DNA of 64,000 nt from an uncultured SAR116 cluster alpha proteobacterium. Lineage in GTDB: Bacteria; Pseudomonadota; Alphaproteobacteria; Puniceispirillales; Marisalimonadaceae. Each line of letters begins with the position of its first letter. Within the stretch, counting starts at the first letter, position 1. This document shows positions 1-64,000 of the stretch, in pieces. The position numbers were made by a program, and so were the translations under genes. The stretch is taken from the NCBI GenBank assembly GCA_902517815.1, contig CABYED010000002.1, forward strand, positions 124,001 through 188,000, written 5' to 3'. The notes under the pieces are model-generated. The model saw only the letters and a program-made list of their open reading frames with translations. It ran no database searches and was not told the DNA's origin.

Positions 1-1117
1 AGGCTTCCTGCCGGAACACTCGTCCAAATTCTGCCATACGAATTGGAAGGTCGCGATAGGACTTAACTCCATAATTATAAAGCTGAGCATTACCGGGGCA
101 ACTCATCGGTTTCAAAGCATAAGGGTTTGTTTCTTTTTCAACTTTGCTGTCGTCATTGATGATAAACATATTCTCACGATATTTGTCCCAGTGGCCAGAG
201 GCCTCCCAGAAACGCGAATCCAGCATTTGTGGTGTATTTACTTCGATGTAGTTATGATTGCGAACCTTGCGACGCATATAGGCAAGAAGTTCTGTATAAA
301 TTATCCAGCCTTTGTGGTGCCAGAATACCTGACCTGGCGCTTCATCCTGAAAATGGAATAGTTCCATTTCTTTGCCCACTTTACGGTGGTCGCGCTTTTC
401 TGCTTCCTCCAACTGATGTAAATGCGCATCAAGCTCTTCTTGAGTACGCCATGCCGTTCCATAAATCCTGCTGAGCATAGGCTTATTAGAATCGCCACGC
501 CAGTAAGCACCTGCAACTTTTGTCAGTTTGAATGCTGAGCCAATGTGGTTAGTGCTAGGCATATGTGGCCCACGGCATAAATCTAGCCATTCGCCTTGCC
601 TATAAATTGTGATCGTTTCATCTTTGGGAAGATCTTCAATGAGTTCTACCTTGAAGTGTTCCCCTTTATTTTTGAAAAATTCAATAGCTTCACTACGGCT
701 CCAGATCTCACGAGTGAAAGGCTGATTTTTTTCAATAATCTGACGCATTTTCTTTTCGATTTTGGGTAGGTCCTCAACTGAAAAAGGCTCTTCACGGTAG
801 AAATCATAGTAAAAACCATTTTCAATCGCAGGGCCGATTGTGACTTGAGTTCCTGGGAATAGTTTTTGTACAGCTTCAGCCATAACATGAGCCGCATCGT
901 GTCGGATCAGTTCCAAAGCCCGATCATCTTCTCGTTTGATGATATTCATCTTGCAATTTTTTTCTATAGGAAAAGATAAATCATGAAGCTGGTTGTCCAG
1001 ATCAGCTGCAATTGCGTTTTTGGCCAAGGATTTTGCAATACTTTGTGCTACCTCCATACATGTAGTTCTAGCAGGGAATTCGAGGGTATTACTATCGGGA
1101 AGTGTTATTGTAATCAT
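1..1117 (-). CDS. thrS: Threonyl-tRNA synthetase (partial, 3' end beyond the window edge)
   Basis: Minus-strand frame starting at cat 1115-1117 translates [32 protein letters not shown]... with ThrRS motifs [65 protein letters not shown]. Missing from the ORF track because it runs off the edge. Confidence 0.95.
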
Positions 1118-1728
1118 ATTACCGGATCTCTTTTTAACTGTTAAGGAGGGTATAAATTTTTAAAGTATGGATGTGGTAATTGTTTTTCATGATTTCTGAT
1201 AATTAAGGTTTTTTTGAAATTGTACTGATTGGCCGATATTCGCTAGCATAACGCCTAACGAGAGAATATCAGTAGTATTTTTTAGAGTTATATAGAACTG
1301 TAATTGGATTCTCATTATTCTTTATTTGTTTTTAGCTCATAAATAAGTTTATTGAAAAGATATCTAAGATTATAACACTTTGCATTTAGGTCAACAAAAA
1401 AACTTAAATCTATATATGTTGATATTACTTTGAATAAAGCTGAAATAGGAAATATGGTTGCCATAGAAACTGTAGATTAACTAAAAGTTGAAACTTAGTA
1501 CAAGTGGATTTTATGACCCAAGACTTGAGGCAATTAAGAGAAAAAAATAAAAATTTCTGAGTTTAAATAAATTTTTGAAAACTGAGAAATCTTCTCTTCC
1601 TGTATAATTTAATTAGTAAAATTGGAATTAATTGTTGCTTTGTTAACTAATTTTTTGAAATTTAATAACAAATTTCTATAAAATGTTGTATTAGTATTTG
1701 AAAATTTAACAATAAAGGAGATTTTCAT

Positions 1729-2262
1729 ATAGTTGGATTAAATAATACCACACCTAGTCAAGATGGACCTAGGATTAATGATTTAATTAGAGCTGACAGT
1801 GTGCGATGTATAGGAGCAGACGGGGAACAACTAGGTGTTATACCCATTAATGAAGCACTTAAGATAGCAGAAAATTTAAACCTAGATTTAGTAGAGATCC
1901 AACCAAATGTGGACCCACCTGTTTGTAAAATTCTTGATTATGGCAAGTTTAAATATGAAGCTCAAAAAAGAAAGAACGAGGCCAGAAAAAAACAAAAAAT
2001 TATTGATGTAAAAGAAATTAAATTAAGACCTAATATAGATAACAATGACTTTATTGTAAAAATGAAACAAGTTAAAAAATTCATTGAAAATGGTGATAAA
2101 GTTAAAATTACACTTAGGTTTAGAGGAAGAGAGATGGCTCATCAAACTTTGGGTGCCACTGTATTAGATAGAGTTAAAGAAGATACTGAAGAACTATGTA
2201 AAGTAGAGACATTACCTAAGTTAGAAGGAAGACAAATGGTAATGATATTAGCACCCAAATAG
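1729..2262 (+). CDS. infC: Translation initiation factor IF-3; probable AUA start at 1729 (ORF track starts at GTG 1801)
   Basis: IF-3 motifs [26 protein letters not shown] and the conserved N-terminal [24 protein letters not shown], which begins upstream of the track start. SD-like AAAGGAG at about 1714-1720, 8 nt before ATA. Confidence 0.9.
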
Positions 2263-2364
2263 TAAAGATAATGATATTTATAATTAAATTAAACTTTATG
2301 TTGCTAACTTTATTTAGCTTATGTATAAGCTTTGATAAATTATTTAAATTATTGAGAGAATATT

Positions 2365-2562
2365 ATGCCTAAACTAAAAACTAAGAGTGGCGCAAAAAAA
2401 AGATTTAGTCTTACTTCATCAGGCAAAGTCAAAGGTAGCCCAGCCTTTCTTAGTCATAACCTTCGTAAAAGATCTCAAAAAATGAAAAGACAAGCTCGTG
2501 GTACAATGATACTTAATGAATCCGATGCAAAAATTGTCAAGCAATTTATACCCTACGCTTAA
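2365..2562 (+). CDS. rpmI: 50S ribosomal protein L35
   Basis: [28 protein letters not shown]; position between infC and rplT. Confidence 0.97.
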
Positions 2563-2574
2563 AGGAGTTAATTA

Positions 2575-2931
2575 ATGGCTAGAGTAAAAAGAGGTGTTAC
2601 AACTCATGCTAGACACCAAAAAGTAATTAAAGCTGCGAAAGGTTATTATGGAGCTAGAAAAAATCTATTTACTGTAGCAACTCAGGCAGTTGAAAAAGCT
2701 AGCCAATATGCGTACAGGGATCGTAGAAATAAGAAACGTAATTTTAGAGGTCTTTGGATACAAAGAATTAATGCAGGGTCTCGTTTACATGGTTTAAATT
2801 ACTCTAGGTTTATGAATGGGCTTAAGTTAGCTGGCATAGAAATAGACAGAAAAATTTTATCAGATTTAGCTGTTTATGAACCACTAGCCTTTAAAGAATT
2901 AGTTTCAAAGGCCAAGTCCGCTTCTGCTTAA
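2575..2931 (+). CDS. rplT: 50S ribosomal protein L20
   Basis: [30 protein letters not shown]...[14 protein letters not shown]. Confidence 0.98.
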
Positions 2932-2998
2932 TATTTTTAAATTTTCAATAAGTAATATAGATTATTGCAAATTCATTAAATTAGGTTTTTAATAAAAT

Positions 2999-4114
2999 AT
3001 GATTTCTGAACTAAAGGAAGATCTCCAAAACTTATTAAATAGTATTACAATAAGTATAAAAAATTCCAGATCATCATCTGAACTTGAAAATACTAGAGTT
3101 AATTCTTTGGGTAAAAAAGGTTCTATTACTGTATATTTAAAAAATATAAGAGATTATGATTTAGAAACAAAAAAAGAAATTGGTGCTTATTTGAATGATA
3201 TAAAGAGCCAAATAAATAAATTAATTCTAGATAAAAGAAATTTTTTTAAAAAAGAACATTTAAAAGATAAACTTAATTCAGAAAAAATAGATGTTTCTCT
3301 TACACCCTATGAGACTGAGATAGGTACCTTACATCCTCTTTCCAGAACAATTGAAGAATTATGTGCTATTTTTGCAGATATGGGTTTTTCTATTGTAGAT
3401 GGTCCTGATATTGAAAGTGATTATTATAACTTTACTGCATTGAATATCCCTGAAGAACACCCAGCACGTCAAGAGCATGATACGTTTTATCTTCAACCAG
3501 ATGTTAATGGACAAAGAAAAGTTTTAAGGACACATACAAGTCCGGTTCAGATTAGAACAATGGAAAAAATTGATCTAAAAAATTTTGATGAGATCAGGTA
3601 TATTATACCTGGAAGAACATACAGATCTGATCATGATGCGACACACTCTCCTATGTTTCATCAATGTGAAGGCCTAGTTCTTGGTAAAAATATTAATATG
3701 GGTCACTTAAAAGGATGTTTAATAGAATTTTGTAGAACTTATTTTAATGAAGACAATTTACCAGTTCGTTTTAGACCTAGCTATTTCCCTTTTACAGAAC
3801 CCTCAGCAGAAGTAGATATTGGTTGTAAAAAAGAAAATGATGGTAGCCTAGTAATAGGTGAGGGAGAAGATTGGTTAGAAATTTTGGGATCAGGCATGGT
3901 CCATCCTAGAGTTTTACAAGGTGTAGGAATAGATCCATCAAAATATCAAGGATTTGCATTTGGAATGGGTCTAGAAAGACTAACTATGTTAAAGTACGGA
4001 ATCCCTGACTTAAGACCTTTTTATGATAGTGATCTAAGATGGTTAAAACATTATGGATTTATACCTGTTGACAATCCAAGCTTACACTCTGGTTTGAATG
4101 GTGTCTTTTCATGA
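2999..4114 (+). CDS. pheS: Phenylalanyl-tRNA synthetase alpha subunit
   Basis: HPARQEHDTFYL, RTHTSPVQIRTME, FRPSYFPFTEPSAEVD, FGMGLERLTMLKYGI. Confidence 0.98.
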   Translation: MISELKEDLQNLLNSITISIKNSRSSSELENTRVNSLGKKGSITVYLKNIRDYDLETKKEIGAYLNDIKSQINKLILDKRNFFKKEHLKDKLNSEKIDVSLTPYETEIGTLHPLSRTIEELCAIFADMGFSIVDGPDIESDYYNFTALNIPEEHPARQEHDTFYLQPDVNGQRKVLRTHTSPVQIRTMEKIDLKNFDEIRYIIPGRTYRSDHDATHSPMFHQCEGLVLGKNINMGHLKGCLIEFCRTYFNEDNLPVRFRPSYFPFTEPSAEVDIGCKKENDGSLVIGEGEDWLEILGSGMVHPRVLQGVGIDPSKYQGFAFGMGLERLTMLKYGIPDLRPFYDSDLRWLKHYGFIPVDNPSLHSGLNGVFS

Positions 4115-6513
4115 AATTTACATGGAAATGGTTACTAGATCATCTGGAAACTGATAAAATTTTATCAGAGATTTTAGAGGCACTCCCTAAACTTGGTTTA
4201 GAGGTTGCTTCAGTTGTTAATTTAGCTGAAGACCTAAAAAGTTTTATATCCGTCGAAATCATAGATGTAAAAAAACACCCAAATGCAGATAAACTTAATG
4301 TTTGTAAGGTCTTTGATGGGGAAAATACATTTGATGTTGTTTGTGGAGCCCCTAATGTCAAGTTAGGTATGAAAAGTGTTTTTGCAAATATAGGAACATT
4401 TATTCCAGGTCTAAATTTAAAATTAAAGAAAGGAAAAATTAGAGGAGAAGAATCCTTTGGCATGTTATGTTCAGAAAAAGAGTTAACTTTATCTGAAAAT
4501 CATAACGGTATCATCGAACTAGAAAGTTCATCTGAACTTGGTTTGTCAATTTCAGATATTATGGATTTAAATGACCCAATTATAGAAATTGAAATCACTC
4601 CTAATAGAGGTGATTGCTTAGGTGTAAGAGGTATTGCTAGAGATTTAGCAGCCGCTGGGATGGGAAATTTAAGGGATTTAGATATCATATTTAGTGAAGG
4701 TGAATTTGATAGTATTATTAATTGGCAAGTTGATTTGGATGAAAATGAAAAATATCTTTGTCCTAAGATTTTTGGGAGATCATTTACTAACCTAAAAAAT
4801 GGTGAATCTCCATCATGGCTTAAAAACAGATTAATAGCTGTTGATCAAAGACCAATAAGTTCTATTGTAGATATAACAAATTATATTATGATAGATATTG
4901 GAAGACCATTACATGCATATGATATAGAAAAGATTAAAGGTACAACTCTTAAAATTTCAAAATCAAAAAAAGGTGATAAGTTTTCTGCACTGAATGGAAA
5001 TACTTACGAGTTAGATGATAACATGCTTGTTATTTCTGATGAACAAAGTGTTGACGATTTAGCTGGTATAATGGGTGGAGAAAGAACAGGCGTTACTGAA
5101 AACACAACAAGAATGTTTTTAGAGGCAGCTATCTTTGACCCAGTTTCAATAGCGAACACTGGAAGAAAATTAAACTTAAATTCTGACGCAAGATATAGAT
5201 TTGAAAGAGGTTTAGATTATAACTCTCCAGAAACAGTAATGCATTATGCAGCGGCAATGTTCAATAAAATTTGTGGTGGAAAATTTAGCAAAATAGTCAA
5301 TTTTAAATTAGAACAAAAAGACAAAATAATTAAATTTAATCCAAAAATTATTTATCAACTAACAGGCGTTAAAATTGAAAATGAATTATCTAAATCAATT
5401 TTAGAAAAATTGGGTTTTAAAATTTTATCTCAAGATGATATTTGGGATATAACACCTCCTGGTTGGAGACCAGATATAGATGGTATCGCAGATATTGTTG
5501 AAGAAATCATCAGAATAAATGGGTATGACAATATACCTTCCATAAAATTATTAAGGAGTAATTATATTGCAAAGCCAGCAATGAGTATCAAGCATCGTCA
5601 AGCTTTTTTTGCTTCAAGAATACTAGCAAGTAGGGGCTATAATGAAGTAATTACTTTTTCATTTTTAAATAAGACAATGGCTGATCAATTCAATGGAGGT
5701 GAACTTGCTTTAAATCTAGTCAACCCTATTTCTTCAGAGTTGACGGATATGAGACCTTCAATTATTCCTAATTTGTTATTAGCAGTACAAAAGAATGTAA
5801 ATATAGGAGCTCAAGATCTTTCTTTTTTTGAAATTGGCCCAATTTTCAAAGGTGATAGTCCTAATGAGCAAATAAGCACGATTACCGGAATAAGATACGG
5901 TGACAAAATTAAAAAAGATTGGCAAAACCAAGCTGTCCAATTTGACTTCTATGATATTAAGCTTGATGTAATTAAGGCTTTGGATGCAATAGGAGTTCCT
6001 AAAAATAGTCTAAAAATTTTTCAAGATGCTCCAGGTTATTTTCATCCAGGTAGAAGTGCAGTTTTTAAAATTGGTCAAAATATTATAGCCAGTTTTGGTG
6101 AAATTCACCCTAAAATTGGAGATACATTTGGATTTAATAAATCAGCAATTGGTTTTGAAATATTTTACGAAAATATTCCATTGCCAAAACGAAATAAAAT
6201 TTCAAGACCAATGTTAAAAATTTCCAATTTGCAACCAGTAACAAGAGAGTTTGCATTTATAATCAATGAAGGAATAGAATCTGATAAAGTTTGTCAGGTT
6301 GCTAAATCCATTAACAAAGATTTAATAACAGAAGTGATAATACTTGATATATATAATGGTGAAAAAATTCCTCAAGATATGAAATCTGTTGCTATTAAAG
6401 TTACAATTCAACCTATCCAAGAAACACTAACTGATTCTGTATTAGAAGAAATAAGTGCTAACTTAATAAACGCTATTGAGAAAAAATTATCCGGCTCTTT
6501 AAGAGAAATTTAA
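4111..6513 (+). CDS. pheT: Phenylalanyl-tRNA synthetase beta subunit
   Basis: 800 aa; MKFTWKWLLDHLET, NPNADKLNVCKV-type tRNA-binding region, EITPNRGDCLGVRGIARDLAA; ATGA overlap with pheS. Confidence 0.98.
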   Translation: MKFTWKWLLDHLETDKILSEILEALPKLGLEVASVVNLAEDLKSFISVEIIDVKKHPNADKLNVCKVFDGENTFDVVCGAPNVKLGMKSVFANIGTFIPGLNLKLKKGKIRGEESFGMLCSEKELTLSENHNGIIELESSSELGLSISDIMDLNDPIIEIEITPNRGDCLGVRGIARDLAAAGMGNLRDLDIIFSEGEFDSIINWQVDLDENEKYLCPKIFGRSFTNLKNGESPSWLKNRLIAVDQRPISSIVDITNYIMIDIGRPLHAYDIEKIKGTTLKISKSKKGDKFSALNGNTYELDDNMLVISDEQSVDDLAGIMGGERTGVTENTTRMFLEAAIFDPVSIANTGRKLNLNSDARYRFERGLDYNSPETVMHYAAAMFNKICGGKFSKIVNFKLEQKDKIIKFNPKIIYQLTGVKIENELSKSILEKLGFKILSQDDIWDITPPGWRPDIDGIADIVEEIIRINGYDNIPSIKLLRSNYIAKPAMSIKHRQAFFASRILASRGYNEVITFSFLNKTMADQFNGGELALNLVNPISSELTDMRPSIIPNLLLAVQKNVNIGAQDLSFFEIGPIFKGDSPNEQISTITGIRYGDKIKKDWQNQAVQFDFYDIKLDVIKALDAIGVPKNSLKIFQDAPGYFHPGRSAVFKIGQNIIASFGEIHPKIGDTFGFNKSAIGFEIFYENIPLPKRNKISRPMLKISNLQPVTREFAFIINEGIESDKVCQVAKSINKDLITEVIILDIYNGEKIPQDMKSVAIKVTIQPIQETLTDSVLEEISANLINAIEKKLSGSLREI

Positions 6514-6533
6514 TTAAACAATCTAAGTTTAAA

Positions 6534-6609
6534 TGGTGCCGCCAACTGGATTTGAACCAGTGACCTCGTCATTACCAATGACGCGCTCTACCGCTGGAGC
6601 TATGGCGGC
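6534..6609 (-). tRNA. tRNA-Thr (anticodon GGT), CCA encoded
   Basis: Reverse complement GCCGCCATAGCTCCAGCGGTAGAGCGCGTCATTGGTAATGACGAGGTCACTGGTTCAAATCCAGTTGGCGGCACCA; 7-bp acceptor stem, TTGGTAA anticodon loop, GGTTCAAATCC T arm. Confidence 0.95.
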
Positions 6610-6723
6610 ACAATTTTATTTCTTAACTTAAATATGTTTTCATTAATGACAAGTATTTTTATGGATATATAGTAATAAATGTAGTTTAAACTAAATAACT
6701 AAAACTTGTAAGATTGTAAAAAC

Positions 6724-6897
6724 ATGACTAAAAAAAAAAGTGATAATGAAAATAATTTATCAGCTACTCTAAAAATAAATTTAAAGCTAAGAAAGAAACA
6801 GGCTTTAGAACGAGATGGCAATAAAATTACTGGAAAAAGGACGAACAAAATTGGTCAATCAAGACTTTTTATTAACAATGAAAAAAATGATTTTTAA
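6724..6897 (+). CDS. Small basic hypothetical protein (57 aa)
   Basis: ATG-to-TAA ORF MTKKKSDNENNLSATLKINLKLRKKQALERDGNKITGKRTNKIGQSRLFINNEKNDF, immediately upstream of murA; not in the ORF track. Confidence 0.45.
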   Translation: MTKKKSDNENNLSATLKINLKLRKKQALERDGNKITGKRTNKIGQSRLFINNEKNDF

Positions 6898-6901
6898 TTG
6901 A

Positions 6902-8179
6902 ATGAATAGTTTTACTAACAATAATACTGAAAAAATTTATATAACAGGTGAGCAAAAACTAACAGGAAGTGTTAATATTAGTGGAGCCAAAAATGCTGCT
7001 TTACCGCTAATGACGCTATCTTTAATTATTCATAAAGATTTTAATCTTTACAATGTTCCTGACTTGGCTGATACCAGATTAATGTCTAACTTGTTAATTG
7101 ATTTAGGTATTGAAATAAACTGGGAAAAAGGAAATTTAACCTTTAACGGAAGTCCAAGAAAAGATGAGGCGTCTTATGATTTAGTTAGGCAGATGAGGGC
7201 TTCAATTCTTGTTTTAGGACCTTTGTTAGCGTCAAAAGGTTCAGCAAAAGTTCCTCTTCCTGGTGGTTGCGCCATAGGCAGTAGGCCTATTGATTTACAT
7301 GTTATGGTAATGGAAGCGCTTGGAGCAAATGTTAAGTTTGATAGTGGTTTTATAATTAGTTCTTTAAGCAATGAAGGTTTAAAAGGTGGCGTTATTAATT
7401 TTCCTAAAGTTTCAGTAGGTGCTACTGAAAGTGCAATAATGACTGCTGTGTTGGCAAAAGGGCAAACCAAAATCTTTAATGCAGCAAGAGAACCGGAAGT
7501 TACTGATCTAGCAAATTGCTTAAATAAAGCAGGTGCAGATATTAAAGGTATAGGAACTGATATTTTAATAATTAATGGTGTTAAAGAATTGAACAAAGTT
7601 TCTCATTCAGTAGTTTCTGATAGAATAGAGGCAGCATCTTTTGCAATAGCATCTAGTATCACTATGGGTAACGTAGAAATAAATAATATTAATCCTAAAA
7701 ATTTAACTAAGTTTACAAATGTTCTTAAATTAACTGGCAGTAAAGTTGAAATTTTTGAAAATTCAATGAAAGTTTCTTGCTCACAAAGACCTAAAACTCA
7801 TAATGTGGAGACAGATCCCTATCCTGGATTTCCTACTGATTTACAAGCTCAATATATGGCGCTAATGGCTATAGCGAATGGAAAAACATTAATTAGAGAA
7901 ACTATTTTTGAAAATAGGTTTATGCACGTTCCTGAATTAATGAGAATGGGAGCAAAAATATTTGTTAATCAACAAGAAGCAGAAATCCAAGGAGTAAAAA
8001 AATTAAAAGGTGCTAAAGTGATGGCTTCAGATTTAAGAGCTTCTATGTGTTTGATACTTGCAGCGCTAGCTGCTTCTGGCACAAGTGAAATTGATGGTTT
8101 ATATCACTTAGATAGAGGATATGAAAATTTAGAAGATAAATTAGCAAACCTTGGCGCATTAATAAAAAGATCAAATTAA
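6902..8179 (+). CDS. murA: UDP-N-acetylglucosamine 1-carboxyvinyltransferase
   Basis: KLTGSVNISGAKNAALPLM, RQMRASILVLGPLLA, PGGCAIGSRPIDLH, FPTDLQAQYMAL, DLRASMCLILAALAASG. Confidence 0.97.
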   Translation: MNSFTNNNTEKIYITGEQKLTGSVNISGAKNAALPLMTLSLIIHKDFNLYNVPDLADTRLMSNLLIDLGIEINWEKGNLTFNGSPRKDEASYDLVRQMRASILVLGPLLASKGSAKVPLPGGCAIGSRPIDLHVMVMEALGANVKFDSGFIISSLSNEGLKGGVINFPKVSVGATESAIMTAVLAKGQTKIFNAAREPEVTDLANCLNKAGADIKGIGTDILIINGVKELNKVSHSVVSDRIEAASFAIASSITMGNVEINNINPKNLTKFTNVLKLTGSKVEIFENSMKVSCSQRPKTHNVETDPYPGFPTDLQAQYMALMAIANGKTLIRETIFENRFMHVPELMRMGAKIFVNQQEAEIQGVKKLKGAKVMASDLRASMCLILAALAASGTSEIDGLYHLDRGYENLEDKLANLGALIKRSN

Positions 8180-8197
8180 TTATAGTAAAATTTTATA

Positions 8198-8623
8198 GTG
8201 AGTTTAATGTCTATTGAAAACAAAATCCGACTTAATGCTTTAAATAATGATGATTTAAAAATTTTCTCATTTCTTTGTCAAGATGCTATAATTTCTAAAG
8301 AAGAAATTTTTTATAACAAAACAAAAAAATTGTTTGTAGCTACACTTACAAGATATTGTTGGGAACAACAAAAATTAAATAATAACATTAATTATAGAGT
8401 TGTAACTGGTTTGCAAATTAGAAATGTTGATAATGTTGAATATATAAATTTTAAATCCAAAATATCTTTTTATAATTTATTAGCAATAACTTATGAAAAG
8501 GAAAATGTGATTCTTAATTTATCAATGTCTTCAAAAATAAAGTTAGATTGTAAGAAAATTAATGCTATTATTGAGGATATAGACATTCCCTGGCCAACTA
8601 AGTTAAAACCTTTACATAAATAA
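8198..8623 (+). CDS. DUF2948-family protein
   Basis: LNALNNDDLKIFSFLCQDAIISKEEIFYNKTKKLFVATLTRYCWE; position between murA and the his genes typical of alphaproteobacteria. Confidence 0.7.
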   Translation: MSLMSIENKIRLNALNNDDLKIFSFLCQDAIISKEEIFYNKTKKLFVATLTRYCWEQQKLNNNINYRVVTGLQIRNVDNVEYINFKSKISFYNLLAITYEKENVILNLSMSSKIKLDCKKINAIIEDIDIPWPTKLKPLHK

Positions 8624-8641
8624 TTTTGCGGGAAATAATTA

Positions 8642-9301
8642 ATGACTTTAAATAAAAGTTTAAATATTGCTTTGCCAAAGGGTAGGATTTTAGACTCAGT
8701 ACTTACAATTTTATCAAAAGTTGGTATAGAGCCTGAAAAATCTTTTTTTGATAGAAACGACCGTAAGTTGAAGTTTAAGACAAACATAAATAATATAGAT
8801 ATAATTAGAGTAAGATCTTTTGATGTTGTCACATTTTTAGCCTATGGAGCTGCTCAAATGGCATTTGTAGGAAGTGACATTTTAAATGAATTTAATCATA
8901 CTGAAGTTTATTCTCCTCTAGATCTCAATATAGGGAAGTGTAAAATGGTAGTTGCAGCTGAAAAAGATGTTGTTGCAGATGAGGATCCAAGGTCTTGGAG
9001 TCATGTAAGGGTTGCCACTAAATATCCTAATATCACTAAAAAACATTTTGAAGCTAGGGGTGTTCATGCAGAGTGCATAAAATTAAATGGAGCAATGGAA
9101 CTTGCTCCATCAATGGGTTTATGTAAAAGAATAGTAGATTTGGTTGAAACTGGTTCTACATTAAAAGCGAACGGTTTGGTTGTAGTTGAGAAAATTTGTG
9201 AAGTTTCAACAAGATTAGCAGTAAATAGAAGTTACATGAAAACTAACTTAAAAACTATACAACCTTGGATTGAAAAGGTTGAGGAAGCAATAAATGTCTA
9301 A
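8642..9301 (+). CDS. hisG: ATP phosphoribosyltransferase, short form
   Basis: LNIALPKGRILDSVL, DIIRVRSFDVVTFLAYGAAQMAFVGSDIL, IVDLVETGSTLKANGL; 219 aa. Confidence 0.95.
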   Translation: MTLNKSLNIALPKGRILDSVLTILSKVGIEPEKSFFDRNDRKLKFKTNINNIDIIRVRSFDVVTFLAYGAAQMAFVGSDILNEFNHTEVYSPLDLNIGKCKMVVAAEKDVVADEDPRSWSHVRVATKYPNITKKHFEARGVHAECIKLNGAMELAPSMGLCKRIVDLVETGSTLKANGLVVVEKICEVSTRLAVNRSYMKTNLKTIQPWIEKVEEAINV

Positions 9302-10601
9302 ATTAAAAACTAGATATATTGATTATACAGATAGAAAATTTAAAAAAAAATTCAAGAATTTGATAAATGATGAAAGAAAATCAAACAATAAAGTTAATCT
9401 TACAGTCACAAAAATTTTAAAAGAAATACTTGAAAACGGTGATGATGCTCTTAATCATTGTGTAGGTAAATTTGATAAAATAAAAGTTAAAAAAATTAAA
9501 GATTTATTCATTTCAAAAGACATTTTAAAAAAAGCTTATGATGGACTTGAAAGAGAACAGAAAAAAGCATTAAATATTTCAGCTGATAGGATTAAAAATT
9601 TTCATAAACATCAAATTCCTAAAAACTTTAGTTACAAAGACAACCTGAAAGTTAATCTAGGTTTGACTCACTCTCCAATAGGCTCTGCAGGTTTTTATGT
9701 GCCTGGAGGAAAGGCTATTTATCCATCATCAGTATTAATGAACGCTATACCTGCTTTAGTAGCTGGTGTTGAGAGGAGAGTACTTGTAAGCCCAATTTCA
9801 GACATAAATCAGTCATCTATTGTTCTTGCAGCTGCTCATGTTGCAAAAGTAACAGAATTTATTCGTATGGGTGGAGCCCACGCTGTAGCTGCACTTGCTT
9901 ATGGCACAAAATCTATTTTACCTGTAAATAAAATTGTGGGTCCTGGGAATGCTTATGTTGCAGAAGCTAAAAGACAAGTATTTGGTCAAGTAGGAATTGA
10001 CTCAATTGCTGGTCCTTCAGAGGTATTAATTGTGTGTGATGAAACAGCTGACCCTAATCATGTTGCTATAGATCTTTTATCACAAGCAGAACATGATGAA
10101 TTAGCTCAGTCTATTTTAATAACAACAAATAAAGAAATCGCAATAAAAGTGAAAATTTCGGTAGAAAAACTTCTTATGGAAATTTCTAGATCCAAAATAG
10201 CTACTTCTTCATGGTATGATTTTGGAGCTATAATATTAGTTGAAAACTTAACTCAAGCTATAGAATTAATAAACATAAAAGCGCCTGAACATTTACAATT
10301 AATTCTTAAAAATGCACAAAAGGTTATAAAAGAAATAAAAAATGCAGGAGCTATATTTATTGGTCCTTATACTCCTGAGGCAGTGGGTGATTATATTGCT
10401 GGCCCAAATCATGTTCTTCCAACAAACGGAACAGCAAAATTTTCGAGTGGATTAGGAGTCATAGATTTTTATAAAAGAACTACTATAGTTAACTTTAATA
10501 AAAACAGTCTTAATAAACTTGGAAAACATGTAATAAAATTAGCTGAGGCAGAAGGTTTAGAGGCACATGCAAGGTCTATTTCAATCAGAATAGACGAATA
10601 A
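9294..10601 (+). CDS. hisD: Histidinol dehydrogenase
   Basis: SAGFYVPGGKAIYPSSVLMNAIPA, VNKIVGPGNAYVAEAKRQVFG, IAGPSEVLIVCD, AEHDELAQSILIT; overlaps hisG by 8 nt. Confidence 0.97.
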   Translation: MSKLKTRYIDYTDRKFKKKFKNLINDERKSNNKVNLTVTKILKEILENGDDALNHCVGKFDKIKVKKIKDLFISKDILKKAYDGLEREQKKALNISADRIKNFHKHQIPKNFSYKDNLKVNLGLTHSPIGSAGFYVPGGKAIYPSSVLMNAIPALVAGVERRVLVSPISDINQSSIVLAAAHVAKVTEFIRMGGAHAVAALAYGTKSILPVNKIVGPGNAYVAEAKRQVFGQVGIDSIAGPSEVLIVCDETADPNHVAIDLLSQAEHDELAQSILITTNKEIAIKVKISVEKLLMEISRSKIATSSWYDFGAIILVENLTQAIELINIKAPEHLQLILKNAQKVIKEIKNAGAIFIGPYTPEAVGDYIAGPNHVLPTNGTAKFSSGLGVIDFYKRTTIVNFNKNSLNKLGKHVIKLAEAEGLEAHARSISIRIDE

Positions 10602-10680
10602 AATAAGAAAATATTATATAAAAATCTTGACTAATTAGACATAATAGTGAGATTAAACTTAAACTTAAAGAAGAGATTAA

Positions 10681-10899
10681 ATGGCTAAAGAAGGTGTAAT
10701 AGAATTTTCTGGTATTGTAGAGGAACTTCTACCAAATGCTATGTTTAGGGTAAAACTTGATAATGACCATGAGGTACTAGCCCATACAAGCGGAAAAATG
10801 AGAAAAAATCGTATAAGAGTATTACTTGGTGACAGAGTCAATGTAGAAATGACACCTTATGATTTAACAAAAGGAAGAATTACATTTAGATATAAATAA
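10681..10899 (+). CDS. infA: Translation initiation factor IF-1
   Basis: [72 protein letters not shown]. Confidence 0.98.
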
Positions 10900-10923
10900 A
10901 TTCTGATGTGTTAAGTTTGTTTT

Positions 10924-11523
10924 ATGGATAAAACTAAATTGAACAAACATTTTATACTAGCATCTAGTTCAAAAAGACGGCTTGAGCTTTTAAGTCAAAT
11001 AGGCGTTAAGCCTGATTTAATATTATCACCAAATATTAACGAAAAGATATTTTCTAAAGAACTTCCCCGTAAATATGTTAAAAGAATGTCTTTAGAAAAA
11101 AATAGAGTTTTTCAACAAAAATATCCTGAATCAATAATACTTACTGCTGATACGATAGTTTCTGTAGGGAGAAGAATCTTGCCAAAAACTATGGATAAAA
11201 ATACGGCAGAGGAATGTTTAAAACTAATTTCAGGAAGAAGACATAAAGTTTTTACAAGTTTCACTCTTCTTTCACCAAACAATTCACTCAAAACAAAAAC
11301 TATACAAACAATTATAAAATTTAAAAGGCTACATCCTGATGAAATAAGTTATTACCTTGCCTCAAAGGAATGGGAAGGTAAAGCAGGAGGGTATGCCATA
11401 CAAGGAATTGCCGCATCATTTATAAATTTTATATCAGGTTCATACAGCAATGTAGTAGGGTTGCCTTTGGCAGAGCTATACAGGTCGTTAATTTCTATTG
11501 GTTATAATTTGAAAAATGATTAA
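10924..11523 (+). CDS. maf: Maf-family nucleotide pyrophosphatase
   Basis: FILASSSKRRLELLSQIG, ILTADTIVSVGRRILPKT, ISGRRHKVFT, GKAGGYAIQGIAASFI. Confidence 0.93.
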   Translation: MDKTKLNKHFILASSSKRRLELLSQIGVKPDLILSPNINEKIFSKELPRKYVKRMSLEKNRVFQQKYPESIILTADTIVSVGRRILPKTMDKNTAEECLKLISGRRHKVFTSFTLLSPNNSLKTKTIQTIIKFKRLHPDEISYYLASKEWEGKAGGYAIQGIAASFINFISGSYSNVVGLPLAELYRSLISIGYNLKND

Positions 11524-12535
11524 TAAAATTAAAAATCATTTTATTTTAGTAGATAAATGTGCCGAAGAAACAAGAATAGTTGAAATTAAAAGTAACAAAA
11601 TTGTTAAAATTACTTGTTGGCTCGATGAGAAGCCTCCATTAATTGGTAATATATTCGATGCAAAAGTTTTAAAAACATTAAATAGTGGTATTGTAAGGGC
11701 TAGTCTAAAGAATAAAAAAATAGTCACTGTCAGAGTAGGGACAAAATTTTTAAAAACAAATGAAAAAATAAAAGTTATTATTACTAGTGAAGAGTTTGAT
11801 GATAAGCCGATACAATCAAAGTTATGGTCTGAAAATTATGATTTTGAAAAAAAAAATGATGTAAAACGGATAATTGATCTTTTCTTCAATAAAAACGTTC
11901 CAATAATAGAAGACAATTATGCAATCTATTGGAATGATATGGATTTAGATAGTTGTTTTCTGAGCGCTTTAGATTCAATGATTACAATTGAGGATGGTGG
12001 TGTTTTATGGATTGAAAATACTAAAGCCGCAACTCTTATAGATGTTGATACTAAAAATATATTAATTAATAATGAAGATGAAATGTTAAAGTTTTGTAAA
12101 GATGCATTCCTTAAATGTATGGATGAAATTAAATTGAGAAATATAGGAGGTATGATACTTATTGATTTTCCTAGAGTATCGTTTAATAGAAAAAAAATTC
12201 TTCATGAATTTATTACTGAAGAAGGACCAAAAAAAATTCAAGACAGCAATTTTCTTGGTTTTTCTAGATTACAACTTTATGAGATGTATGTACCAAGAAA
12301 CTTCAAGTCTCTAGAAAGTTTTTATGTAAATAAAAATGAATTTGATTTTCAAAACCACATAAGATCATTGTGGAGAGCATCTAAGAAAATCAAATCTAGA
12401 AACAATATTGAGTTTTTATGTGGTAAAAATCTCTATAAAAGATTAATGCTTAAAAAAATACCAGATTTCATAAAAATTGTTGAAAGAATAGATCTCCCAA
12501 AGGATTACGGTGAGTTATTAGAAAAAAAAATATAA
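11516..12535 (+). CDS. Divergent short RNase E/G-family protein
   Basis: GGVLWIENTKAATLIDVDT and GGMILIDFPRV match the RNase E/G catalytic Asp motifs; maf-RNase-yacG gene order; 339 aa. Confidence 0.75.
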   Translation: MINKIKNHFILVDKCAEETRIVEIKSNKIVKITCWLDEKPPLIGNIFDAKVLKTLNSGIVRASLKNKKIVTVRVGTKFLKTNEKIKVIITSEEFDDKPIQSKLWSENYDFEKKNDVKRIIDLFFNKNVPIIEDNYAIYWNDMDLDSCFLSALDSMITIEDGGVLWIENTKAATLIDVDTKNILINNEDEMLKFCKDAFLKCMDEIKLRNIGGMILIDFPRVSFNRKKILHEFITEEGPKKIQDSNFLGFSRLQLYEMYVPRNFKSLESFYVNKNEFDFQNHIRSLWRASKKIKSRNNIEFLCGKNLYKRLMLKKIPDFIKIVERIDLPKDYGELLEKKI

Positions 12536-12705
12536 TGAAAAAAAATAAAAAAATTAAATGTATTAATTGTAATAAAGAATTTGATATCATGTTAGATACT
12601 AAACCATTCTGTTCTAAACGTTGTAGTTATATAGATTTGAATAATTGGTTGGATGAAAAATATTCAATCCAAATAAATGAAGAAAATTATGAAAAAGATA
12701 TGTAA
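12535..12705 (+). CDS. yacG: DNA gyrase inhibitor YacG-like zinc-binding protein (56 aa)
   Basis: MKKNKKIKCINCNKEFDIMLDTKPFCSKRCSYIDLNNWLDEKYSIQINEENYEKDM; CxxC...PFCSxRCxxxDL motif; start overlaps the preceding stop (TAATG). Not in the ORF track. Confidence 0.85.
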   Translation: MKKNKKIKCINCNKEFDIMLDTKPFCSKRCSYIDLNNWLDEKYSIQINEENYEKDM

Positions 12706-12760
12706 TTTTTTTTGTTAGCTAGACATAATGTGATGATCACGCTATAGATTATCTTATAAA

Positions 12761-12836
12761 GCCCGGGTAGCTCAGTAGGTAGAGCAGAGGACTGAAAATC
12801 CTCGTGTCGGTGGTTCGAATCCGCCCCCGGGCACCA
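12761..12836 (+). tRNA. tRNA-Phe (anticodon GAA), CCA encoded
   Basis: GCCCGGGTAGCTCAGTAGGTAGAGCAGAGGACTGAAAATCCTCGTGTCGGTGGTTCGAATCCGCCCCCGGGCACCA; canonical cloverleaf with CTGAAAA anticodon loop. Confidence 0.97.
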
Positions 12837-13078
12837 CGTTAATTATATATGAACCTTAAATAAACCATTGATCACATCTCTTTGGTTAAGATATCTAGAT
12901 TATCAATTTTATTAAAATATTTTATAAAAAAGAATGATTAAATGAAATTTTGTTTTCAATAAATTTTGCTTACAAATTTTATTCCTATAGACTACCATTT
13001 TAGCTAAATTATTTAGAAAAATATATTTAAGTTTCAATAATTTTTATTTATTTAGTTCATGTTTCGGGGGGCATTATT

Positions 13079-14062
13079 ATGAACAAAAATTTTAATAATA
13101 AAAAGAAAGTTTTAATGGTTCAAGGTCTTCATGAAGAGGGTCAAAAGTTGTTATTACAAAGAGATGATATTGAACCCATTACATTAATGTCTGCAAACCA
13201 AGATGAAATTCTAGAAGCAGCAAAAGAAGTTCATGGTATTACAGTTAGAACTGCTAATATCTCAAGAAAAATAATTGAAAATTCAAAAAATCTACAAGTG
13301 ATTTCAAGGCATGGTGTTGGTTATGATTCTATTGATGTTGATGCATTAAATGATTGTGGTATCCCCCTGGCTATTGCTGCTCATTCAAATATGATCTCAG
13401 TAGCTGAACATGCAATGTTTATGTTGTTGGCATTATCAAAAAATGCTTTTTATTATGATCAATTTGCTCGTAAAGCTGATTGGACTACTCGTTGGGATAT
13501 ACGTGCGTGGGATGTTGCAGAAAAAAAACTGTTGGTTATTGGTTTTGGTAGAATAGGTTCAAGGTTAGTTAAAAGGGCTCTTGCTTTTGATATGAAAGTC
13601 TTTGTTTATGATCCTTATGTTGATGAATTAGAAATAAAAAAATCAGGAGCTAATTATGTTAATAACTATCTTGATATTTTACATGAAATGGATGCCGTTT
13701 CATTACATTGTCCTAAAAATGAAGAGACAACTAATATGTTTTCTGAAAATGAGTTTAAAATTATGAAAGAAAGTTCTTTTTTGATTAATTGTGCCAGAGG
13801 AGGAATTATTAATGAAGTGGCATTATTAGATGCTCTAAAATCTAATAAAATTAGAGCTGCTGGTTTAGATGTTTACGATGATGAGCCATCTACGTCTTCA
13901 AATCCGTTATTTAGTCTAGATAATATTCTACTTTCCCCTCATATTGCAGGAGTTACTCAAGAGGCAACAATAAGGATGTCTAAACAAGCTGTTCAAAACG
14001 TACTTGATGTACTTGATGACAAAGTAGATCCTGAAGTTATTATAAATAAAAATGTTTTATAG
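13079..14062 (+). CDS. D-2-hydroxyacid (3-phosphoglycerate-like) dehydrogenase
   Basis: VISRHGVGYDSIDVDALNDCGI, LLVIGFGRIGSRLVKRALAFDMKVFVYDP, NCARGGIINEVALLDALKSNKIRAAGLDVYDDEP; GGGGGG SD upstream. Confidence 0.9.
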   Translation: MNKNFNNKKKVLMVQGLHEEGQKLLLQRDDIEPITLMSANQDEILEAAKEVHGITVRTANISRKIIENSKNLQVISRHGVGYDSIDVDALNDCGIPLAIAAHSNMISVAEHAMFMLLALSKNAFYYDQFARKADWTTRWDIRAWDVAEKKLLVIGFGRIGSRLVKRALAFDMKVFVYDPYVDELEIKKSGANYVNNYLDILHEMDAVSLHCPKNEETTNMFSENEFKIMKESSFLINCARGGIINEVALLDALKSNKIRAAGLDVYDDEPSTSSNPLFSLDNILLSPHIAGVTQEATIRMSKQAVQNVLDVLDDKVDPEVIINKNVL

Positions 14063-14071
14063 GAGAAAAAA

Positions 14072-14830
14072 ATGAAACAACAAACTTTAAGAGATTGTTG
14101 GGCTAAAGAAAAAGGTGCCATAAATGCTTGGTGCTCAATACCAAGCGCTGTAACTGCAGAAATGATGTCTATGAACGATTTTGATTCTATTACAATTGAT
14201 ATGCAACATGGGCTTGTTGATTATCAAACTGCGTTAAATATGTTACAAGTTATCTCAGGCTCAGGTAAAACTCCTTTGGTAAGGGTCCCATGGAACGAGC
14301 CGGGTATTATAATGAAATCATTAGATGCAGGTGCCTTAGGTATTATATGTCCAATGATAAACACTCCCGAAGATGCAATTGATTTTGTAGGTGCTACTAG
14401 GTATGCTCCAGAAGGTCACCGCAGTTCTGGGCCAACAAGAGCTTTAATGGTTCATGGCGTAAACTATCATGATGAGGCAAATGACAAAATTATTTCGTTA
14501 GCTATGATAGAAACAGTTGAAGCTCTTGAAAATGTTGAAAAAATAGCCGCTACTGAAGGATTGACAGGAATTTATATTGGCCCCTCAGATCTAAGTATTT
14601 CAATGGGTTTTAAACCTGGTTTAGATAGAGTTGAGCCTGAAATGATTGGAGCTATAAACAAAATTTATGATGCTTGTAAAAAAAACAATATTAAAGTTGG
14701 TATACACTGTCTTTCTCCTTCTTATTTAAAAGAAAAATTATCTAATGGTTATGATTTAGCTACATTGGCTAGTGATGTTAGAATTTATGCGGAAGGTTTG
14801 AGTAACAAAATTAAAGAAGCAAGATCATAA
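14072..14830 (+). CDS. HpcH/HpaI-family aldolase
   Basis: FDSITIDMQHGLVDYQTALNML, PLVRVPWNEPGIIMKSLDAGALGIICPMINTPEDA, MIETVEALENVEKIAATEGLTGIYIGPSDLSISMG. Confidence 0.93.
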   Translation: MKQQTLRDCWAKEKGAINAWCSIPSAVTAEMMSMNDFDSITIDMQHGLVDYQTALNMLQVISGSGKTPLVRVPWNEPGIIMKSLDAGALGIICPMINTPEDAIDFVGATRYAPEGHRSSGPTRALMVHGVNYHDEANDKIISLAMIETVEALENVEKIAATEGLTGIYIGPSDLSISMGFKPGLDRVEPEMIGAINKIYDACKKNNIKVGIHCLSPSYLKEKLSNGYDLATLASDVRIYAEGLSNKIKEARS

Positions 14831-14855
14831 AATTCAAACATTTGAGAGGATAAGA

Positions 14856-15827
14856 ATGAAAGCAGTTACTGTAGTTGAATCTGGAGTTCAAATAATTGAT
14901 GTAGATACCCCATCACCCAAAGATAGTGAGGTTCTCGTAAAGGTACATGCTTGTGGATTGAACAGAGCTGATATGGTAGTAGCGGATGGTGGAGCACATG
15001 GTGCGGCTGGAGGTCCCGGTACAATTGTTGGGATGGAGTTTTCAGGAGAAATTATTAAATGTGGAGAACATGTAAAAAATCTCTCAATGGGTGATAGAGT
15101 TATGTGTTCAGGAGCTTCAGTTTGGGCTGAATATGCAATTGCAGATTATGGAAGAGTAATAAAGATACCTGACAATAATATGGATTTTGCTACAGCTAGC
15201 ACATTACCGATAGCTCTAGCAACGATGCATAATGCTATTGTTACAATTGGTAATTTTAGTAAAGGACAAACAATTTTAATACAAGGAGCAAGTTCAGGCG
15301 TTGGTCTTATGGGACTCCAAATAGCAAAACATTTAGGGGCTAAACTAGTTATAGGAACATCTACAAAGCCAGAAAAATTTGATAAATTAAAATCCATTGG
15401 TGCTGACCTAGTGGTAAATTCAAAAGATAAAGACTGGGTTGATCATGTATTACAAGCAACTAATAACGAAGGTATAGATTTAATTATAGACCAACTTTCT
15501 GGTTATACAATCAACGAAAATATGAGAGCATCCAAAGTAAAAGGAACAATAGTAAATGTAGGAAGGTTAGCTGGAGGTAATACAGAATTTAATTGTGATC
15601 TTCATGCTTTAAGAAGAATAAATTATCGTGGTGTCACTTTTAGAACTAGATCAATAAACGAAATCAGAGAAGTCTACTCAAAAATGTGGAGTGATTTAAG
15701 TGATTTGGTTGTTAAAGGGAAATTATCTCTACCTATAGAAAAGATTTTTGAATTTGATGATGTTTCAGATGCTTTGTCATGTATGAGAAACAATCAACAT
15801 TTTGGTAAATTGATTTTAAAAGTTTAA
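14856..15827 (+). CDS. NADPH:quinone oxidoreductase / zinc-type alcohol dehydrogenase family (MDR)
   Basis: KVHACGLNRADMVVADG, VGMEFSGEIIKCGEHVKNLSMGDRV, ILIQGASSGVGLMGLQIAKHLGAKLVIGTST. Confidence 0.9.
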   Translation: MKAVTVVESGVQIIDVDTPSPKDSEVLVKVHACGLNRADMVVADGGAHGAAGGPGTIVGMEFSGEIIKCGEHVKNLSMGDRVMCSGASVWAEYAIADYGRVIKIPDNNMDFATASTLPIALATMHNAIVTIGNFSKGQTILIQGASSGVGLMGLQIAKHLGAKLVIGTSTKPEKFDKLKSIGADLVVNSKDKDWVDHVLQATNNEGIDLIIDQLSGYTINENMRASKVKGTIVNVGRLAGGNTEFNCDLHALRRINYRGVTFRTRSINEIREVYSKMWSDLSDLVVKGKLSLPIEKIFEFDDVSDALSCMRNNQHFGKLILKV

Positions 15828-15834
15828 ATAGTTT

Positions 15835-16578
15835 ATGACTTTTGATCCAATTACGATTTTTGCAATTTTAGCTGCTTTCGCTTTAGGAGGAACACTTAAA
15901 GGTGCAACTGGTGCAGGAGCACCTATAATCACGATACCTGTTATAGCTGCATTTTATGACGTTCGAATAGCAGTTATAATAATGGTGATACCAAATTTAT
16001 TAACAAACATAAGCCAGATTTATCAATTTAGAAAAACAATTCTTCCACTTTTTTTTACTGTTTCATTTGCTTTAGGTGGCGGTATAGGTGCTTTCGTAGG
16101 CACCATTTTGTTAATAAATTTACCTATAAAAATACTTACACTTTCAGTTGCATTTATTGTAATAATTTATATTACACTCAAGCTGATTGTTCCTTCATGG
16201 AAATTAGCCTATCAAAGAGCTACTAAATTAGTTTTTATTATGGGCGCTGGTGGTGGGGTGTTGCAGGGTAGTGCTGGTCTATCAGCTCCAGTGTCTATAA
16301 CTTTCTTAAATTCTATGAAATTAGACCGAAATCAGTTTATACCAACTATTTCAGTTTACTTCGGAGTTATGTCTGTTTTTCAGATTCCAACTTTATATTA
16401 CTATGATTTTTTTAACTTTGAGATAATTATTCTTAGTTTTGTATCTACAATTGTTTTAATTTGTTTTATGCCCCTAGGTTCATGGTTTGCTAAAAATATG
16501 TCAAAAGATATTTTTGATAAAATCACATTAATTTTATTAGGTTTTATTGCACTAAGAATAATTTATTTAAATTTCTAA
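15835..16578 (+). CDS. TauE/SafE-family membrane transporter
   Basis: LGGTLKGATGAGAPIITIPVIAAFYDVRIAVIIMVIPNLLTN; repeated TM segments. Confidence 0.85.
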   Translation: MTFDPITIFAILAAFALGGTLKGATGAGAPIITIPVIAAFYDVRIAVIIMVIPNLLTNISQIYQFRKTILPLFFTVSFALGGGIGAFVGTILLINLPIKILTLSVAFIVIIYITLKLIVPSWKLAYQRATKLVFIMGAGGGVLQGSAGLSAPVSITFLNSMKLDRNQFIPTISVYFGVMSVFQIPTLYYYDFFNFEIIILSFVSTIVLICFMPLGSWFAKNMSKDIFDKITLILLGFIALRIIYLNF

Positions 16579-16582
16579 ATTT

Positions 16583-17296
16583 TTATTTGTATTTGTTACC
16601 ACAAACTAATTTCCCATTTTGGGAAACACAACCATATTGAAGTTTGAAGTTTTTATTTTCATTCTTATTAGTTTTGAGTAATTTAATCACACAATCTGCT
16701 AAAAAATTTTTAGAAAATTTATTTGTTTCTAATATTTTCGTTGTCTTAGAAACTTTTCCATTATTTGATAATTTTAAAATAGTAAATGAGGGTAAACTAA
16801 TTTTGTTAATGTCATCCTTATAGAAAATACTTAGATTATTTTTGAAATTAGTTATTTCTAGATTATTTTTTTTTGAGAGAATAATAATATCCTCAATATT
16901 TTCTAAATTGTAGGAAAAGAAATTTAAGTTATAATGCTCATATGATTTTTTGTTTATTGAAAACAATATTGAGCCTTTTGTGAACTTAAAATTTATTTTA
17001 TTTTTATTTATTAAAATTTTTAAAGAAGAATTTGAAGAAAAGCATAATTTTGTATTATTTTGAAAAATAATTGTAGCTGGTTTTTCTCTAGTACTTAAAT
17101 AATCACCAGATTTTATGTTAGTCTCTTCATTTAGAAAAAATCTTTTTCCATGTAAGTTTAATACATAAATGTTATTATTAATTTTAGAAATATTTATTTC
17201 TGATAAAGAAGCATTAGGGAAAATAATTATAAATGCAAAAAATAATAAGTATTTTGAAAAATTTTTATTCACGTAATTTAAAGAATAGGTAGCCAT
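16583..17296 (-). CDS. Secreted/periplasmic FecR-domain-like protein, function unknown
   Basis: N-terminal hydrophobic signal (KYLLFFAFIIIFPNASLS) then GDYLSTREKPATIIFQNNTKLCFSSNSSLKILINKNKINFKFTKGSILFSI, resembling the FecR/LysM-FecR fold. Confidence 0.5.
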   Translation of the reverse strand: MATYSLNYVNKNFSKYLLFFAFIIIFPNASLSEINISKINNNIYVLNLHGKRFFLNEETNIKSGDYLSTREKPATIIFQNNTKLCFSSNSSLKILINKNKINFKFTKGSILFSINKKSYEHYNLNFFSYNLENIEDIIILSKKNNLEITNFKNNLSIFYKDDINKISLPSFTILKLSNNGKVSKTTKILETNKFSKNFLADCVIKLLKTNKNENKNFKLQYGCVSQNGKLVCGNKYK

Positions 17297-17314
17297 AAAT
17301 TTTATGGCTACCTA
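17286..17314. terminator. Perfect 14-bp inverted repeat downstream of the BMP receptor gene
   Basis: TAGGTAGCCATAAA-T-TTTATGGCTACCTA; just 3' of the minus-strand gene ending at 17323 and overlapping the predicted start of the 16583-17296 ORF. Confidence 0.7.
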
Positions 17315-17322
17315 ATTTGAAA

Positions 17323-18447
17323 TTAACCTGGAACTTTTCCATCCACACCTTGTAAGTAATAATTCATTCCCCATAAAGCACCATCATCTAGGGCTTTGCC
17401 TGCAGGAATAATTTCTTTACCTGTGTTATCAATTAATGGACCTGCAAAAATATTTATTTTACCAGTTTTAATACCATCTAGCGCCTCTTGAGCTTTTTGA
17501 GCAACTTCATCAGGCATGTTTTGGAACTTTGATATTATTAACATATCTGATTTCAAGCCACCCCAAACGTTACCAGCCCAATGGTCAGGACCATCGCCAG
17601 TGTTCCACTTTCCATTTCTTAGTTCCTCAATTTTCTTAATGTAGTAAGGGCCCCAGTTATTTATTGAAGCAAACAATTGAGCTTTAGGAGCAAATGCTGA
17701 CATGTCAGTAGATTGACCAAAACCTAATGCACCTTCTTTTTCAGCTATCTGAAGCATAGCAGGAGAATCTGTATGTTGCGCAAGAATATCAGCTCCCTCA
17801 GCAATATGTACTTTAGCTGAGTCAGCTTCTTTTACGGGATCATACCAGGTATTTGCCCAGATTACAGATATTGTTGCATCTTTATTTACAGACCTTAATC
17901 CCTGTGCAAAGGCATTTATTCCCATTATGACTTCTGCAATTGGGTAAGCTCCAATATAACCAATCTTATTTGTTTTAGTCATTAATCCAGCTACCACACC
18001 TTGTATATATCTACCCTCATAAAATCGGATATTACCAGTAGCAACATTTTTAGATCTTTTGTAACCTGTAATATGCTCGAACTTTACATCAGGAAATTCT
18101 TCGGCAACTTTTAATGTTGGATCCATGTATCCAAAAGAAGTAGTAAAAATAATTTCATTACCCCCTTTAGCTAATTCTCTAATTACTCTTGTTGCATCTG
18201 GACCTTCAGGAACATTTTCAACTACAGAGACTTTAACATCTTTACCAAACCGTTTTTCGACCATTTGTTTTCCAAGTTCATGTGCGTATGTCCACCCATG
18301 ATCTCCAGGTGTTGTTAGATATACAAATCCTACCTTTGTTACAGATGTTTCTTTTTCAGCAACAGGTATTTCAGATTTATCTTGATAAAATAAAAATCCA
18401 ACTGCACCGATTACAAGTAAACCTAGTAAAATAACAATATTTCTCAT
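17323..18447 (-). CDS. BMP-family (PnrA/Med-like) ABC transporter substrate-binding protein
   Basis: KVGFVYLTTPGDHGWTYAHELGKQ, IFTTSFGYMDPTLKVAEEFPDVKFEHITGYKRSKNVATGNIRFYEGRYIQGVVAG. Confidence 0.93.
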   Translation of the reverse strand: MRNIVILLGLLVIGAVGFLFYQDKSEIPVAEKETSVTKVGFVYLTTPGDHGWTYAHELGKQMVEKRFGKDVKVSVVENVPEGPDATRVIRELAKGGNEIIFTTSFGYMDPTLKVAEEFPDVKFEHITGYKRSKNVATGNIRFYEGRYIQGVVAGLMTKTNKIGYIGAYPIAEVIMGINAFAQGLRSVNKDATISVIWANTWYDPVKEADSAKVHIAEGADILAQHTDSPAMLQIAEKEGALGFGQSTDMSAFAPKAQLFASINNWGPYYIKKIEELRNGKWNTGDGPDHWAGNVWGGLKSDMLIISKFQNMPDEVAQKAQEALDGIKTGKINIFAGPLIDNTGKEIIPAGKALDDGALWGMNYYLQGVDGKVPG

Positions 18448-18558
18448 TTCAATACCTCAATTTAAATTAATAGAATATTAGACTTAAATAAAATAAATGA
18501 TAATTAAAAAAATTAACCTTTTAATAATATTTTATAATTGCAAATATTTCTAGCACTT

Positions 18559-19470
18559 TTACTGACTGCCAAAAAAAGGTTTACCAAGTGACGACGGTAC
18601 AACACTATTATTTTTAGACAATCTTCCTGAAATCATTGTTAATGCAATAATTGTTGCTATATAAGGCATCATCGAAAGTAACTGTGAAGGGATAGGCCAA
18701 CCCCTTGCCTGTCCAACTAGTTGAGCAATAGTTATTCCTCCAAATATTAAAGCTCCAACAATAATGCGCCAGGGTATCCAAGAAGCAAATACGACTAAAG
18801 CTAGTGCAATCCATCCTCTACCAGCTGTCATGCCCTCTGACCAATGTGGTGTTAACACCAGAGGAATATAAGCACCTCCAATTCCTGCACACATTCCCCC
18901 AAAACATGTGGCATACCATCTTATTTTTTTTACTGGATATCCTACTGAGTGTGCGCTTTGATGATCATCTCCAACCGCCCTTAAAATAATTCCTGATTTT
19001 GAATACTTTAAAAAGAATGATATGAAAATTATAATTCCAATAGATAAATATGCGACAAAATCCTGTTTAAATAAAATGCTACCGATTAGAGGAATATCTG
19101 ATAATAAAAAAATTTCTATTTTGGGTAAAGAAGGTATAGTCTTGCCAACTAAAGGTGCTCCTGCTAAACCAGTCAGACCAGTCGCAAATATAGTTAAACC
19201 TAAGCCAGTAGCAACTTGATTAGTCATGAAATTAATTGTAAATAGAGAAAATATTGATGCCATTAGTATACCTGATAATGCTCCTGCAATTATTCCGTAA
19301 TAAGGGTTTTCAAGCCATAAAACAGCTCCTAGAGCACCTACAGCTCCACTTAACATCATCCCTTCAACTCCAAGGTTTAAAACTCCGCTTTTTTCAGCGA
19401 TTAGCTCACCTGCGGCTGCAAGTAATAATGGTATTGAAGTTGCTATTATTGTTAAAATTAATGCTTCCAT
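18559..19470 (-). CDS. ABC transporter permease (nucleoside/BMP type)
   Basis: AAAGELIAEKSGVLNLGVEGMMLSGAVGA; GDDHQSAHSVGYPVKKIRW. Confidence 0.92.
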   Translation of the reverse strand: MEALILTIIATSIPLLLAAAGELIAEKSGVLNLGVEGMMLSGAVGALGAVLWLENPYYGIIAGALSGILMASIFSLFTINFMTNQVATGLGLTIFATGLTGLAGAPLVGKTIPSLPKIEIFLLSDIPLIGSILFKQDFVAYLSIGIIIFISFFLKYSKSGIILRAVGDDHQSAHSVGYPVKKIRWYATCFGGMCAGIGGAYIPLVLTPHWSEGMTAGRGWIALALVVFASWIPWRIIVGALIFGGITIAQLVGQARGWPIPSQLLSMMPYIATIIALTMISGRLSKNNSVVPSSLGKPFFGSQ

Positions 19471-20549
19471 TATTTTTTACCTTCAGACCACTTGATTTTG
19501 TATTTTTGAAGAGTTTCACCCGTTAACAAAAAAAAGAGCAAAATACCTTCAAATAAACCTGTTACGACTTTTGGTATACCCATAGTCATTTGAGCATTAT
19601 CAGCACCAAGCTTAACTGTTGCTATAATTATTCCAGCAAACAAAATTCCAACAGGGTTTAATCTTCCAAGAAAAGCAACAATTATTGCTGTAAAACCATA
19701 ACCAAAAGACACCTCTGGTTGTAATTGACCTATATTTGCTGATACTTCAATTACTCCTGCTACCCCAGCTAAGCCACCAGATAATAAAAGAACAGTTATA
19801 GTAATTGAATTTTGTTTAAAACCTGCAAATTTTGCTGCTAGAGGCGCAGATCCTAATACGTTGATTTTAAAACCACCTAAAGTTTTGTTAACATAAATCC
19901 AAGAAATAGGTACTAATAAAAAAACAAACAAAATCCCAAAATGGAGTTGTCCAAGAAAACCAATTCCTGGAAAAGGTATTTTATTTATTAATGCCCCTTC
20001 AGGATAGGGTTTAGATAGTGGAAACCCAAAGCTCATTGGATCGCGCAATGGTCCTCTTACAATAAAATCTATAAATAACATTGCAACATAAACCAACATC
20101 AAACTTACTAAAATCTCATTTACATTTAATTTAGTTTTCAAAATTGCTGGTATAAATGCCCATAATGCCCCACCGACAAAGCCAGCTAAGATAGTAATTA
20201 GTAAAAAGAATTTTGTTTCAATATTAGGAAATGATAATGCTATAAAACCAGCTAACAAAGCTCCCATAATAAATTGACCTTCAGCTCCAATATTCCATAC
20301 ATTAGACTTAAAACATAACATCAAACCAGTGCCAATGATAATTAGTGGGCAAGCCTTAACTAATATATCTCCAATACGGTCTATTCTTGAGAAAGGAGAC
20401 ACAAAGATTTGATAGAGAGTTTCTAGTGGGTTGTAACCTAGGAACGCAAAAATTAGTAAACCAAAAAATATTGTAAAAACTATTGATAATATAGGTGCTA
20501 TGATTATCCAGTTTTTTGAAACTTTATCTCTAGGTATAAAAGTAATCAT
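19470..20549 (-). CDS. ABC transporter permease (nucleoside/BMP type)
   Basis: GTGLMLCFKSNVWNIGAEGQFIMGALLAG; KLNVNEILVSLMLVYVAMLFIDFIVRGPLRDP. Confidence 0.92.
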   Translation of the reverse strand: MITFIPRDKVSKNWIIIAPILSIVFTIFFGLLIFAFLGYNPLETLYQIFVSPFSRIDRIGDILVKACPLIIIGTGLMLCFKSNVWNIGAEGQFIMGALLAGFIALSFPNIETKFFLLITILAGFVGGALWAFIPAILKTKLNVNEILVSLMLVYVAMLFIDFIVRGPLRDPMSFGFPLSKPYPEGALINKIPFPGIGFLGQLHFGILFVFLLVPISWIYVNKTLGGFKINVLGSAPLAAKFAGFKQNSITITVLLLSGGLAGVAGVIEVSANIGQLQPEVSFGYGFTAIIVAFLGRLNPVGILFAGIIIATVKLGADNAQMTMGIPKVVTGLFEGILLFFLLTGETLQKYKIKWSEGKK

Positions 20550-22093
20550 TTAATAGGTTCCATTTTTTTATTTTTACCACCCATTAATAATCCGACATCA
20601 GTTGCTGTTATTTCTCTGACATCAAATATTTCACTCAAGACACCTTCATTTATTACACAAATCTTATCTGACAATTCAAAAATTTCTTCTAAATCTTGAC
20701 TTATTAAGATAACTGCTTTTCCACTTTGAGAGAGATCTAATAATTTTTGCCTAATTGCAGTTGCTGCGCCAATATCAACACCCCAAGTTGGTTGAGAAAA
20801 AATAGCAACTTTAGGGTTGTTGGCTAAAGATCTTCCCAGAATAAATTTTTGTAAATTTCCTCCAGATAATTGACTAGCTATAGGGTTTGTTTCGGGACAC
20901 CTTACATCATTATTTTTAACTATTTTTTTACTTTCATCTAAGCTGTTTTGAGGATTATTTAATAAATTAGTTATCCAACTTTTAGTATTTCTATATTTGA
21001 AAAAATAAGTAAGGAATGTATTTTCACTTAATGTCAAGTTTGGAACTGTAGCGTGAAAAGTCCTCTCTTCTGGTATCGTTTCAATTCCGAGTTTCCGTCT
21101 TTCATTTATATTAGTTTTACCAATGGGTGTTTTATCCAAAAGTATTTGATCATTACCTTCACAATTAATTTCGCCGCTTAAGATTTCCATCAACTCTACT
21201 TGCCCATTGCCAGCAATTCCGGCAACACCTAAAATTTCTCCATAATTTACCTGTAAATTTATATTTGTTAACGAAATCCCAAATTCATGATCTTTCAGTT
21301 TGTCTAAATTTTTTACCTCAAATGCAATGTTTTTTGATTTTGACTTAATAGTTTTTTTTAATTCAGTAATTTTTTTACCAACCATTGTCTCTGCTAAAAA
21401 ATTGGTTGTTGTTTTCTTAGCGTCAATTGATGCAATAGATTTACCTGATTTTAATATAGTTACTTCATCCGCCAACTCGATAATTTCTTCTAATTTATGG
21501 CTAATGTAGAGAATAGAACATCCAGAAGAAGCAAGTCTTTTTAAAATTTTGAATAAATTTTTGATTTCTTGTGGAGTAAGAACTGATGTTGGTTCATCCA
21601 TTATCAATAAACTTGGATTTTGCATTAAGCATCTAATAATCTCTACTCTTTGTTTTTCACCAACTGATAACTCACTAACTAATTTTAAAGGATCAACAAA
21701 TAATTCCCATTCTTTTGACAATTTTCTTATTTCATTGACTACTTTATTGAACTTAATTTTATTATCCAGTGCGATTAGGATATTTTCTGCAACAGTTAGG
21801 GCAGGGAAAAGAGAAAAATGTTGAAAAACCATTCCTATTCCATTTTTTCGAGCTACATTAGGTGATGTTATAGAAACTTTTTGGTTATCAATTTCTATTG
21901 AACCGCTGTCTGGTTGCAGGACGCCATAAAATATTTTTACCAATGTTGATTTACCAGCGCCATTTTCACCCAAGAGGGCATGTATTTGCCCTTTAGCAAC
22001 TGAAATATCAATATTTTGATTTGCAACAAAATTACCAAAAGATTTACTAATTTTTGTTGCTTTTAAAAGAATTTTTAATTCTTTTTTAGCCAT
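20546..22093 (-). CDS. ABC transporter ATP-binding protein, two ABC domains (nucleoside/BMP type)
   Basis: ISKSFGNFVANQNIDISVAKGQIHALLGENGAGKSTLVKI, LSVGEKQRVEIIRCLMQNPSLLIMDEPTSVLTPQE; degenerate second domain LSGGNLQKFILGRSL. Confidence 0.95.
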   Translation of the reverse strand: MAKKELKILLKATKISKSFGNFVANQNIDISVAKGQIHALLGENGAGKSTLVKIFYGVLQPDSGSIEIDNQKVSITSPNVARKNGIGMVFQHFSLFPALTVAENILIALDNKIKFNKVVNEIRKLSKEWELFVDPLKLVSELSVGEKQRVEIIRCLMQNPSLLIMDEPTSVLTPQEIKNLFKILKRLASSGCSILYISHKLEEIIELADEVTILKSGKSIASIDAKKTTTNFLAETMVGKKITELKKTIKSKSKNIAFEVKNLDKLKDHEFGISLTNINLQVNYGEILGVAGIAGNGQVELMEILSGEINCEGNDQILLDKTPIGKTNINERRKLGIETIPEERTFHATVPNLTLSENTFLTYFFKYRNTKSWITNLLNNPQNSLDESKKIVKNNDVRCPETNPIASQLSGGNLQKFILGRSLANNPKVAIFSQPTWGVDIGAATAIRQKLLDLSQSGKAVILISQDLEEIFELSDKICVINEGVLSEIFDVREITATDVGLLMGGKNKKMEPIK

Positions 22094-22158
22094 TAAAATA
22101 CCTGACTTTAATAAAATTCAATAAATTAAAAATGAGGATAACAAAGAAATTTAAGTAA

Positions 22159-22344
22159 TCAATTCTTTTGTTTTGAAGTCTTTAATATTAAAAAGATTAA
22201 GATGCCAACTGAAATAAATATAATAGAAATAAATAAATTGAAATTACTAACATGCATTTTGTTAAACCCACATGCAAATATTATAGCTGTTGCAATTATG
22301 ATCATTAACCAATGAATTGGTTTGCCAATAAATATTTTATTCAT
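22159..22344 (-). CDS. Small hydrophobic protein (61 aa, two predicted TM segments) downstream of TRAP permease
   Basis: MNKIFIGKPIHWLMIIIATAIIFACGFNKMHVSNFNLFISIIFISVGILIFLILKTSKQKN; start overlaps the TRAP permease stop by 4 nt. Confidence 0.6.
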   Translation of the reverse strand: MNKIFIGKPIHWLMIIIATAIIFACGFNKMHVSNFNLFISIIFISVGILIFLILKTSKQKN

Positions 22345-24356
22345 GAAGTAACTTTCATTTTAAAATTAAGTTTTCCTTGCAAATAATAAATTATCATAAG
22401 AATAAATATTCCTAAGAAATTGAAATAAATACCATCTATTCCATAAATATTTTGTAATGGTGGAACTAATAATGTGACTGAGCTAAGTATTGCTAAAATT
22501 CTTTTAAATACGTTTAGTCTACCGTTAAACCAACCTTCTAGACCTAATGTCATACTCCAATAAGCAAAAAGAACCGAAATTAAACTATATATACTCCATA
22601 TAATTGGCCCTTCCATCAATAATGACGGATTATAAACAAAAGCAAAGGGCACTATATACTTAGCTATTCCAACTTTACTTGATTCAACAGCAGTTGCCAT
22701 TGGTGGAGATTTTGCAATGGCAGCACCTGCAAATGACGCAAGGGCAACAGGTGGAGTAATGGTTGAAACAACACCAAAATAAAATGCAAACATATGAGCT
22801 GCAATTGGCATTATACCAGACTCAATCAAAGAAGGAACTATTAGTGCTGCAACAGTAATGTAAACAGCTGTTGTAGTCATGCCCATACCAAGAATTATTG
22901 CCGAGACTGCAGTGAGACATAACAGGATAAATAAAATACCTCCTGACAAATCTATTACCGATTGTGTAAATTTTAGTCCAAGGCCAGATACAAATACTGA
23001 CCCAATAATAATTCCAGCACAGGCACAGGCAATAGTAACTGGAACAGTAGATTTTATTCCACTTTCAAAGGCTCCTAATAAATCAACTACTGACATCCTT
23101 GTATTTTTTTTAACAAAACTAAGAACTATTACAGAAACAATACTCCAAAAACCAGCTGTCATAGCAGTTTTTCCATAAATTAAAAGTCCTATTAGAACAA
23201 CAAGTGAAAGTAACATATGTCCTCCACCTTTCAGAACCTCAATTACATTTGGTAAAATAGATTTATCAATTTTTTCTATACCATGTTTTTCTGCTTCAAC
23301 ATGAACCATAAAATAAATTGTAGCAAAATATAAAAAAGCTGGAATTATTGCTGCTAAAATTACATATGAATACGGAGCCTCTAAAAATTCAGCCATTATA
23401 AATGCAGCAGCACCCATTATCGGAGGAGTAATTTGTCCTCCCGAAGAAGCACAAGCTTCAACTGCAGCAGCAAATTTTGCTCTATATCCATAATTTTTCA
23501 TTAATGGAATGGTAAATGATCCAGTCGTTACAACATTCGCAACAGCAGATCCATAAACCGTTCCAGTCATGCCTGATGCTACAACGGCTGCTTTAGCAGG
23601 TCCCCCAGTTCTATGGCCTGTAAGTGCAACTGCTAAATCAACAAAAAATCTTCCAACACCTGATCTTATTAAAATACCTCCAAATATTATAAATAAAACA
23701 ATATACGTTGAAGCAACATAAAGTGGTATTCCATATATTCCATCAGATGTCATAAAAAGAGTATCTATGTATTTAGCTAATCTTGTTGGAGGACCATAAA
23801 AAAAACCAAAAAACTTGTGTGCATACAAAGCATGTAACATAAAAAAACCTGCAACAAATACCATAGCCCAACCAACGGCTCTTCTAGTTGCATCTAAAAC
23901 AATAAATATAAGTATGGACCCTACAATTATATCTCCAATATATTTGTCTCCGTATCTCATCATAAAATTTTCAACATCCCAGGTCGTCCATAACTGGACA
24001 AAAATTATTGAAAGTATGATTATTAGATCGTAACAAAAACCAAGAGATCTTAAAAAATTATTTTTTAAGTCATTTTTTATAATTACGGGATCTTTAATAT
24101 TATTTCGAAAAAGAGGGTAAATAAACACCGCTAAAACCATCATTGCAGATAGATGGATAGATCTAAATGATCTACCTTCTGGAGTTCCATAAACTGCAAC
24201 AAATAAATGGTAAAATGCCAATCCAACTGATAGCCATGAGCAAAGAACTATAATCCAATAATAAATTGATTTATCTTTGTTCCATTCTAATAATTCATCA
24301 AAGAAACTTATTTCTTTAACTTCGTTATATACTAATTTTTTGGTATTTTGCGCCAT
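22341..24356 (-). CDS. TRAP transporter fused 4TM/12TM permease (TAXI type)
   Basis: AKAAVVASGMTGTVYGSAVANVVTTGSFTIPLMKNYGYRAKFAAAVEACASSGGQITPPIMGAAAFIMAEF. Confidence 0.95.
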   Translation of the reverse strand: MAQNTKKLVYNEVKEISFFDELLEWNKDKSIYYWIIVLCSWLSVGLAFYHLFVAVYGTPEGRSFRSIHLSAMMVLAVFIYPLFRNNIKDPVIIKNDLKNNFLRSLGFCYDLIIILSIIFVQLWTTWDVENFMMRYGDKYIGDIIVGSILIFIVLDATRRAVGWAMVFVAGFFMLHALYAHKFFGFFYGPPTRLAKYIDTLFMTSDGIYGIPLYVASTYIVLFIIFGGILIRSGVGRFFVDLAVALTGHRTGGPAKAAVVASGMTGTVYGSAVANVVTTGSFTIPLMKNYGYRAKFAAAVEACASSGGQITPPIMGAAAFIMAEFLEAPYSYVILAAIIPAFLYFATIYFMVHVEAEKHGIEKIDKSILPNVIEVLKGGGHMLLSLVVLIGLLIYGKTAMTAGFWSIVSVIVLSFVKKNTRMSVVDLLGAFESGIKSTVPVTIACACAGIIIGSVFVSGLGLKFTQSVIDLSGGILFILLCLTAVSAIILGMGMTTTAVYITVAALIVPSLIESGIMPIAAHMFAFYFGVVSTITPPVALASFAGAAIAKSPPMATAVESSKVGIAKYIVPFAFVYNPSLLMEGPIIWSIYSLISVLFAYWSMTLGLEGWFNGRLNVFKRILAILSSVTLLVPPLQNIYGIDGIYFNFLGIFILMIIYYLQGKLNFKMKVTS

Positions 24357-24377
24357 TTAAATAAAATATAAATGTAC

Positions 24378-24404
24378 AGAAAGGCACAAAAACTGTGCCT
24401 TTCT
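24378..24404. terminator. Intercistronic hairpin between TAXI receptor and TRAP permease
   Basis: AGAAAGGCACA-AAAAC-TGTGCCTTTCT, perfect 11-bp stem and 5-nt loop. Confidence 0.75.
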
Positions 24405-24413
24405 TACTAAAAT

Positions 24414-25370
24414 TTACATAACACCTTGTTCTTTATAGTACTTTGCAGCTCCAGGATGAATTGGTACTGCTGCACCATTAACAGCGTCTTTTAGAATTAC
24501 TTTTTTCCAAACGCTTTTCACTTTTACAAACTCAGCATGATTGTCCCAAAAAGCTTTTGTCATTTTATATACTAAATCATCAGACAAATCTTTATGCACA
24601 ATCATAGAAGTTACAATACCTAATGTTGGTATATCCTTGTCGAGTGATTTGTAAGCACTAGCAGGAATTTTACCGTAAATATAACCTGGATTATTTTTAA
24701 CAATCCTATCTATTCTGTCTTTAGGAAGACCAATAAATCTGATACCAGGACTATTTTCAAGTTCAATAAAACTAGCCTGTGGAACAGAAGTTGCAGCCAT
24801 AAAAACATCTGCTTGTCCGTCTTTCATTAGAGCAACAGATTCCTTATAACTAACCATATGAACTACACCACCATTTTTCTTGATAGTATTAAAATCATAT
24901 CCATAGTCTTTTATTATTGATTCACAAAATGCAGTACCTGTCCATTTTGGTTTACCAGGACTGATATTGGCTGACTTCATATCTTCAAAACCTTTAATTT
25001 TTGAATCTGCTCTTACAGCAACTTGGAAAGCTGCAGGATATAAAGTTGCAAAATATCTTACATTTTTATGTGCCTTTTTAAATTTACCTTTTCCTGAATA
25101 GCCATTGGCAACTGTGTGAGCATATGTCCATCCAATCTCAGCATCACCACCATCAACAGACATTACATTTGATATTCCACCACCAGAAGTATTAGATGTT
25201 GAAACTCCCTTAATATTAGTTTCCATAACTTGCATTACCTTTGCGCCAAGAGGATACCAAGATCCACCTGAAGGTCCAGATACCATTCTGAGAAACTGAT
25301 CAGAATATGCAACGGATGATGTTACTAATAAAGAAGAAGCAACTAGTAGTATACTTGAAATACGTTTCAT
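24414..25370 (-). CDS. TAXI-family TRAP transporter solute-binding protein
   Basis: FLRMVSGPSGGSWYPLGAKVMQVMETNIKGVSTSNTSGGGISNVMSVDGGDAEIGWTYAHTV; signal peptide. Confidence 0.95.
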   Translation of the reverse strand: MKRISSILLVASSLLVTSSVAYSDQFLRMVSGPSGGSWYPLGAKVMQVMETNIKGVSTSNTSGGGISNVMSVDGGDAEIGWTYAHTVANGYSGKGKFKKAHKNVRYFATLYPAAFQVAVRADSKIKGFEDMKSANISPGKPKWTGTAFCESIIKDYGYDFNTIKKNGGVVHMVSYKESVALMKDGQADVFMAATSVPQASFIELENSPGIRFIGLPKDRIDRIVKNNPGYIYGKIPASAYKSLDKDIPTLGIVTSMIVHKDLSDDLVYKMTKAFWDNHAEFVKVKSVWKKVILKDAVNGAAVPIHPGAAKYYKEQGVM

Positions 25371-25538
25371 TTAAACCCCCGAATAAATTAAGTTGTTAAG
25401 AAGTTAACAGTATCACAATTTATTTCTAAAAACGTCAAGCGATAGTTCATTTTTATTAATAAATTCTTATTAAGGTTTAATTAGAAATAAAAAGAGTGTA
25501 GAAGTATTAACATTAAGATGTCCAAGGGGGATATAAAC

Positions 25539-26477
25539 ATGAATATAAAAAAAGTTAAAGTCACAGAAGTTGGGCCACGCGATGGTTTTCAATCTGAAAA
25601 AACTATTTTAAATACTGATGATAAAATAGATATAATAAACAATTTAATTGATTCTGGGTTTCCAAGAATTGAAGTTTCATCCTTTGTCTCTCCTAAGGCT
25701 ATTCCCCAATTAGCAGATGCAGCAACAATTTTAGAAAATGTAAAAAGAAATCATGAAACGACATTAGCAGCATTAGTTCCTAATGCTAGAGGTGCATTGA
25801 GGGCTGTTGATGCAAAATTAGACGAAATAGTAGTTTTTTTATCTGCTTCAGAAAGTCATAATAAAAAGAATGTCAACAGAAGTGTCAAAGATTCTCTTCT
25901 TGGTTTTAAAGAGATTGCAGATATTGCAGGTAAAAACAATATACCAATTCAAGGTGACATTGCTACAGCTTTTGGTTGTCCTTTTGAAGGAAATGTTTCT
26001 GCAAAAAGGTTAGCCGAGATTTCAAAAGAATATAAAATGATGGGCTTTAAAGGCGTCACTCTTGGAGATACTACTGGGATGGCAACTCCTACAGTAGTTA
26101 CTGAGGCTGTTAACGCAATTAGAGATATGGTTAATGATTTTGATATAACTCTTCATTTTCATAATACCAGAGGAATTGGTCTTGCAAATGTTATGACTGG
26201 ATTAAATTTAGGAATTACAAATTATGAGAGTTGTTTTGGAGGAATGGGCGGATGCCCATTTGCACCCAATGCTACAGGTAATATTTGTTCAGAAGATTTA
26301 GTTTATCTACTTCATGAAATGGGTATTGAGACAGGCATAAATTTAGAACAATTAATCAATATTGCAAAAAAAGTTGAAACTTTAGTTGGTCATAGATTAC
26401 CTGGTCAAGTTATGAGGGCAGGTCCAAGGTTGTTAAAATATTCTATGGAAGATGTTCCTACAGCAATTGGAGCTTAA
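25539..26477 (+). CDS. Hydroxymethylglutaryl-CoA lyase-like enzyme (track start 25518; preferred start 25539)
   Basis: VTEVGPRDGFQSEKTIL, GDIATAFGCPFEGNV, GVTLGDTTGMATP, LHFHNTRGIGLANVMTGL, FGGMGGCPFAPNATGNICSEDLVYLL; AAGGGGG SD lies upstream of 25539. Confidence 0.92.
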   Translation: MNIKKVKVTEVGPRDGFQSEKTILNTDDKIDIINNLIDSGFPRIEVSSFVSPKAIPQLADAATILENVKRNHETTLAALVPNARGALRAVDAKLDEIVVFLSASESHNKKNVNRSVKDSLLGFKEIADIAGKNNIPIQGDIATAFGCPFEGNVSAKRLAEISKEYKMMGFKGVTLGDTTGMATPTVVTEAVNAIRDMVNDFDITLHFHNTRGIGLANVMTGLNLGITNYESCFGGMGGCPFAPNATGNICSEDLVYLLHEMGIETGINLEQLINIAKKVETLVGHRLPGQVMRAGPRLLKYSMEDVPTAIGA

Positions 26478-27632
26478 ATGAGTGTACAAAAAAATATCGG
26501 AGCACTTTCAGGTATTAAAGTTATTGACCTTACAAGGGTATTATCCGGACCCTTTTGTACCATGTTGCTTGCAGATATGGGCGCAGAGGTAATTAAAATT
26601 GAACCCCCCAAAGGTGACAATGTAAGAAATCAAGGAGACATGGTGGATGGTTATAGTTCCTATTTCGCACAGTTTAATAGAAATAAAAAGTCAGTAATTC
26701 TTGATCTTTATGTGGAGTCAGAAAAGGATATTTTAAGGTCTTTACTTTCAGATTCGGATGTAGTTGTAGAAAATTTCAAAGCTGGTGTTTTTGACAAAAT
26801 GGGTTTTGATTATGATACTTTAAAATCTATTAATCCAAAATTAATAAGTGCTTCTGTTAATGGATTTGGCAGTAAAGGAGAAATGAGTGACAGACCTGCT
26901 TTTGATTTTATAGCACAAGCATTATCTGGTTTTATGTCATTAAATGGTACAGAAGAAAGTGGGCCAATGAGAGCTGCTATGCCTATATCAGATTTAGTTG
27001 CAGGATTATACTGTGCGTTTGGGATTGTATGCGCTCTACAATCACGTATTAAAACTGGTAAAGGACAAAAGGTTGAGGCAAGCCTTACTTCCGGTTTAAT
27101 TTCAATGATGGCATACTTATCATCTGAAAGCTTTGTTACAGGAAAAGCACCAAACAAATCTGGTAATAATCATCCTATTCTAGCCCCTTATGGAATTTTT
27201 AAAACATCTGACGGAGAAATTGCAGTAGCACCAGCAAGTGATAAGTTTTGTAGAATATTTCTTGAATGTATTGATTTAACAAATTTATTAGAAAATGAAT
27301 TATATAAAAATAACTCTAATAGAATGAAAAATAGAGATAGTCTGAACGAAATTGTAAATAAGAGAATGATTTCTGAAACTTCCGATTTTTGGATTAAAAA
27401 ATTAAATAAAGCCGGGTGTCCTGCAGCAAAAATAGTTTCACTTCCAGAAGCTTTGAATAGCCAGTTAATTCAAGATAATGAGATGGTTATTAATTCTGAT
27501 GGGCCAGAGGGTAGACAAATTAAGATGACAGGGTTTCCGGTAAAATTATCTGACACACCATCTAAACTTTATAGATCCCCCCCTTTATTAGGTGAACATA
27601 CAAAGGAAATTTTGAATACAATTAAAAAATAA
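26478..27632 (+). CDS. CaiB/BaiF-family (type III) CoA transferase
   Basis: GIKVIDLTRVLSGPFCTMLLADMGAEVIKIEPPKGDNVR, YFAQFNRNKKSVILDL, DVVVENFKAGVFDKMGFDYDTL. Confidence 0.95.
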   Translation: MSVQKNIGALSGIKVIDLTRVLSGPFCTMLLADMGAEVIKIEPPKGDNVRNQGDMVDGYSSYFAQFNRNKKSVILDLYVESEKDILRSLLSDSDVVVENFKAGVFDKMGFDYDTLKSINPKLISASVNGFGSKGEMSDRPAFDFIAQALSGFMSLNGTEESGPMRAAMPISDLVAGLYCAFGIVCALQSRIKTGKGQKVEASLTSGLISMMAYLSSESFVTGKAPNKSGNNHPILAPYGIFKTSDGEIAVAPASDKFCRIFLECIDLTNLLENELYKNNSNRMKNRDSLNEIVNKRMISETSDFWIKKLNKAGCPAAKIVSLPEALNSQLIQDNEMVINSDGPEGRQIKMTGFPVKLSDTPSKLYRSPPLLGEHTKEILNTIKK

Positions 27633-27650
27633 TATGGAGAATTAGTTATT

Positions 27651-28442
27651 ATGGATTTAGAAACAATTAATTTTAAAATTGAAAATGAAGTAGCATACAT
27701 TGAATTAAATAGACCAAAACAATATAATTCTTTGAATCAAACTATGGCTGAAGACTTATTTAAAGTCTCATTAGAATGCGACGATAATCCTAAAATAAGG
27801 TCAGTTTTAATGACTGGATCGGGAGAAGATGCTTTTTGTGCAGGTGGAGACGTTCACTCTTTTCATAAATACGGTAATAAGACATCCAGTCATTTGAAAG
27901 AGGTAACAACAACCCTTCATGGAGCAATTTCAAGACTTTCTAGAATGAATGCTCCATTAATCGTTGCAGTTAATGGTGTTGCTGCTGGTGCGGGTTTTTC
28001 TTTTGTTGGATTTGCAGATATTGCAATTGCTTCAACAAATGCAACATTTGTTTCAGCTTATTCAAAAATAGGATTAACTCCAGACGGATCTTCAACCTAT
28101 TTTCTTCCAAGAATTATTGGTACTAGAAGATATACAGAACTTATTTTAACAAATAGGGTTTTAAATGCAAATGAGGCTCTTGACTGGGGATTGATTAATA
28201 AGGTTGTTGATTTAAAGGATTTAAAGGATGAAGCAAATAATTTAGCCCAAAAGTTAGCTTCAGGGCCATCTTTAGCATTTGGAAAATTAAAAAATTTAGT
28301 TAATAACAGCTTTTTAGATTCACTTGAAGGTCAAATGGAATATGAATCGCGAATGATTGCTGAATCAGCTAAAACAAAAGATGGTATTAATGGTATCGAA
28401 GCGTTTGTAAATAAAAAATCAGTAATATTTAAAGGTCAATAA
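27651..28442 (+). CDS. Enoyl-CoA hydratase/isomerase family protein
   Basis: VAYIELNRPKQYNSLNQTMAEDL, EDAFCAGGDVHSF, VAVNGVAAGAGFSFVGFADIAIAS. Confidence 0.95.
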   Translation: MDLETINFKIENEVAYIELNRPKQYNSLNQTMAEDLFKVSLECDDNPKIRSVLMTGSGEDAFCAGGDVHSFHKYGNKTSSHLKEVTTTLHGAISRLSRMNAPLIVAVNGVAAGAGFSFVGFADIAIASTNATFVSAYSKIGLTPDGSSTYFLPRIIGTRRYTELILTNRVLNANEALDWGLINKVVDLKDLKDEANNLAQKLASGPSLAFGKLKNLVNNSFLDSLEGQMEYESRMIAESAKTKDGINGIEAFVNKKSVIFKGQ

Positions 28443-28453
28443 AAGGTTTTTTT

Positions 28454-29542
28454 ATGTCTGTTGATATTTTGGTCTTTGATGGGGATGGTATTGGACCAGA
28501 AATAATGTGTTCAACCATAGCGATTATTGAACTTTTGAATGCAAAATTAAAGTTAAATATAAATTTAAAAAAAGAAATTTTAGGTTTTGAACTTTTAAAG
28601 AAAAAAGGTGTAACTTTTACTGATGACTTACTACTAAAATCAAAAGAAGCAGATGGTATAATACTAGGTCCCGTTGACCATAATGATTATCCCTCAGTTT
28701 CTTTTGGTGGGATTAATCCTTCAGCTAAATTTAGAATTGAATTAGACTTATATTCTAATATTAGACCAGCAAAAAACTACATTAATGTTAAATCATTATC
28801 ACAAAATATGGATTTAGTAATTGTACGTGAGAACACAGAAGGATTTTATGCAGATAGAAATATGTATGATGGCAATGGTGAGTTTAGTCCTGTTCCAGGT
28901 ATAGGATTATCATTACGAAAAATTACAAAAGAAGCATCTTTAAAAATTGCAGAGTCAGCATTTGAAATAGCCCTATCAAGATCTGTTAATAAAAATATAT
29001 CAAAGGTTCATGTTATTCATAAAGCAAATGTTATGAAAATTACTGATGGCATTTTCCTTGATGCTTGTAGACATATATCATCTAAGTATAATGATGTTGA
29101 TTACGAAGAGATGCTGGTAGATGCATGTGCTGCTCATCTTGTAAGGAAACCTGAGCAGTTTGATGTTATTTTAACAACTAATATGTTTGGAGATATCTTA
29201 TCAGATTTAGCAACTGAATTATCTGGTTCTTTAGGTCTTGCTGGGTCATTAAATGCTGGTAAGAAATACGCTATGGCTCAAGCACAACATGGAGCAGCCC
29301 CTGATATTGCAAAAAAAAATATTGCAAATCCAATTTCATTAATTTTATCTTCAGCCATGTTATTTGATTGGCTTGGGAAGAAAAGAAAACTCGACAAACT
29401 TATTTTAGCTTCTAATTTAATAAATAAATCTGTATTGGAATTACTGAAACATAAAGAAAACTTCACTAGAGACCTCGGTGGTAAAGCTTCAACTACCAAA
29501 ACTACAGATAACTTGATATATATATTAAACAACTTGATTTAA
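28454..29542 (+). CDS. Isocitrate/isopropylmalate dehydrogenase family protein
   Basis: ILVFDGDGIGPEIMCSTIAII, LVIVRENTEGFYADRNM, VHVIHKANVMKITDGIFLD, DVILTTNMFGDILSDLATELSGSLGLAGSLN. Confidence 0.93.
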   Translation: MSVDILVFDGDGIGPEIMCSTIAIIELLNAKLKLNINLKKEILGFELLKKKGVTFTDDLLLKSKEADGIILGPVDHNDYPSVSFGGINPSAKFRIELDLYSNIRPAKNYINVKSLSQNMDLVIVRENTEGFYADRNMYDGNGEFSPVPGIGLSLRKITKEASLKIAESAFEIALSRSVNKNISKVHVIHKANVMKITDGIFLDACRHISSKYNDVDYEEMLVDACAAHLVRKPEQFDVILTTNMFGDILSDLATELSGSLGLAGSLNAGKKYAMAQAQHGAAPDIAKKNIANPISLILSSAMLFDWLGKKRKLDKLILASNLINKSVLELLKHKENFTRDLGGKASTTKTTDNLIYILNNLI

Positions 29543-29546
29543 AAAC

Positions 29547-30647
29547 ATGTCTGATCAAATATCTATACCAGCAGTTTATATGAGAGGTGGAACCTCAAAA
29601 GGTTTGCTTTTTAATCACAATGATCTACCCAAAGATAAGTTTAAATTGGATAAATATCTACTTGCTGCAATGGGGTCTCCAGACCTCAGACAAATAAATG
29701 GAATTGGTGGAGCAACATCAGTGACAAGTAAAGTTTGTATAATTAAAAAAAGTAAACAAAAGAATGTAGATATAGATTATTTATTTGCTCAAGTAATAGT
29801 AGACAAAGCAAAAGTAGATTACGGTCCTACCTGCGGTAACATGCTCTCAGCAGTAGGCCCTTTTTCAATCGAAAAAGGCTTCATTGATGCTGAAGAAAAT
29901 GAAACTAAAATTAATATTAGATCAGTAAATACAGGTTCTATAATTGAAGCTGTAGTGCCTACACCTAATAAAAAATTAAAATATATGGGAGATTTTGAAA
30001 TTGATGGAGTTCCAGGGAAGGGTGCTCCAATTTTATTAAAATTTAAAAATATAGTAGGTGGAGCTACAGGAAAAATGTTACCTACAGGTACACCTTTAAT
30101 AACAGTTAATGGTATAGAAGTTACATGTCTTGATATTTCAATGCCTATGGTTATGGCTAAAGCCTCTGACTTTGGCATAATTGGAAATGAAACAAGCAAC
30201 GAGCTAAACAACAATTTGGAATTGCTTAACAAGATTGAAGAGATCAGAGTTATTGCGGGTGAGCAAATGGGATTGGCGGATGTTAGTGGAAAGGTAATAC
30301 CAAAATTTGCTCTTTTGTCAAAGCCGCTAAATGGAGGAACTATTACGTCTAGATATTTTACTCCAAATACCTGTCATGAGACACATGCTGCTACAGGTAC
30401 TAATTGCATTGCATCTGCCTGTCTGATTTCTAATACAATTGCCTCTCAAATTTCTCAAATTGAGGTAAAAAAAGAAAATAAGGTTTCTGTGGAGCATCCT
30501 TTGGGTTCAATAGATTGTTTTGTTGAAACAAGCTTATCTACTAAAGACAATAAAAATGATTTCATAGTTTCTTGTGGTATCTATCGAACATCTAGAAAAA
30601 TAATGGATGGAAATATTTATATTCCAAAAAATTTAAATGATCACTGA
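29547..30647 (+). CDS. PrpF-family isomerase/tautomerase
   Basis: IPAVYMRGGTSKGLLFNHNDLP, GIGGATSVTSKVCII, DYGPTCGNMLSAVGPFSIEKG. Confidence 0.92.
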   Translation: MSDQISIPAVYMRGGTSKGLLFNHNDLPKDKFKLDKYLLAAMGSPDLRQINGIGGATSVTSKVCIIKKSKQKNVDIDYLFAQVIVDKAKVDYGPTCGNMLSAVGPFSIEKGFIDAEENETKINIRSVNTGSIIEAVVPTPNKKLKYMGDFEIDGVPGKGAPILLKFKNIVGGATGKMLPTGTPLITVNGIEVTCLDISMPMVMAKASDFGIIGNETSNELNNNLELLNKIEEIRVIAGEQMGLADVSGKVIPKFALLSKPLNGGTITSRYFTPNTCHETHAATGTNCIASACLISNTIASQISQIEVKKENKVSVEHPLGSIDCFVETSLSTKDNKNDFIVSCGIYRTSRKIMDGNIYIPKNLNDH

Positions 30648-31707
30648 CAGATCAAAACTAGTTGAAATTTTCTTTGGGTGGTGGCCTGAAAAATGGCGAT
30701 ATACTTGGAGTTTATTATTAGCAATAGCAAGTGGATTTTTTGCTTATTATATAGGTCTTCCTTTACCATGGATGCTGGGACCATTGATAGGTTGCGGATT
30801 TTTTGCGGCAATAGGTAAAGGAGTAATTATAGGAAAAAAACCAAGACCTGTTTGTAGAGCATTACTTGGATGTACAATTGGAGCTAATTTTGGACCAGAA
30901 ATAATTGACAGAGTTGATGAAATTGGAATCTCATTGTTATTTGTTCCATTTTTTGTAGTCTTAATGGGTTCTACAACTTATTTCTATTTAAACAAAATTA
31001 TGAAAATGGACAAGCTGACCTCAATTTATGGCTCTTTTCCTGGTGGTTTGAATGAAATGGTCATTCTCGGTCAAGAAATTGGATCAAACCCAAGAACTTT
31101 AGTACTAATACATGCTACTAGAATTGTAGTTGTTGTTTTTCTATCTTCTTTACTAATTTTGTTTGTTCCTAAGCTAAGTGTTGATATGTTACCAAATCCA
31201 GATTTATTTCATAATTGGGAGCAACTTCCATTTGTCTTTATCATATCTTATTTAGGCTGGTTTTTGGCAGTTAAGTTGAAAATCCCGGGTCCAACAATAA
31301 TTGGTCCAATGATATTTTCAGCGCTTATTCATATCTTTGAAATTGTCGAGGCAATGCCAATGTATATAATTGTTATTGCTGTCCAAATTTTACTAGGTTC
31401 AGCTCTTGGATGTCTGTTTAAAAATATTACTTTAAAGGAAATGTCTGGGCCCGTGCTTGCTGGACTGATAACAACTTTAATAGCTATTATTCCACTATTC
31501 ATTATTTACTTTATTTTAATAAATATTGGATATGATCCATTATCAATTTTACTAGCATTTTCGCCAGGAGGACAATCCGAAATGAACATCTTAGCTCTTT
31601 CTGTAGGAGCAGATATGTCATTTATAAGTCCACATCATATGTTGAGAGTTTTTATGGTAATAATTTTTGCTGGATTTCTACATAAAATTATAAAACAAAA
31701 TCTTTAA
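30637..31707 (+). CDS. AbrB-family putative membrane transporter
   Basis: GLPLPWMLGPLIGCGFFAAIG ... YGSFPGGLNEMVILGQEIG ... AFSPGGQSEMNILALSVGAD; duplicated TM architecture. Confidence 0.88.
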   Translation: MITDRSKLVEIFFGWWPEKWRYTWSLLLAIASGFFAYYIGLPLPWMLGPLIGCGFFAAIGKGVIIGKKPRPVCRALLGCTIGANFGPEIIDRVDEIGISLLFVPFFVVLMGSTTYFYLNKIMKMDKLTSIYGSFPGGLNEMVILGQEIGSNPRTLVLIHATRIVVVVFLSSLLILFVPKLSVDMLPNPDLFHNWEQLPFVFIISYLGWFLAVKLKIPGPTIIGPMIFSALIHIFEIVEAMPMYIIVIAVQILLGSALGCLFKNITLKEMSGPVLAGLITTLIAIIPLFIIYFILINIGYDPLSILLAFSPGGQSEMNILALSVGADMSFISPHHMLRVFMVIIFAGFLHKIIKQNL

Positions 31708-31709
31708 TT

Positions 31710-32111
31710 TTATTTTTTAATCTTAGACTTGTTTTTATCTACCAAGCTCATTTTTGTATTATCGACAAAAGGAGCATTTTCAATCCAAGACATCTCAAAA
31801 CCTTCAATGCAAGCTATATTATATCCATATTCACTAGGATTTGATCGTCTTTTGTGATGAGTATTTATTCCACATATTTTACAAAAATAATGTTCAGCTA
31901 CATTGGTGTTCCATTTGTAAGTTGATAAATATTTTTTACCAGAGATGATTGTAAGCACATCAACAGGAGCAGAGCCCATTACAAATCCCTTTCTTGAACA
32001 AATAGAACAATTACATCTACGAAGATCTTTTAAACTTATGTTCACTTGAAATTTAATTGCACCACAATGACAACTCCCTTTGAGGGGTAATTTTAAATCT
32101 TTAACTTTCAT
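31710..32111 (-). CDS. GFA (glutathione-dependent formaldehyde-activating)-family protein
   Basis: GSCHCGAIKFQV, CNCSICSRKGFVM, YFCKICGINTHHKRRSNP. Confidence 0.92.
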   Translation of the reverse strand: MKVKDLKLPLKGSCHCGAIKFQVNISLKDLRRCNCSICSRKGFVMGSAPVDVLTIISGKKYLSTYKWNTNVAEHYFCKICGINTHHKRRSNPSEYGYNIACIEGFEMSWIENAPFVDNTKMSLVDKNKSKIKK

Positions 32112-32119
32112 CTTGTTTC

Positions 32120-33031
32120 TTAAAATGTAAATCCATGATTATCTCTTAATTTATTTGCTAACTCGCTTGTTTTATTTTCAGAGATAGGTTTGAAAGGTGG
32201 CCTTAAATTGTTCCATAAAGAGTTTTTGGTTTGTATGGCTAATAAAGATTTTTGGGCGGGTATAGGTGCATAATCTTGAAATAATAATCTAACTGATTTA
32301 ACCTTTTTCTGAAGTTTTTCAGCTTCTTCCCATTTTCCTGAATGACATAGATCTATTACCTTCGAGATATCTTTACTATTCAAGTTAGCAGTTGCTGAAA
32401 TACAACCAGGTGCACCTAATTTAATAGCTTCAATTACAGGAAGTTCCGCACCAGGATAAACTACTAAGTCTTTGATGTTTAGGAGGGCTTCTGTGTTTTC
32501 CCAAACGCCAGAACTATCTTTAATCCCCCTTATGAATTCTGGGTAAGCTTCTTTCAATTTTTTAACTAGTTTTATTGACAAACCAACACCACTTACCTGT
32601 GGAATATGATATAAATATATATTAAGTCTATGATCATTGACTCCATCAATTAGTTTTTCAAAATATTCATATAGTCCTTCATCACTCATTCCTTTAAAAT
32701 AAAATGGGGGTAATGTCATTGCACCTAGGCACCCCAAACCTATCGCATGTTTGGTTATTTCAATAGTATCTGGCAAATTACATAAACCTGTTCCTGGTAT
32801 TAATGTTTTTGGATCAACCCCTGACTCAACTAAGCCTTCAATTGCTAACATTCTTTCTTTATTACCAACTGACAAAGCTTCTCCTGTTGTTCCAAAAGGA
32901 GCAAGTCCTGAACAACCATTTTCCAGGAGATCTTTAGCTAGATCATTATACATTTTTTGATCTAGTTTTAGATTGTTGTCAAAAGGGGTTAAGATTGGTG
33001 CAATTAAACCTTTAATCAATTTTATCTCCAT
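32120..33031 (-). CDS. Dihydrodipicolinate synthase-family aldolase/lyase
   Basis: GLIAPILTPFDNNLKLD, GLAPFGTTGEALSV, NIYLYHIPQVSGVGLS, FIRGIKDSSGVWENTE (Schiff-base Lys). Confidence 0.92.
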   Translation of the reverse strand: MEIKLIKGLIAPILTPFDNNLKLDQKMYNDLAKDLLENGCSGLAPFGTTGEALSVGNKERMLAIEGLVESGVDPKTLIPGTGLCNLPDTIEITKHAIGLGCLGAMTLPPFYFKGMSDEGLYEYFEKLIDGVNDHRLNIYLYHIPQVSGVGLSIKLVKKLKEAYPEFIRGIKDSSGVWENTEALLNIKDLVVYPGAELPVIEAIKLGAPGCISATANLNSKDISKVIDLCHSGKWEEAEKLQKKVKSVRLLFQDYAPIPAQKSLLAIQTKNSLWNNLRPPFKPISENKTSELANKLRDNHGFTF

Positions 33032-33283
33032 TCATAAAATTTAAAAATTAACATTACCTTAATTTTTAATATAAATAATTTCAATTTTAATATTCAGTCA
33101 AATATTAAAGTAATATTACAAAGCTGAACCATGAAGTAAGATCTTTGATTATGATGATGATTTTCTTAAAATAGATATAAGTAAAAAAATATTATAAATA
33201 TTAATCCTATAGAAAATTCCATAGAACAATTTATTTGTTAGTGTTATACAGACCAAAAGAAAAAATATTTAATGGGGTATTAA

Positions 33284-34417
33284 TTGTCTGAAAGAGGTAA
33301 AACTAGTGAAATTCGAGTTGATGTTAATTATGCTATTGAATTAATTACTGATATTTTTAAAGCTAAATCTTGTAATAATTACGAAGCTAAGACAATTGCT
33401 GAAAGGTTATGTGGTTCTAATCTAAAAGGTCACGATAGTCACGGGATTGTTCGAGTGCCAAGGTATGTGTTATGGATGGAATGGGGATGGGTTTTTCCTA
33501 ATATAAAGCCAGAGTTAATTGTTGATTCAGGTGCCTTAGCTCTAATTGATGCCAAACAAGGTTTTGGTCAAGTTGCGGGTGAATTTGCTGTTGATGAAGG
33601 AATTAATAGAGCTAAATTACATGGGGTTTCAGTGGTAGGATTAAAAAATTCTGGTCATTTAGGTAGAATAGGTGACTGGTCTGAGAGAGCTGCAGATGCG
33701 GGTTTGGTATCTCTTCATTTTGTAAATGTTAGAGGTAGTTTACTCGTTGCACCTTTTGGTGGAAGTGATAGAAGAGGAAGCACCTCGCCATTATCGATTG
33801 GTGTGCCATCAAAGGATACAGATCATATTATATTGGATATGGCAACATCTACTGTTGCAGAGGGTAAAGTCATGGTTGCACAAAAAGGCGGTAAACCTTT
33901 ACCTTCAGGTGCTTTAATTGATAGTAGTGGAAATTTAACTATTAATCCTGAAGTTATGTACGGTAAAATAAATGAAAATGAAGTTCCTAATTCTGAAAAT
34001 GGAACTGGTGCGATAACTGCATTTGGTTTACATAAAGGTTCAGGTATTAATTTTATGATGGAAATTTTAGGAGGAGCTCTTACAGGCTCTGGGGTATCAG
34101 CAGGTATTGACGATAAAGAAAAGAGAAAATTTGCTAATGGAATGTTATCACTTTATGTAAAAGTTGATAATATGGTAAATTTTGAATATTTTTTAAATGA
34201 AGTTAGATCTTACGCTGACTTTGTTAGATCATCTCCACCAGCAAATAAAAATGAAAAAGTTTTAATACCAGGTGACAAAGAAATAAGCACTTACAAAGAT
34301 AGATTAGCTAATGGGTTACCGGTAGCACCTATTGTTTGGCAAAATATAAAACAAACAGCTATGAATTTAAATATTCCAAATTTAGATAGATTTAATTCAG
34401 CAATTAATAAAACTTAA
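33284..34417 (+). CDS. LDH2/MDH2-family oxidoreductase (malate/L-lactate/ureidoglycolate dehydrogenase family)
   Basis: LCGSNLKGHDSHGIVRVPRYVLWMEWG, VGLKNSGHLGRIGDWSERAADAGLVSLHFVNV, HIILDMATSTVAEGKVMVAQKGGKPLPSGALID; TTG start. Confidence 0.92.
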   Translation: MSERGKTSEIRVDVNYAIELITDIFKAKSCNNYEAKTIAERLCGSNLKGHDSHGIVRVPRYVLWMEWGWVFPNIKPELIVDSGALALIDAKQGFGQVAGEFAVDEGINRAKLHGVSVVGLKNSGHLGRIGDWSERAADAGLVSLHFVNVRGSLLVAPFGGSDRRGSTSPLSIGVPSKDTDHIILDMATSTVAEGKVMVAQKGGKPLPSGALIDSSGNLTINPEVMYGKINENEVPNSENGTGAITAFGLHKGSGINFMMEILGGALTGSGVSAGIDDKEKRKFANGMLSLYVKVDNMVNFEYFLNEVRSYADFVRSSPPANKNEKVLIPGDKEISTYKDRLANGLPVAPIVWQNIKQTAMNLNIPNLDRFNSAINKT

Positions 34418-35037
34418 GTTTCAAAAATTCTGTCTCCAGCATCACCAAGACCTGGTAAGATAAAACCATCTTCATTGAGTTTATCATCTTTTTGAGCGCA
34501 AATAATTTCAACGTCAGGAAAGTTATCCTGAACCTTTTTTATGCCTGGATCAGATGCTAGAAGACAAATTAATTTAATATCTGAAGCAAAGTGATCTTTT
34601 AGTGTTTTTATAGCAGATACTGCGCTCCCACCAGTTGCTAGCATTGGATCACATAGATAGCACTGTCTATTATTTAAATCAGACGGAAGTTTCTTGATAT
34701 AATTTATTGGTTTAAGTGTTTTTTCGTCCCTATACATACCTATATGACCAATTGATACTACGTCAAATATATCTGTAATACCTTCGATCATGATTAATCC
34801 AGCCCTTAAAATGGATATTACACACGGTTTTGGATCACTTAATGTTACACCATTATATTTTTCCAGAGGCGTTTCGATAGTTTTTGGTAAAACTTTTAAA
34901 TCCTCAAAAATTTCAAAAGCCATAAGAGAAGAAATTTTTCTTGCCAAATATCTAAACTTAGTACTTTGAGTGTTTTTTGACCTTAACATAGTCATGTATA
35001 GATTTATTAAGGGATGATTTAGGATTTTTACTTTCAT
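34414..35037 (-). CDS. upp: Uracil phosphoribosyltransferase
   Basis: VKILNHPLINLYMTMLRSKNTQSTKFR, VISILRAGLIMIEG, CYLCDPMLATGGSAVSAIKTLKD, PGLGDAGDRIFET. Confidence 0.95.
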   Translation of the reverse strand: MKVKILNHPLINLYMTMLRSKNTQSTKFRYLARKISSLMAFEIFEDLKVLPKTIETPLEKYNGVTLSDPKPCVISILRAGLIMIEGITDIFDVVSIGHIGMYRDEKTLKPINYIKKLPSDLNNRQCYLCDPMLATGGSAVSAIKTLKDHFASDIKLICLLASDPGIKKVQDNFPDVEIICAQKDDKLNEDGFILPGLGDAGDRIFET

Positions 35038-35048
35038 TTAATCTTTCT

Positions 35049-35780
35049 CTAAGGTTTGAATTTATTCAGATAACCCATATATTCTTTTTTTCTGGGTAAC
35101 GCATAAGATCCAACCTTACTGGTTTTAATTTTTAAATTTATTAAGCTTTCTGCTAAAACAACCGCTGAAGAAACACCCTCGATAACAGGTAATTTATGTT
35201 TTGTTTCTAAGCTTTTAGCTAAGTCAGCCATGCCAGCGCATCCTAAAATTATAGCCTCTGCATTATCATTTTCTATGGTATTTTGAATTCCTTTATTTAA
35301 TTTATCCAAGTTTTCCTTAGAAATATTTTCTAAATCTAAAACTGGAACTTCAATAGCAGTAACTTTGACGCAATTTTCAAAAAGGCCATATTTTTTTAAA
35401 TTATGTGTTAGTGGTCTTATAGATCTAGATAATGTTGTTATCACTGTAAAATTACCAGCTACCATAGTTGCAATATGAAATGCGGCTTCTCCTATTCCTA
35501 TCACTGGTTTTTCTGTAATTGATCTAATTACTTCTAAACCTGTGTCATCAAAACAAGCAATAATATATGAATCAGCATCACTATGTTTTTTAATTTCATC
35601 TACCAACCCAGGAATGCAAAAAGCTTCATCATAAAATCCCTCAATGCTCTCAGGACCAACATTTGGCTCAACAGAAACAATTTCAGTATCTGTGCTAGCA
35701 AACTTATTTGCAGTGAAATCTATTTTATGAGTCATCGATTTAGTAGTGTTAGGATTAATTATACAAATTTTTCTTTTCAA
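35049..35780 (-). CDS. Asp/Glu/hydantoin racemase family, candidate allantoin racemase; both family cysteines present
   Basis: ICIINPNTTKSMT, YIIACFDDTGLE, PVIGIGEAAFH, IILGCAGMADLAKSLE, LPVIEGVSSAVVLAE. Confidence 0.9.
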   Translation of the reverse strand: MKRKICIINPNTTKSMTHKIDFTANKFASTDTEIVSVEPNVGPESIEGFYDEAFCIPGLVDEIKKHSDADSYIIACFDDTGLEVIRSITEKPVIGIGEAAFHIATMVAGNFTVITTLSRSIRPLTHNLKKYGLFENCVKVTAIEVPVLDLENISKENLDKLNKGIQNTIENDNAEAIILGCAGMADLAKSLETKHKLPVIEGVSSAVVLAESLINLKIKTSKVGSYALPRKKEYMGYLNKFKP

Positions 35781-35785
35781 AATAA

Positions 35786-36679
35786 TTATCCTTTTTTTCT
35801 TTTAAGCCAAATGTAACATGCTATGGAAATTCCAATTACGCTGAATGAGACAAAAGTAGTTACAGTACCTAATGCATATATAACAGGTGTTGTAACTGTT
35901 GTAGTTAGACCTTTTAACTCTAATGGAAGTGTGTTTCCAGCACCCATAACTTGAGATGATCTCGCTAGCTCGTCATATGATAAAGTAAATCCAAACAACG
36001 CAATACCAATTATACTAGGAGCTATAAGTGGAAAAACAACCTCTTTAAAAGTTTTCCAAGGAGTTGCACCAAGGTCTCTTGCTGCTTCTTCATAAGATTT
36101 GTCAAATCTATTAAAAACCGCAAACATAATTAGTAATCCAAAAGGAAGCGTCCATGTTAATTGCGCGCCTAATCCACTTGTAAACATACCTAAAGTAGTT
36201 TGAAAAAATTCATTGATGTAATTTATATCAAAAGTTGAACCAAGCCATTTAGTAAAATCATCAAGCAGTCTAAATTGAAGAGCTACTCCAAGCGACAATA
36301 CTATCGATGGTACAATTAAACTTGCTACTGTTGCAAAAAATAGCGTATCAGATCCCCAAAATTTTTTTCTAAATGCCAGACCTGCACTTACAGACAAAAG
36401 AACTGTTAAGACCATAACTATGATACCTAAAATTATTGATCTTTTAAATGCTGAACCAATATCTACAACAGAACCGCCTCGCCATAACTCTTTGAACCAA
36501 TATGTTGAAACTCCATTAAGAGGGAAGGTTAAACCTCCATCAGGTCCCTGAAAACTCAAAAGTACAATTGTAAAGGTGGGACCATAAAGGAACAAAACAA
36601 ACAAACAAAAAAAGAAAACGCAAATGTAATAAGTTTTATTTTTTTTATTCAACATTTTAAAGCTCTTTTCGAATGTCAA
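35786..36679 (-). CDS. Spermidine/putrescine-type ABC transporter permease (PotC-like)
   Basis: SFQGPDGGLTFPLNGVSTYWFKELW, FNRFDKSYEEAARDLGATPWKTFKEVVFPLIAPSIIG. Confidence 0.9.
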   Translation of the reverse strand: MTFEKSFKMLNKKNKTYYICVFFFCLFVLFLYGPTFTIVLLSFQGPDGGLTFPLNGVSTYWFKELWRGGSVVDIGSAFKRSIILGIIVMVLTVLLSVSAGLAFRKKFWGSDTLFFATVASLIVPSIVLSLGVALQFRLLDDFTKWLGSTFDINYINEFFQTTLGMFTSGLGAQLTWTLPFGLLIMFAVFNRFDKSYEEAARDLGATPWKTFKEVVFPLIAPSIIGIALFGFTLSYDELARSSQVMGAGNTLPLELKGLTTTVTTPVIYALGTVTTFVSFSVIGISIACYIWLKRKKG

Positions 36680-37541
36680 TCATTTTGGTCATTGTCCAAA
36701 TGATTAACAAGGTCAATGCTAACAAAATTACAGCATTCGCTGCTGCTGCAGGTAATTGAAGATAACTCATTTCAACATAGATTATTTTACCTATTGATGG
36801 AATTTGTTGTCCTCCCATTATTCCTATTGTAATAAAATCACCCATAACAACTGTTATAACAAAAATAGATCCAATTACGATTCCAGGTTTGCATAATGGT
36901 ATAATTACATTCCACAATATTTGTAATCCATTGGCACCATTGTCATAAGCTGCTTCTATAATTGATTTATCTATTCTCATCATAGAATTAAAAATTGGGA
37001 CTATCATGAAAAGCGTATATAAATGCACAAACGCTAAAACAATTGAAAATCCAGAATATAAAAGCCACTCTTGTGGTGCATCAGCCAAACCAGTTGAAAG
37101 TAAGAAATCATTTACAAGTCCGTTCCTGCCTAAAAGAGGTATCCATGAAATCATTCTAATGACATTTGAGGTCCAAAACGGAATTGTACAAAGCAAAAAT
37201 AATACAATTTGCCAAGTAATTGAATTCACGTAAAAAGCAAGAAAATAAGCTACAAAAAAACCAATAATTAATGTAAAAAACCAAGTAATAAAACAAAATA
37301 TAAAGGTTGATAAATACGTTTTAAAAGTAACACACATATCTTTTTCAAAGTTTAAGCAATCTTTAAAAATATACGAGTAATTTTCAAAAATAAAATCAGG
37401 TATTATTGAGTATTCGTTGTAATCCCAAAAACTTATAATTAAAGTTAAAATGAGAGGTATAAAGAAGAAAAATATAAATATTAAACTATAGGGTATTGAT
37501 AATAAACCAACGGATGGTTTTAACTTTAAGAATTTCATCAT
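36657..37541 (-). CDS. Spermidine/putrescine-type ABC transporter permease (PotB-like); track start 37580 lies in a hairpin, preferred start 37541 or 37538
   Basis: SIIEAAYDNGANGLQILWNVIIPLCKPGIVIG (EAA loop); internal MMKFLKLKPSVGLLSIPY is a more plausible N-terminus. Confidence 0.88.
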   Translation of the reverse strand: MMKFLKLKPSVGLLSIPYSLIFIFFFFIPLILTLIISFWDYNEYSIIPDFIFENYSYIFKDCLNFEKDMCVTFKTYLSTFIFCFITWFFTLIIGFFVAYFLAFYVNSITWQIVLFLLCTIPFWTSNVIRMISWIPLLGRNGLVNDFLLSTGLADAPQEWLLYSGFSIVLAFVHLYTLFMIVPIFNSMMRIDKSIIEAAYDNGANGLQILWNVIIPLCKPGIVIGSIFVITVVMGDFITIGIMGGQQIPSIGKIIYVEMSYLQLPAAAANAVILLALTLLIIWTMTKMIDIRKEL

Positions 37542-37564
37542 ATTTATATTTATATAATTATAAA

Positions 37565-37596
37565 AAAAATAGGGTAACATTAGTTACCCTATTTTT
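37565..37596. terminator. Intercistronic hairpin between ABC receptor and permease genes
   Basis: AAAAATAGGGTAAC-ATTA-GTTACCCTATTTTT, perfect 14-bp stem. Confidence 0.75.
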
Positions 37597-37606
37597 GAAT
37601 ATTTTT

Positions 37607-38878
37607 TTAGGATGCGATCATCTCATTCCATTTTCTAACCATGTATTTATTTTCGTCCATGGTAGCATTCCAACATGCGACACCGCCCATTCTTGCTTCG
37701 TAAGATCCGCCATCTCTTACTTCACCTTTAGAAGCTAATTTTTTACCTTCTGGACTCATAATGTCAGCAGTTGCAGGTTTACCCATCATCCAATAATCCC
37801 ACTCATAAGCTTCCATATACTTCTTTGCAGTTGGAATAACAGCTGAATAGTAACCTTGACGATTTAAATAAGCACCTACCCAACCAGATAAATACCAGTT
37901 TATAAATTCGTAGCAAATATCAGCTTGTCTTCCTTTTGTAGTAGAAGGTAATCCAAAACCTGCTGCCCAGGCTCTGTAACCCTCTTTAAGGGGTTGATAG
38001 ACACATGGAATACCTTTTGTTCTAACTGCAGTAATTGCTGGTGACCACATTGATTGTATAACTACTTCACCAGAGGCCATTAGATTCACACTTTCGTTAA
38101 AATCACTCCAGAAAGCTCTGAATTGACCTGCTTTCTTTGCTTCTGTAAAAATTTTCATTGTTAAATCAATTTCTTTTTTAGTCATGTTTCCTTTATCAGG
38201 ATACTTATACTCACCCATAGCTTCTACCACCATGGCAGCATCCATTATACCAATTGATGGTATATTCAAAATTGAGGCTTTTCCTTTAAATTCTGGATTT
38301 AATAATTCGGCCCAACTACTAATTGGCCTTTTAATCAAATCAGGTCTTATACCTAAAGTATCAGCGTTATAAACAGTAGGAATTAATGTTACGTATTGAG
38401 TTGGCTCTGAGGCAAATTCTTTGGATTTGGCACCTTTTAGGTACATGACCTTTTTTGGGGCGGTTCCTTGATCTCCAATTTTCTTTCCTGCAACTTCACC
38501 TTTAGTAAATGCAGAAGTTACGTTGTCCCATTCTTTAATTCTTTTGGTATCCATACCCAATAAATTTCCAGAAGGTACCAACTTAGGCATACTAAAATAT
38601 TCAGAATCAACAATATCGAAACTATTTGGTTGTGTAAAAATTGTCTTTACAACCTCATCAGTTGTTTTAACAATAAATTTAACTTTAATTCCAGTATCAT
38701 CAAATAATCTTTTCTGAACTGCATCACCCATATTCACAGCTGTTCCTAGATATCTAATTACTGGGGCATCAGCAGCATGTATTGCTGGAAAACCTTTAAG
38801 CAATCCTGCACCGGCGACTGCACCAATTGCTGCAGTCGAGGTCTTGAGCATATTACGTCTTGTTAAACTTTTCTTCAT
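37607..38878 (-). CDS. Extracellular solute-binding protein (PotD-like) with Tat-type signal; track start 38890, preferred ATG 38878
   Basis: MKKSLTRRNMLKTSTAAIGAVAGAGLLKGFPAIHA, then PotD-like fold; GGAGG SD overlaps the TTG start used in the track. Confidence 0.88.
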   Translation of the reverse strand: MKKSLTRRNMLKTSTAAIGAVAGAGLLKGFPAIHAADAPVIRYLGTAVNMGDAVQKRLFDDTGIKVKFIVKTTDEVVKTIFTQPNSFDIVDSEYFSMPKLVPSGNLLGMDTKRIKEWDNVTSAFTKGEVAGKKIGDQGTAPKKVMYLKGAKSKEFASEPTQYVTLIPTVYNADTLGIRPDLIKRPISSWAELLNPEFKGKASILNIPSIGIMDAAMVVEAMGEYKYPDKGNMTKKEIDLTMKIFTEAKKAGQFRAFWSDFNESVNLMASGEVVIQSMWSPAITAVRTKGIPCVYQPLKEGYRAWAAGFGLPSTTKGRQADICYEFINWYLSGWVGAYLNRQGYYSAVIPTAKKYMEAYEWDYWMMGKPATADIMSPEGKKLASKGEVRDGGSYEARMGGVACWNATMDENKYMVRKWNEMIAS

Positions 38879-38949
38879 ATTAACCTCCAAATTTGTTAAT
38901 GTTAAAGTTGTAAATTTAATATTTGTGTATTAAAGATATAATAAATTGG

Positions 38950-38977
38950 AAATATATGTTGCATATATTTTATGCAA
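38950..38977. promoter_or_regulatory. Overlapping inverted repeats in divergent promoter (candidate operator)
   Basis: AAATATATG-TTG-CATATATTT (38950-38970) overlapping TTGCAT-N7-ATGCAA (38959-38977) between divergent potD-like and potA-like genes. Confidence 0.5.
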
Positions 38978-39062
38978 TCAACTGTTTTTTTTAAAGATTG
39001 ATTAAAGTCTAGTCAATTTTTATTTATGGATTAAGATGATAAGTATTATTTAGGCAAAAAAA

Positions 39063-40049
39063 TTGAATAATCCAGAAAATTTAGAATTTGCGATTCTCAC
39101 CAAAAAATATGGTGAAACCATAGCCGTTGACAGTATAAATTTAAAAATACCAGCAGGAACATATTGTTGTTTTCTGGGTCCCTCAGGTTGTGGTAAAACC
39201 TCAACTCTTAGAATGATTGCTGGACATGAAGAAATATCAGGAGGTGACATTCTTTTAGGTTCAAGTATCATAAATGATTTACCCCCAGCAAAACGTGGAA
39301 CTGCAATGATGTTTCAAAATTATGCTCTTTTTCCACATTTATCTTGTCTGGACAATGTTGCCTTTGCATTAAAGATGCGTGGCATTAAAAAAAAAGAAAG
39401 ATATGACAAATCTCTAGAAATTCTGAAATTAGTTCAAATGGAAGATTATTCTAATAGATATCCTGACCAGCTATCGGGGGGACAACAGCAAAGAGTAGCT
39501 TTAGCGAGAGCCTTGATTACTAATCCTTCTATATTACTTTTAGATGAACCTTTGTCTGCTTTAGACCCTTTTTTAAGAATAAAAATGCGAAGTGAATTAA
39601 AAACATTACAAAAAAAGCTGGGTATATCATTCATTCATGTTACTCATTCTCAAGATGAAGCAATGGCTTTAGCTGATATGATAGTTGTAATGAATAACGG
39701 AAAAATCGAACAAGTTGGCGACCCCTATGAAGTTTTTAATAAGCCTAAAAACGAGTTCATTGCAAATTTTGTTGGTGGACACAATGTAATATCAAAAAAC
39801 AAAAAATTTTATTCAATCAGAATGGATCACATACAAATAATCAATAATATAAAATCAAAAGATTCATATCCAATGACTGTGAGTGAAATTGAATATCAAG
39901 GTCAAATAGTCAAAGTTACAGGTTTAACTAAAGATTTTGGACGATTAAGTGTATCCATAGGTGATGAGATTTTTTTAAAAAATAAATTTGATATTGATGA
40001 TGAAATTTTTATAAGTTGGGATAAAACAAAAGAAAATTCATTGATTTAA
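39063..40049 (+). CDS. Spermidine/putrescine-type ABC transporter ATP-binding protein (PotA-like)
   Basis: CFLGPSGCGKTSTLRMIAGHEEISGGDILLG, LSGGQQQRVALARALITNPSILLLDEPLSALDP; TTG start. Confidence 0.93.
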   Translation: MNNPENLEFAILTKKYGETIAVDSINLKIPAGTYCCFLGPSGCGKTSTLRMIAGHEEISGGDILLGSSIINDLPPAKRGTAMMFQNYALFPHLSCLDNVAFALKMRGIKKKERYDKSLEILKLVQMEDYSNRYPDQLSGGQQQRVALARALITNPSILLLDEPLSALDPFLRIKMRSELKTLQKKLGISFIHVTHSQDEAMALADMIVVMNNGKIEQVGDPYEVFNKPKNEFIANFVGGHNVISKNKKFYSIRMDHIQIINNIKSKDSYPMTVSEIEYQGQIVKVTGLTKDFGRLSVSIGDEIFLKNKFDIDDEIFISWDKTKENSLI

Positions 40050-40128
40050 TCTTATTTATCTCTATTGATTTGTTTAAAAATTAGAAGTTATAATCTTAAA
40101 ATAATTAATTCATCTGAGGTAATGGTCT

Positions 40129-41529
40129 TTGACTGATTCAAAAAATATTATCTATATAAATAATAAAAAAGTAGAGGTTAAAAATGTCTATCACGATATT
40201 ACTCTATTAGATTGGTTGAGAAATTATCATAAAATAACTGGAACAAAAGAAGGTTGTGCTGAAGGAGATTGTGGGGCATGTTCAGTTATAATAAATAAAA
40301 AAAATAAAGAGGATTCAAAACCCATAAACTCGTGCTTAGTAAGATTAGGCCAAGTAATAGGTAGTAGCATTACAACCATAGAAGGTTTAGGTTGTGATAA
40401 AAATCCTCATCCATTGCAAACGGCTTTTTCAAATGAATATGCTTCTCAATGTGGATATTGTACGCCAGGTTTTATTATATCAGGTGTTAGTTTAATAAAT
40501 TCTGGTAAAGTAGTTAATAATGATACAATAAATGATGCAATTTCAGGAAATTTATGTAGATGTACTGGTTACTCTCCAATAATAAAGGCAATTAAATCTT
40601 TATCAGATAGAAAAACAAAATTAAAAAAAGTTGAAATTATTAATAAAGGAAAAAAAGTTCGTTTCGGAAACATTACTTATTTAAAGCCAAGTAATTTAAA
40701 AGAGCTCAAAGATTATTTAGAAGTAAAGAGTTTTCAATTTATTGCAGGTGGTACAGATTTAAATCTTCAAAGACCTATCATAAACGAAAAAGAAAATAAT
40801 ATTATATGTTTAAGTTCCATTAAAGAGTTGAACTTCATCAAAAAATTTAAAGAAAAATTGGTTCTTGGAGGAGCGGTCACAATTGAAAATTTTCTTGATT
40901 CAGTTCGATCAAAAATGCCTGAATTAATAGAGATTCTTAAAAGGTTTGGATCACCACAAATTAGAAATCAAGGAACAATTGGAGGAAATTTATGCACGTC
41001 AAGTCCAATTGGAGATTTAGCCCCATTATTAATGGTTTTAAATTCTGATATAAATGTGTTTGGAAAGAATGGTATTAAAAAAACAAACATAAAAAACTTT
41101 TTTAAGGGTTACCGAAAAAATATTTTGAAAAAGGATGAGATAATTTTATCTATTGAAATACCCTATCCAAACAAAAAAAATAAAATTTTTTCCTGGAAGC
41201 TTTCTAAACGATATGATCAGGATATATCAACTATTTCTCTTGCCATAAATATACAAACTCAAAAGAATATAATAAAAGAAATACAAATGGCTGCAGGAGG
41301 CGTGGCAGAAACACCAAAGAGTCTTGACAAATTATCTAAATCAATGCTTGAAAAAAAATTAGATGATGCAATAGATTATGCAACTGAAAATCTAGATAAA
41401 TTTATCCAACCAATCTCAGATTTAAGGGGTTCAAGTCATTATAGATTAGAGGCAATGAAGGGACTGTTTAGAAGATTACAAATTTGTTTAAGGCAAGATA
41501 AAGAAAGTTTATCAATAATGGAAGTTTAA
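40129..41529 (+). CDS. xdhA: Xanthine dehydrogenase small subunit (2Fe-2S plus FAD domains)
   Basis: GTKEGCAEGDCGACSVII, YASQCGYCTPGFIISGVSLI, GNLCRCTGYSPIIKAI, FIAGGTDLNLQ, GSPQIRNQGTIGGNLCTSSPIGDLAPLLM. Confidence 0.95.
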   Translation: MTDSKNIIYINNKKVEVKNVYHDITLLDWLRNYHKITGTKEGCAEGDCGACSVIINKKNKEDSKPINSCLVRLGQVIGSSITTIEGLGCDKNPHPLQTAFSNEYASQCGYCTPGFIISGVSLINSGKVVNNDTINDAISGNLCRCTGYSPIIKAIKSLSDRKTKLKKVEIINKGKKVRFGNITYLKPSNLKELKDYLEVKSFQFIAGGTDLNLQRPIINEKENNIICLSSIKELNFIKKFKEKLVLGGAVTIENFLDSVRSKMPELIEILKRFGSPQIRNQGTIGGNLCTSSPIGDLAPLLMVLNSDINVFGKNGIKKTNIKNFFKGYRKNILKKDEIILSIEIPYPNKKNKIFSWKLSKRYDQDISTISLAINIQTQKNIIKEIQMAAGGVAETPKSLDKLSKSMLEKKLDDAIDYATENLDKFIQPISDLRGSSHYRLEAMKGLFRRLQICLRQDKESLSIMEV

Positions 41530-41531
41530 GA

Positions 41532-43823
41532 ATGAATAATTTAAATAAAATTCCAATTCACGACTCTTCTTTAAGACACTCCACTGGTCAGGCTATTTAT
41601 ATAGACGATATGCCTGAGCAAGAAAATTTATTGCATGGGGCTCCCGTTCTATCAAAAGTTGCATGTGGAAAAATAAAAAAAATTAATTCTGATAAACTAA
41701 AAGATCTACCATTTTTTACAAAAATAATAACAGCAAAAGACATCCCTGGCGAAAATGAGATTGGTCCTATCAAAAATGGTGAGCCTATTCTAGCAGACGA
41801 TTTTTTTTCATATTTAGGCCAACCAGTCGCGATTGTTTTGGCAAAAACACATCAAGAAGCCATTTATGCGAGCAGCTTAGTTGAAATTGAACTGGAGTTT
41901 ACAACTAAACCTATTCTTAATTTAGATGACGCTTATGAACAAAAATCTTTTTTAGAAGATCCAATGATTTTAGAAAAAGGCAACATAAAAAAAGATATGT
42001 CTAAATCAAATTATACTTTATCTGGTGATTTTGAAATTGGTGGACAAGATCACTTTTATTTAGAAACTCATGTTGCCATAACTTTTCCTGGAGAAAATGA
42101 CGAATACGTTGTCTGGTCAAGTACTCAGCATCCTACTGAGGTTCAACACGGTGTTGGAAAGGTGTTAAATATTCCATCAGCTAAAATTGATAGTAAGGTT
42201 AGAAGGTTAGGAGGTGGATTCGGCGGAAAAGAGAGCCAAGCAACTATTTTTGCAGCAATGTCTGCTTTGGGAGCCTATTTAACACAAAAACCTGTAAAGA
42301 TACGTCTTAACAGACATATTGATATGACAGCTTCAGGAAAAAGACATGACTTTAAAATATATTACACCGTAGGATTTACAGCTACTGGCAAGGTTCTGGC
42401 TTTGGATATAAAACTTTTAAGTAATGGTGGTAATGTTTTAGACCTTTCGGGGCCTGTAATGACAAGAGCTTTAACTCATCTTGATAATTGTTACTTCATA
42501 AAATCACTAAAAGCTATTGGGTATGTGTGTAAAACCAATACAGTTTCAAATACAGCCTTTAGAGGTTTTGGCGGTCCACAAGGAATGTTGACTATTGAAA
42601 ATATACTTTATTCAGTTAGTCAATATTTACAAAAGCCAATAGATGAAATTCGTAAAATCAATTATTATTCAAGATTAAATGGTCTTAAAACACCATATGG
42701 TCAAATTGTTAAAAATCCTAGAATTGAAAGGGTTTTAAAAGAAATATACAAGATAAGTGACTATAAGAATAGAATAAGAAATATTAAAGAATTTAACTTA
42801 AATCAAAAAAATAATAATTTACCTTTCAGAAAAGGTATAGCCTTAATGCCTGCAAAATTTGGTATTTCATTTAATAAACCATCATTAAATCAAGGAGGAG
42901 CGTTAGTCCATGTATACTCTGACGGATCAATTAGATTAAATCACGGTGGGACTGAGATGGGCCAAGGGTTATTCATTAAAGTTGCCCAGGTAGTTGCTGA
43001 ATGTTTTAAGGTTCCTCTTGAACAAATTCACATTACTTCAACAAATACTGCAGAAGTACCAAACACCTCAGCTACAGCAGCTTCTTCTGGTTCAGATTTA
43101 AATGGAATGGCTGCATGGAACGCATCAAATGTTATAAAAAACAGAATGATCGACCATGCTGCAAAATTATTTAAAAAAAATAAAAAAGATATTGTTCTTG
43201 GTGAAGGTAGAATTATTTGTGGTAACAGAAGTTTGTCTTTTTCTGAGTTAGCCTTTTCCTGTTGGGAAAATCGAATTTCTTTATCTTCTACAGGTTACTA
43301 TAAAACTCCCAAAATTTCATGGGATCAAGGTAAGTTGAGGGGTCATCCTTATTTTTATTTTACATGGGGAGCTGCAATTTCTGAGGCCTTATTAGACATA
43401 AATACCGGAGAGAGTAGAATACTAAGAGCTGATATTGTTCAAGATTGTGGAAATTCTCTTAATGAAAATATTGATATCGGTCAAATTGAAGGAGGTTTTA
43501 TTCAAGGTTTGGGGTGGTTGACATGTGAAGAATTATGTTTTTCCAAAGAAGGAAAATTACTTACAACTGGGCCGTCTACATATAAATTACCTGGGAGTAG
43601 AGATATTCCTCAAATCTTCAATGTTAAATTACTAGAAAAAGCAGATAATGAAGAAAAAACCATCTTTAGATCAAAAGCTGTCGGTGAGCCGCCTCTACTA
43701 CTTGCAATTTCTCATTTTCTGGCGCTAAAAGAAGCAATCAGGGCTTCTTCAACAAATTCAAGACCTGAGCTTCTTAATTCTCCAGCTACTCCATCTGAAA
43801 TTTTGAAAGTCTTAAAAGTTTAG
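41532..43823 (+). CDS. xdhB: Xanthine dehydrogenase molybdenum-binding subunit
   Basis: RRLGGGFGGKESQATIFAAMSALGAYLTQKPVKIRLNRHIDM, SNTAFRGFGGPQGMLTIENIL, LNHGGTEMGQGLFIKVAQVVAE, AVGEPPLLLAISHFLALKEA. Confidence 0.96.
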   Translation: MNNLNKIPIHDSSLRHSTGQAIYIDDMPEQENLLHGAPVLSKVACGKIKKINSDKLKDLPFFTKIITAKDIPGENEIGPIKNGEPILADDFFSYLGQPVAIVLAKTHQEAIYASSLVEIELEFTTKPILNLDDAYEQKSFLEDPMILEKGNIKKDMSKSNYTLSGDFEIGGQDHFYLETHVAITFPGENDEYVVWSSTQHPTEVQHGVGKVLNIPSAKIDSKVRRLGGGFGGKESQATIFAAMSALGAYLTQKPVKIRLNRHIDMTASGKRHDFKIYYTVGFTATGKVLALDIKLLSNGGNVLDLSGPVMTRALTHLDNCYFIKSLKAIGYVCKTNTVSNTAFRGFGGPQGMLTIENILYSVSQYLQKPIDEIRKINYYSRLNGLKTPYGQIVKNPRIERVLKEIYKISDYKNRIRNIKEFNLNQKNNNLPFRKGIALMPAKFGISFNKPSLNQGGALVHVYSDGSIRLNHGGTEMGQGLFIKVAQVVAECFKVPLEQIHITSTNTAEVPNTSATAASSGSDLNGMAAWNASNVIKNRMIDHAAKLFKKNKKDIVLGEGRIICGNRSLSFSELAFSCWENRISLSSTGYYKTPKISWDQGKLRGHPYFYFTWGAAISEALLDINTGESRILRADIVQDCGNSLNENIDIGQIEGGFIQGLGWLTCEELCFSKEGKLLTTGPSTYKLPGSRDIPQIFNVKLLEKADNEEKTIFRSKAVGEPPLLLAISHFLALKEAIRASSTNSRPELLNSPATPSEILKVLKV

Positions 43824-43959
43824 TTATCAACAACATCTTCTCTAACAACTGCTTCTTTTGGAATTGGTGAAAATTTTACTTTTCATCTCTACTATAATTA
43901 TACATTTAAAAGTTTGATAAAAATTGTTACATTACTAAACAAAATTTTCGAGCTTTAGT

Positions 43960-45318
43960 ATGAAAATAGCAAATTTATTAATTAAAAATGCTCAAATAAT
44001 TGCAACAATGGATGATGAAAGAAAAGAAATATCTAACAAATCTATTTATTGTGAAAATGGCAAAATTATTGACATCGGAGATCTTGAAAATTTTAATTAT
44101 AACCCTGGATTAATAATTGATGCACAAGAAATGGTTGTTATACCTGGTTTGGTAAATACTCATCACCATTTATTTCAAAATTTGACACGCTGTTATCCTG
44201 GCTCCCAAAATGAGTCATTATTTGGATGGCTTACAAATTTATATCCTATTTGGAGTAAAATATTACCCTCTGATATTTATATTTCAACTCTAATTGGATT
44301 ATCTGAAATGGTTATTAGTGGGTGTACCACTTCTAGTGATCATCTATACCTCTTTCCAAATGGATCAAAGCTTGAAAATCAGATTGAAGCAGCAAGTGAG
44401 GTTGGTTGTAGATTTCACGCCACTAGAGGCTCAATGAGCATAGGTGTTAGTAAGGGAGGACTTCCGCCAGACACACTTACTGAAAACGAAAACTCAATTA
44501 TAAAAGATTGCCAAAGGGTTATTGAAAATTTTCATGATTCTTCTAAATTTTCAATGTTAAAAATTGCTTTAGCACCATGTTCTCCATTTAGCGTTAGTCA
44601 AGATTTGATGAAAGAAACTGCTAAGTTAGCTAGAAATTACTCAGTTAGTATGCATACTCATTTAGCAGAAAATAACGAAGATATTGTTTATACCAAACAA
44701 AATTTTGGTATGACCCCAGGTGAGTATATTGAAAACTTAGGATGGGTTGGAGATGATGTTTGGCATGCTCATTGTGTAAAATTAAATGAAGATGAAATTG
44801 AATTATTTTCTAGAACAGGTACTGGTATTGCTCATTGTCCTTGTTCAAACATGAGGTTAGCAAGCGGGATAGCTCCTTTGAGAACGTGGATAGATATAGG
44901 TGTGAAAGTAGGGTTAGGTGTAGACGGTTCAAGTTCAAATGATAGTGGATATCTTTTAAATGAAGCTCGCCAAGCAATGTTGTTACAGAGAGTAAACTTA
45001 GGTGCTAATAAATTTTCACCAAGAGAAGCTTTATTTACTGCAACAAGGGGTGGTGCAGAGGTATTAAATAGAAATGATATTGGTCAGATTTCTATTGGTA
45101 AAGCTGCAGATTTTGCAATATATGATTTGAATAAAATTGCTATGTCTGGAGCTTGGAGTGACCCTTTGGCAGCTTTAGTATTATGTACCCCTGCTAAAAC
45201 TGCTTACACTATTTGCAATGGAGAGGTAATATCTCAAAATGGTCATTTAAATAATTTTGATCTTAATTTATCTTTAGAAAAACATAAGGTTGCGTCAAAA
45301 AGATTGCTGGATTTATAG
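43960..45318 (+). CDS. Amidohydrolase of the 8-oxoguanine deaminase/guanine deaminase (TrzN/AtzA) family
   Basis: VVIPGLVNTHHHLFQNLTRCYPGSQNESLFGWLTNLYPIWSKI, MHTHLAENNEDI, WHAHCVKLNEDEIELF, VGLGVDGSSSNDSGYLLNEARQAMLLQR. Confidence 0.92.
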   Translation: MKIANLLIKNAQIIATMDDERKEISNKSIYCENGKIIDIGDLENFNYNPGLIIDAQEMVVIPGLVNTHHHLFQNLTRCYPGSQNESLFGWLTNLYPIWSKILPSDIYISTLIGLSEMVISGCTTSSDHLYLFPNGSKLENQIEAASEVGCRFHATRGSMSIGVSKGGLPPDTLTENENSIIKDCQRVIENFHDSSKFSMLKIALAPCSPFSVSQDLMKETAKLARNYSVSMHTHLAENNEDIVYTKQNFGMTPGEYIENLGWVGDDVWHAHCVKLNEDEIELFSRTGTGIAHCPCSNMRLASGIAPLRTWIDIGVKVGLGVDGSSSNDSGYLLNEARQAMLLQRVNLGANKFSPREALFTATRGGAEVLNRNDIGQISIGKAADFAIYDLNKIAMSGAWSDPLAALVLCTPAKTAYTICNGEVISQNGHLNNFDLNLSLEKHKVASKRLLDL

Positions 45319-45825
45319 AGTTATGTATCTAGTTTCATTATCTGTGAAATGATATTCTTTTAAATTAATAGAAGTATCTTCTTGATCATTTATTCTATCA
45401 ATCACCCAAAAATCTTGTTTCTTTTTAACTAAAAGAGGGTGGTGCCAAACATTTTTATTGTATGTAACACCAGTATCCCCGTTAACATGGAAACATCTTA
45501 AAGTATCTAAATTTGGTAATTCATTTTTTTCCTCACTAACAACTATTAACCAATCATAATCTTGAATTGGAAGAAAACTTTGTGAGGCAACAGGATGTTT
45601 TTCCATAATCTTTATTTCTATAGGAAGGTCTCTTGGTAAACCAGAAAAGATAGAAATACCTGAATTTCCATCTTTACTTTCTAAATCTAACTTTGAAATG
45701 TTATGATATCTAGTAGTAGTTCCTTGATTGATAGAACGCAATTCTGATGCATTTTTCTTTTCTATAATATTCCCAAATCTAGAAAAAATTTTAATATCTA
45801 TTTGCTCGATTGGAATATTTTTCAT
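45313..45825 (-). CDS. allA: Ureidoglycolate lyase
   Basis: FSGLPRDLPIEIKIMEKHPVASQSFLPIQDYDWLIVV, GVTYNKNVWHHPLLVK. Confidence 0.92.
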   Translation of the reverse strand: MKNIPIEQIDIKIFSRFGNIIEKKNASELRSINQGTTTRYHNISKLDLESKDGNSGISIFSGLPRDLPIEIKIMEKHPVASQSFLPIQDYDWLIVVSEEKNELPNLDTLRCFHVNGDTGVTYNKNVWHHPLLVKKKQDFWVIDRINDQEDTSINLKEYHFTDNETRYITL

Positions 45826-45826
45826 T

Positions 45827-46819
45827 TTATAATTTTAAACCAAAAATTCTTAATCTTGATACTCCTCCGTCAGGATAAATATTTAATCTGACATGAGTTA
45901 CATCTTTAATTGACGTATCATTAACTTCGTAATTATGTATATTGTCTGCTTTAAGTTTTGATTTGTCCAAGATGTATTTCCAGTTATGTGAGTCAGTAAT
46001 CAGTTCTTCTAAACCTTTGTTTTTGTCAAAGTTTGAGACTTGCACTGATGCTTGATCTGGATAATTTCCTTTAAAATGAGCAGTATCTATTTCAATTTTT
46101 TTTATCAGACCCTTGGTTGCTAATTTAATTATTATCCAGTCATTACCAGGTTCTCTTCTCCTTCTGGTTTCCCATCCATCACCCATTGTTTTTCCTCTTC
46201 CATGAGATAGAAGAGCAGATACGTCACCATAATGAGCATTATTATAAGCAACAATAGAACCACCTAATTTTAAAGATGATAATTCAATTAGGTCTTTTTT
46301 ATTATTATAAATATCCCAATTAAGTTTTACTTCACCAAACAATCTTAATCTTGCAACTCCTCCGTCAGGAAAAATTTGTAATTTTATGTAATTAACTTTT
46401 GTTTTTGATTGAATATTAAATTTATTACTGGAATCACCTTTTAAAGATGTTTTAGAGAGTATTTCAATCCAGTCAGAGTCTTTGCTTGGTTTTTGATCAC
46501 TATATAGACCTTCAATTGAAGCAAAAGGAGGAAAATTTCCGGTAAAAAAACTTGTATCAATATCTATCTCAGTAATAAATCCTGGAGATCCTAATTCTAT
46601 TATAGCCCAATCATTGCCACCATCTCTTCTTCTTTTACTCTCCCATCCATCCATCCACTTTCCATGCTCATCATACTTATCTTCAATGAAGACTGGCTCT
46701 TTGTCATCTAGCATACGTGAAGCTTCACCGAAAAAATCATCAGAAACTTCAATTATTTTTGTACCAATTTTTGGAGAAGCTAGATTAGTTAAATTTTGAT
46801 TTATGTTGTTAGTGCTCAT
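45827..46819 (-). CDS. alc: Allantoicase
   Basis: Two tandem repeats: GWESKRRRDGGNDWAIIELGSPGFITEIDIDTSFFTGNFPPFASIEG and GWETRRRREPGNDWIIIKLATKGLIKKIEIDTAHFKGNYPDQASVQVS; PDGGVARLRLFG and PDGGVSRLRIFG. Confidence 0.95.
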   Translation of the reverse strand: MSTNNINQNLTNLASPKIGTKIIEVSDDFFGEASRMLDDKEPVFIEDKYDEHGKWMDGWESKRRRDGGNDWAIIELGSPGFITEIDIDTSFFTGNFPPFASIEGLYSDQKPSKDSDWIEILSKTSLKGDSSNKFNIQSKTKVNYIKLQIFPDGGVARLRLFGEVKLNWDIYNNKKDLIELSSLKLGGSIVAYNNAHYGDVSALLSHGRGKTMGDGWETRRRREPGNDWIIIKLATKGLIKKIEIDTAHFKGNYPDQASVQVSNFDKNKGLEELITDSHNWKYILDKSKLKADNIHNYEVNDTSIKDVTHVRLNIYPDGGVSRLRIFGLKL

Positions 46820-46834
46820 TTTTTTCCTATTTAT

Positions 46835-48241
46835 TTAAAGAATACAAAAATCTCTAGAAATATATTTTCCTAAATTTTTGTTAACTATGAATTCATTCTG
46901 ATCGTAAATTTTATGACCTCTTAACCAAGTTTGTATTGGCCATCCAGTAATATCTAAACCTTCATAAGGCGTATAATCAGAGCCATGGCTTAGATTAATT
47001 TGTTGAATTTTATTTTTTTTATTAGGATCCCAAATTGTTATATCAGCATCAGATCCAACTTTAATTGATCCTTTTTGAGGATAAAGTCCATACATTTTGG
47101 CAGGATTAGTAGAAGTTAGCTCTACAAACCTTTCCAAGCTGATTCTATTTTTGCTTACTCCTTCAGAAAACAAAATTGGCAATCTTGTTTCTACTCCTGG
47201 GATACCATTTGGGACCCATTTAAATGATGTTCTTGCTCCAGGCCTGTCTTTACCCTTACTATCTTTAAAACGGAATGGGCAATGATCTGATGAAAAGATA
47301 TCAAAAGTTCCATCGATTAATCCATCCCAAATAGCCTGTTGACTTTCCAAATCTCTTGGCGGAGGTGAGCATACGTATTTTGCTCCCTCAAAATCCATAT
47401 TTAATCCCTTCATATCATCTTCAGTTAAACAAATATACTGAGGGCAAGTTTCAGAAAAAATTTTAATTCCTTTATCTTTTGCCCATTTAATTTGAGATAG
47501 TGCCTCCTCTCCCGAAACATGAACAATTACAATTGGAATATCAACTATTTGAGCATGACTTATGGCTCTGTGCGTTGCTTCTCTTTCCACGATCTGAGGC
47601 CTAGACAAACCATGATAATAAGGGGCTAATTTTCCTTCATCTTCTAATTTTTTTGTTAAAAATCTAATAGCATCATATCCTTCAGCATGGACCATAACTA
47701 ACGTTTTCTCATTTTTAGCAACTTCGAAAACTTTCAAGAGTTCTTCATCATTTAAAACCAGATCGTCATATGTCATAAATACTTTGAAAGATGTATAACC
47801 ATCTCTAGCTAGTGCAGGGAGTTCTTGTCCTAAAACTTGTGGTGAGGGGTCACTTATAATTAAGTGAAATGAAGTATCTACAAACAAATTCCCATTAGCC
47901 TTTTTATGATAACTTTCTACACACTCTCTGAGGGATTGTCCTTTTTCTTGCATAGCAAAAGGTAAAACTGTGGTATTACCTCCTGCCGCGGCAGATTTTG
48001 TAGCGCTTTGAAAGTTGTCAGCCATTTCAACGTCTGGCCCTGATGGTTGATCTATGTGGACATGGGCATCTATACCGCCAGGCAGAACTAATAGGTTAGA
48101 AACATCCTCTACAATTTTTGCGTCAGCATTAATCTCGCCTATTTCACGAATTTTTCCGTCAGCGACGGCAATGTCGCAGTCTTCTAGACCATTTTCAGTT
48201 ACTGTTTTTCCATTTTTAAAAATTATGTCAAAATTTTTCAT
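46835..48241 (-). CDS. Cyclic amidohydrolase: dihydropyrimidinase/hydantoinase/allantoinase family
   Basis: LLVLPGGIDAHVHIDQPSGPDVEMADNFQSATKSAAAGGNTTVLPFA, GYTSFKVFMTYDDL, VMVHAEGYD, IFSSDHCPFRFKDSKGKDRPG. Confidence 0.92.
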   Translation of the reverse strand: MKNFDIIFKNGKTVTENGLEDCDIAVADGKIREIGEINADAKIVEDVSNLLVLPGGIDAHVHIDQPSGPDVEMADNFQSATKSAAAGGNTTVLPFAMQEKGQSLRECVESYHKKANGNLFVDTSFHLIISDPSPQVLGQELPALARDGYTSFKVFMTYDDLVLNDEELLKVFEVAKNEKTLVMVHAEGYDAIRFLTKKLEDEGKLAPYYHGLSRPQIVEREATHRAISHAQIVDIPIVIVHVSGEEALSQIKWAKDKGIKIFSETCPQYICLTEDDMKGLNMDFEGAKYVCSPPPRDLESQQAIWDGLIDGTFDIFSSDHCPFRFKDSKGKDRPGARTSFKWVPNGIPGVETRLPILFSEGVSKNRISLERFVELTSTNPAKMYGLYPQKGSIKVGSDADITIWDPNKKNKIQQINLSHGSDYTPYEGLDITGWPIQTWLRGHKIYDQNEFIVNKNLGKYISRDFCIL

Positions 48242-48258
48242 GAACTATACTCCAATGA

Positions 48259-49482
48259 CTATTTATTTTTCAGATTATGAACACTTATATAAAGTTGATT
48301 AATTAAACTTCTTTCATTTTCTTCAAGAAAAGAAATATTACCGGGTGGCATGGCATATGATAGCACAGACTGTTTATATATATTATCAATATTGTTTATT
48401 ATATCTGTAGGTGTTTCTAAATTGACTAATTTAGGAGCATTTTTCATGTTTTCCCATAAAGGCTCTTTTGCATGACACATTGAACATTTAGATACAATAA
48501 TATCTTGAGCACTTACCAAAGTTTTTTCTGGGATTAGTTCGATCAAAGTAGCTGTGTTTTTTACGTTATTTAGTTTTGGTTTACCCAAGTCTGAAATATA
48601 AAAAATTATTGATCCTAGAATAATTATTGGAACACATACCCAATAAGGTGGTTTGGCTCCAGTATGTTTAATATTGAAAAAATGTCTAATGAGCGCTCCA
48701 ATTATTAAAATAATTGAAATGATTATCCAAGAATATTTTGTAGCATAAATTAAAGGATAATGATTTGAAATCATTATAAAAATCACTGGCAAAGTTAAGT
48801 AATTGTTATGAAGAGATCGTTGTTTAGCAATAGCACCATGAATTGGGTTAGGGGTCTCATTTGCTAGCAAACTAGCTACAACTTTTTTTTGACCAGGAAT
48901 TATGATCATAAGAACATTAGCAACCATGATAGTGCCTAAAACTGTACCTATCTGCATAAATGCTCCTCTATAACTAAATATTTCAGAATAAGCCCACGAC
49001 ATGACAGTGATTAAAATAAATATAGAGATGATTAATACATAGACATTTGTTTTTATTGATAATCTGCACACAAAATCATAAATTACCCAACCAAAGACGA
49101 CGCCTAATAATGAAATTATTACAGCTTCATATTTTTCTAAATCATATTTGACAATATCAATCATGTATAATTCAGCACCTGCATAATATATAAGAGCTAA
49201 CAAAGCAAAACCTGAAACCCAAGTTGCATAGGCTTCCCATTTAAACCAGGTTAATTCTGAAGGCATTTTTGACGGTGCAACAAGATATTTAACTAAGTGA
49301 TAAAATCCACCTCCATGAACTTGCCAAGCTTCTCCATGAGATTTATCTGGAAGATTCTTATTTTGTTTTAAACTTAAATCTAAAGCAATAAAATAAAAGC
49401 TTGAGCCAATCCATGCAACACCTGCAATGACATGGAACCATCTCAAAATTAGTTCAGTCCATTCTTCCAATAAAAATATCAA
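48259..49482 (-). CDS. puuD: Membrane urate oxidase/urate hydroxylase with C-terminal cytochrome c domain
   Basis: ILRWFHVIAGVAWIGSSFYFIALDLSL, EAWQVHGGGFYHLVKYLVAPSKMPSELTWFKWEAYATWVSGFALL; C-terminal CSMCH haem motif. Confidence 0.93.
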   Translation of the reverse strand: MIFLLEEWTELILRWFHVIAGVAWIGSSFYFIALDLSLKQNKNLPDKSHGEAWQVHGGGFYHLVKYLVAPSKMPSELTWFKWEAYATWVSGFALLALIYYAGAELYMIDIVKYDLEKYEAVIISLLGVVFGWVIYDFVCRLSIKTNVYVLIISIFILITVMSWAYSEIFSYRGAFMQIGTVLGTIMVANVLMIIIPGQKKVVASLLANETPNPIHGAIAKQRSLHNNYLTLPVIFIMISNHYPLIYATKYSWIIISIILIIGALIRHFFNIKHTGAKPPYWVCVPIIILGSIIFYISDLGKPKLNNVKNTATLIELIPEKTLVSAQDIIVSKCSMCHAKEPLWENMKNAPKLVNLETPTDIINNIDNIYKQSVLSYAMPPGNISFLEENERSLINQLYISVHNLKNK

Positions 49483-49485
49483 AAA

Positions 49486-49836
49486 TTAGCTCCCTCTATA
49501 AGTACTATAGCCAAAAGGAGATAGTAATAGTGGTACATGGTAATGTTCAGATTTATTATTTACAAAAAATCTAATGGGTATTTTGTCAAGAAAAACATGT
49601 TTAAGGTCACTATTTTGTTTTTTCAGATAATCACCAGCAAAAAATAATAATTCGTAATGACTTTCCTCTAAGCTTTCAGCAGATAACAATGGTTCGTCAA
49701 TTCTACCATCCTCATTAGTCAAAACAGTTTTGATCAAAATTTTATCAATATCCAATATTTTGTACAATTCAATTTTTAATTCTACTGCCGGTTTACCCTT
49801 GCTAGTATCTAAAACATGAGTTGAAAGACCCGCCAT
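49486..49836 (-). CDS. uraH: 5-hydroxyisourate hydrolase
   Basis: GLSTHVLDTSKGKPAVELKIELYKI ... SEHYHVPLLLSPFGYSTYRGS (C-terminal YRGS signature). Confidence 0.97.
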   Translation of the reverse strand: MAGLSTHVLDTSKGKPAVELKIELYKILDIDKILIKTVLTNEDGRIDEPLLSAESLEESHYELLFFAGDYLKKQNSDLKHVFLDKIPIRFFVNNKSEHYHVPLLLSPFGYSTYRGS

Positions 49837-49865
49837 ATTTTTCTCTATTTAAATTTGTATAAAGT

Positions 49866-50426
49866 ATGCTTAAATCCACTGACATAATAATGACAGGTAA
49901 AATAATGTACAATAAAACTTTCAAATTTCTTTCTAAAAAAATGGAAAGAGAAGAAGTAATAGATCTACTTAAAAGTGTTTATGAGCATTCTAAATGGGTA
50001 CCAGAAAGACTGTTTTCTGAAAATATTAGTGGAATTCAAACAAAAGAAGAATTGCAATTAATGATGAAAAAAATAGTTGATAATTCTTCAGAAATAGAGA
50101 AATTAAATTTGATTAATGCTCATCCTGAACTTGGGAAAAAGCTTCAAAAAAAAGAAAAACTTACGAAGTTTTCGGAAGATGAACAAAAGTCTGCTGGTTT
50201 AGATCAATGCTCTGATGAAGAATTTAAAATTTTAACTAATCTTAACAAAGAATATAGATTAAAATTTAAATTTCCATTTATAATTGCAGTGAAAGGTTTA
50301 AATAAAAATCAGATTATAAATAATATGCAAAAGAGGGTTAATAACACCAAAACTGAAGAATTTGAAACTGCTATTAGTGAGATTCACAAAATTGCTAAAC
50401 TAAGAATTAATGATTTGACTTATTAA
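49866..50426 (+). CDS. uraD: OHCU decarboxylase
   Basis: VYEHSKWVPERLF, LINAHPELGKKL, EDEQKSAGLDQCSDEEFKILTNLNKEYRLKFKFPFIIAVKGLNKNQI. Confidence 0.95.
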   Translation: MLKSTDIIMTGKIMYNKTFKFLSKKMEREEVIDLLKSVYEHSKWVPERLFSENISGIQTKEELQLMMKKIVDNSSEIEKLNLINAHPELGKKLQKKEKLTKFSEDEQKSAGLDQCSDEEFKILTNLNKEYRLKFKFPFIIAVKGLNKNQIINNMQKRVNNTKTEEFETAISEIHKIAKLRINDLTY

Positions 50427-50470
50427 GTAGCTAATTTAATTTTTATCCCAGATAAATTTTAGGAAAGTAG

Positions 50471-51424
50471 ATGACAAAAGAATTTAAAGATATAAAAGGT
50501 GTTATTGCAATTGCAACAACACCTTTCAACAATGAAAATTTAATTGACTTTGAATCAGTAGATAGACTTTCAAATTATTATATAGAAAGTAAAGTTTCTG
50601 GAGTTACAATCCTTGGGGTGATGGGGGAGGCTCATAAACTTAATATTGAAGAACAAAAATCATTAATAAGAAGATACGTAAATAATTTAATTAAAACTGT
50701 TCCAGTAATTGTAGGGGTATCTAATGCTGGTCTTGATAACTTAGACTTACTCTCAAAATTTTCAATGGATTCTGGTGCCTCTGGAGTTATGATATCTGGT
50801 AATAATGGTTTAAAAAATGACGATCAAATCAAATCTTACTTCAATCAAGTTGTAGATCGTACTCAAGATATTCCAATTTGTTTGCAGGATTATCCACCCA
50901 CAACTAATGTTTACTTTTCTGAAAGTGTTATAAATACTATAATGAAAAATCATCCGTCAATTGAGATGTTTAAACATGAAGACTGCCCTGGACATAATAA
51001 ATTATCAAGACTTATTCGATATAGAGACAATCATTTAAATAGAAAATATAGCGTCTTTGTAGGTAACGGAGGCTTGTATGTTCCCCAAGAACTTGAAAGA
51101 GGTGCTGATGGGATTATGACTGGTTTTGCATTCACTGAAATGTTGGTTAGTTTACATAATTTATTTTCTAATAATGATAAAGAAAAAGCAGAAGACTTAT
51201 TTGATATATATTTACCACTTATAAGGCATGAACAGCAATTTGGAATAGGTTTAGCCTTAAGAAAATTTGTCTTACAACAGAGAGGTATTATTAAATCATT
51301 AAATGTGAGATCTCCAGGGCCTGTTCTTACAGAAGACGATATTAAGGAAATGAACTATTTATTAAAAAGATTACACTTAAAATTAACTGAAAAAGGTCTT
51401 ACAATTCCAAAAGGAATTAATTAA
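50471..51424 (+). CDS. Dihydrodipicolinate synthase-family protein
   Basis: GVIAIATTPFNNENLIDFESVDRLSNYYIES, GVTILGVMGEAHKL, IEMFKHEDCPGHNKL (candidate Schiff-base Lys). Confidence 0.9.
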   Translation: MTKEFKDIKGVIAIATTPFNNENLIDFESVDRLSNYYIESKVSGVTILGVMGEAHKLNIEEQKSLIRRYVNNLIKTVPVIVGVSNAGLDNLDLLSKFSMDSGASGVMISGNNGLKNDDQIKSYFNQVVDRTQDIPICLQDYPPTTNVYFSESVINTIMKNHPSIEMFKHEDCPGHNKLSRLIRYRDNHLNRKYSVFVGNGGLYVPQELERGADGIMTGFAFTEMLVSLHNLFSNNDKEKAEDLFDIYLPLIRHEQQFGIGLALRKFVLQQRGIIKSLNVRSPGPVLTEDDIKEMNYLLKRLHLKLTEKGLTIPKGIN

Positions 51425-51428
51425 TGGC

Positions 51429-52178
51429 ATGAAAATATTATTGTATAACCCAAACACTTCTGAATCTATAACTGAAACACTTTATGAAACTGCCAAGTTG
51501 GTTGTAAGTAGTGAAACAATTCTAATTCCTAAAACAGCAGAAAAGGGTTTCCCATATATATCAACTAAAGTAGAAGCCCAAATTACTGGTACTTTAGTTT
51601 TAGAAAAATTAGCAGAAATACATCCACAATATGATGCCATAATTATAGCTGCCTTTGGTGATCCGGGTCTGATACCAGCAAAAAGTTTGTTTAACTTGCC
51701 TATAATTGGGTTAGGGGAGGCAGCTATGTTGAGTGCTTGCTTATTTGGTAAAAAATTCTCAATTATCTCATTTACTAATGCAATGGCGTCTTGGTATGAA
51801 GAAAGTGTTGAATTATTAGGCTTACAGTCCAGATATGCAGGATTTAGAGCTATAGATGGCGTTAATTTAACTATAGATAAAATCCAAACACTTCAGAAGA
51901 AATCTCTAATTGAATCTGCTAAAAATGCTATCAATATTGATGGTGGTGAGGTAGTTATATTTGCAGGGGCTCCATTGTCTGGATTTAAAAAAATTGTTCA
52001 AAAAGAAATTAATGTGCCTGTGATTGATTGTGCTGAAGCGGCTGTAAAGCAAGCAGAATTAGCTGTTGTTATGAATCAAAATACTTTAAAAAAACCAAAA
52101 TTACCTCCTAAATCATCTATGGGGGTTGATAAAAATTTATCTGAATTGATTGCTCACAAAGCTAATGATGGATCATAA
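51429..52178 (+). CDS. Asp/Glu/hydantoin racemase family protein lacking both family cysteines
   Basis: ILLYNPNTSESITE, IIIAAFGDPGLIPAKSL, PIIGLGEAAMLSA, VVIFAGAPLSGFKKIV. Confidence 0.88.
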   Translation: MKILLYNPNTSESITETLYETAKLVVSSETILIPKTAEKGFPYISTKVEAQITGTLVLEKLAEIHPQYDAIIIAAFGDPGLIPAKSLFNLPIIGLGEAAMLSACLFGKKFSIISFTNAMASWYEESVELLGLQSRYAGFRAIDGVNLTIDKIQTLQKKSLIESAKNAINIDGGEVVIFAGAPLSGFKKIVQKEINVPVIDCAEAAVKQAELAVVMNQNTLKKPKLPPKSSMGVDKNLSELIAHKANDGS

Positions 52179-53084
52179 ATGAAAAGAAATTTTATTGGTT
52201 ATGGAAAAGAAAAGCCAAAAATTCTTTGGCCTGAAGAAAATAAAATTGCAGTATCATTTGTTGTAAACATTGAAGAGGGTGCAGAGCTTTCGATTTCATC
52301 AGGCGATAGTCAAAATGAGCATGTATACGAAAATAATAAAATTAAAATATTAGATATCCCAGATCTTTGTATGGAGTCTCATTTCGAATATGGTCTAAGG
52401 TCAGGTATTTGGCGTATTTTTGACGTTTTTGATAAATACAACGTAAAAGCAACATTTAGTTGTTGTTCTTTAGCGTTAGAAAATTCTCCTTGGTTAATAG
52501 ATGAAATATTAAACAGAAATCATGAAATATCTGCTCATAGTGTGAAATGGATATCCCATGCGTATCTAAACAGAACAGAGGAGAAACAAATAATTAATGA
52601 ATGTTACTCCTCAATATTAAAACTTTCTGGTCATCCACCAGTTGGTTGGCACACAAAATCTAGCACTTCGCCATTTACGAGGGATCTTTTAATTGAGCAT
52701 GGAGGATTTATATATGATTCAAATGCATACAATGACGACATACCTTATGTTGTAAAGAAAAATGATCATAAACTTGTTATTATTCCATATTCATTTGATA
52801 CTAATGATATGAGATTTGATGGTAACAATGGTTTTGTACAAGGTGATGATTTTAATATTTATTGTAAAGAATCATTTAATCAACTTTTCTCAGAAACAGA
52901 TGATGGTTCCATAAGAATGATGTCTATTGGACTACATCCTAGAATTATCGGAAGACCAGGAAGAATTAAGGGGCTTGAAGATTTTATCAAATATATAAAA
53001 ACCTTTGAAAATGTATGGATACCAAAGAGAATGGATATAGCAAAATATTGCTTAGAAAAGGAATCATTCAATTTTTTTGATTAA
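52179..53084 (+). CDS. Polysaccharide deacetylase-family, PuuE-like (S)-allantoinase candidate
   Basis: NFIGYGKEKPKILWPEENKIAVSFVVNIEEGAELSISSGDSQNE, YGLRSGIWRIFDVFDKYNVKATFSCCSLALE, HEISAHSVKWISH. Confidence 0.88.
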   Translation: MKRNFIGYGKEKPKILWPEENKIAVSFVVNIEEGAELSISSGDSQNEHVYENNKIKILDIPDLCMESHFEYGLRSGIWRIFDVFDKYNVKATFSCCSLALENSPWLIDEILNRNHEISAHSVKWISHAYLNRTEEKQIINECYSSILKLSGHPPVGWHTKSSTSPFTRDLLIEHGGFIYDSNAYNDDIPYVVKKNDHKLVIIPYSFDTNDMRFDGNNGFVQGDDFNIYCKESFNQLFSETDDGSIRMMSIGLHPRIIGRPGRIKGLEDFIKYIKTFENVWIPKRMDIAKYCLEKESFNFFD

Positions 53085-53201
53085 ATTTTTAACATTTATT
53101 TAAAGTAACTTAATTAAATTTTTGGTTACCTTTAATTCAATTTGACTCTTTATTCCTCTAAATGCTTAATTATTACACATTTACAATGAAAGGAATTAAT
53201 A

Positions 53202-54176
53202 ATGATTACAAAAATTTTTAAAAGAACGTTTCTTTTTGTAGCTGTTTCTATCTTTAGTTTTAATTTGCATGCAGCAGATTGGACAATGGCTTCAGGCTAT
53301 CCAAAAAGTAACTTTCATACTCAAAATATAATTAAATTTATAGATGATGTTAAGTCCACTACTTCAGTTAATATTAATTTAAATCCAAATGATACTCTTA
53401 TTAAATTAGATGCAATAAAAACATCTCTTCAAAGAGGACAGATCCCAATTGGAGAAATTAGGTTAGGTATTTATGGTAATGAAGACCCAATGTATATTTT
53501 AGCTGGATTACCTTTTATTGCACCAGACTATTCAAGTGCTTGGTTGCTAAAAGATGTGCAGATGGAATATCTTCAGAAAAAATTTGATAAAAAAGGACTT
53601 ATGATCTTATATACTGCCCCATGGCCAGGACAAGGGTTTTATACTAAGTTTCCTGTAAATAGTGTCTCTGACTTTAGTGGTAAAAAACTGAGAATATATT
53701 CTACAGCCACACAACAAATGGGATCTATGTTAGGATTTAATGCAACAATTCTACCTTTTGCAGAAATTCCTCAGGCATTTTCTACAGGTCTTATTGAAGC
53801 TTTATTTACTAGTCCTCAAACAGGTATAGATATTCAAGCATGGGATAATACAAAACATTTTACATATGCTGGAGCTATTTTTAGTAAAAATGCTGTAGTT
53901 GTAACTAAAAAAGCCTTTAATGCTCTATCAAAAGGTGATCAGAGTAACATGTTAGCTGCTGCAAAAAAAGCTGAGCTTAGAGGTTGGGAAATGAGTGCTG
54001 AAACTACTAAAAAGCAAATTGATATCCTTAAGAAAAATGGAATGTCTTCAAAAAATGCTCCTGACGAGGTAATTAGCAAAATGAAAAGCATTGGTCTCGA
54101 AATGATGAAAAATTGGAGATCTAAAGCTAGTCCAGAAGCTAACGCAGTATTAGATAGATATTTATCAATGCGTTAA
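53202..54176 (+). CDS. dctP: TRAP transporter substrate-binding protein (DctP)
   Basis: Signal peptide; WTMASGYPKSNFHTQNIIKFIDDV, LPFIAPDYSSAWLLKD, DFSGKKLRIYSTATQQMGSMLGFNATILPFAEIPQAFSTGLIEALFTSP. Confidence 0.93.
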   Translation: MITKIFKRTFLFVAVSIFSFNLHAADWTMASGYPKSNFHTQNIIKFIDDVKSTTSVNINLNPNDTLIKLDAIKTSLQRGQIPIGEIRLGIYGNEDPMYILAGLPFIAPDYSSAWLLKDVQMEYLQKKFDKKGLMILYTAPWPGQGFYTKFPVNSVSDFSGKKLRIYSTATQQMGSMLGFNATILPFAEIPQAFSTGLIEALFTSPQTGIDIQAWDNTKHFTYAGAIFSKNAVVVTKKAFNALSKGDQSNMLAAAKKAELRGWEMSAETTKKQIDILKKNGMSSKNAPDEVISKMKSIGLEMMKNWRSKASPEANAVLDRYLSMR

Positions 54177-54194
54177 TATTTCAGAAAGATAGCC

Positions 54195-54710
54195 ATGAGA
54201 AATAAATTAAATAAGTTATATTTATATAGCGGCTATCTTTCTGCCTTTTTTATGGTACTTATTGCTTTGACCATAGTTGCGCAAATTCTAGGAAGATTTG
54301 TAAATATCACAGTAGATTCTACTGAAACTGCCGGCTTTAGTTTAGCTGCTCTAACTTTTTTTGGACTCTCATATACTTTTCATAGCGGTGAACATATAAG
54401 AGTTACCTTATTTACAAGATTGTTAGGGAAAAAAGTAAGAAGATATCAAGAGCTCTTCTCATTGTCATTTTGTATTATAATTACTAGTTATTTGACGTAT
54501 TGGAGTTGGGATTTTGTATATTTTTCATTTATTTTTGATGATATTAGCCCAGGTCTATTGGCTATCCCTTTTTGGATTCCAAGGATAAGCATGTCAATAG
54601 GAGTAACTATATTTTTAGTGGCTCTTATTGATGATTTTTTTACAGTTTGGAAAAAGGAACAGCCATCTTATGTTAAAAATGCTAATCCTATATTGAAAGA
54701 TAATACTTAA
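54195..54710 (+). CDS. dctQ: TRAP transporter small permease (DctQ)
   Basis: 171 aa, four TM segments; TETAGFSLAALTFFGLSYTFHSGEHIRVTLF. Confidence 0.9.
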   Translation: MRNKLNKLYLYSGYLSAFFMVLIALTIVAQILGRFVNITVDSTETAGFSLAALTFFGLSYTFHSGEHIRVTLFTRLLGKKVRRYQELFSLSFCIIITSYLTYWSWDFVYFSFIFDDISPGLLAIPFWIPRISMSIGVTIFLVALIDDFFTVWKKEQPSYVKNANPILKDNT

Positions 54711-54721
54711 AAGAGAAATAC

Positions 54722-56020
54722 ATGGCGACTGGTTTATCATTAGTTTTATTTATTTTATTACTATTTCTTCTGTCTCTAGGCATATGGGTGGCTCCAGCAT
54801 TAATCACCCTTGGATACATTTTATTAGAATTTTTTACTCCTGCACCTGTGGGATCCCTGCTTGCTAGTACCTTATGGGATGCAAGTTGGAATTGGGCATT
54901 AACAGCGTTACCATTATTTATATGGATGGGAGAGATACTTTTTAGAACAAGACTTTCATCAGAAATGTTTAAAGGTCTTGCACCAATGTTATCTAATCTG
55001 CCTGGAGGGTTATTACATGTAAATGTAGTTGGTTGTGGTATAATGGCAGCTGTTGCAGGTTCAAGTGCAGTTACTTGCGCTACAATAGGAAGAATGAGTA
55101 TTCCTGAATTAAAGAAAAGAGATTATGACGAAACTCTTAGTATTGGTTCCTTAGCAGGCTCAGGAACATTAGGATTGTTAATTCCACCTTCAATCATGCT
55201 GATTGTTTATGGTGTTTTAGCTCAAGTCTCTATTTCAAGACTTTTTATTGCAGGCGTTTTGCCAGGTATCATGATTATTTTAATTTTTATGTCTTACATA
55301 GCAATAAGGTCTAAACTTAACCCTTCCTTAGCACCTAAACAAAATGTAAGTTATACTTTCTTCGAAAAAATAAAGGCAGCAAGAAATTTGCTTCCAGTAG
55401 TTGCATTAATATTTTTTGTTCTTGGATCTATTTATGGTGGTTACGCTACTCCAACAGAGGCTGCAACCATTGGTGTGATAGGTGCACTAATACTTGCCTG
55501 GTCTTCAAATTCACTAAATTTTAAGAGTTTTATGGATAGCTTAATGGGTGCTGTAAAAACTTCTTGTATGATTAATTTTATAATTGTAGGTGCAGCATTT
55601 CTTTCTGTTGCTATGGGATACACTGGTATACCAAAACAATTAGGGCAAATTGTAAATGACTTTCAATTATCACAACTCTCACTTTTGGCAATTCTAACCA
55701 TATTATACATTTTCCTTGGTTGTTTCCTCGAGGGAACATCCATGATGGTGTTGACTGCATCTGTAGTCTTACCAATGGTTCAGACAGCTGGTATAGATTT
55801 AATATGGTTTGGAATTTTTACTGTAATAGTTGTTGAAATGGCACAGATTACTCCTCCAGTCGGATTTAATCTTTTTGTCCTTCAAGGAATGACGGGTAGA
55901 GATATATTGAAAGTTACAAAAGCAGCATTACCCTTTTTCTTTTTAATGTTATTAAGTATAGTCATAATTGTAATTTTTCCTCAAATTGTTACTGCACCTG
56001 TCAACTTTATGATTCAATGA
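54722..56020 (+). CDS. dctM: TRAP transporter large permease (DctM)
   Basis: VVGCGIMAAVAGSSAVTCATIGRMSIPELKKRDYDETLSIGSLAGSGTLGLLIPPSIMLIVYG, YATPTEAATIGVIGALIL. Confidence 0.95.
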   Translation: MATGLSLVLFILLLFLLSLGIWVAPALITLGYILLEFFTPAPVGSLLASTLWDASWNWALTALPLFIWMGEILFRTRLSSEMFKGLAPMLSNLPGGLLHVNVVGCGIMAAVAGSSAVTCATIGRMSIPELKKRDYDETLSIGSLAGSGTLGLLIPPSIMLIVYGVLAQVSISRLFIAGVLPGIMIILIFMSYIAIRSKLNPSLAPKQNVSYTFFEKIKAARNLLPVVALIFFVLGSIYGGYATPTEAATIGVIGALILAWSSNSLNFKSFMDSLMGAVKTSCMINFIIVGAAFLSVAMGYTGIPKQLGQIVNDFQLSQLSLLAILTILYIFLGCFLEGTSMMVLTASVVLPMVQTAGIDLIWFGIFTVIVVEMAQITPPVGFNLFVLQGMTGRDILKVTKAALPFFFLMLLSIVIIVIFPQIVTAPVNFMIQ

Positions 56021-56043
56021 TTGTTTTTGTAGGATTTCAATAA

Positions 56044-58113
56044 ATGAGACTAGCTATTGATATCGGTGGAACTTTTACAGATATAGTTTTAGAAGATAAA
56101 ACTAACCTTTTTACTAAAAAAGTTCTTACTTCTTCCTCTCAACCTGAAGTTGCAGTAATTCAGGGGGTAGTAGAACTATTACATGAAAATAGTATAAATT
56201 CTTCAAATATAAAGATGATCATTCATGGTACGACTTTGGCTACAAATGCAATCATTGAAAGAAAGGGTGCTAAGACTTGTTTTATAACAACTGAGGGTTT
56301 TAGAGATGTTTTAGACATTGGTTATGAAAGTAGATTTGATCAGTATGACATACTTATTGAAAAAACAATGTCAATTGTTCCAAGAAAGCACAGATATGTA
56401 ATAGAAGAAAGAACTGATATTAATGGATCAATAATAAAACCTATTAATGTTAAAAAATTCCAGAGTCTAGTTGATACTATCAAAAAAGAAAAATTTGAAA
56501 GTATTGGAATTGGCTTTCTTCATTCTTATGCAAATTCTAAAAATGAAAATGAACTAAAAGAATTTTTATTAAAATATTTACCAGATGTAGAGGTCAGTAT
56601 ATCTTCTGATGTATGTCCAGAAATAAGAGAATATGAACGTTTTACCACTACTGTAGTAAACTCATACATAAAACCTTTAATATCTACTTATTTAAAAAAA
56701 TTAGATACTGAATTGAGGCAAAAAGGTTTCAATTGTCCGCTCTTATTAATGACCTCTGGTGGAACTTTAACTAACGTGACAAGTGCATGTAATAACCCAG
56801 TTAGGTTAGTTGAGTCTGGTCCTGCTGGTGGTGCTATTTTGGCAACATCTATATCTGAAGATTTGAAATTAGATAAAGTTATATCATTCGATATGGGAGG
56901 AACAACCGCTAAGATAACCATAATTGAAAATCAGAAAGCAATTAAAGCTCGAGAGTTTGAAGTTGACAGAAAAGCGAGGTTTAAAAAAGGAAGTGGCCTA
57001 CCCTTAAGAATTCCTGTAATCGAAATGGTTGAGATTGGCGCAGGAGGTGGATCCATAGCGAGGGTAAATAAGTTGGAGCAAATAATTACTGGACCAGACA
57101 GTGCTGGCTCAAATCCAGGCCCAGCATGTTACTCAAACGGGGGTGATAATCCAACAATTACAGATGCAGATTTAGTAATAGGCAAGATTGATGCTGATAA
57201 ATTTGCAGGGGGTAAAATAAACCTATCCAAAGAATTTGCTAACAATGCAATTACAAAAAATATAAGTGACAAGCTTAACATTAAAACTGAAACAGCCGCA
57301 TTAGCAATATCTGAAATAGTAGATGAAACTATGTCAAATGCAGCTAGAGTTCACACCGTTGAACAAGGTCACGAAACATCAAACAGAACTCTGATTGGAT
57401 TTGGAGGAGCTGCCCCTCTTCATATCTCAAGAGTTGCAGAAAAATTAAGAGTAAAAAAAATTATCATCCCTACAAATGCAAGTGTAGGTTCAGCAGTCGG
57501 TTTTTTGAAAGCTCCTGTTGGATACGAAGTAGTAAAAAGTCTTAGAATGTTATTAAATAAATTTAACTTTAAAAAAGTTAATAATTTACTAAGTTCCATG
57601 AGGGATGAAGCAAAAAAAATTATACAAAACAACTCTGAAAAAACAGAATATATCGAAGAGCGTTTTGCATTTATGCGATATGCTGGACAAGGGCACGAAA
57701 TTAAAGTGCCTATTGATAACGAGGTGTTATATGATGAAGACGCAAAAAAAATCAAAAAATCTTTCGAATTAAATTACGAAAAACTATATTCTAGAATACT
57801 GCCAAATGCAGACATAGAAATTTTAACCTGGTCTTTGTCATTATCTATTTTGAGTGAGAATTCAAATGAATATATAGAATTAGACTCTTATAAAAAAATT
57901 AAAGAAAATTCTCTAATTGATTTCTGTGATTATGAAAGCGGAGAAAAAATTAAAATACCAAATTACGAAAGGACAGAGTTAAATCCAGGTGATTTGATAC
58001 AAGGTCAATGTGTGATTACAGAGGCTCAAACTACAATAGTTGTCTCTAATAATTTTAACACAAAAGTTTTAAGTAATAATTATTTGCTAATGGAATATAC
58101 AGATAATGAATAA
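56044..58113 (+). CDS. hyuA: Hydantoinase/oxoprolinase (HyuA) family protein
   Basis: RLAIDIGGTFTDIVLEDK, IIHGTTLATNAIIERKGAKTCFITTEGFRDVLDIG, VISFDMGGTTAKI, EMVEIGAGGGSIARVNKL, GPDSAGSNPGPACYSNGG, IGFGGAAPLH. Confidence 0.95.
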   Translation: MRLAIDIGGTFTDIVLEDKTNLFTKKVLTSSSQPEVAVIQGVVELLHENSINSSNIKMIIHGTTLATNAIIERKGAKTCFITTEGFRDVLDIGYESRFDQYDILIEKTMSIVPRKHRYVIEERTDINGSIIKPINVKKFQSLVDTIKKEKFESIGIGFLHSYANSKNENELKEFLLKYLPDVEVSISSDVCPEIREYERFTTTVVNSYIKPLISTYLKKLDTELRQKGFNCPLLLMTSGGTLTNVTSACNNPVRLVESGPAGGAILATSISEDLKLDKVISFDMGGTTAKITIIENQKAIKAREFEVDRKARFKKGSGLPLRIPVIEMVEIGAGGGSIARVNKLEQIITGPDSAGSNPGPACYSNGGDNPTITDADLVIGKIDADKFAGGKINLSKEFANNAITKNISDKLNIKTETAALAISEIVDETMSNAARVHTVEQGHETSNRTLIGFGGAAPLHISRVAEKLRVKKIIIPTNASVGSAVGFLKAPVGYEVVKSLRMLLNKFNFKKVNNLLSSMRDEAKKIIQNNSEKTEYIEERFAFMRYAGQGHEIKVPIDNEVLYDEDAKKIKKSFELNYEKLYSRILPNADIEILTWSLSLSILSENSNEYIELDSYKKIKENSLIDFCDYESGEKIKIPNYERTELNPGDLIQGQCVITEAQTTIVVSNNFNTKVLSNNYLLMEYTDNE

Positions 58114-59732
58114 TAATTTAATTGATGATAAGAATAATATTCAAAATCAAGTTATGTGGAACAGACTTCTGTCTGTCGTTGAAGAACAAGGTCAAACATT
58201 AGTTAGAACTGCATTTAGTCCAATTGTACGTGAATGTGGAGACATATCTGCTGGAGTATTTGACTTAGAAGGTAGAATGATGGCTCAAGCAGTTACAGGC
58301 ACTCCTGGTCACGTTAATTCAATGGCGGAGTCAGTTAAGCATTTTATCAATCATTTTCCACTAAATACAATGAATGAAGGAGACATATTCATTACTAATG
58401 ATCCATGGATGGGTACAGGTCATTTGAATGATTTTGTATTAACAACCCCTTGTTTTAAAAACAACAAAATAGTTGGTCTTTTTTCATGTACATCACATTT
58501 GACTGACATTGGAGGATTAGGAGTGGGTCCTGATGCTACTGATATACACATGGAAGGTCTTTATATACCTATGTTAAAATTAGCTGACAGAGGTGTGATG
58601 AATGAAACATTGTTAAAGCTAGTTAGCCAAAACACAAGACAACCAGTAGAAACAGAAGGTGATGTTTACTCATTGGCCGCGTGTAATGACATAGGTTGCA
58701 AAAGATTAGTAGAGATGATGAACGAATTTGGAATTGATAATTTAAAGAATTTATCTGATTTTATTTATGACAAGTCACTTTCAGCCGTAGAAAATGAAAT
58801 TAATAAAATTCCAAACGGTGTATATGAAAATTCTATGATGATAGATGGATTTGAAAAAGATATTAAATTAGAGGCAAAATTAAATGTTTCTGATAAATCA
58901 ATATCAGTTGATTATACAGGTACTTCTGACAAATCTAAGTTTGGTATAAATGTTCCATTATCATATACTAAAGCTTATACCTGTTTTGGTTTGAGTTGTC
59001 TTGTAAGTGCAGAAATACCAAACAATGCAGGCTCTTTAAAACCTTTTGAAATTGATGCACCATTAGGATCGATTTTAAACGCTCCATATCCTGCTGCAGT
59101 TTGTGCAAGGCATATTATTGGTCAAATGCTTCCAGATGTGGTTTTTTGGTTGTTTAGAAAAGGCCATACCAGAAAAAGTTCCTGCCGAAGGTGCTTCTTG
59201 TTTGTGGAACATTACATTTCGTGGAAAAACTGATAGGGGAGCAAACAATAACTCACTATTTGCTGTCACTGCAGTAGTTAATGGTGGAACAGGGGCTAGA
59301 CCAAACAAGGATGGGTTATCAGCCACTGCCTACCCTTCTGGTGTAAAAGGAACTCCAGTTGAAATTAATGAAGCTGTTGCTCCATTATTGTTCTTAAAAA
59401 AAGAATATAATCCAGGAAGTGGTGGTAAAGGTAAGTATAATGGTGGTTTGGGTCAATTAATTGAAATCAAATCAGCAATTAATGAAGATATGGATCTTTT
59501 AGCTTCTTTTGATAGAATTAAATTTCCTGCGAGAGGTCGTTTAAATGGAAGCAATGGTAAGCCTGGACAAGTCTCAATTAAGGGTAAAGGGAAGTTAAAT
59601 GGTAAAGGCACACAAGTCATTAAGGCAGGGGATATCTTACAAATTCATACACCTGGTGGTGCTGGTTATGGAGATTACTCAGAAAGAGATCAGGTTATGT
59701 TAAAAAAAGATTTAGAGAACGAGTTTTTATAA
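58106..59732 (+). CDS. hyuB: Hydantoinase B/oxoprolinase (HyuB) family protein, interrupted by an apparent 1-nt frameshift at the T-run 59142-59147
   Basis: ORFs 58106-59233 (QGQTLVRTAFSPIVRECGDISAGVFD; NDPWMGTGHLNDFVL) and 59103-59732 (NGGTGARPNKDGLSATAYPSG; YNPGSGGKGKYNGGLGQ; PGGAGYGD) join into one HyuB protein if one T is removed (...PDVVF|GCLEKAIPEKVPAEGASCLWN...). Confidence 0.88.
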
Positions 59733-59737
59733 TTAAT

Positions 59738-60442
59738 TTAAATTGGTATTCCAAAATTTCGACTAGGTTTAGTAGTAAATTTTTTTATTTGTATATCTAG
59801 TTTGACAAAATTCTCTATTAAAGCTGTTGCAGCTGTAACTCCTTCTATTATGGGTATATTGAATTTTTTACTTAAATTTTTTTTCAAATTTAAAATACCA
59901 GGGCTTGTTATAATGATGGCCTCTGGATCATCTTCTGTAATTGTTCTTTTTATTTCGTTATCTAATTTATTTAAGTTTGATTTTGACATTGTGTCCATAT
60001 CTAACACTGGAACTTCTATTGAATTTATAGATACACACTTATGTTCCATGTCATATTTTATTAAGTTATTTTTTAAAGCTTCATGTGATTGAGATAAATT
60101 CGTGATTATTGAAAACTTATTTGCAATCATATTGGCAGTATAAAATGAAGCTTCACCTAAACCAATTATTGGTTTTGAAGTTATTTTTCTAATTGTATCT
60201 ACACCAATATCTTCAAAGGAAATAATTATAAAAGCATCTGAAGAATTATTTGTTTCAACTGCGTTAAGTAATTTTGAAATATTTATGGTTTCACTGTGCA
60301 AGTCATAATAGTTTTCTTGAAAATTTTTATTATTAATCAAAATACTAGAACTTTTATCCAATATTTTTTGTGCACAAAGCTTGATTTTTTTATTTGGGAT
60401 AGCTGATGCGTAAGGATTAATGATACAAATTTCAATGCTCAA
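59738..60442 (-). CDS. Divergent Asp/Glu/hydantoin racemase paralog with both family Cys positions occupied by Ser
   Basis: ICIINPYASAIPN, FIIISFEDIGVD, PIIGLGEASFYTANMIANKFSIIT, IIITSPGILNLKKNL, IPIIEGVTAATALIE. Confidence 0.85.
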   Translation of the reverse strand: MSIEICIINPYASAIPNKKIKLCAQKILDKSSSILINNKNFQENYYDLHSETINISKLLNAVETNNSSDAFIIISFEDIGVDTIRKITSKPIIGLGEASFYTANMIANKFSIITNLSQSHEALKNNLIKYDMEHKCVSINSIEVPVLDMDTMSKSNLNKLDNEIKRTITEDDPEAIIITSPGILNLKKNLSKKFNIPIIEGVTAATALIENFVKLDIQIKKFTTKPSRNFGIPI

Positions 60443-60453
60443 GTCAGAGTTCT

Positions 60454-62799
60454 CTATTTATTTACAATGCTGGGTTTGTGTGAAATGTTTATTTCTGGTA
60501 ATTCCTTAGTATATTTTTTTATTTCTACTAAAGTTGAATGTGCTGTTGGTCCTTGAGCTAGAGAAGATGTGCCAATGTCTTCTGTCAAAACATTTGGATT
60601 TCCATGTATACAAAAATCACCATCATTTATTGGATCATACCATGCGCCAACAGCTAGAAAAACAACTCCTTTCATGACCTCATTACTTATGATCACTCCG
60701 GCAAGGCATTTGCCTCTTTTATTGAACACCTCAACTATGTCACCGTTAATTAATCCTCTTGATTGTGCATCTTGAGGATGTATTTTTATAGGTTCTCTAC
60801 CTAATATTTTATAATTTTGACTTTCAGAACCATTGTCAAGTTGACTGTGTAATCTATTGTGTGGTTGACCTGAAATTAATTGAAGTGAATATTTATTTGT
60901 TAAATTTGATCCAAGCCATTCTTTTTGTTCCAACCAAGTTGGGTGTCCAGGGCAATCTTGATAGTTAAAACTATCAACTGTTTCAGAAAAAATTTCTATT
61001 TTCCCGGATGGTGTTGAGATAGGATTTTTTTTAGGATCTTTTCTAAAATCTTCTAATAATATAGTTTGTTTTTTAGGAAACAATACTTCTTGAAAACCAT
61101 TTTTCCAAAATTTATCAAATTCAGGCAAAGTAAATCCTTCTTCTTTTGCTTTACTTCTTGCTTCATCCCAAATAAACCTAAGCCATTCATCTTCATTTTT
61201 ATTCTCAGTGAATTTATCTTTAAAATTTAATTTTGAAGCAATTTCAGAAAAAATTTCATAGTCAGATTTAGACTCTCCTATAGGTTCAATTACTTTATGC
61301 ATTGGTGAAATCGTCTGATCCCAATGTTTAATACTTATATCATTTCTCTCCAAAGAAGTTGTTGCTGGTAATATTATATCAGAGTGTCTTGCAAGACTAT
61401 TCCACCAGATTTCATTTACAATTATAGTGTCAGGTTGCTTAAATGCTTTGCTTAGCTTTTTTAGGTTCATTTGATGATGAAAGGGATTACCACCTGCCCA
61501 ATATACCAACTTTATATCTGGGTATTTTATTTCTTTTCCATTATAAGAAAAAACTTTCCCTGGTTCTAATAGCATATCTGAAATTCTGGCCACAGGAATA
61601 AACTCAGAAACACGATTTTTGAACTGCTCTAATGAAGGCCACTTAAAATGTTGAACTGGATTTCCAATACCATTTTCTGCACTGTATCCAAGGCCAAAAC
61701 CACCGCCAGGAAGTCCTATTTGTCCTAACACACAAGCAAGAACAGTTATCATCCAATGTGGCTGTTCACCATACTGCTGCCTTTGTAAGCCCCAAGCTCC
61801 AGTAATCATTGTTCTACTTGAGGACATTTTTTTGGCTAAATTATAAATTGTATTACTCGGAATCCCAGTGATTTTAGATGCCCAGAAAGGTGTCTTAGCT
61901 TTGCCATCGGATATACCTTTTATATATTGAACAAATTTGTCGTATCCAACACAATATTTGTTAAGGAAATCTCTGTCAGCTAGGCTTTCTATTTCTAAAA
62001 TATACGCAATACTAAGCATTAATGCTGTATCTGTACCTGGTCTTATTTTTACCCATTCAGCTTTACTTATTATATCAGCTTCCATTTCCATTGGGCTAAT
62101 GTTAATAAATTCTATACCTTTTTGTGCACATCTTTTTATGTAATCTTTAGTTGTGTGTTTTCCAACTCCCCCAGAGGTCACTTGTGCATTTTTTAGAGGT
62201 AATCCGCCAAACATAACTATTAATTCAGTATTATCTTTAATATTATTCCAATCAGTGTGAGTATCAAGAAATTGTCGATATGTCATACCAATTACATGGG
62301 GCATAATTGTTTCACTAGCTGCATAAGAATAAGTGTTTACTGACCTAGTATATCCTCCATAGCAATTAAAAAATCTATGAAGTTGACTTTGAGCATGATG
62401 AAATCTTCCAGCAGAACCCCAACCATAAGAGCCAGCAAAGAATGCTTTATTTTTAAATTTTTTTTTGATTCTACTTAGTTCAAAAGCAACAATATCAATT
62501 GCCTCTTCCCAGCTAATAGGTACAAAACTGTCTAAACCTCTTTTATCCCTACTTCGTTTTCCAGTCAAAGCCATTTTACTATTGGCTAATTCTTTCCGAA
62601 TTTCTCTAAGGTAACCTTTTCGAACATGAGGCACTCTTATTCGTAATTCATCGTTAATGCTGTTTATAATACCATTAGCTATCTTAGAGGGGTCTTTATC
62701 ATTTTCATATGGGCGTATTCCAACTAGCTTCTCACTTTCTAATTCAGCATAATAGCTACCCCAATGAAAGGATGTTGGCTTTCTTATTTTACTTGGCAT
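60454..62799 (-). CDS. Molybdopterin-dependent oxidoreductase, DMSO/TMAO/biotin-sulfoxide reductase family, no Tat signal visible
   Basis: PTSFHWGSYYAEL, KAFFAGSYGWGSAGRFHHAQSQLHRFFNCYGGYTRSVNTYSYAASETIMPHVIG, VYWAGGNPFHHQMNLKKL, LISGQPHNRLHSQLDNG. Confidence 0.93.
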   Translation of the reverse strand: MPSKIRKPTSFHWGSYYAELESEKLVGIRPYENDKDPSKIANGIINSINDELRIRVPHVRKGYLREIRKELANSKMALTGKRSRDKRGLDSFVPISWEEAIDIVAFELSRIKKKFKNKAFFAGSYGWGSAGRFHHAQSQLHRFFNCYGGYTRSVNTYSYAASETIMPHVIGMTYRQFLDTHTDWNNIKDNTELIVMFGGLPLKNAQVTSGGVGKHTTKDYIKRCAQKGIEFINISPMEMEADIISKAEWVKIRPGTDTALMLSIAYILEIESLADRDFLNKYCVGYDKFVQYIKGISDGKAKTPFWASKITGIPSNTIYNLAKKMSSSRTMITGAWGLQRQQYGEQPHWMITVLACVLGQIGLPGGGFGLGYSAENGIGNPVQHFKWPSLEQFKNRVSEFIPVARISDMLLEPGKVFSYNGKEIKYPDIKLVYWAGGNPFHHQMNLKKLSKAFKQPDTIIVNEIWWNSLARHSDIILPATTSLERNDISIKHWDQTISPMHKVIEPIGESKSDYEIFSEIASKLNFKDKFTENKNEDEWLRFIWDEARSKAKEEGFTLPEFDKFWKNGFQEVLFPKKQTILLEDFRKDPKKNPISTPSGKIEIFSETVDSFNYQDCPGHPTWLEQKEWLGSNLTNKYSLQLISGQPHNRLHSQLDNGSESQNYKILGREPIKIHPQDAQSRGLINGDIVEVFNKRGKCLAGVIISNEVMKGVVFLAVGAWYDPINDGDFCIHGNPNVLTEDIGTSSLAQGPTAHSTLVEIKKYTKELPEINISHKPSIVNK

Positions 62800-62840
62800 T
62801 CTTCCCTCTTAAAATAATAAGACTAAATCTTAAATTGTTT

Positions 62841-64000
62841 TTAGTAAATTATATTTTGATCTAGAAACTTTGCTAAATGAATAGCTTCTCTATCAAGACC
62901 ATCTTTAATTTGACATCTACAAGATATACCATCTGCTATTATAGTGGTTTTATCTTTATTTCTATTAATTGCTGGGAAAAGTTTTTCATTAGCCATTTTT
63001 ATTGAAATATCATATGTATCCTTGTCATAACCAAAAGAACCTGCCATCCCACAACAGCTTGTTTCTATTGTTTCAACTTCAGCACCTTTAATATTTTTTA
63101 ATATATTTTCAATTGGTTTTACGACATCAAAAGCTTTTTGATGACAGTGACTATGAAGTAAGACTTTTTTAGTTAAATTTTTGAATTTTAATTCTTCACT
63201 ATGCTTTGATAGTAATTCTTCAAATGTATATGAGTAATTTTTTAAATAATCTGTTTCTTCATTTTTTATTAAGTTTGGTATTTCGTCCCTAAATGAAAGA
63301 ATACAAGAAGGTTCTAAGCCAACAATAGATATTCCATTTTTAAGGTAAGGCTTATATGTTTCTAATATATTTAAAACCTCATTTTTTGCATGATTAATAA
63401 GTCCATTGGTTAGATATGTTCTGCCACAACAAAGTATTTTTCTTGAATTTTCTAAAGTTGGAATAAATGGGAAGTAGCCTGCTTTTTTTAAAACTTTTAT
63501 TGCTGATCTCACGTTTTCAGGTTCATAATATCGATTAAATGTATCCACGAATAAAATGACAGGAATAGATTTTTCATTTGTGTTCAAATTACTTGGTAAT
63601 TCATTATCCCTAAAATAATCTTGCCGCCATTTTGGAAGAGGTCTTTTTGCTGTGAAACCGAGAAATATTTCACTCAGTTTTGCTAATCCAGGTAACTTAT
63701 CTCTTAAATTGAAAATAAAAGAAAATTTTGATGCAATTGATGCATAATATGGAAGAAATGCAACAAGTTTGCTTTTAATGTCTAATCCAAATTTTTTTGC
63801 TTTTAGACTTGAAATTTCGATTTTCATTTTTGACATATCAACACCTGTCGGGCATTCACGTTTGCATGCCTTACAAGATACACAAAGTTTCATTGTGTCA
63901 TTCATTTTTTCACTTGATAACGCATCTTTACCTAGTTGTCCTGAAAGAGCTAATCTAAGCGTGTTTGCTCTTCCTCTTGTAGAGTCCTTTTCATCTTTTG
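62841..64000 (-). CDS. FAD-linked oxidase/Fe-S oxidoreductase fusion, C-terminal portion (5' end beyond window)
   Basis: Frame is open from the window edge: KDEKDSTRGRANTLRLALSGQLGKDALSSEKMNDTMKLCVSCKACKRECPTGVDMSKMKIEI..., with CCG-type motifs (ILCCGRTYL, TSCCGMAGSFGY). The track ORF begins at an internal Met. Confidence 0.88.
   Translation of the reverse strand, partial: KDEKDSTRGRANTLRLALSGQLGKDALSSEKMNDTMKLCVSCKACKRECPTGVDMSKMKIEISSLKAKKFGLDIKSKLVAFLPYYASIASKFSFIFNLRDKLPGLAKLSEIFLGFTAKRPLPKWRQDYFRDNELPSNLNTNEKSIPVILFVDTFNRYYEPENVRSAIKVLKKAGYFPFIPTLENSRKILCCGRTYLTNGLINHAKNEVLNILETYKPYLKNGISIVGLEPSCILSFRDEIPNLIKNEETDYLKNYSYTFEELLSKHSEELKFKNLTKKVLLHSHCHQKAFDVVKPIENILKNIKGAEVETIETSCCGMAGSFGYDKDTYDISIKMANEKLFPAINRNKDKTTIIADGISCRCQIKDGLDREAIHLAKFLDQNIIY

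Follow-up and report, generated by a model that had tools for sequence, protein, structure and literature searches.

A SAR116 purine catabolism cluster in which a hydantoinase-type protein is the likely allantoinase

Introduction

Purine catabolism has been described for bacteria of the SAR116 cluster, with racemase, end products and transporters that vary (Braakman et al., 2025; PMC11698098). Because that study reports SAR116 purine catabolism, the gene cluster analysed here belongs to a known kind. Its allantoinase step calls for comparison with two further enzyme types, hydantoinases and allantoinases, whose specificities are stated not to overlap and whose substrate lids carry Met63 in the hydantoinase of Bacillus stearothermophilus and Glu64 in the allantoinase of Escherichia coli (PMC9863593).

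We analysed a 64-kb stretch of DNA (termed the window; G+C content about 32%) from a SAR116 alphaproteobacterium (Puniceispirillales) whose genome comprises 2.04 Mb in 62 contigs. This genome is 89% complete, and gene absences are therefore provisional. Single-cell genomes labelled SAR116 cluster (loci L030-L034 and L040) encode PuuD proteins that share 95-98% identity with the one in the window. We listed the reading frames of the window and searched Pfam, NCBIfam and solved structures for matches to the cluster genes and their surroundings; the rest of the host genome was covered by single-family searches and in a few stretches.

Results

The core purine genes span positions 40,129-50,426, and all of them exceed Pfam cut-offs. 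The ten purine gene functions that had been named are all present, at the coordinates given below and with intact reading frames, and eight of the nine core products fall in the families expected for them, the remaining one, Hyd, belonging to the D-hydantoinase/dihydropyrimidinase branch. More than 20 SAR116 genomes have this gene set with its order unchanged, a recurrence that rules out chance. A sequence-only reading of this DNA had proposed a near-complete purine-to-ureidoglycolate cluster, which these family assignments and the recurring order bear out. Its description of a contiguous pathway holds for the presence of the genes but not for their arrangement, as the block is divided by strand into three transcription units rather than forming a single operon, two non-pathway genes (of the DHDPS and racemase families) lie inside the interval 40,129-53,084, and the PuuE-like gene at its end falls below the family cut-off. 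The first unit is xdhA-xdhB-deaminase on the forward strand, the second uraH-puuD-hyd-alc-allA on the reverse strand, and the third uraD on the forward strand, which diverges from uraH at a distance of about 30 bases. The deaminase gene and allA converge with an overlap of six bases.

Xanthine dehydrogenase is encoded by xdhA (40129-41529, forward strand), for the Fe-S/FAD subunit with Pfam domains Fer2, Fer2_2, FAD_binding_5 and CO_deh_flav_C, and xdhB (41532-43823, forward), for the molybdopterin subunit. XdhA carries two 2Fe-2S domains and scores 141 against a cut-off of 27 for FAD_binding_5, but remains under the cut-off of TIGR02963 (393 versus 467 bits). XdhB exceeds the cut-offs of both MoCoBD_2 (295 versus 27) and the XdhB equivalog model TIGR02965 (972 versus 849.5), which places the pair among the XdhAB enzymes. 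An XdhC-like gene is located on another contig (C18) beside a MobA-like gene, and scores 104 against the XdhC cut-off of 161.6. The deaminase gene (43960-45318, forward) encodes a member of the 8-oxoguanine deaminase family (NF006055, 646 versus 532; Amidohydro_1, 206 versus 25) whose best solved relative is the 8-oxoguanine deaminase 7ww2 (584 bits). Related enzymes accept both guanine and 8-oxoguanine (PMC6186785), and the substrate of the protein encoded here may be guanine, 8-oxoguanine or both.

The membrane urate oxidase gene puuD (48259-49482, reverse) encodes a Urate_ox_N membrane domain (PF06181, 416 versus 27) followed by a C-terminal cytochrome c domain with the CXXCH motif, here CSMCH at residue 333, and the distal methionine Met378. 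Soluble, cytosolic uricase (PF01014) gave no match in the host genome. The next two steps are represented by uraH (49486-49836, reverse), encoding 5-hydroxyisourate hydrolase with the C-terminal sequence YRGS (TIGR02962, 128 versus 87; Transthyretin, 120 versus 25), and uraD (49866-50426, forward), encoding OHCU decarboxylase (TIGR03164, 174 versus 96; OHCU_decarbox, 148 versus 24). Allantoicase, which contains two repeats, is encoded by alc (45827-46819, reverse; PF03561, 331 versus 27; TIGR02961, 409.5 versus 277.9), and ureidoglycolate lyase by allA (45313-45825, reverse; PF04115, 156 versus 23). Domain searches thus assigned puuD, uraH, uraD and alc to their expected families and none of them elsewhere. 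The gene set from urate to ureidoglycolate is complete, with the allantoinase step covered by a non-standard candidate, Hyd.

Two observations concern PuuD in relatives. In three SAR116 loci (L039, L041 and L080), uraD-uraH-puuD occurs without adjoining hyd, alc and allA; these pathways may end at allantoin, or the remaining genes may lie elsewhere. In addition, a short protein (about 200 amino acids) encoded in many genomes of the genus (G001, G005, G007, G009, G013-G017 and others) has weak PuuD-family matches at two stretches, and is too short for the full membrane and cytochrome architecture.

The hyd gene (46835-48241, reverse) encodes a cyclic amidohydrolase of the D-hydantoinase/dihydropyrimidinase type (NF009941, 678 versus 647; TIGR02033, 503 versus 393; Amidohydro_1, 91 versus 25). 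It scores below the model for AllB-type allantoinases (TIGR03178, 279 versus 358 bits). Among solved structures it is closest to hydantoinases and dihydropyrimidinases rather than to allantoinases. The metal-site positions of the superfamily are retained (HxH at 60/62, K153, H185, H241 and D319). In the substrate lid, Gln replaces the Met63 of hydantoinase and the Glu64 of E. coli AllB; a polar residue at this position is also common to distant homologues of Hyd, and the hydantoinase tyrosine, the counterpart of Tyr155, is still present. Applying the priority rules ourselves, we find the ureido group of (S)-allantoin where a D-(R)-5-substituted hydantoin has its side chain. (S)-Allantoin thus has the handedness of D-5-substituted hydantoins, which fits the handedness of a D-hydantoinase.

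Comparison of gene neighbourhoods places hyd between puuD and alc in the genus of the window and its close kin, and the same position is occupied by PuuE in sister lineages (for example L042-L053, L056, L064 and L068-L070). Two of these PuuE proteins were scored, at 472 and 475 bits, over the PuuE cut-off of 424.6. Co-occurrence was sampled in 61 genomes, 37 from family f1, that of the window, and 24 from the sister families f2-f4. Hyd, at a sequence identity of at least 83%, is encoded in all 23 f1 genomes with full-length PuuD, and canonical PuuE in none of the 37 f1 genomes. Conversely, 22 of the 24 genomes of the sister families encode canonical PuuE and none of the 24 an orthologue of Hyd, no match there exceeding 38%. 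In f1 genomes G008, G016 and G021, where hyd occurs without a full PuuD match, a contig edge cuts the locus. This pattern may reflect one ancestral swap rather than many independent events.

Homologues of Hyd at 50-60% identity are found mostly beside racemase and DHDPS genes, not urate genes. The Hyd family as a whole is consequently not an allantoinase family, and for the near clade only do the comparisons support the role of allantoinase. Elsewhere in Alphaproteobacteria, hyd homologues adjoin DHDPS, racemase or PuuE-like genes (L184, L190, L193, L197-L199 and L207-L209), which suggests recruitment from a hydantoin-degrading set.

Beyond uraD lies a second group of genes. It comprises genes for a DHDPS-family aldolase/lyase (50471-51424, forward; PF00701, 81 bits), an Asp/Glu/hydantoin racemase family protein (51429-52178, forward; PF01177, 126 bits) whose nearest solved relative is the allantoin racemase 5lfd (90 bits), a divergent PuuE-like protein (52179-53084, forward), a TRAP transporter (dctPQM, 53202-56020, forward; PF03480, PF04290 and PF06808) and HyuAB (56044-59732, forward; PF01968, PF05378 and PF02538). 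Between uraD and rac3, five loci (L213-L215, L035 and L037) have nothing, L216 has hyuAB only, and L211 and most others have the full set; because the content of this interval varies in this way, the DHDPS-racemase-PuuE-like-TRAP-HyuAB group is an optional and separate module. Locus L080 has the same module beside puuD, with hyd, alc and allA missing from the locus.

In the window, hyuB (58106-59732) is divided into two overlapping frames that break at a run of T near position 59,150. The gene is in a single frame in relatives L211, L212 and L216, and the frameshift reflects either an error of assembly or recent pseudogene formation. In those relatives of the family that were read, uraD is adjoined by genes for a molybdoenzyme of the DMSO/TMAO-reductase type and for a FAD/Fe-S dehydrogenase of 984 residues that resembles YdiJ/GlcD (window 60454-62799; L118:2842-5796). 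To our knowledge, neither has a link to purines.

A Pot-type ABC importer (35786-40049; potC, potB and potD on the reverse strand, potA on the forward strand) abuts xdhA. Pfam matches identify potC, potD and potA, and potB (36657-37580), which has no Pfam match, is named from its position. These genes form a unit with rac1 (35049-35780, reverse), an allantoin/hydantoin racemase homologue (PF01177, 175 bits) that is closest, among solved structures, to hydantoin and allantoin racemases (3qvj, 191 bits; allantoin racemase 5lfd, 142 bits). The uracil phosphoribosyltransferase gene upp is at 34414-35037 (reverse; TIGR01091, 236 versus 208). In locus L039 the Pot unit, with rac1 and the phosphoribosyltransferase gene, lies directly beside puuD and is followed by urease genes, and the Pot-type system probably takes up purines or ureides. 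A BMP-type ABC importer (17323-22093, reverse), consisting of a binding protein, two permeases and an ATPase (PF02608, PF02653 twice and PF00005), is probably a purine importer; its binding protein is related to the atrazine-binding protein 6pi5. The suggestion that both systems flank the cluster and import purines or ureides is plausible with respect to import, the direction of transport being predicted, and correct in position for the adjacent Pot system, but the BMP system is separated from the cluster by about 18 kb, although its binding protein shares 45% identity with a cluster-flanking one in the sister-lineage locus L042. In four relatives (L035, L037, L215 and L217), an NCS2 xanthine/uracil permease gene located between xdhB and the deaminase gene independently connects the cluster with purine import; the window genome has no such gene at this position.

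Positions 22341-33031 of the window contain a further TRAP transporter, with a large DctM and an NMT1-type binding protein, adjoining HMGL-like, CoA-transferase III, enoyl-CoA hydratase, Iso_dh and PrpF genes. This is a separate organic-acid catabolic cluster.

A search for genes handling urea and glyoxylate had been proposed, and it succeeded in part. A complete urease operon (ureD, A, B, C, E, F and G) is present on contig C9 and malate synthase is encoded on contig C3, but no glyoxylate carboligase scored over its cut-off in the host genome, and the best match to that enzyme was rejected as a biosynthetic acetolactate synthase. A class V aminotransferase similar to L-aspartate-glyoxylate and serine-glyoxylate aminotransferases is encoded near the cluster, at C2:189917-191089 in this genome and in relatives a few genes past uraD. 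A BhcA-like aminotransferase and two PF14031 genes are present in the host genome. PF02423, which marks the BhcD-type iminosuccinate reductase, was absent from the host genome, leaving the four-enzyme Bhc set incomplete; a full beta-hydroxyaspartate cycle is therefore unlikely, and we rejected it as the glyoxylate sink.

Discussion

The gene families, gene order and co-occurrence observed here are, as a whole, best explained by a SAR116 purine cluster in which Hyd replaces PuuE and the PuuE-like gene belongs to a separate module, an explanation that we consider highly probable. Gene content covers the entire proposed sequence from hypoxanthine and xanthine via urate, 5-hydroxyisourate, OHCU, (S)-allantoin, allantoate and ureidoglycolate to glyoxylate and urea, in agreement with the earlier proposal. 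What the enzymes do, what they act on, what is transported and what becomes of the products are predicted from sequence. XdhAB would convert hypoxanthine and xanthine to urate, and the deaminase would supply xanthine from guanine, urate directly from 8-oxoguanine, or both. PuuD would oxidize urate at the membrane and pass the electrons to its own cytochrome c domain, after which UraH and UraD would yield (S)-allantoin. Hyd would open the hydantoin ring of (S)-allantoin to give allantoate, from which Alc and AllA would release two molecules of urea and glyoxylate. The urea would be converted to ammonia by the urease encoded elsewhere in the genome, and the glyoxylate would be consumed by malate synthase or by a glyoxylate aminotransferase, not by glyoxylate carboligase.

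The sequence-only reading named two allantoinase candidates and left them unranked. If the PuuE-like protein were the allantoinase, Hyd would act on some other hydantoin or on a dihydropyrimidine. The best solved relative of the PuuE-like protein is indeed the PuuE allantoinase 3cl6 (241 bits), 61 near-invariant positions are shared with canonical PuuE, and the gene is about 2 kb from uraD in most relatives. Nevertheless, the protein lies outside the PuuE family as modelled (TIGR03212, 290 versus 424.6), its subfamily has altered or variable residues in 33 columns that canonical PuuE keeps near-invariant, and the urate transcription unit contains Hyd instead. The PuuE-like gene is accompanied by DHDPS, racemase and dctP genes in every copy examined (L144-L151). 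It is missing from this place in four genomes with puuD, hyd, alc and allA (G013, G026, G033 and G035) and in three further loci with the rest of the pathway (L035, L037 and L038). We therefore dropped it as the core allantoinase, a role for it being quite improbable, and the comparison favours Hyd. That Hyd is the allantoinase, through non-orthologous replacement of PuuE, is very likely on these sequence comparisons. Points against it are the score of Hyd under the AllB model cut-off, its hydantoinase tyrosine, the identity of its closest solved structures, the neighbours of its more distant homologues and the statement in PMC9863593 that the two specificities are separate. The wider proposal that one SAR116 family exchanged PuuE in place for a protein from a hydantoin-degrading set, and that a new allantoinase branch of the D-hydantoinase family arose in this way, is probably correct.

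Two other explanations concern what enters and leaves the pathway. Imported allantoin or ureides could be the main substrates, with the upstream purine steps secondary; the Pot-type unit next to the cluster includes a racemase homologue, and allantoin-only users occur in SAR11 (PMC11698098). We regard this as very unlikely, as xdhAB, the deaminase gene, puuD, uraH and uraD are intact and conserved alongside the remaining genes, and the NCS2 permease gene of some relatives lies among the purine genes. It is also conceivable that the pathway provides the cell with energy and carbon while urea is released unused, which has been inferred for SAR11 strains without urease (PMC11698098). The complete urease operon of the host genome argues against this alternative, which is unlikely.

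SAR116 bacteria belong to the heterotrophs that are abundant in the surface ocean, and the cross-feeding of purines with Prochlorococcus is under active study. Gene surveys limited to PuuE and AllB would mis-score this SAR116 family as ending at allantoin, and the automatic label dihydropyrimidinase can mask an allantoinase. Hyd as allantoinase would close the pathway and, with urease, predicts the use of purine nitrogen. The cluster had also been taken for a large investment in purines by a streamlined, AT-rich genome. It is not unusual for the group, given that 51 of the 61 relatives have PuuD-family matches (a few with the short paralogue only) and that the pathway is published for SAR116.

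With the described SAR116 and SAR11 clusters (PMC11698098), the window shares xanthine dehydrogenase, PuuD, HIU hydrolase, OHCU decarboxylase, allantoicase and ureidoglycolate lyase, as well as transporters, racemase and urease as variable elements. The allantoinase listed in that paper is PuuE, whereas the window has Hyd at the PuuE position; the main text of the paper does not mention a hydantoinase or dihydropyrimidinase, and our literature searches found no hydantoinase acting as allantoinase in a urate operon. New here are the proposed replacement of the allantoinase by Hyd and the placing of the PuuE-like gene outside the core pathway. PuuD corresponds to the protein described by Doniselli et al. 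(2015; PMC4562309) in its Urate_ox_N domain (DUF989), its CXXCH motif and a Met that follows some 40 residues further on, and we saw no difference from it. Hyd resembles E. coli AllB (3e74 and 8hfd) in its cyclic amidohydrolase superfamily, metal-site motif and polar lid residue, but differs in belonging to the hydantoinase/dihydropyrimidinase branch, in keeping the hydantoinase tyrosine and in scoring below the AllB model. With the PuuE allantoinase (3cl6) it shares the predicted reaction and the operon position, although PuuE has the unrelated polysaccharide-deacetylase fold.
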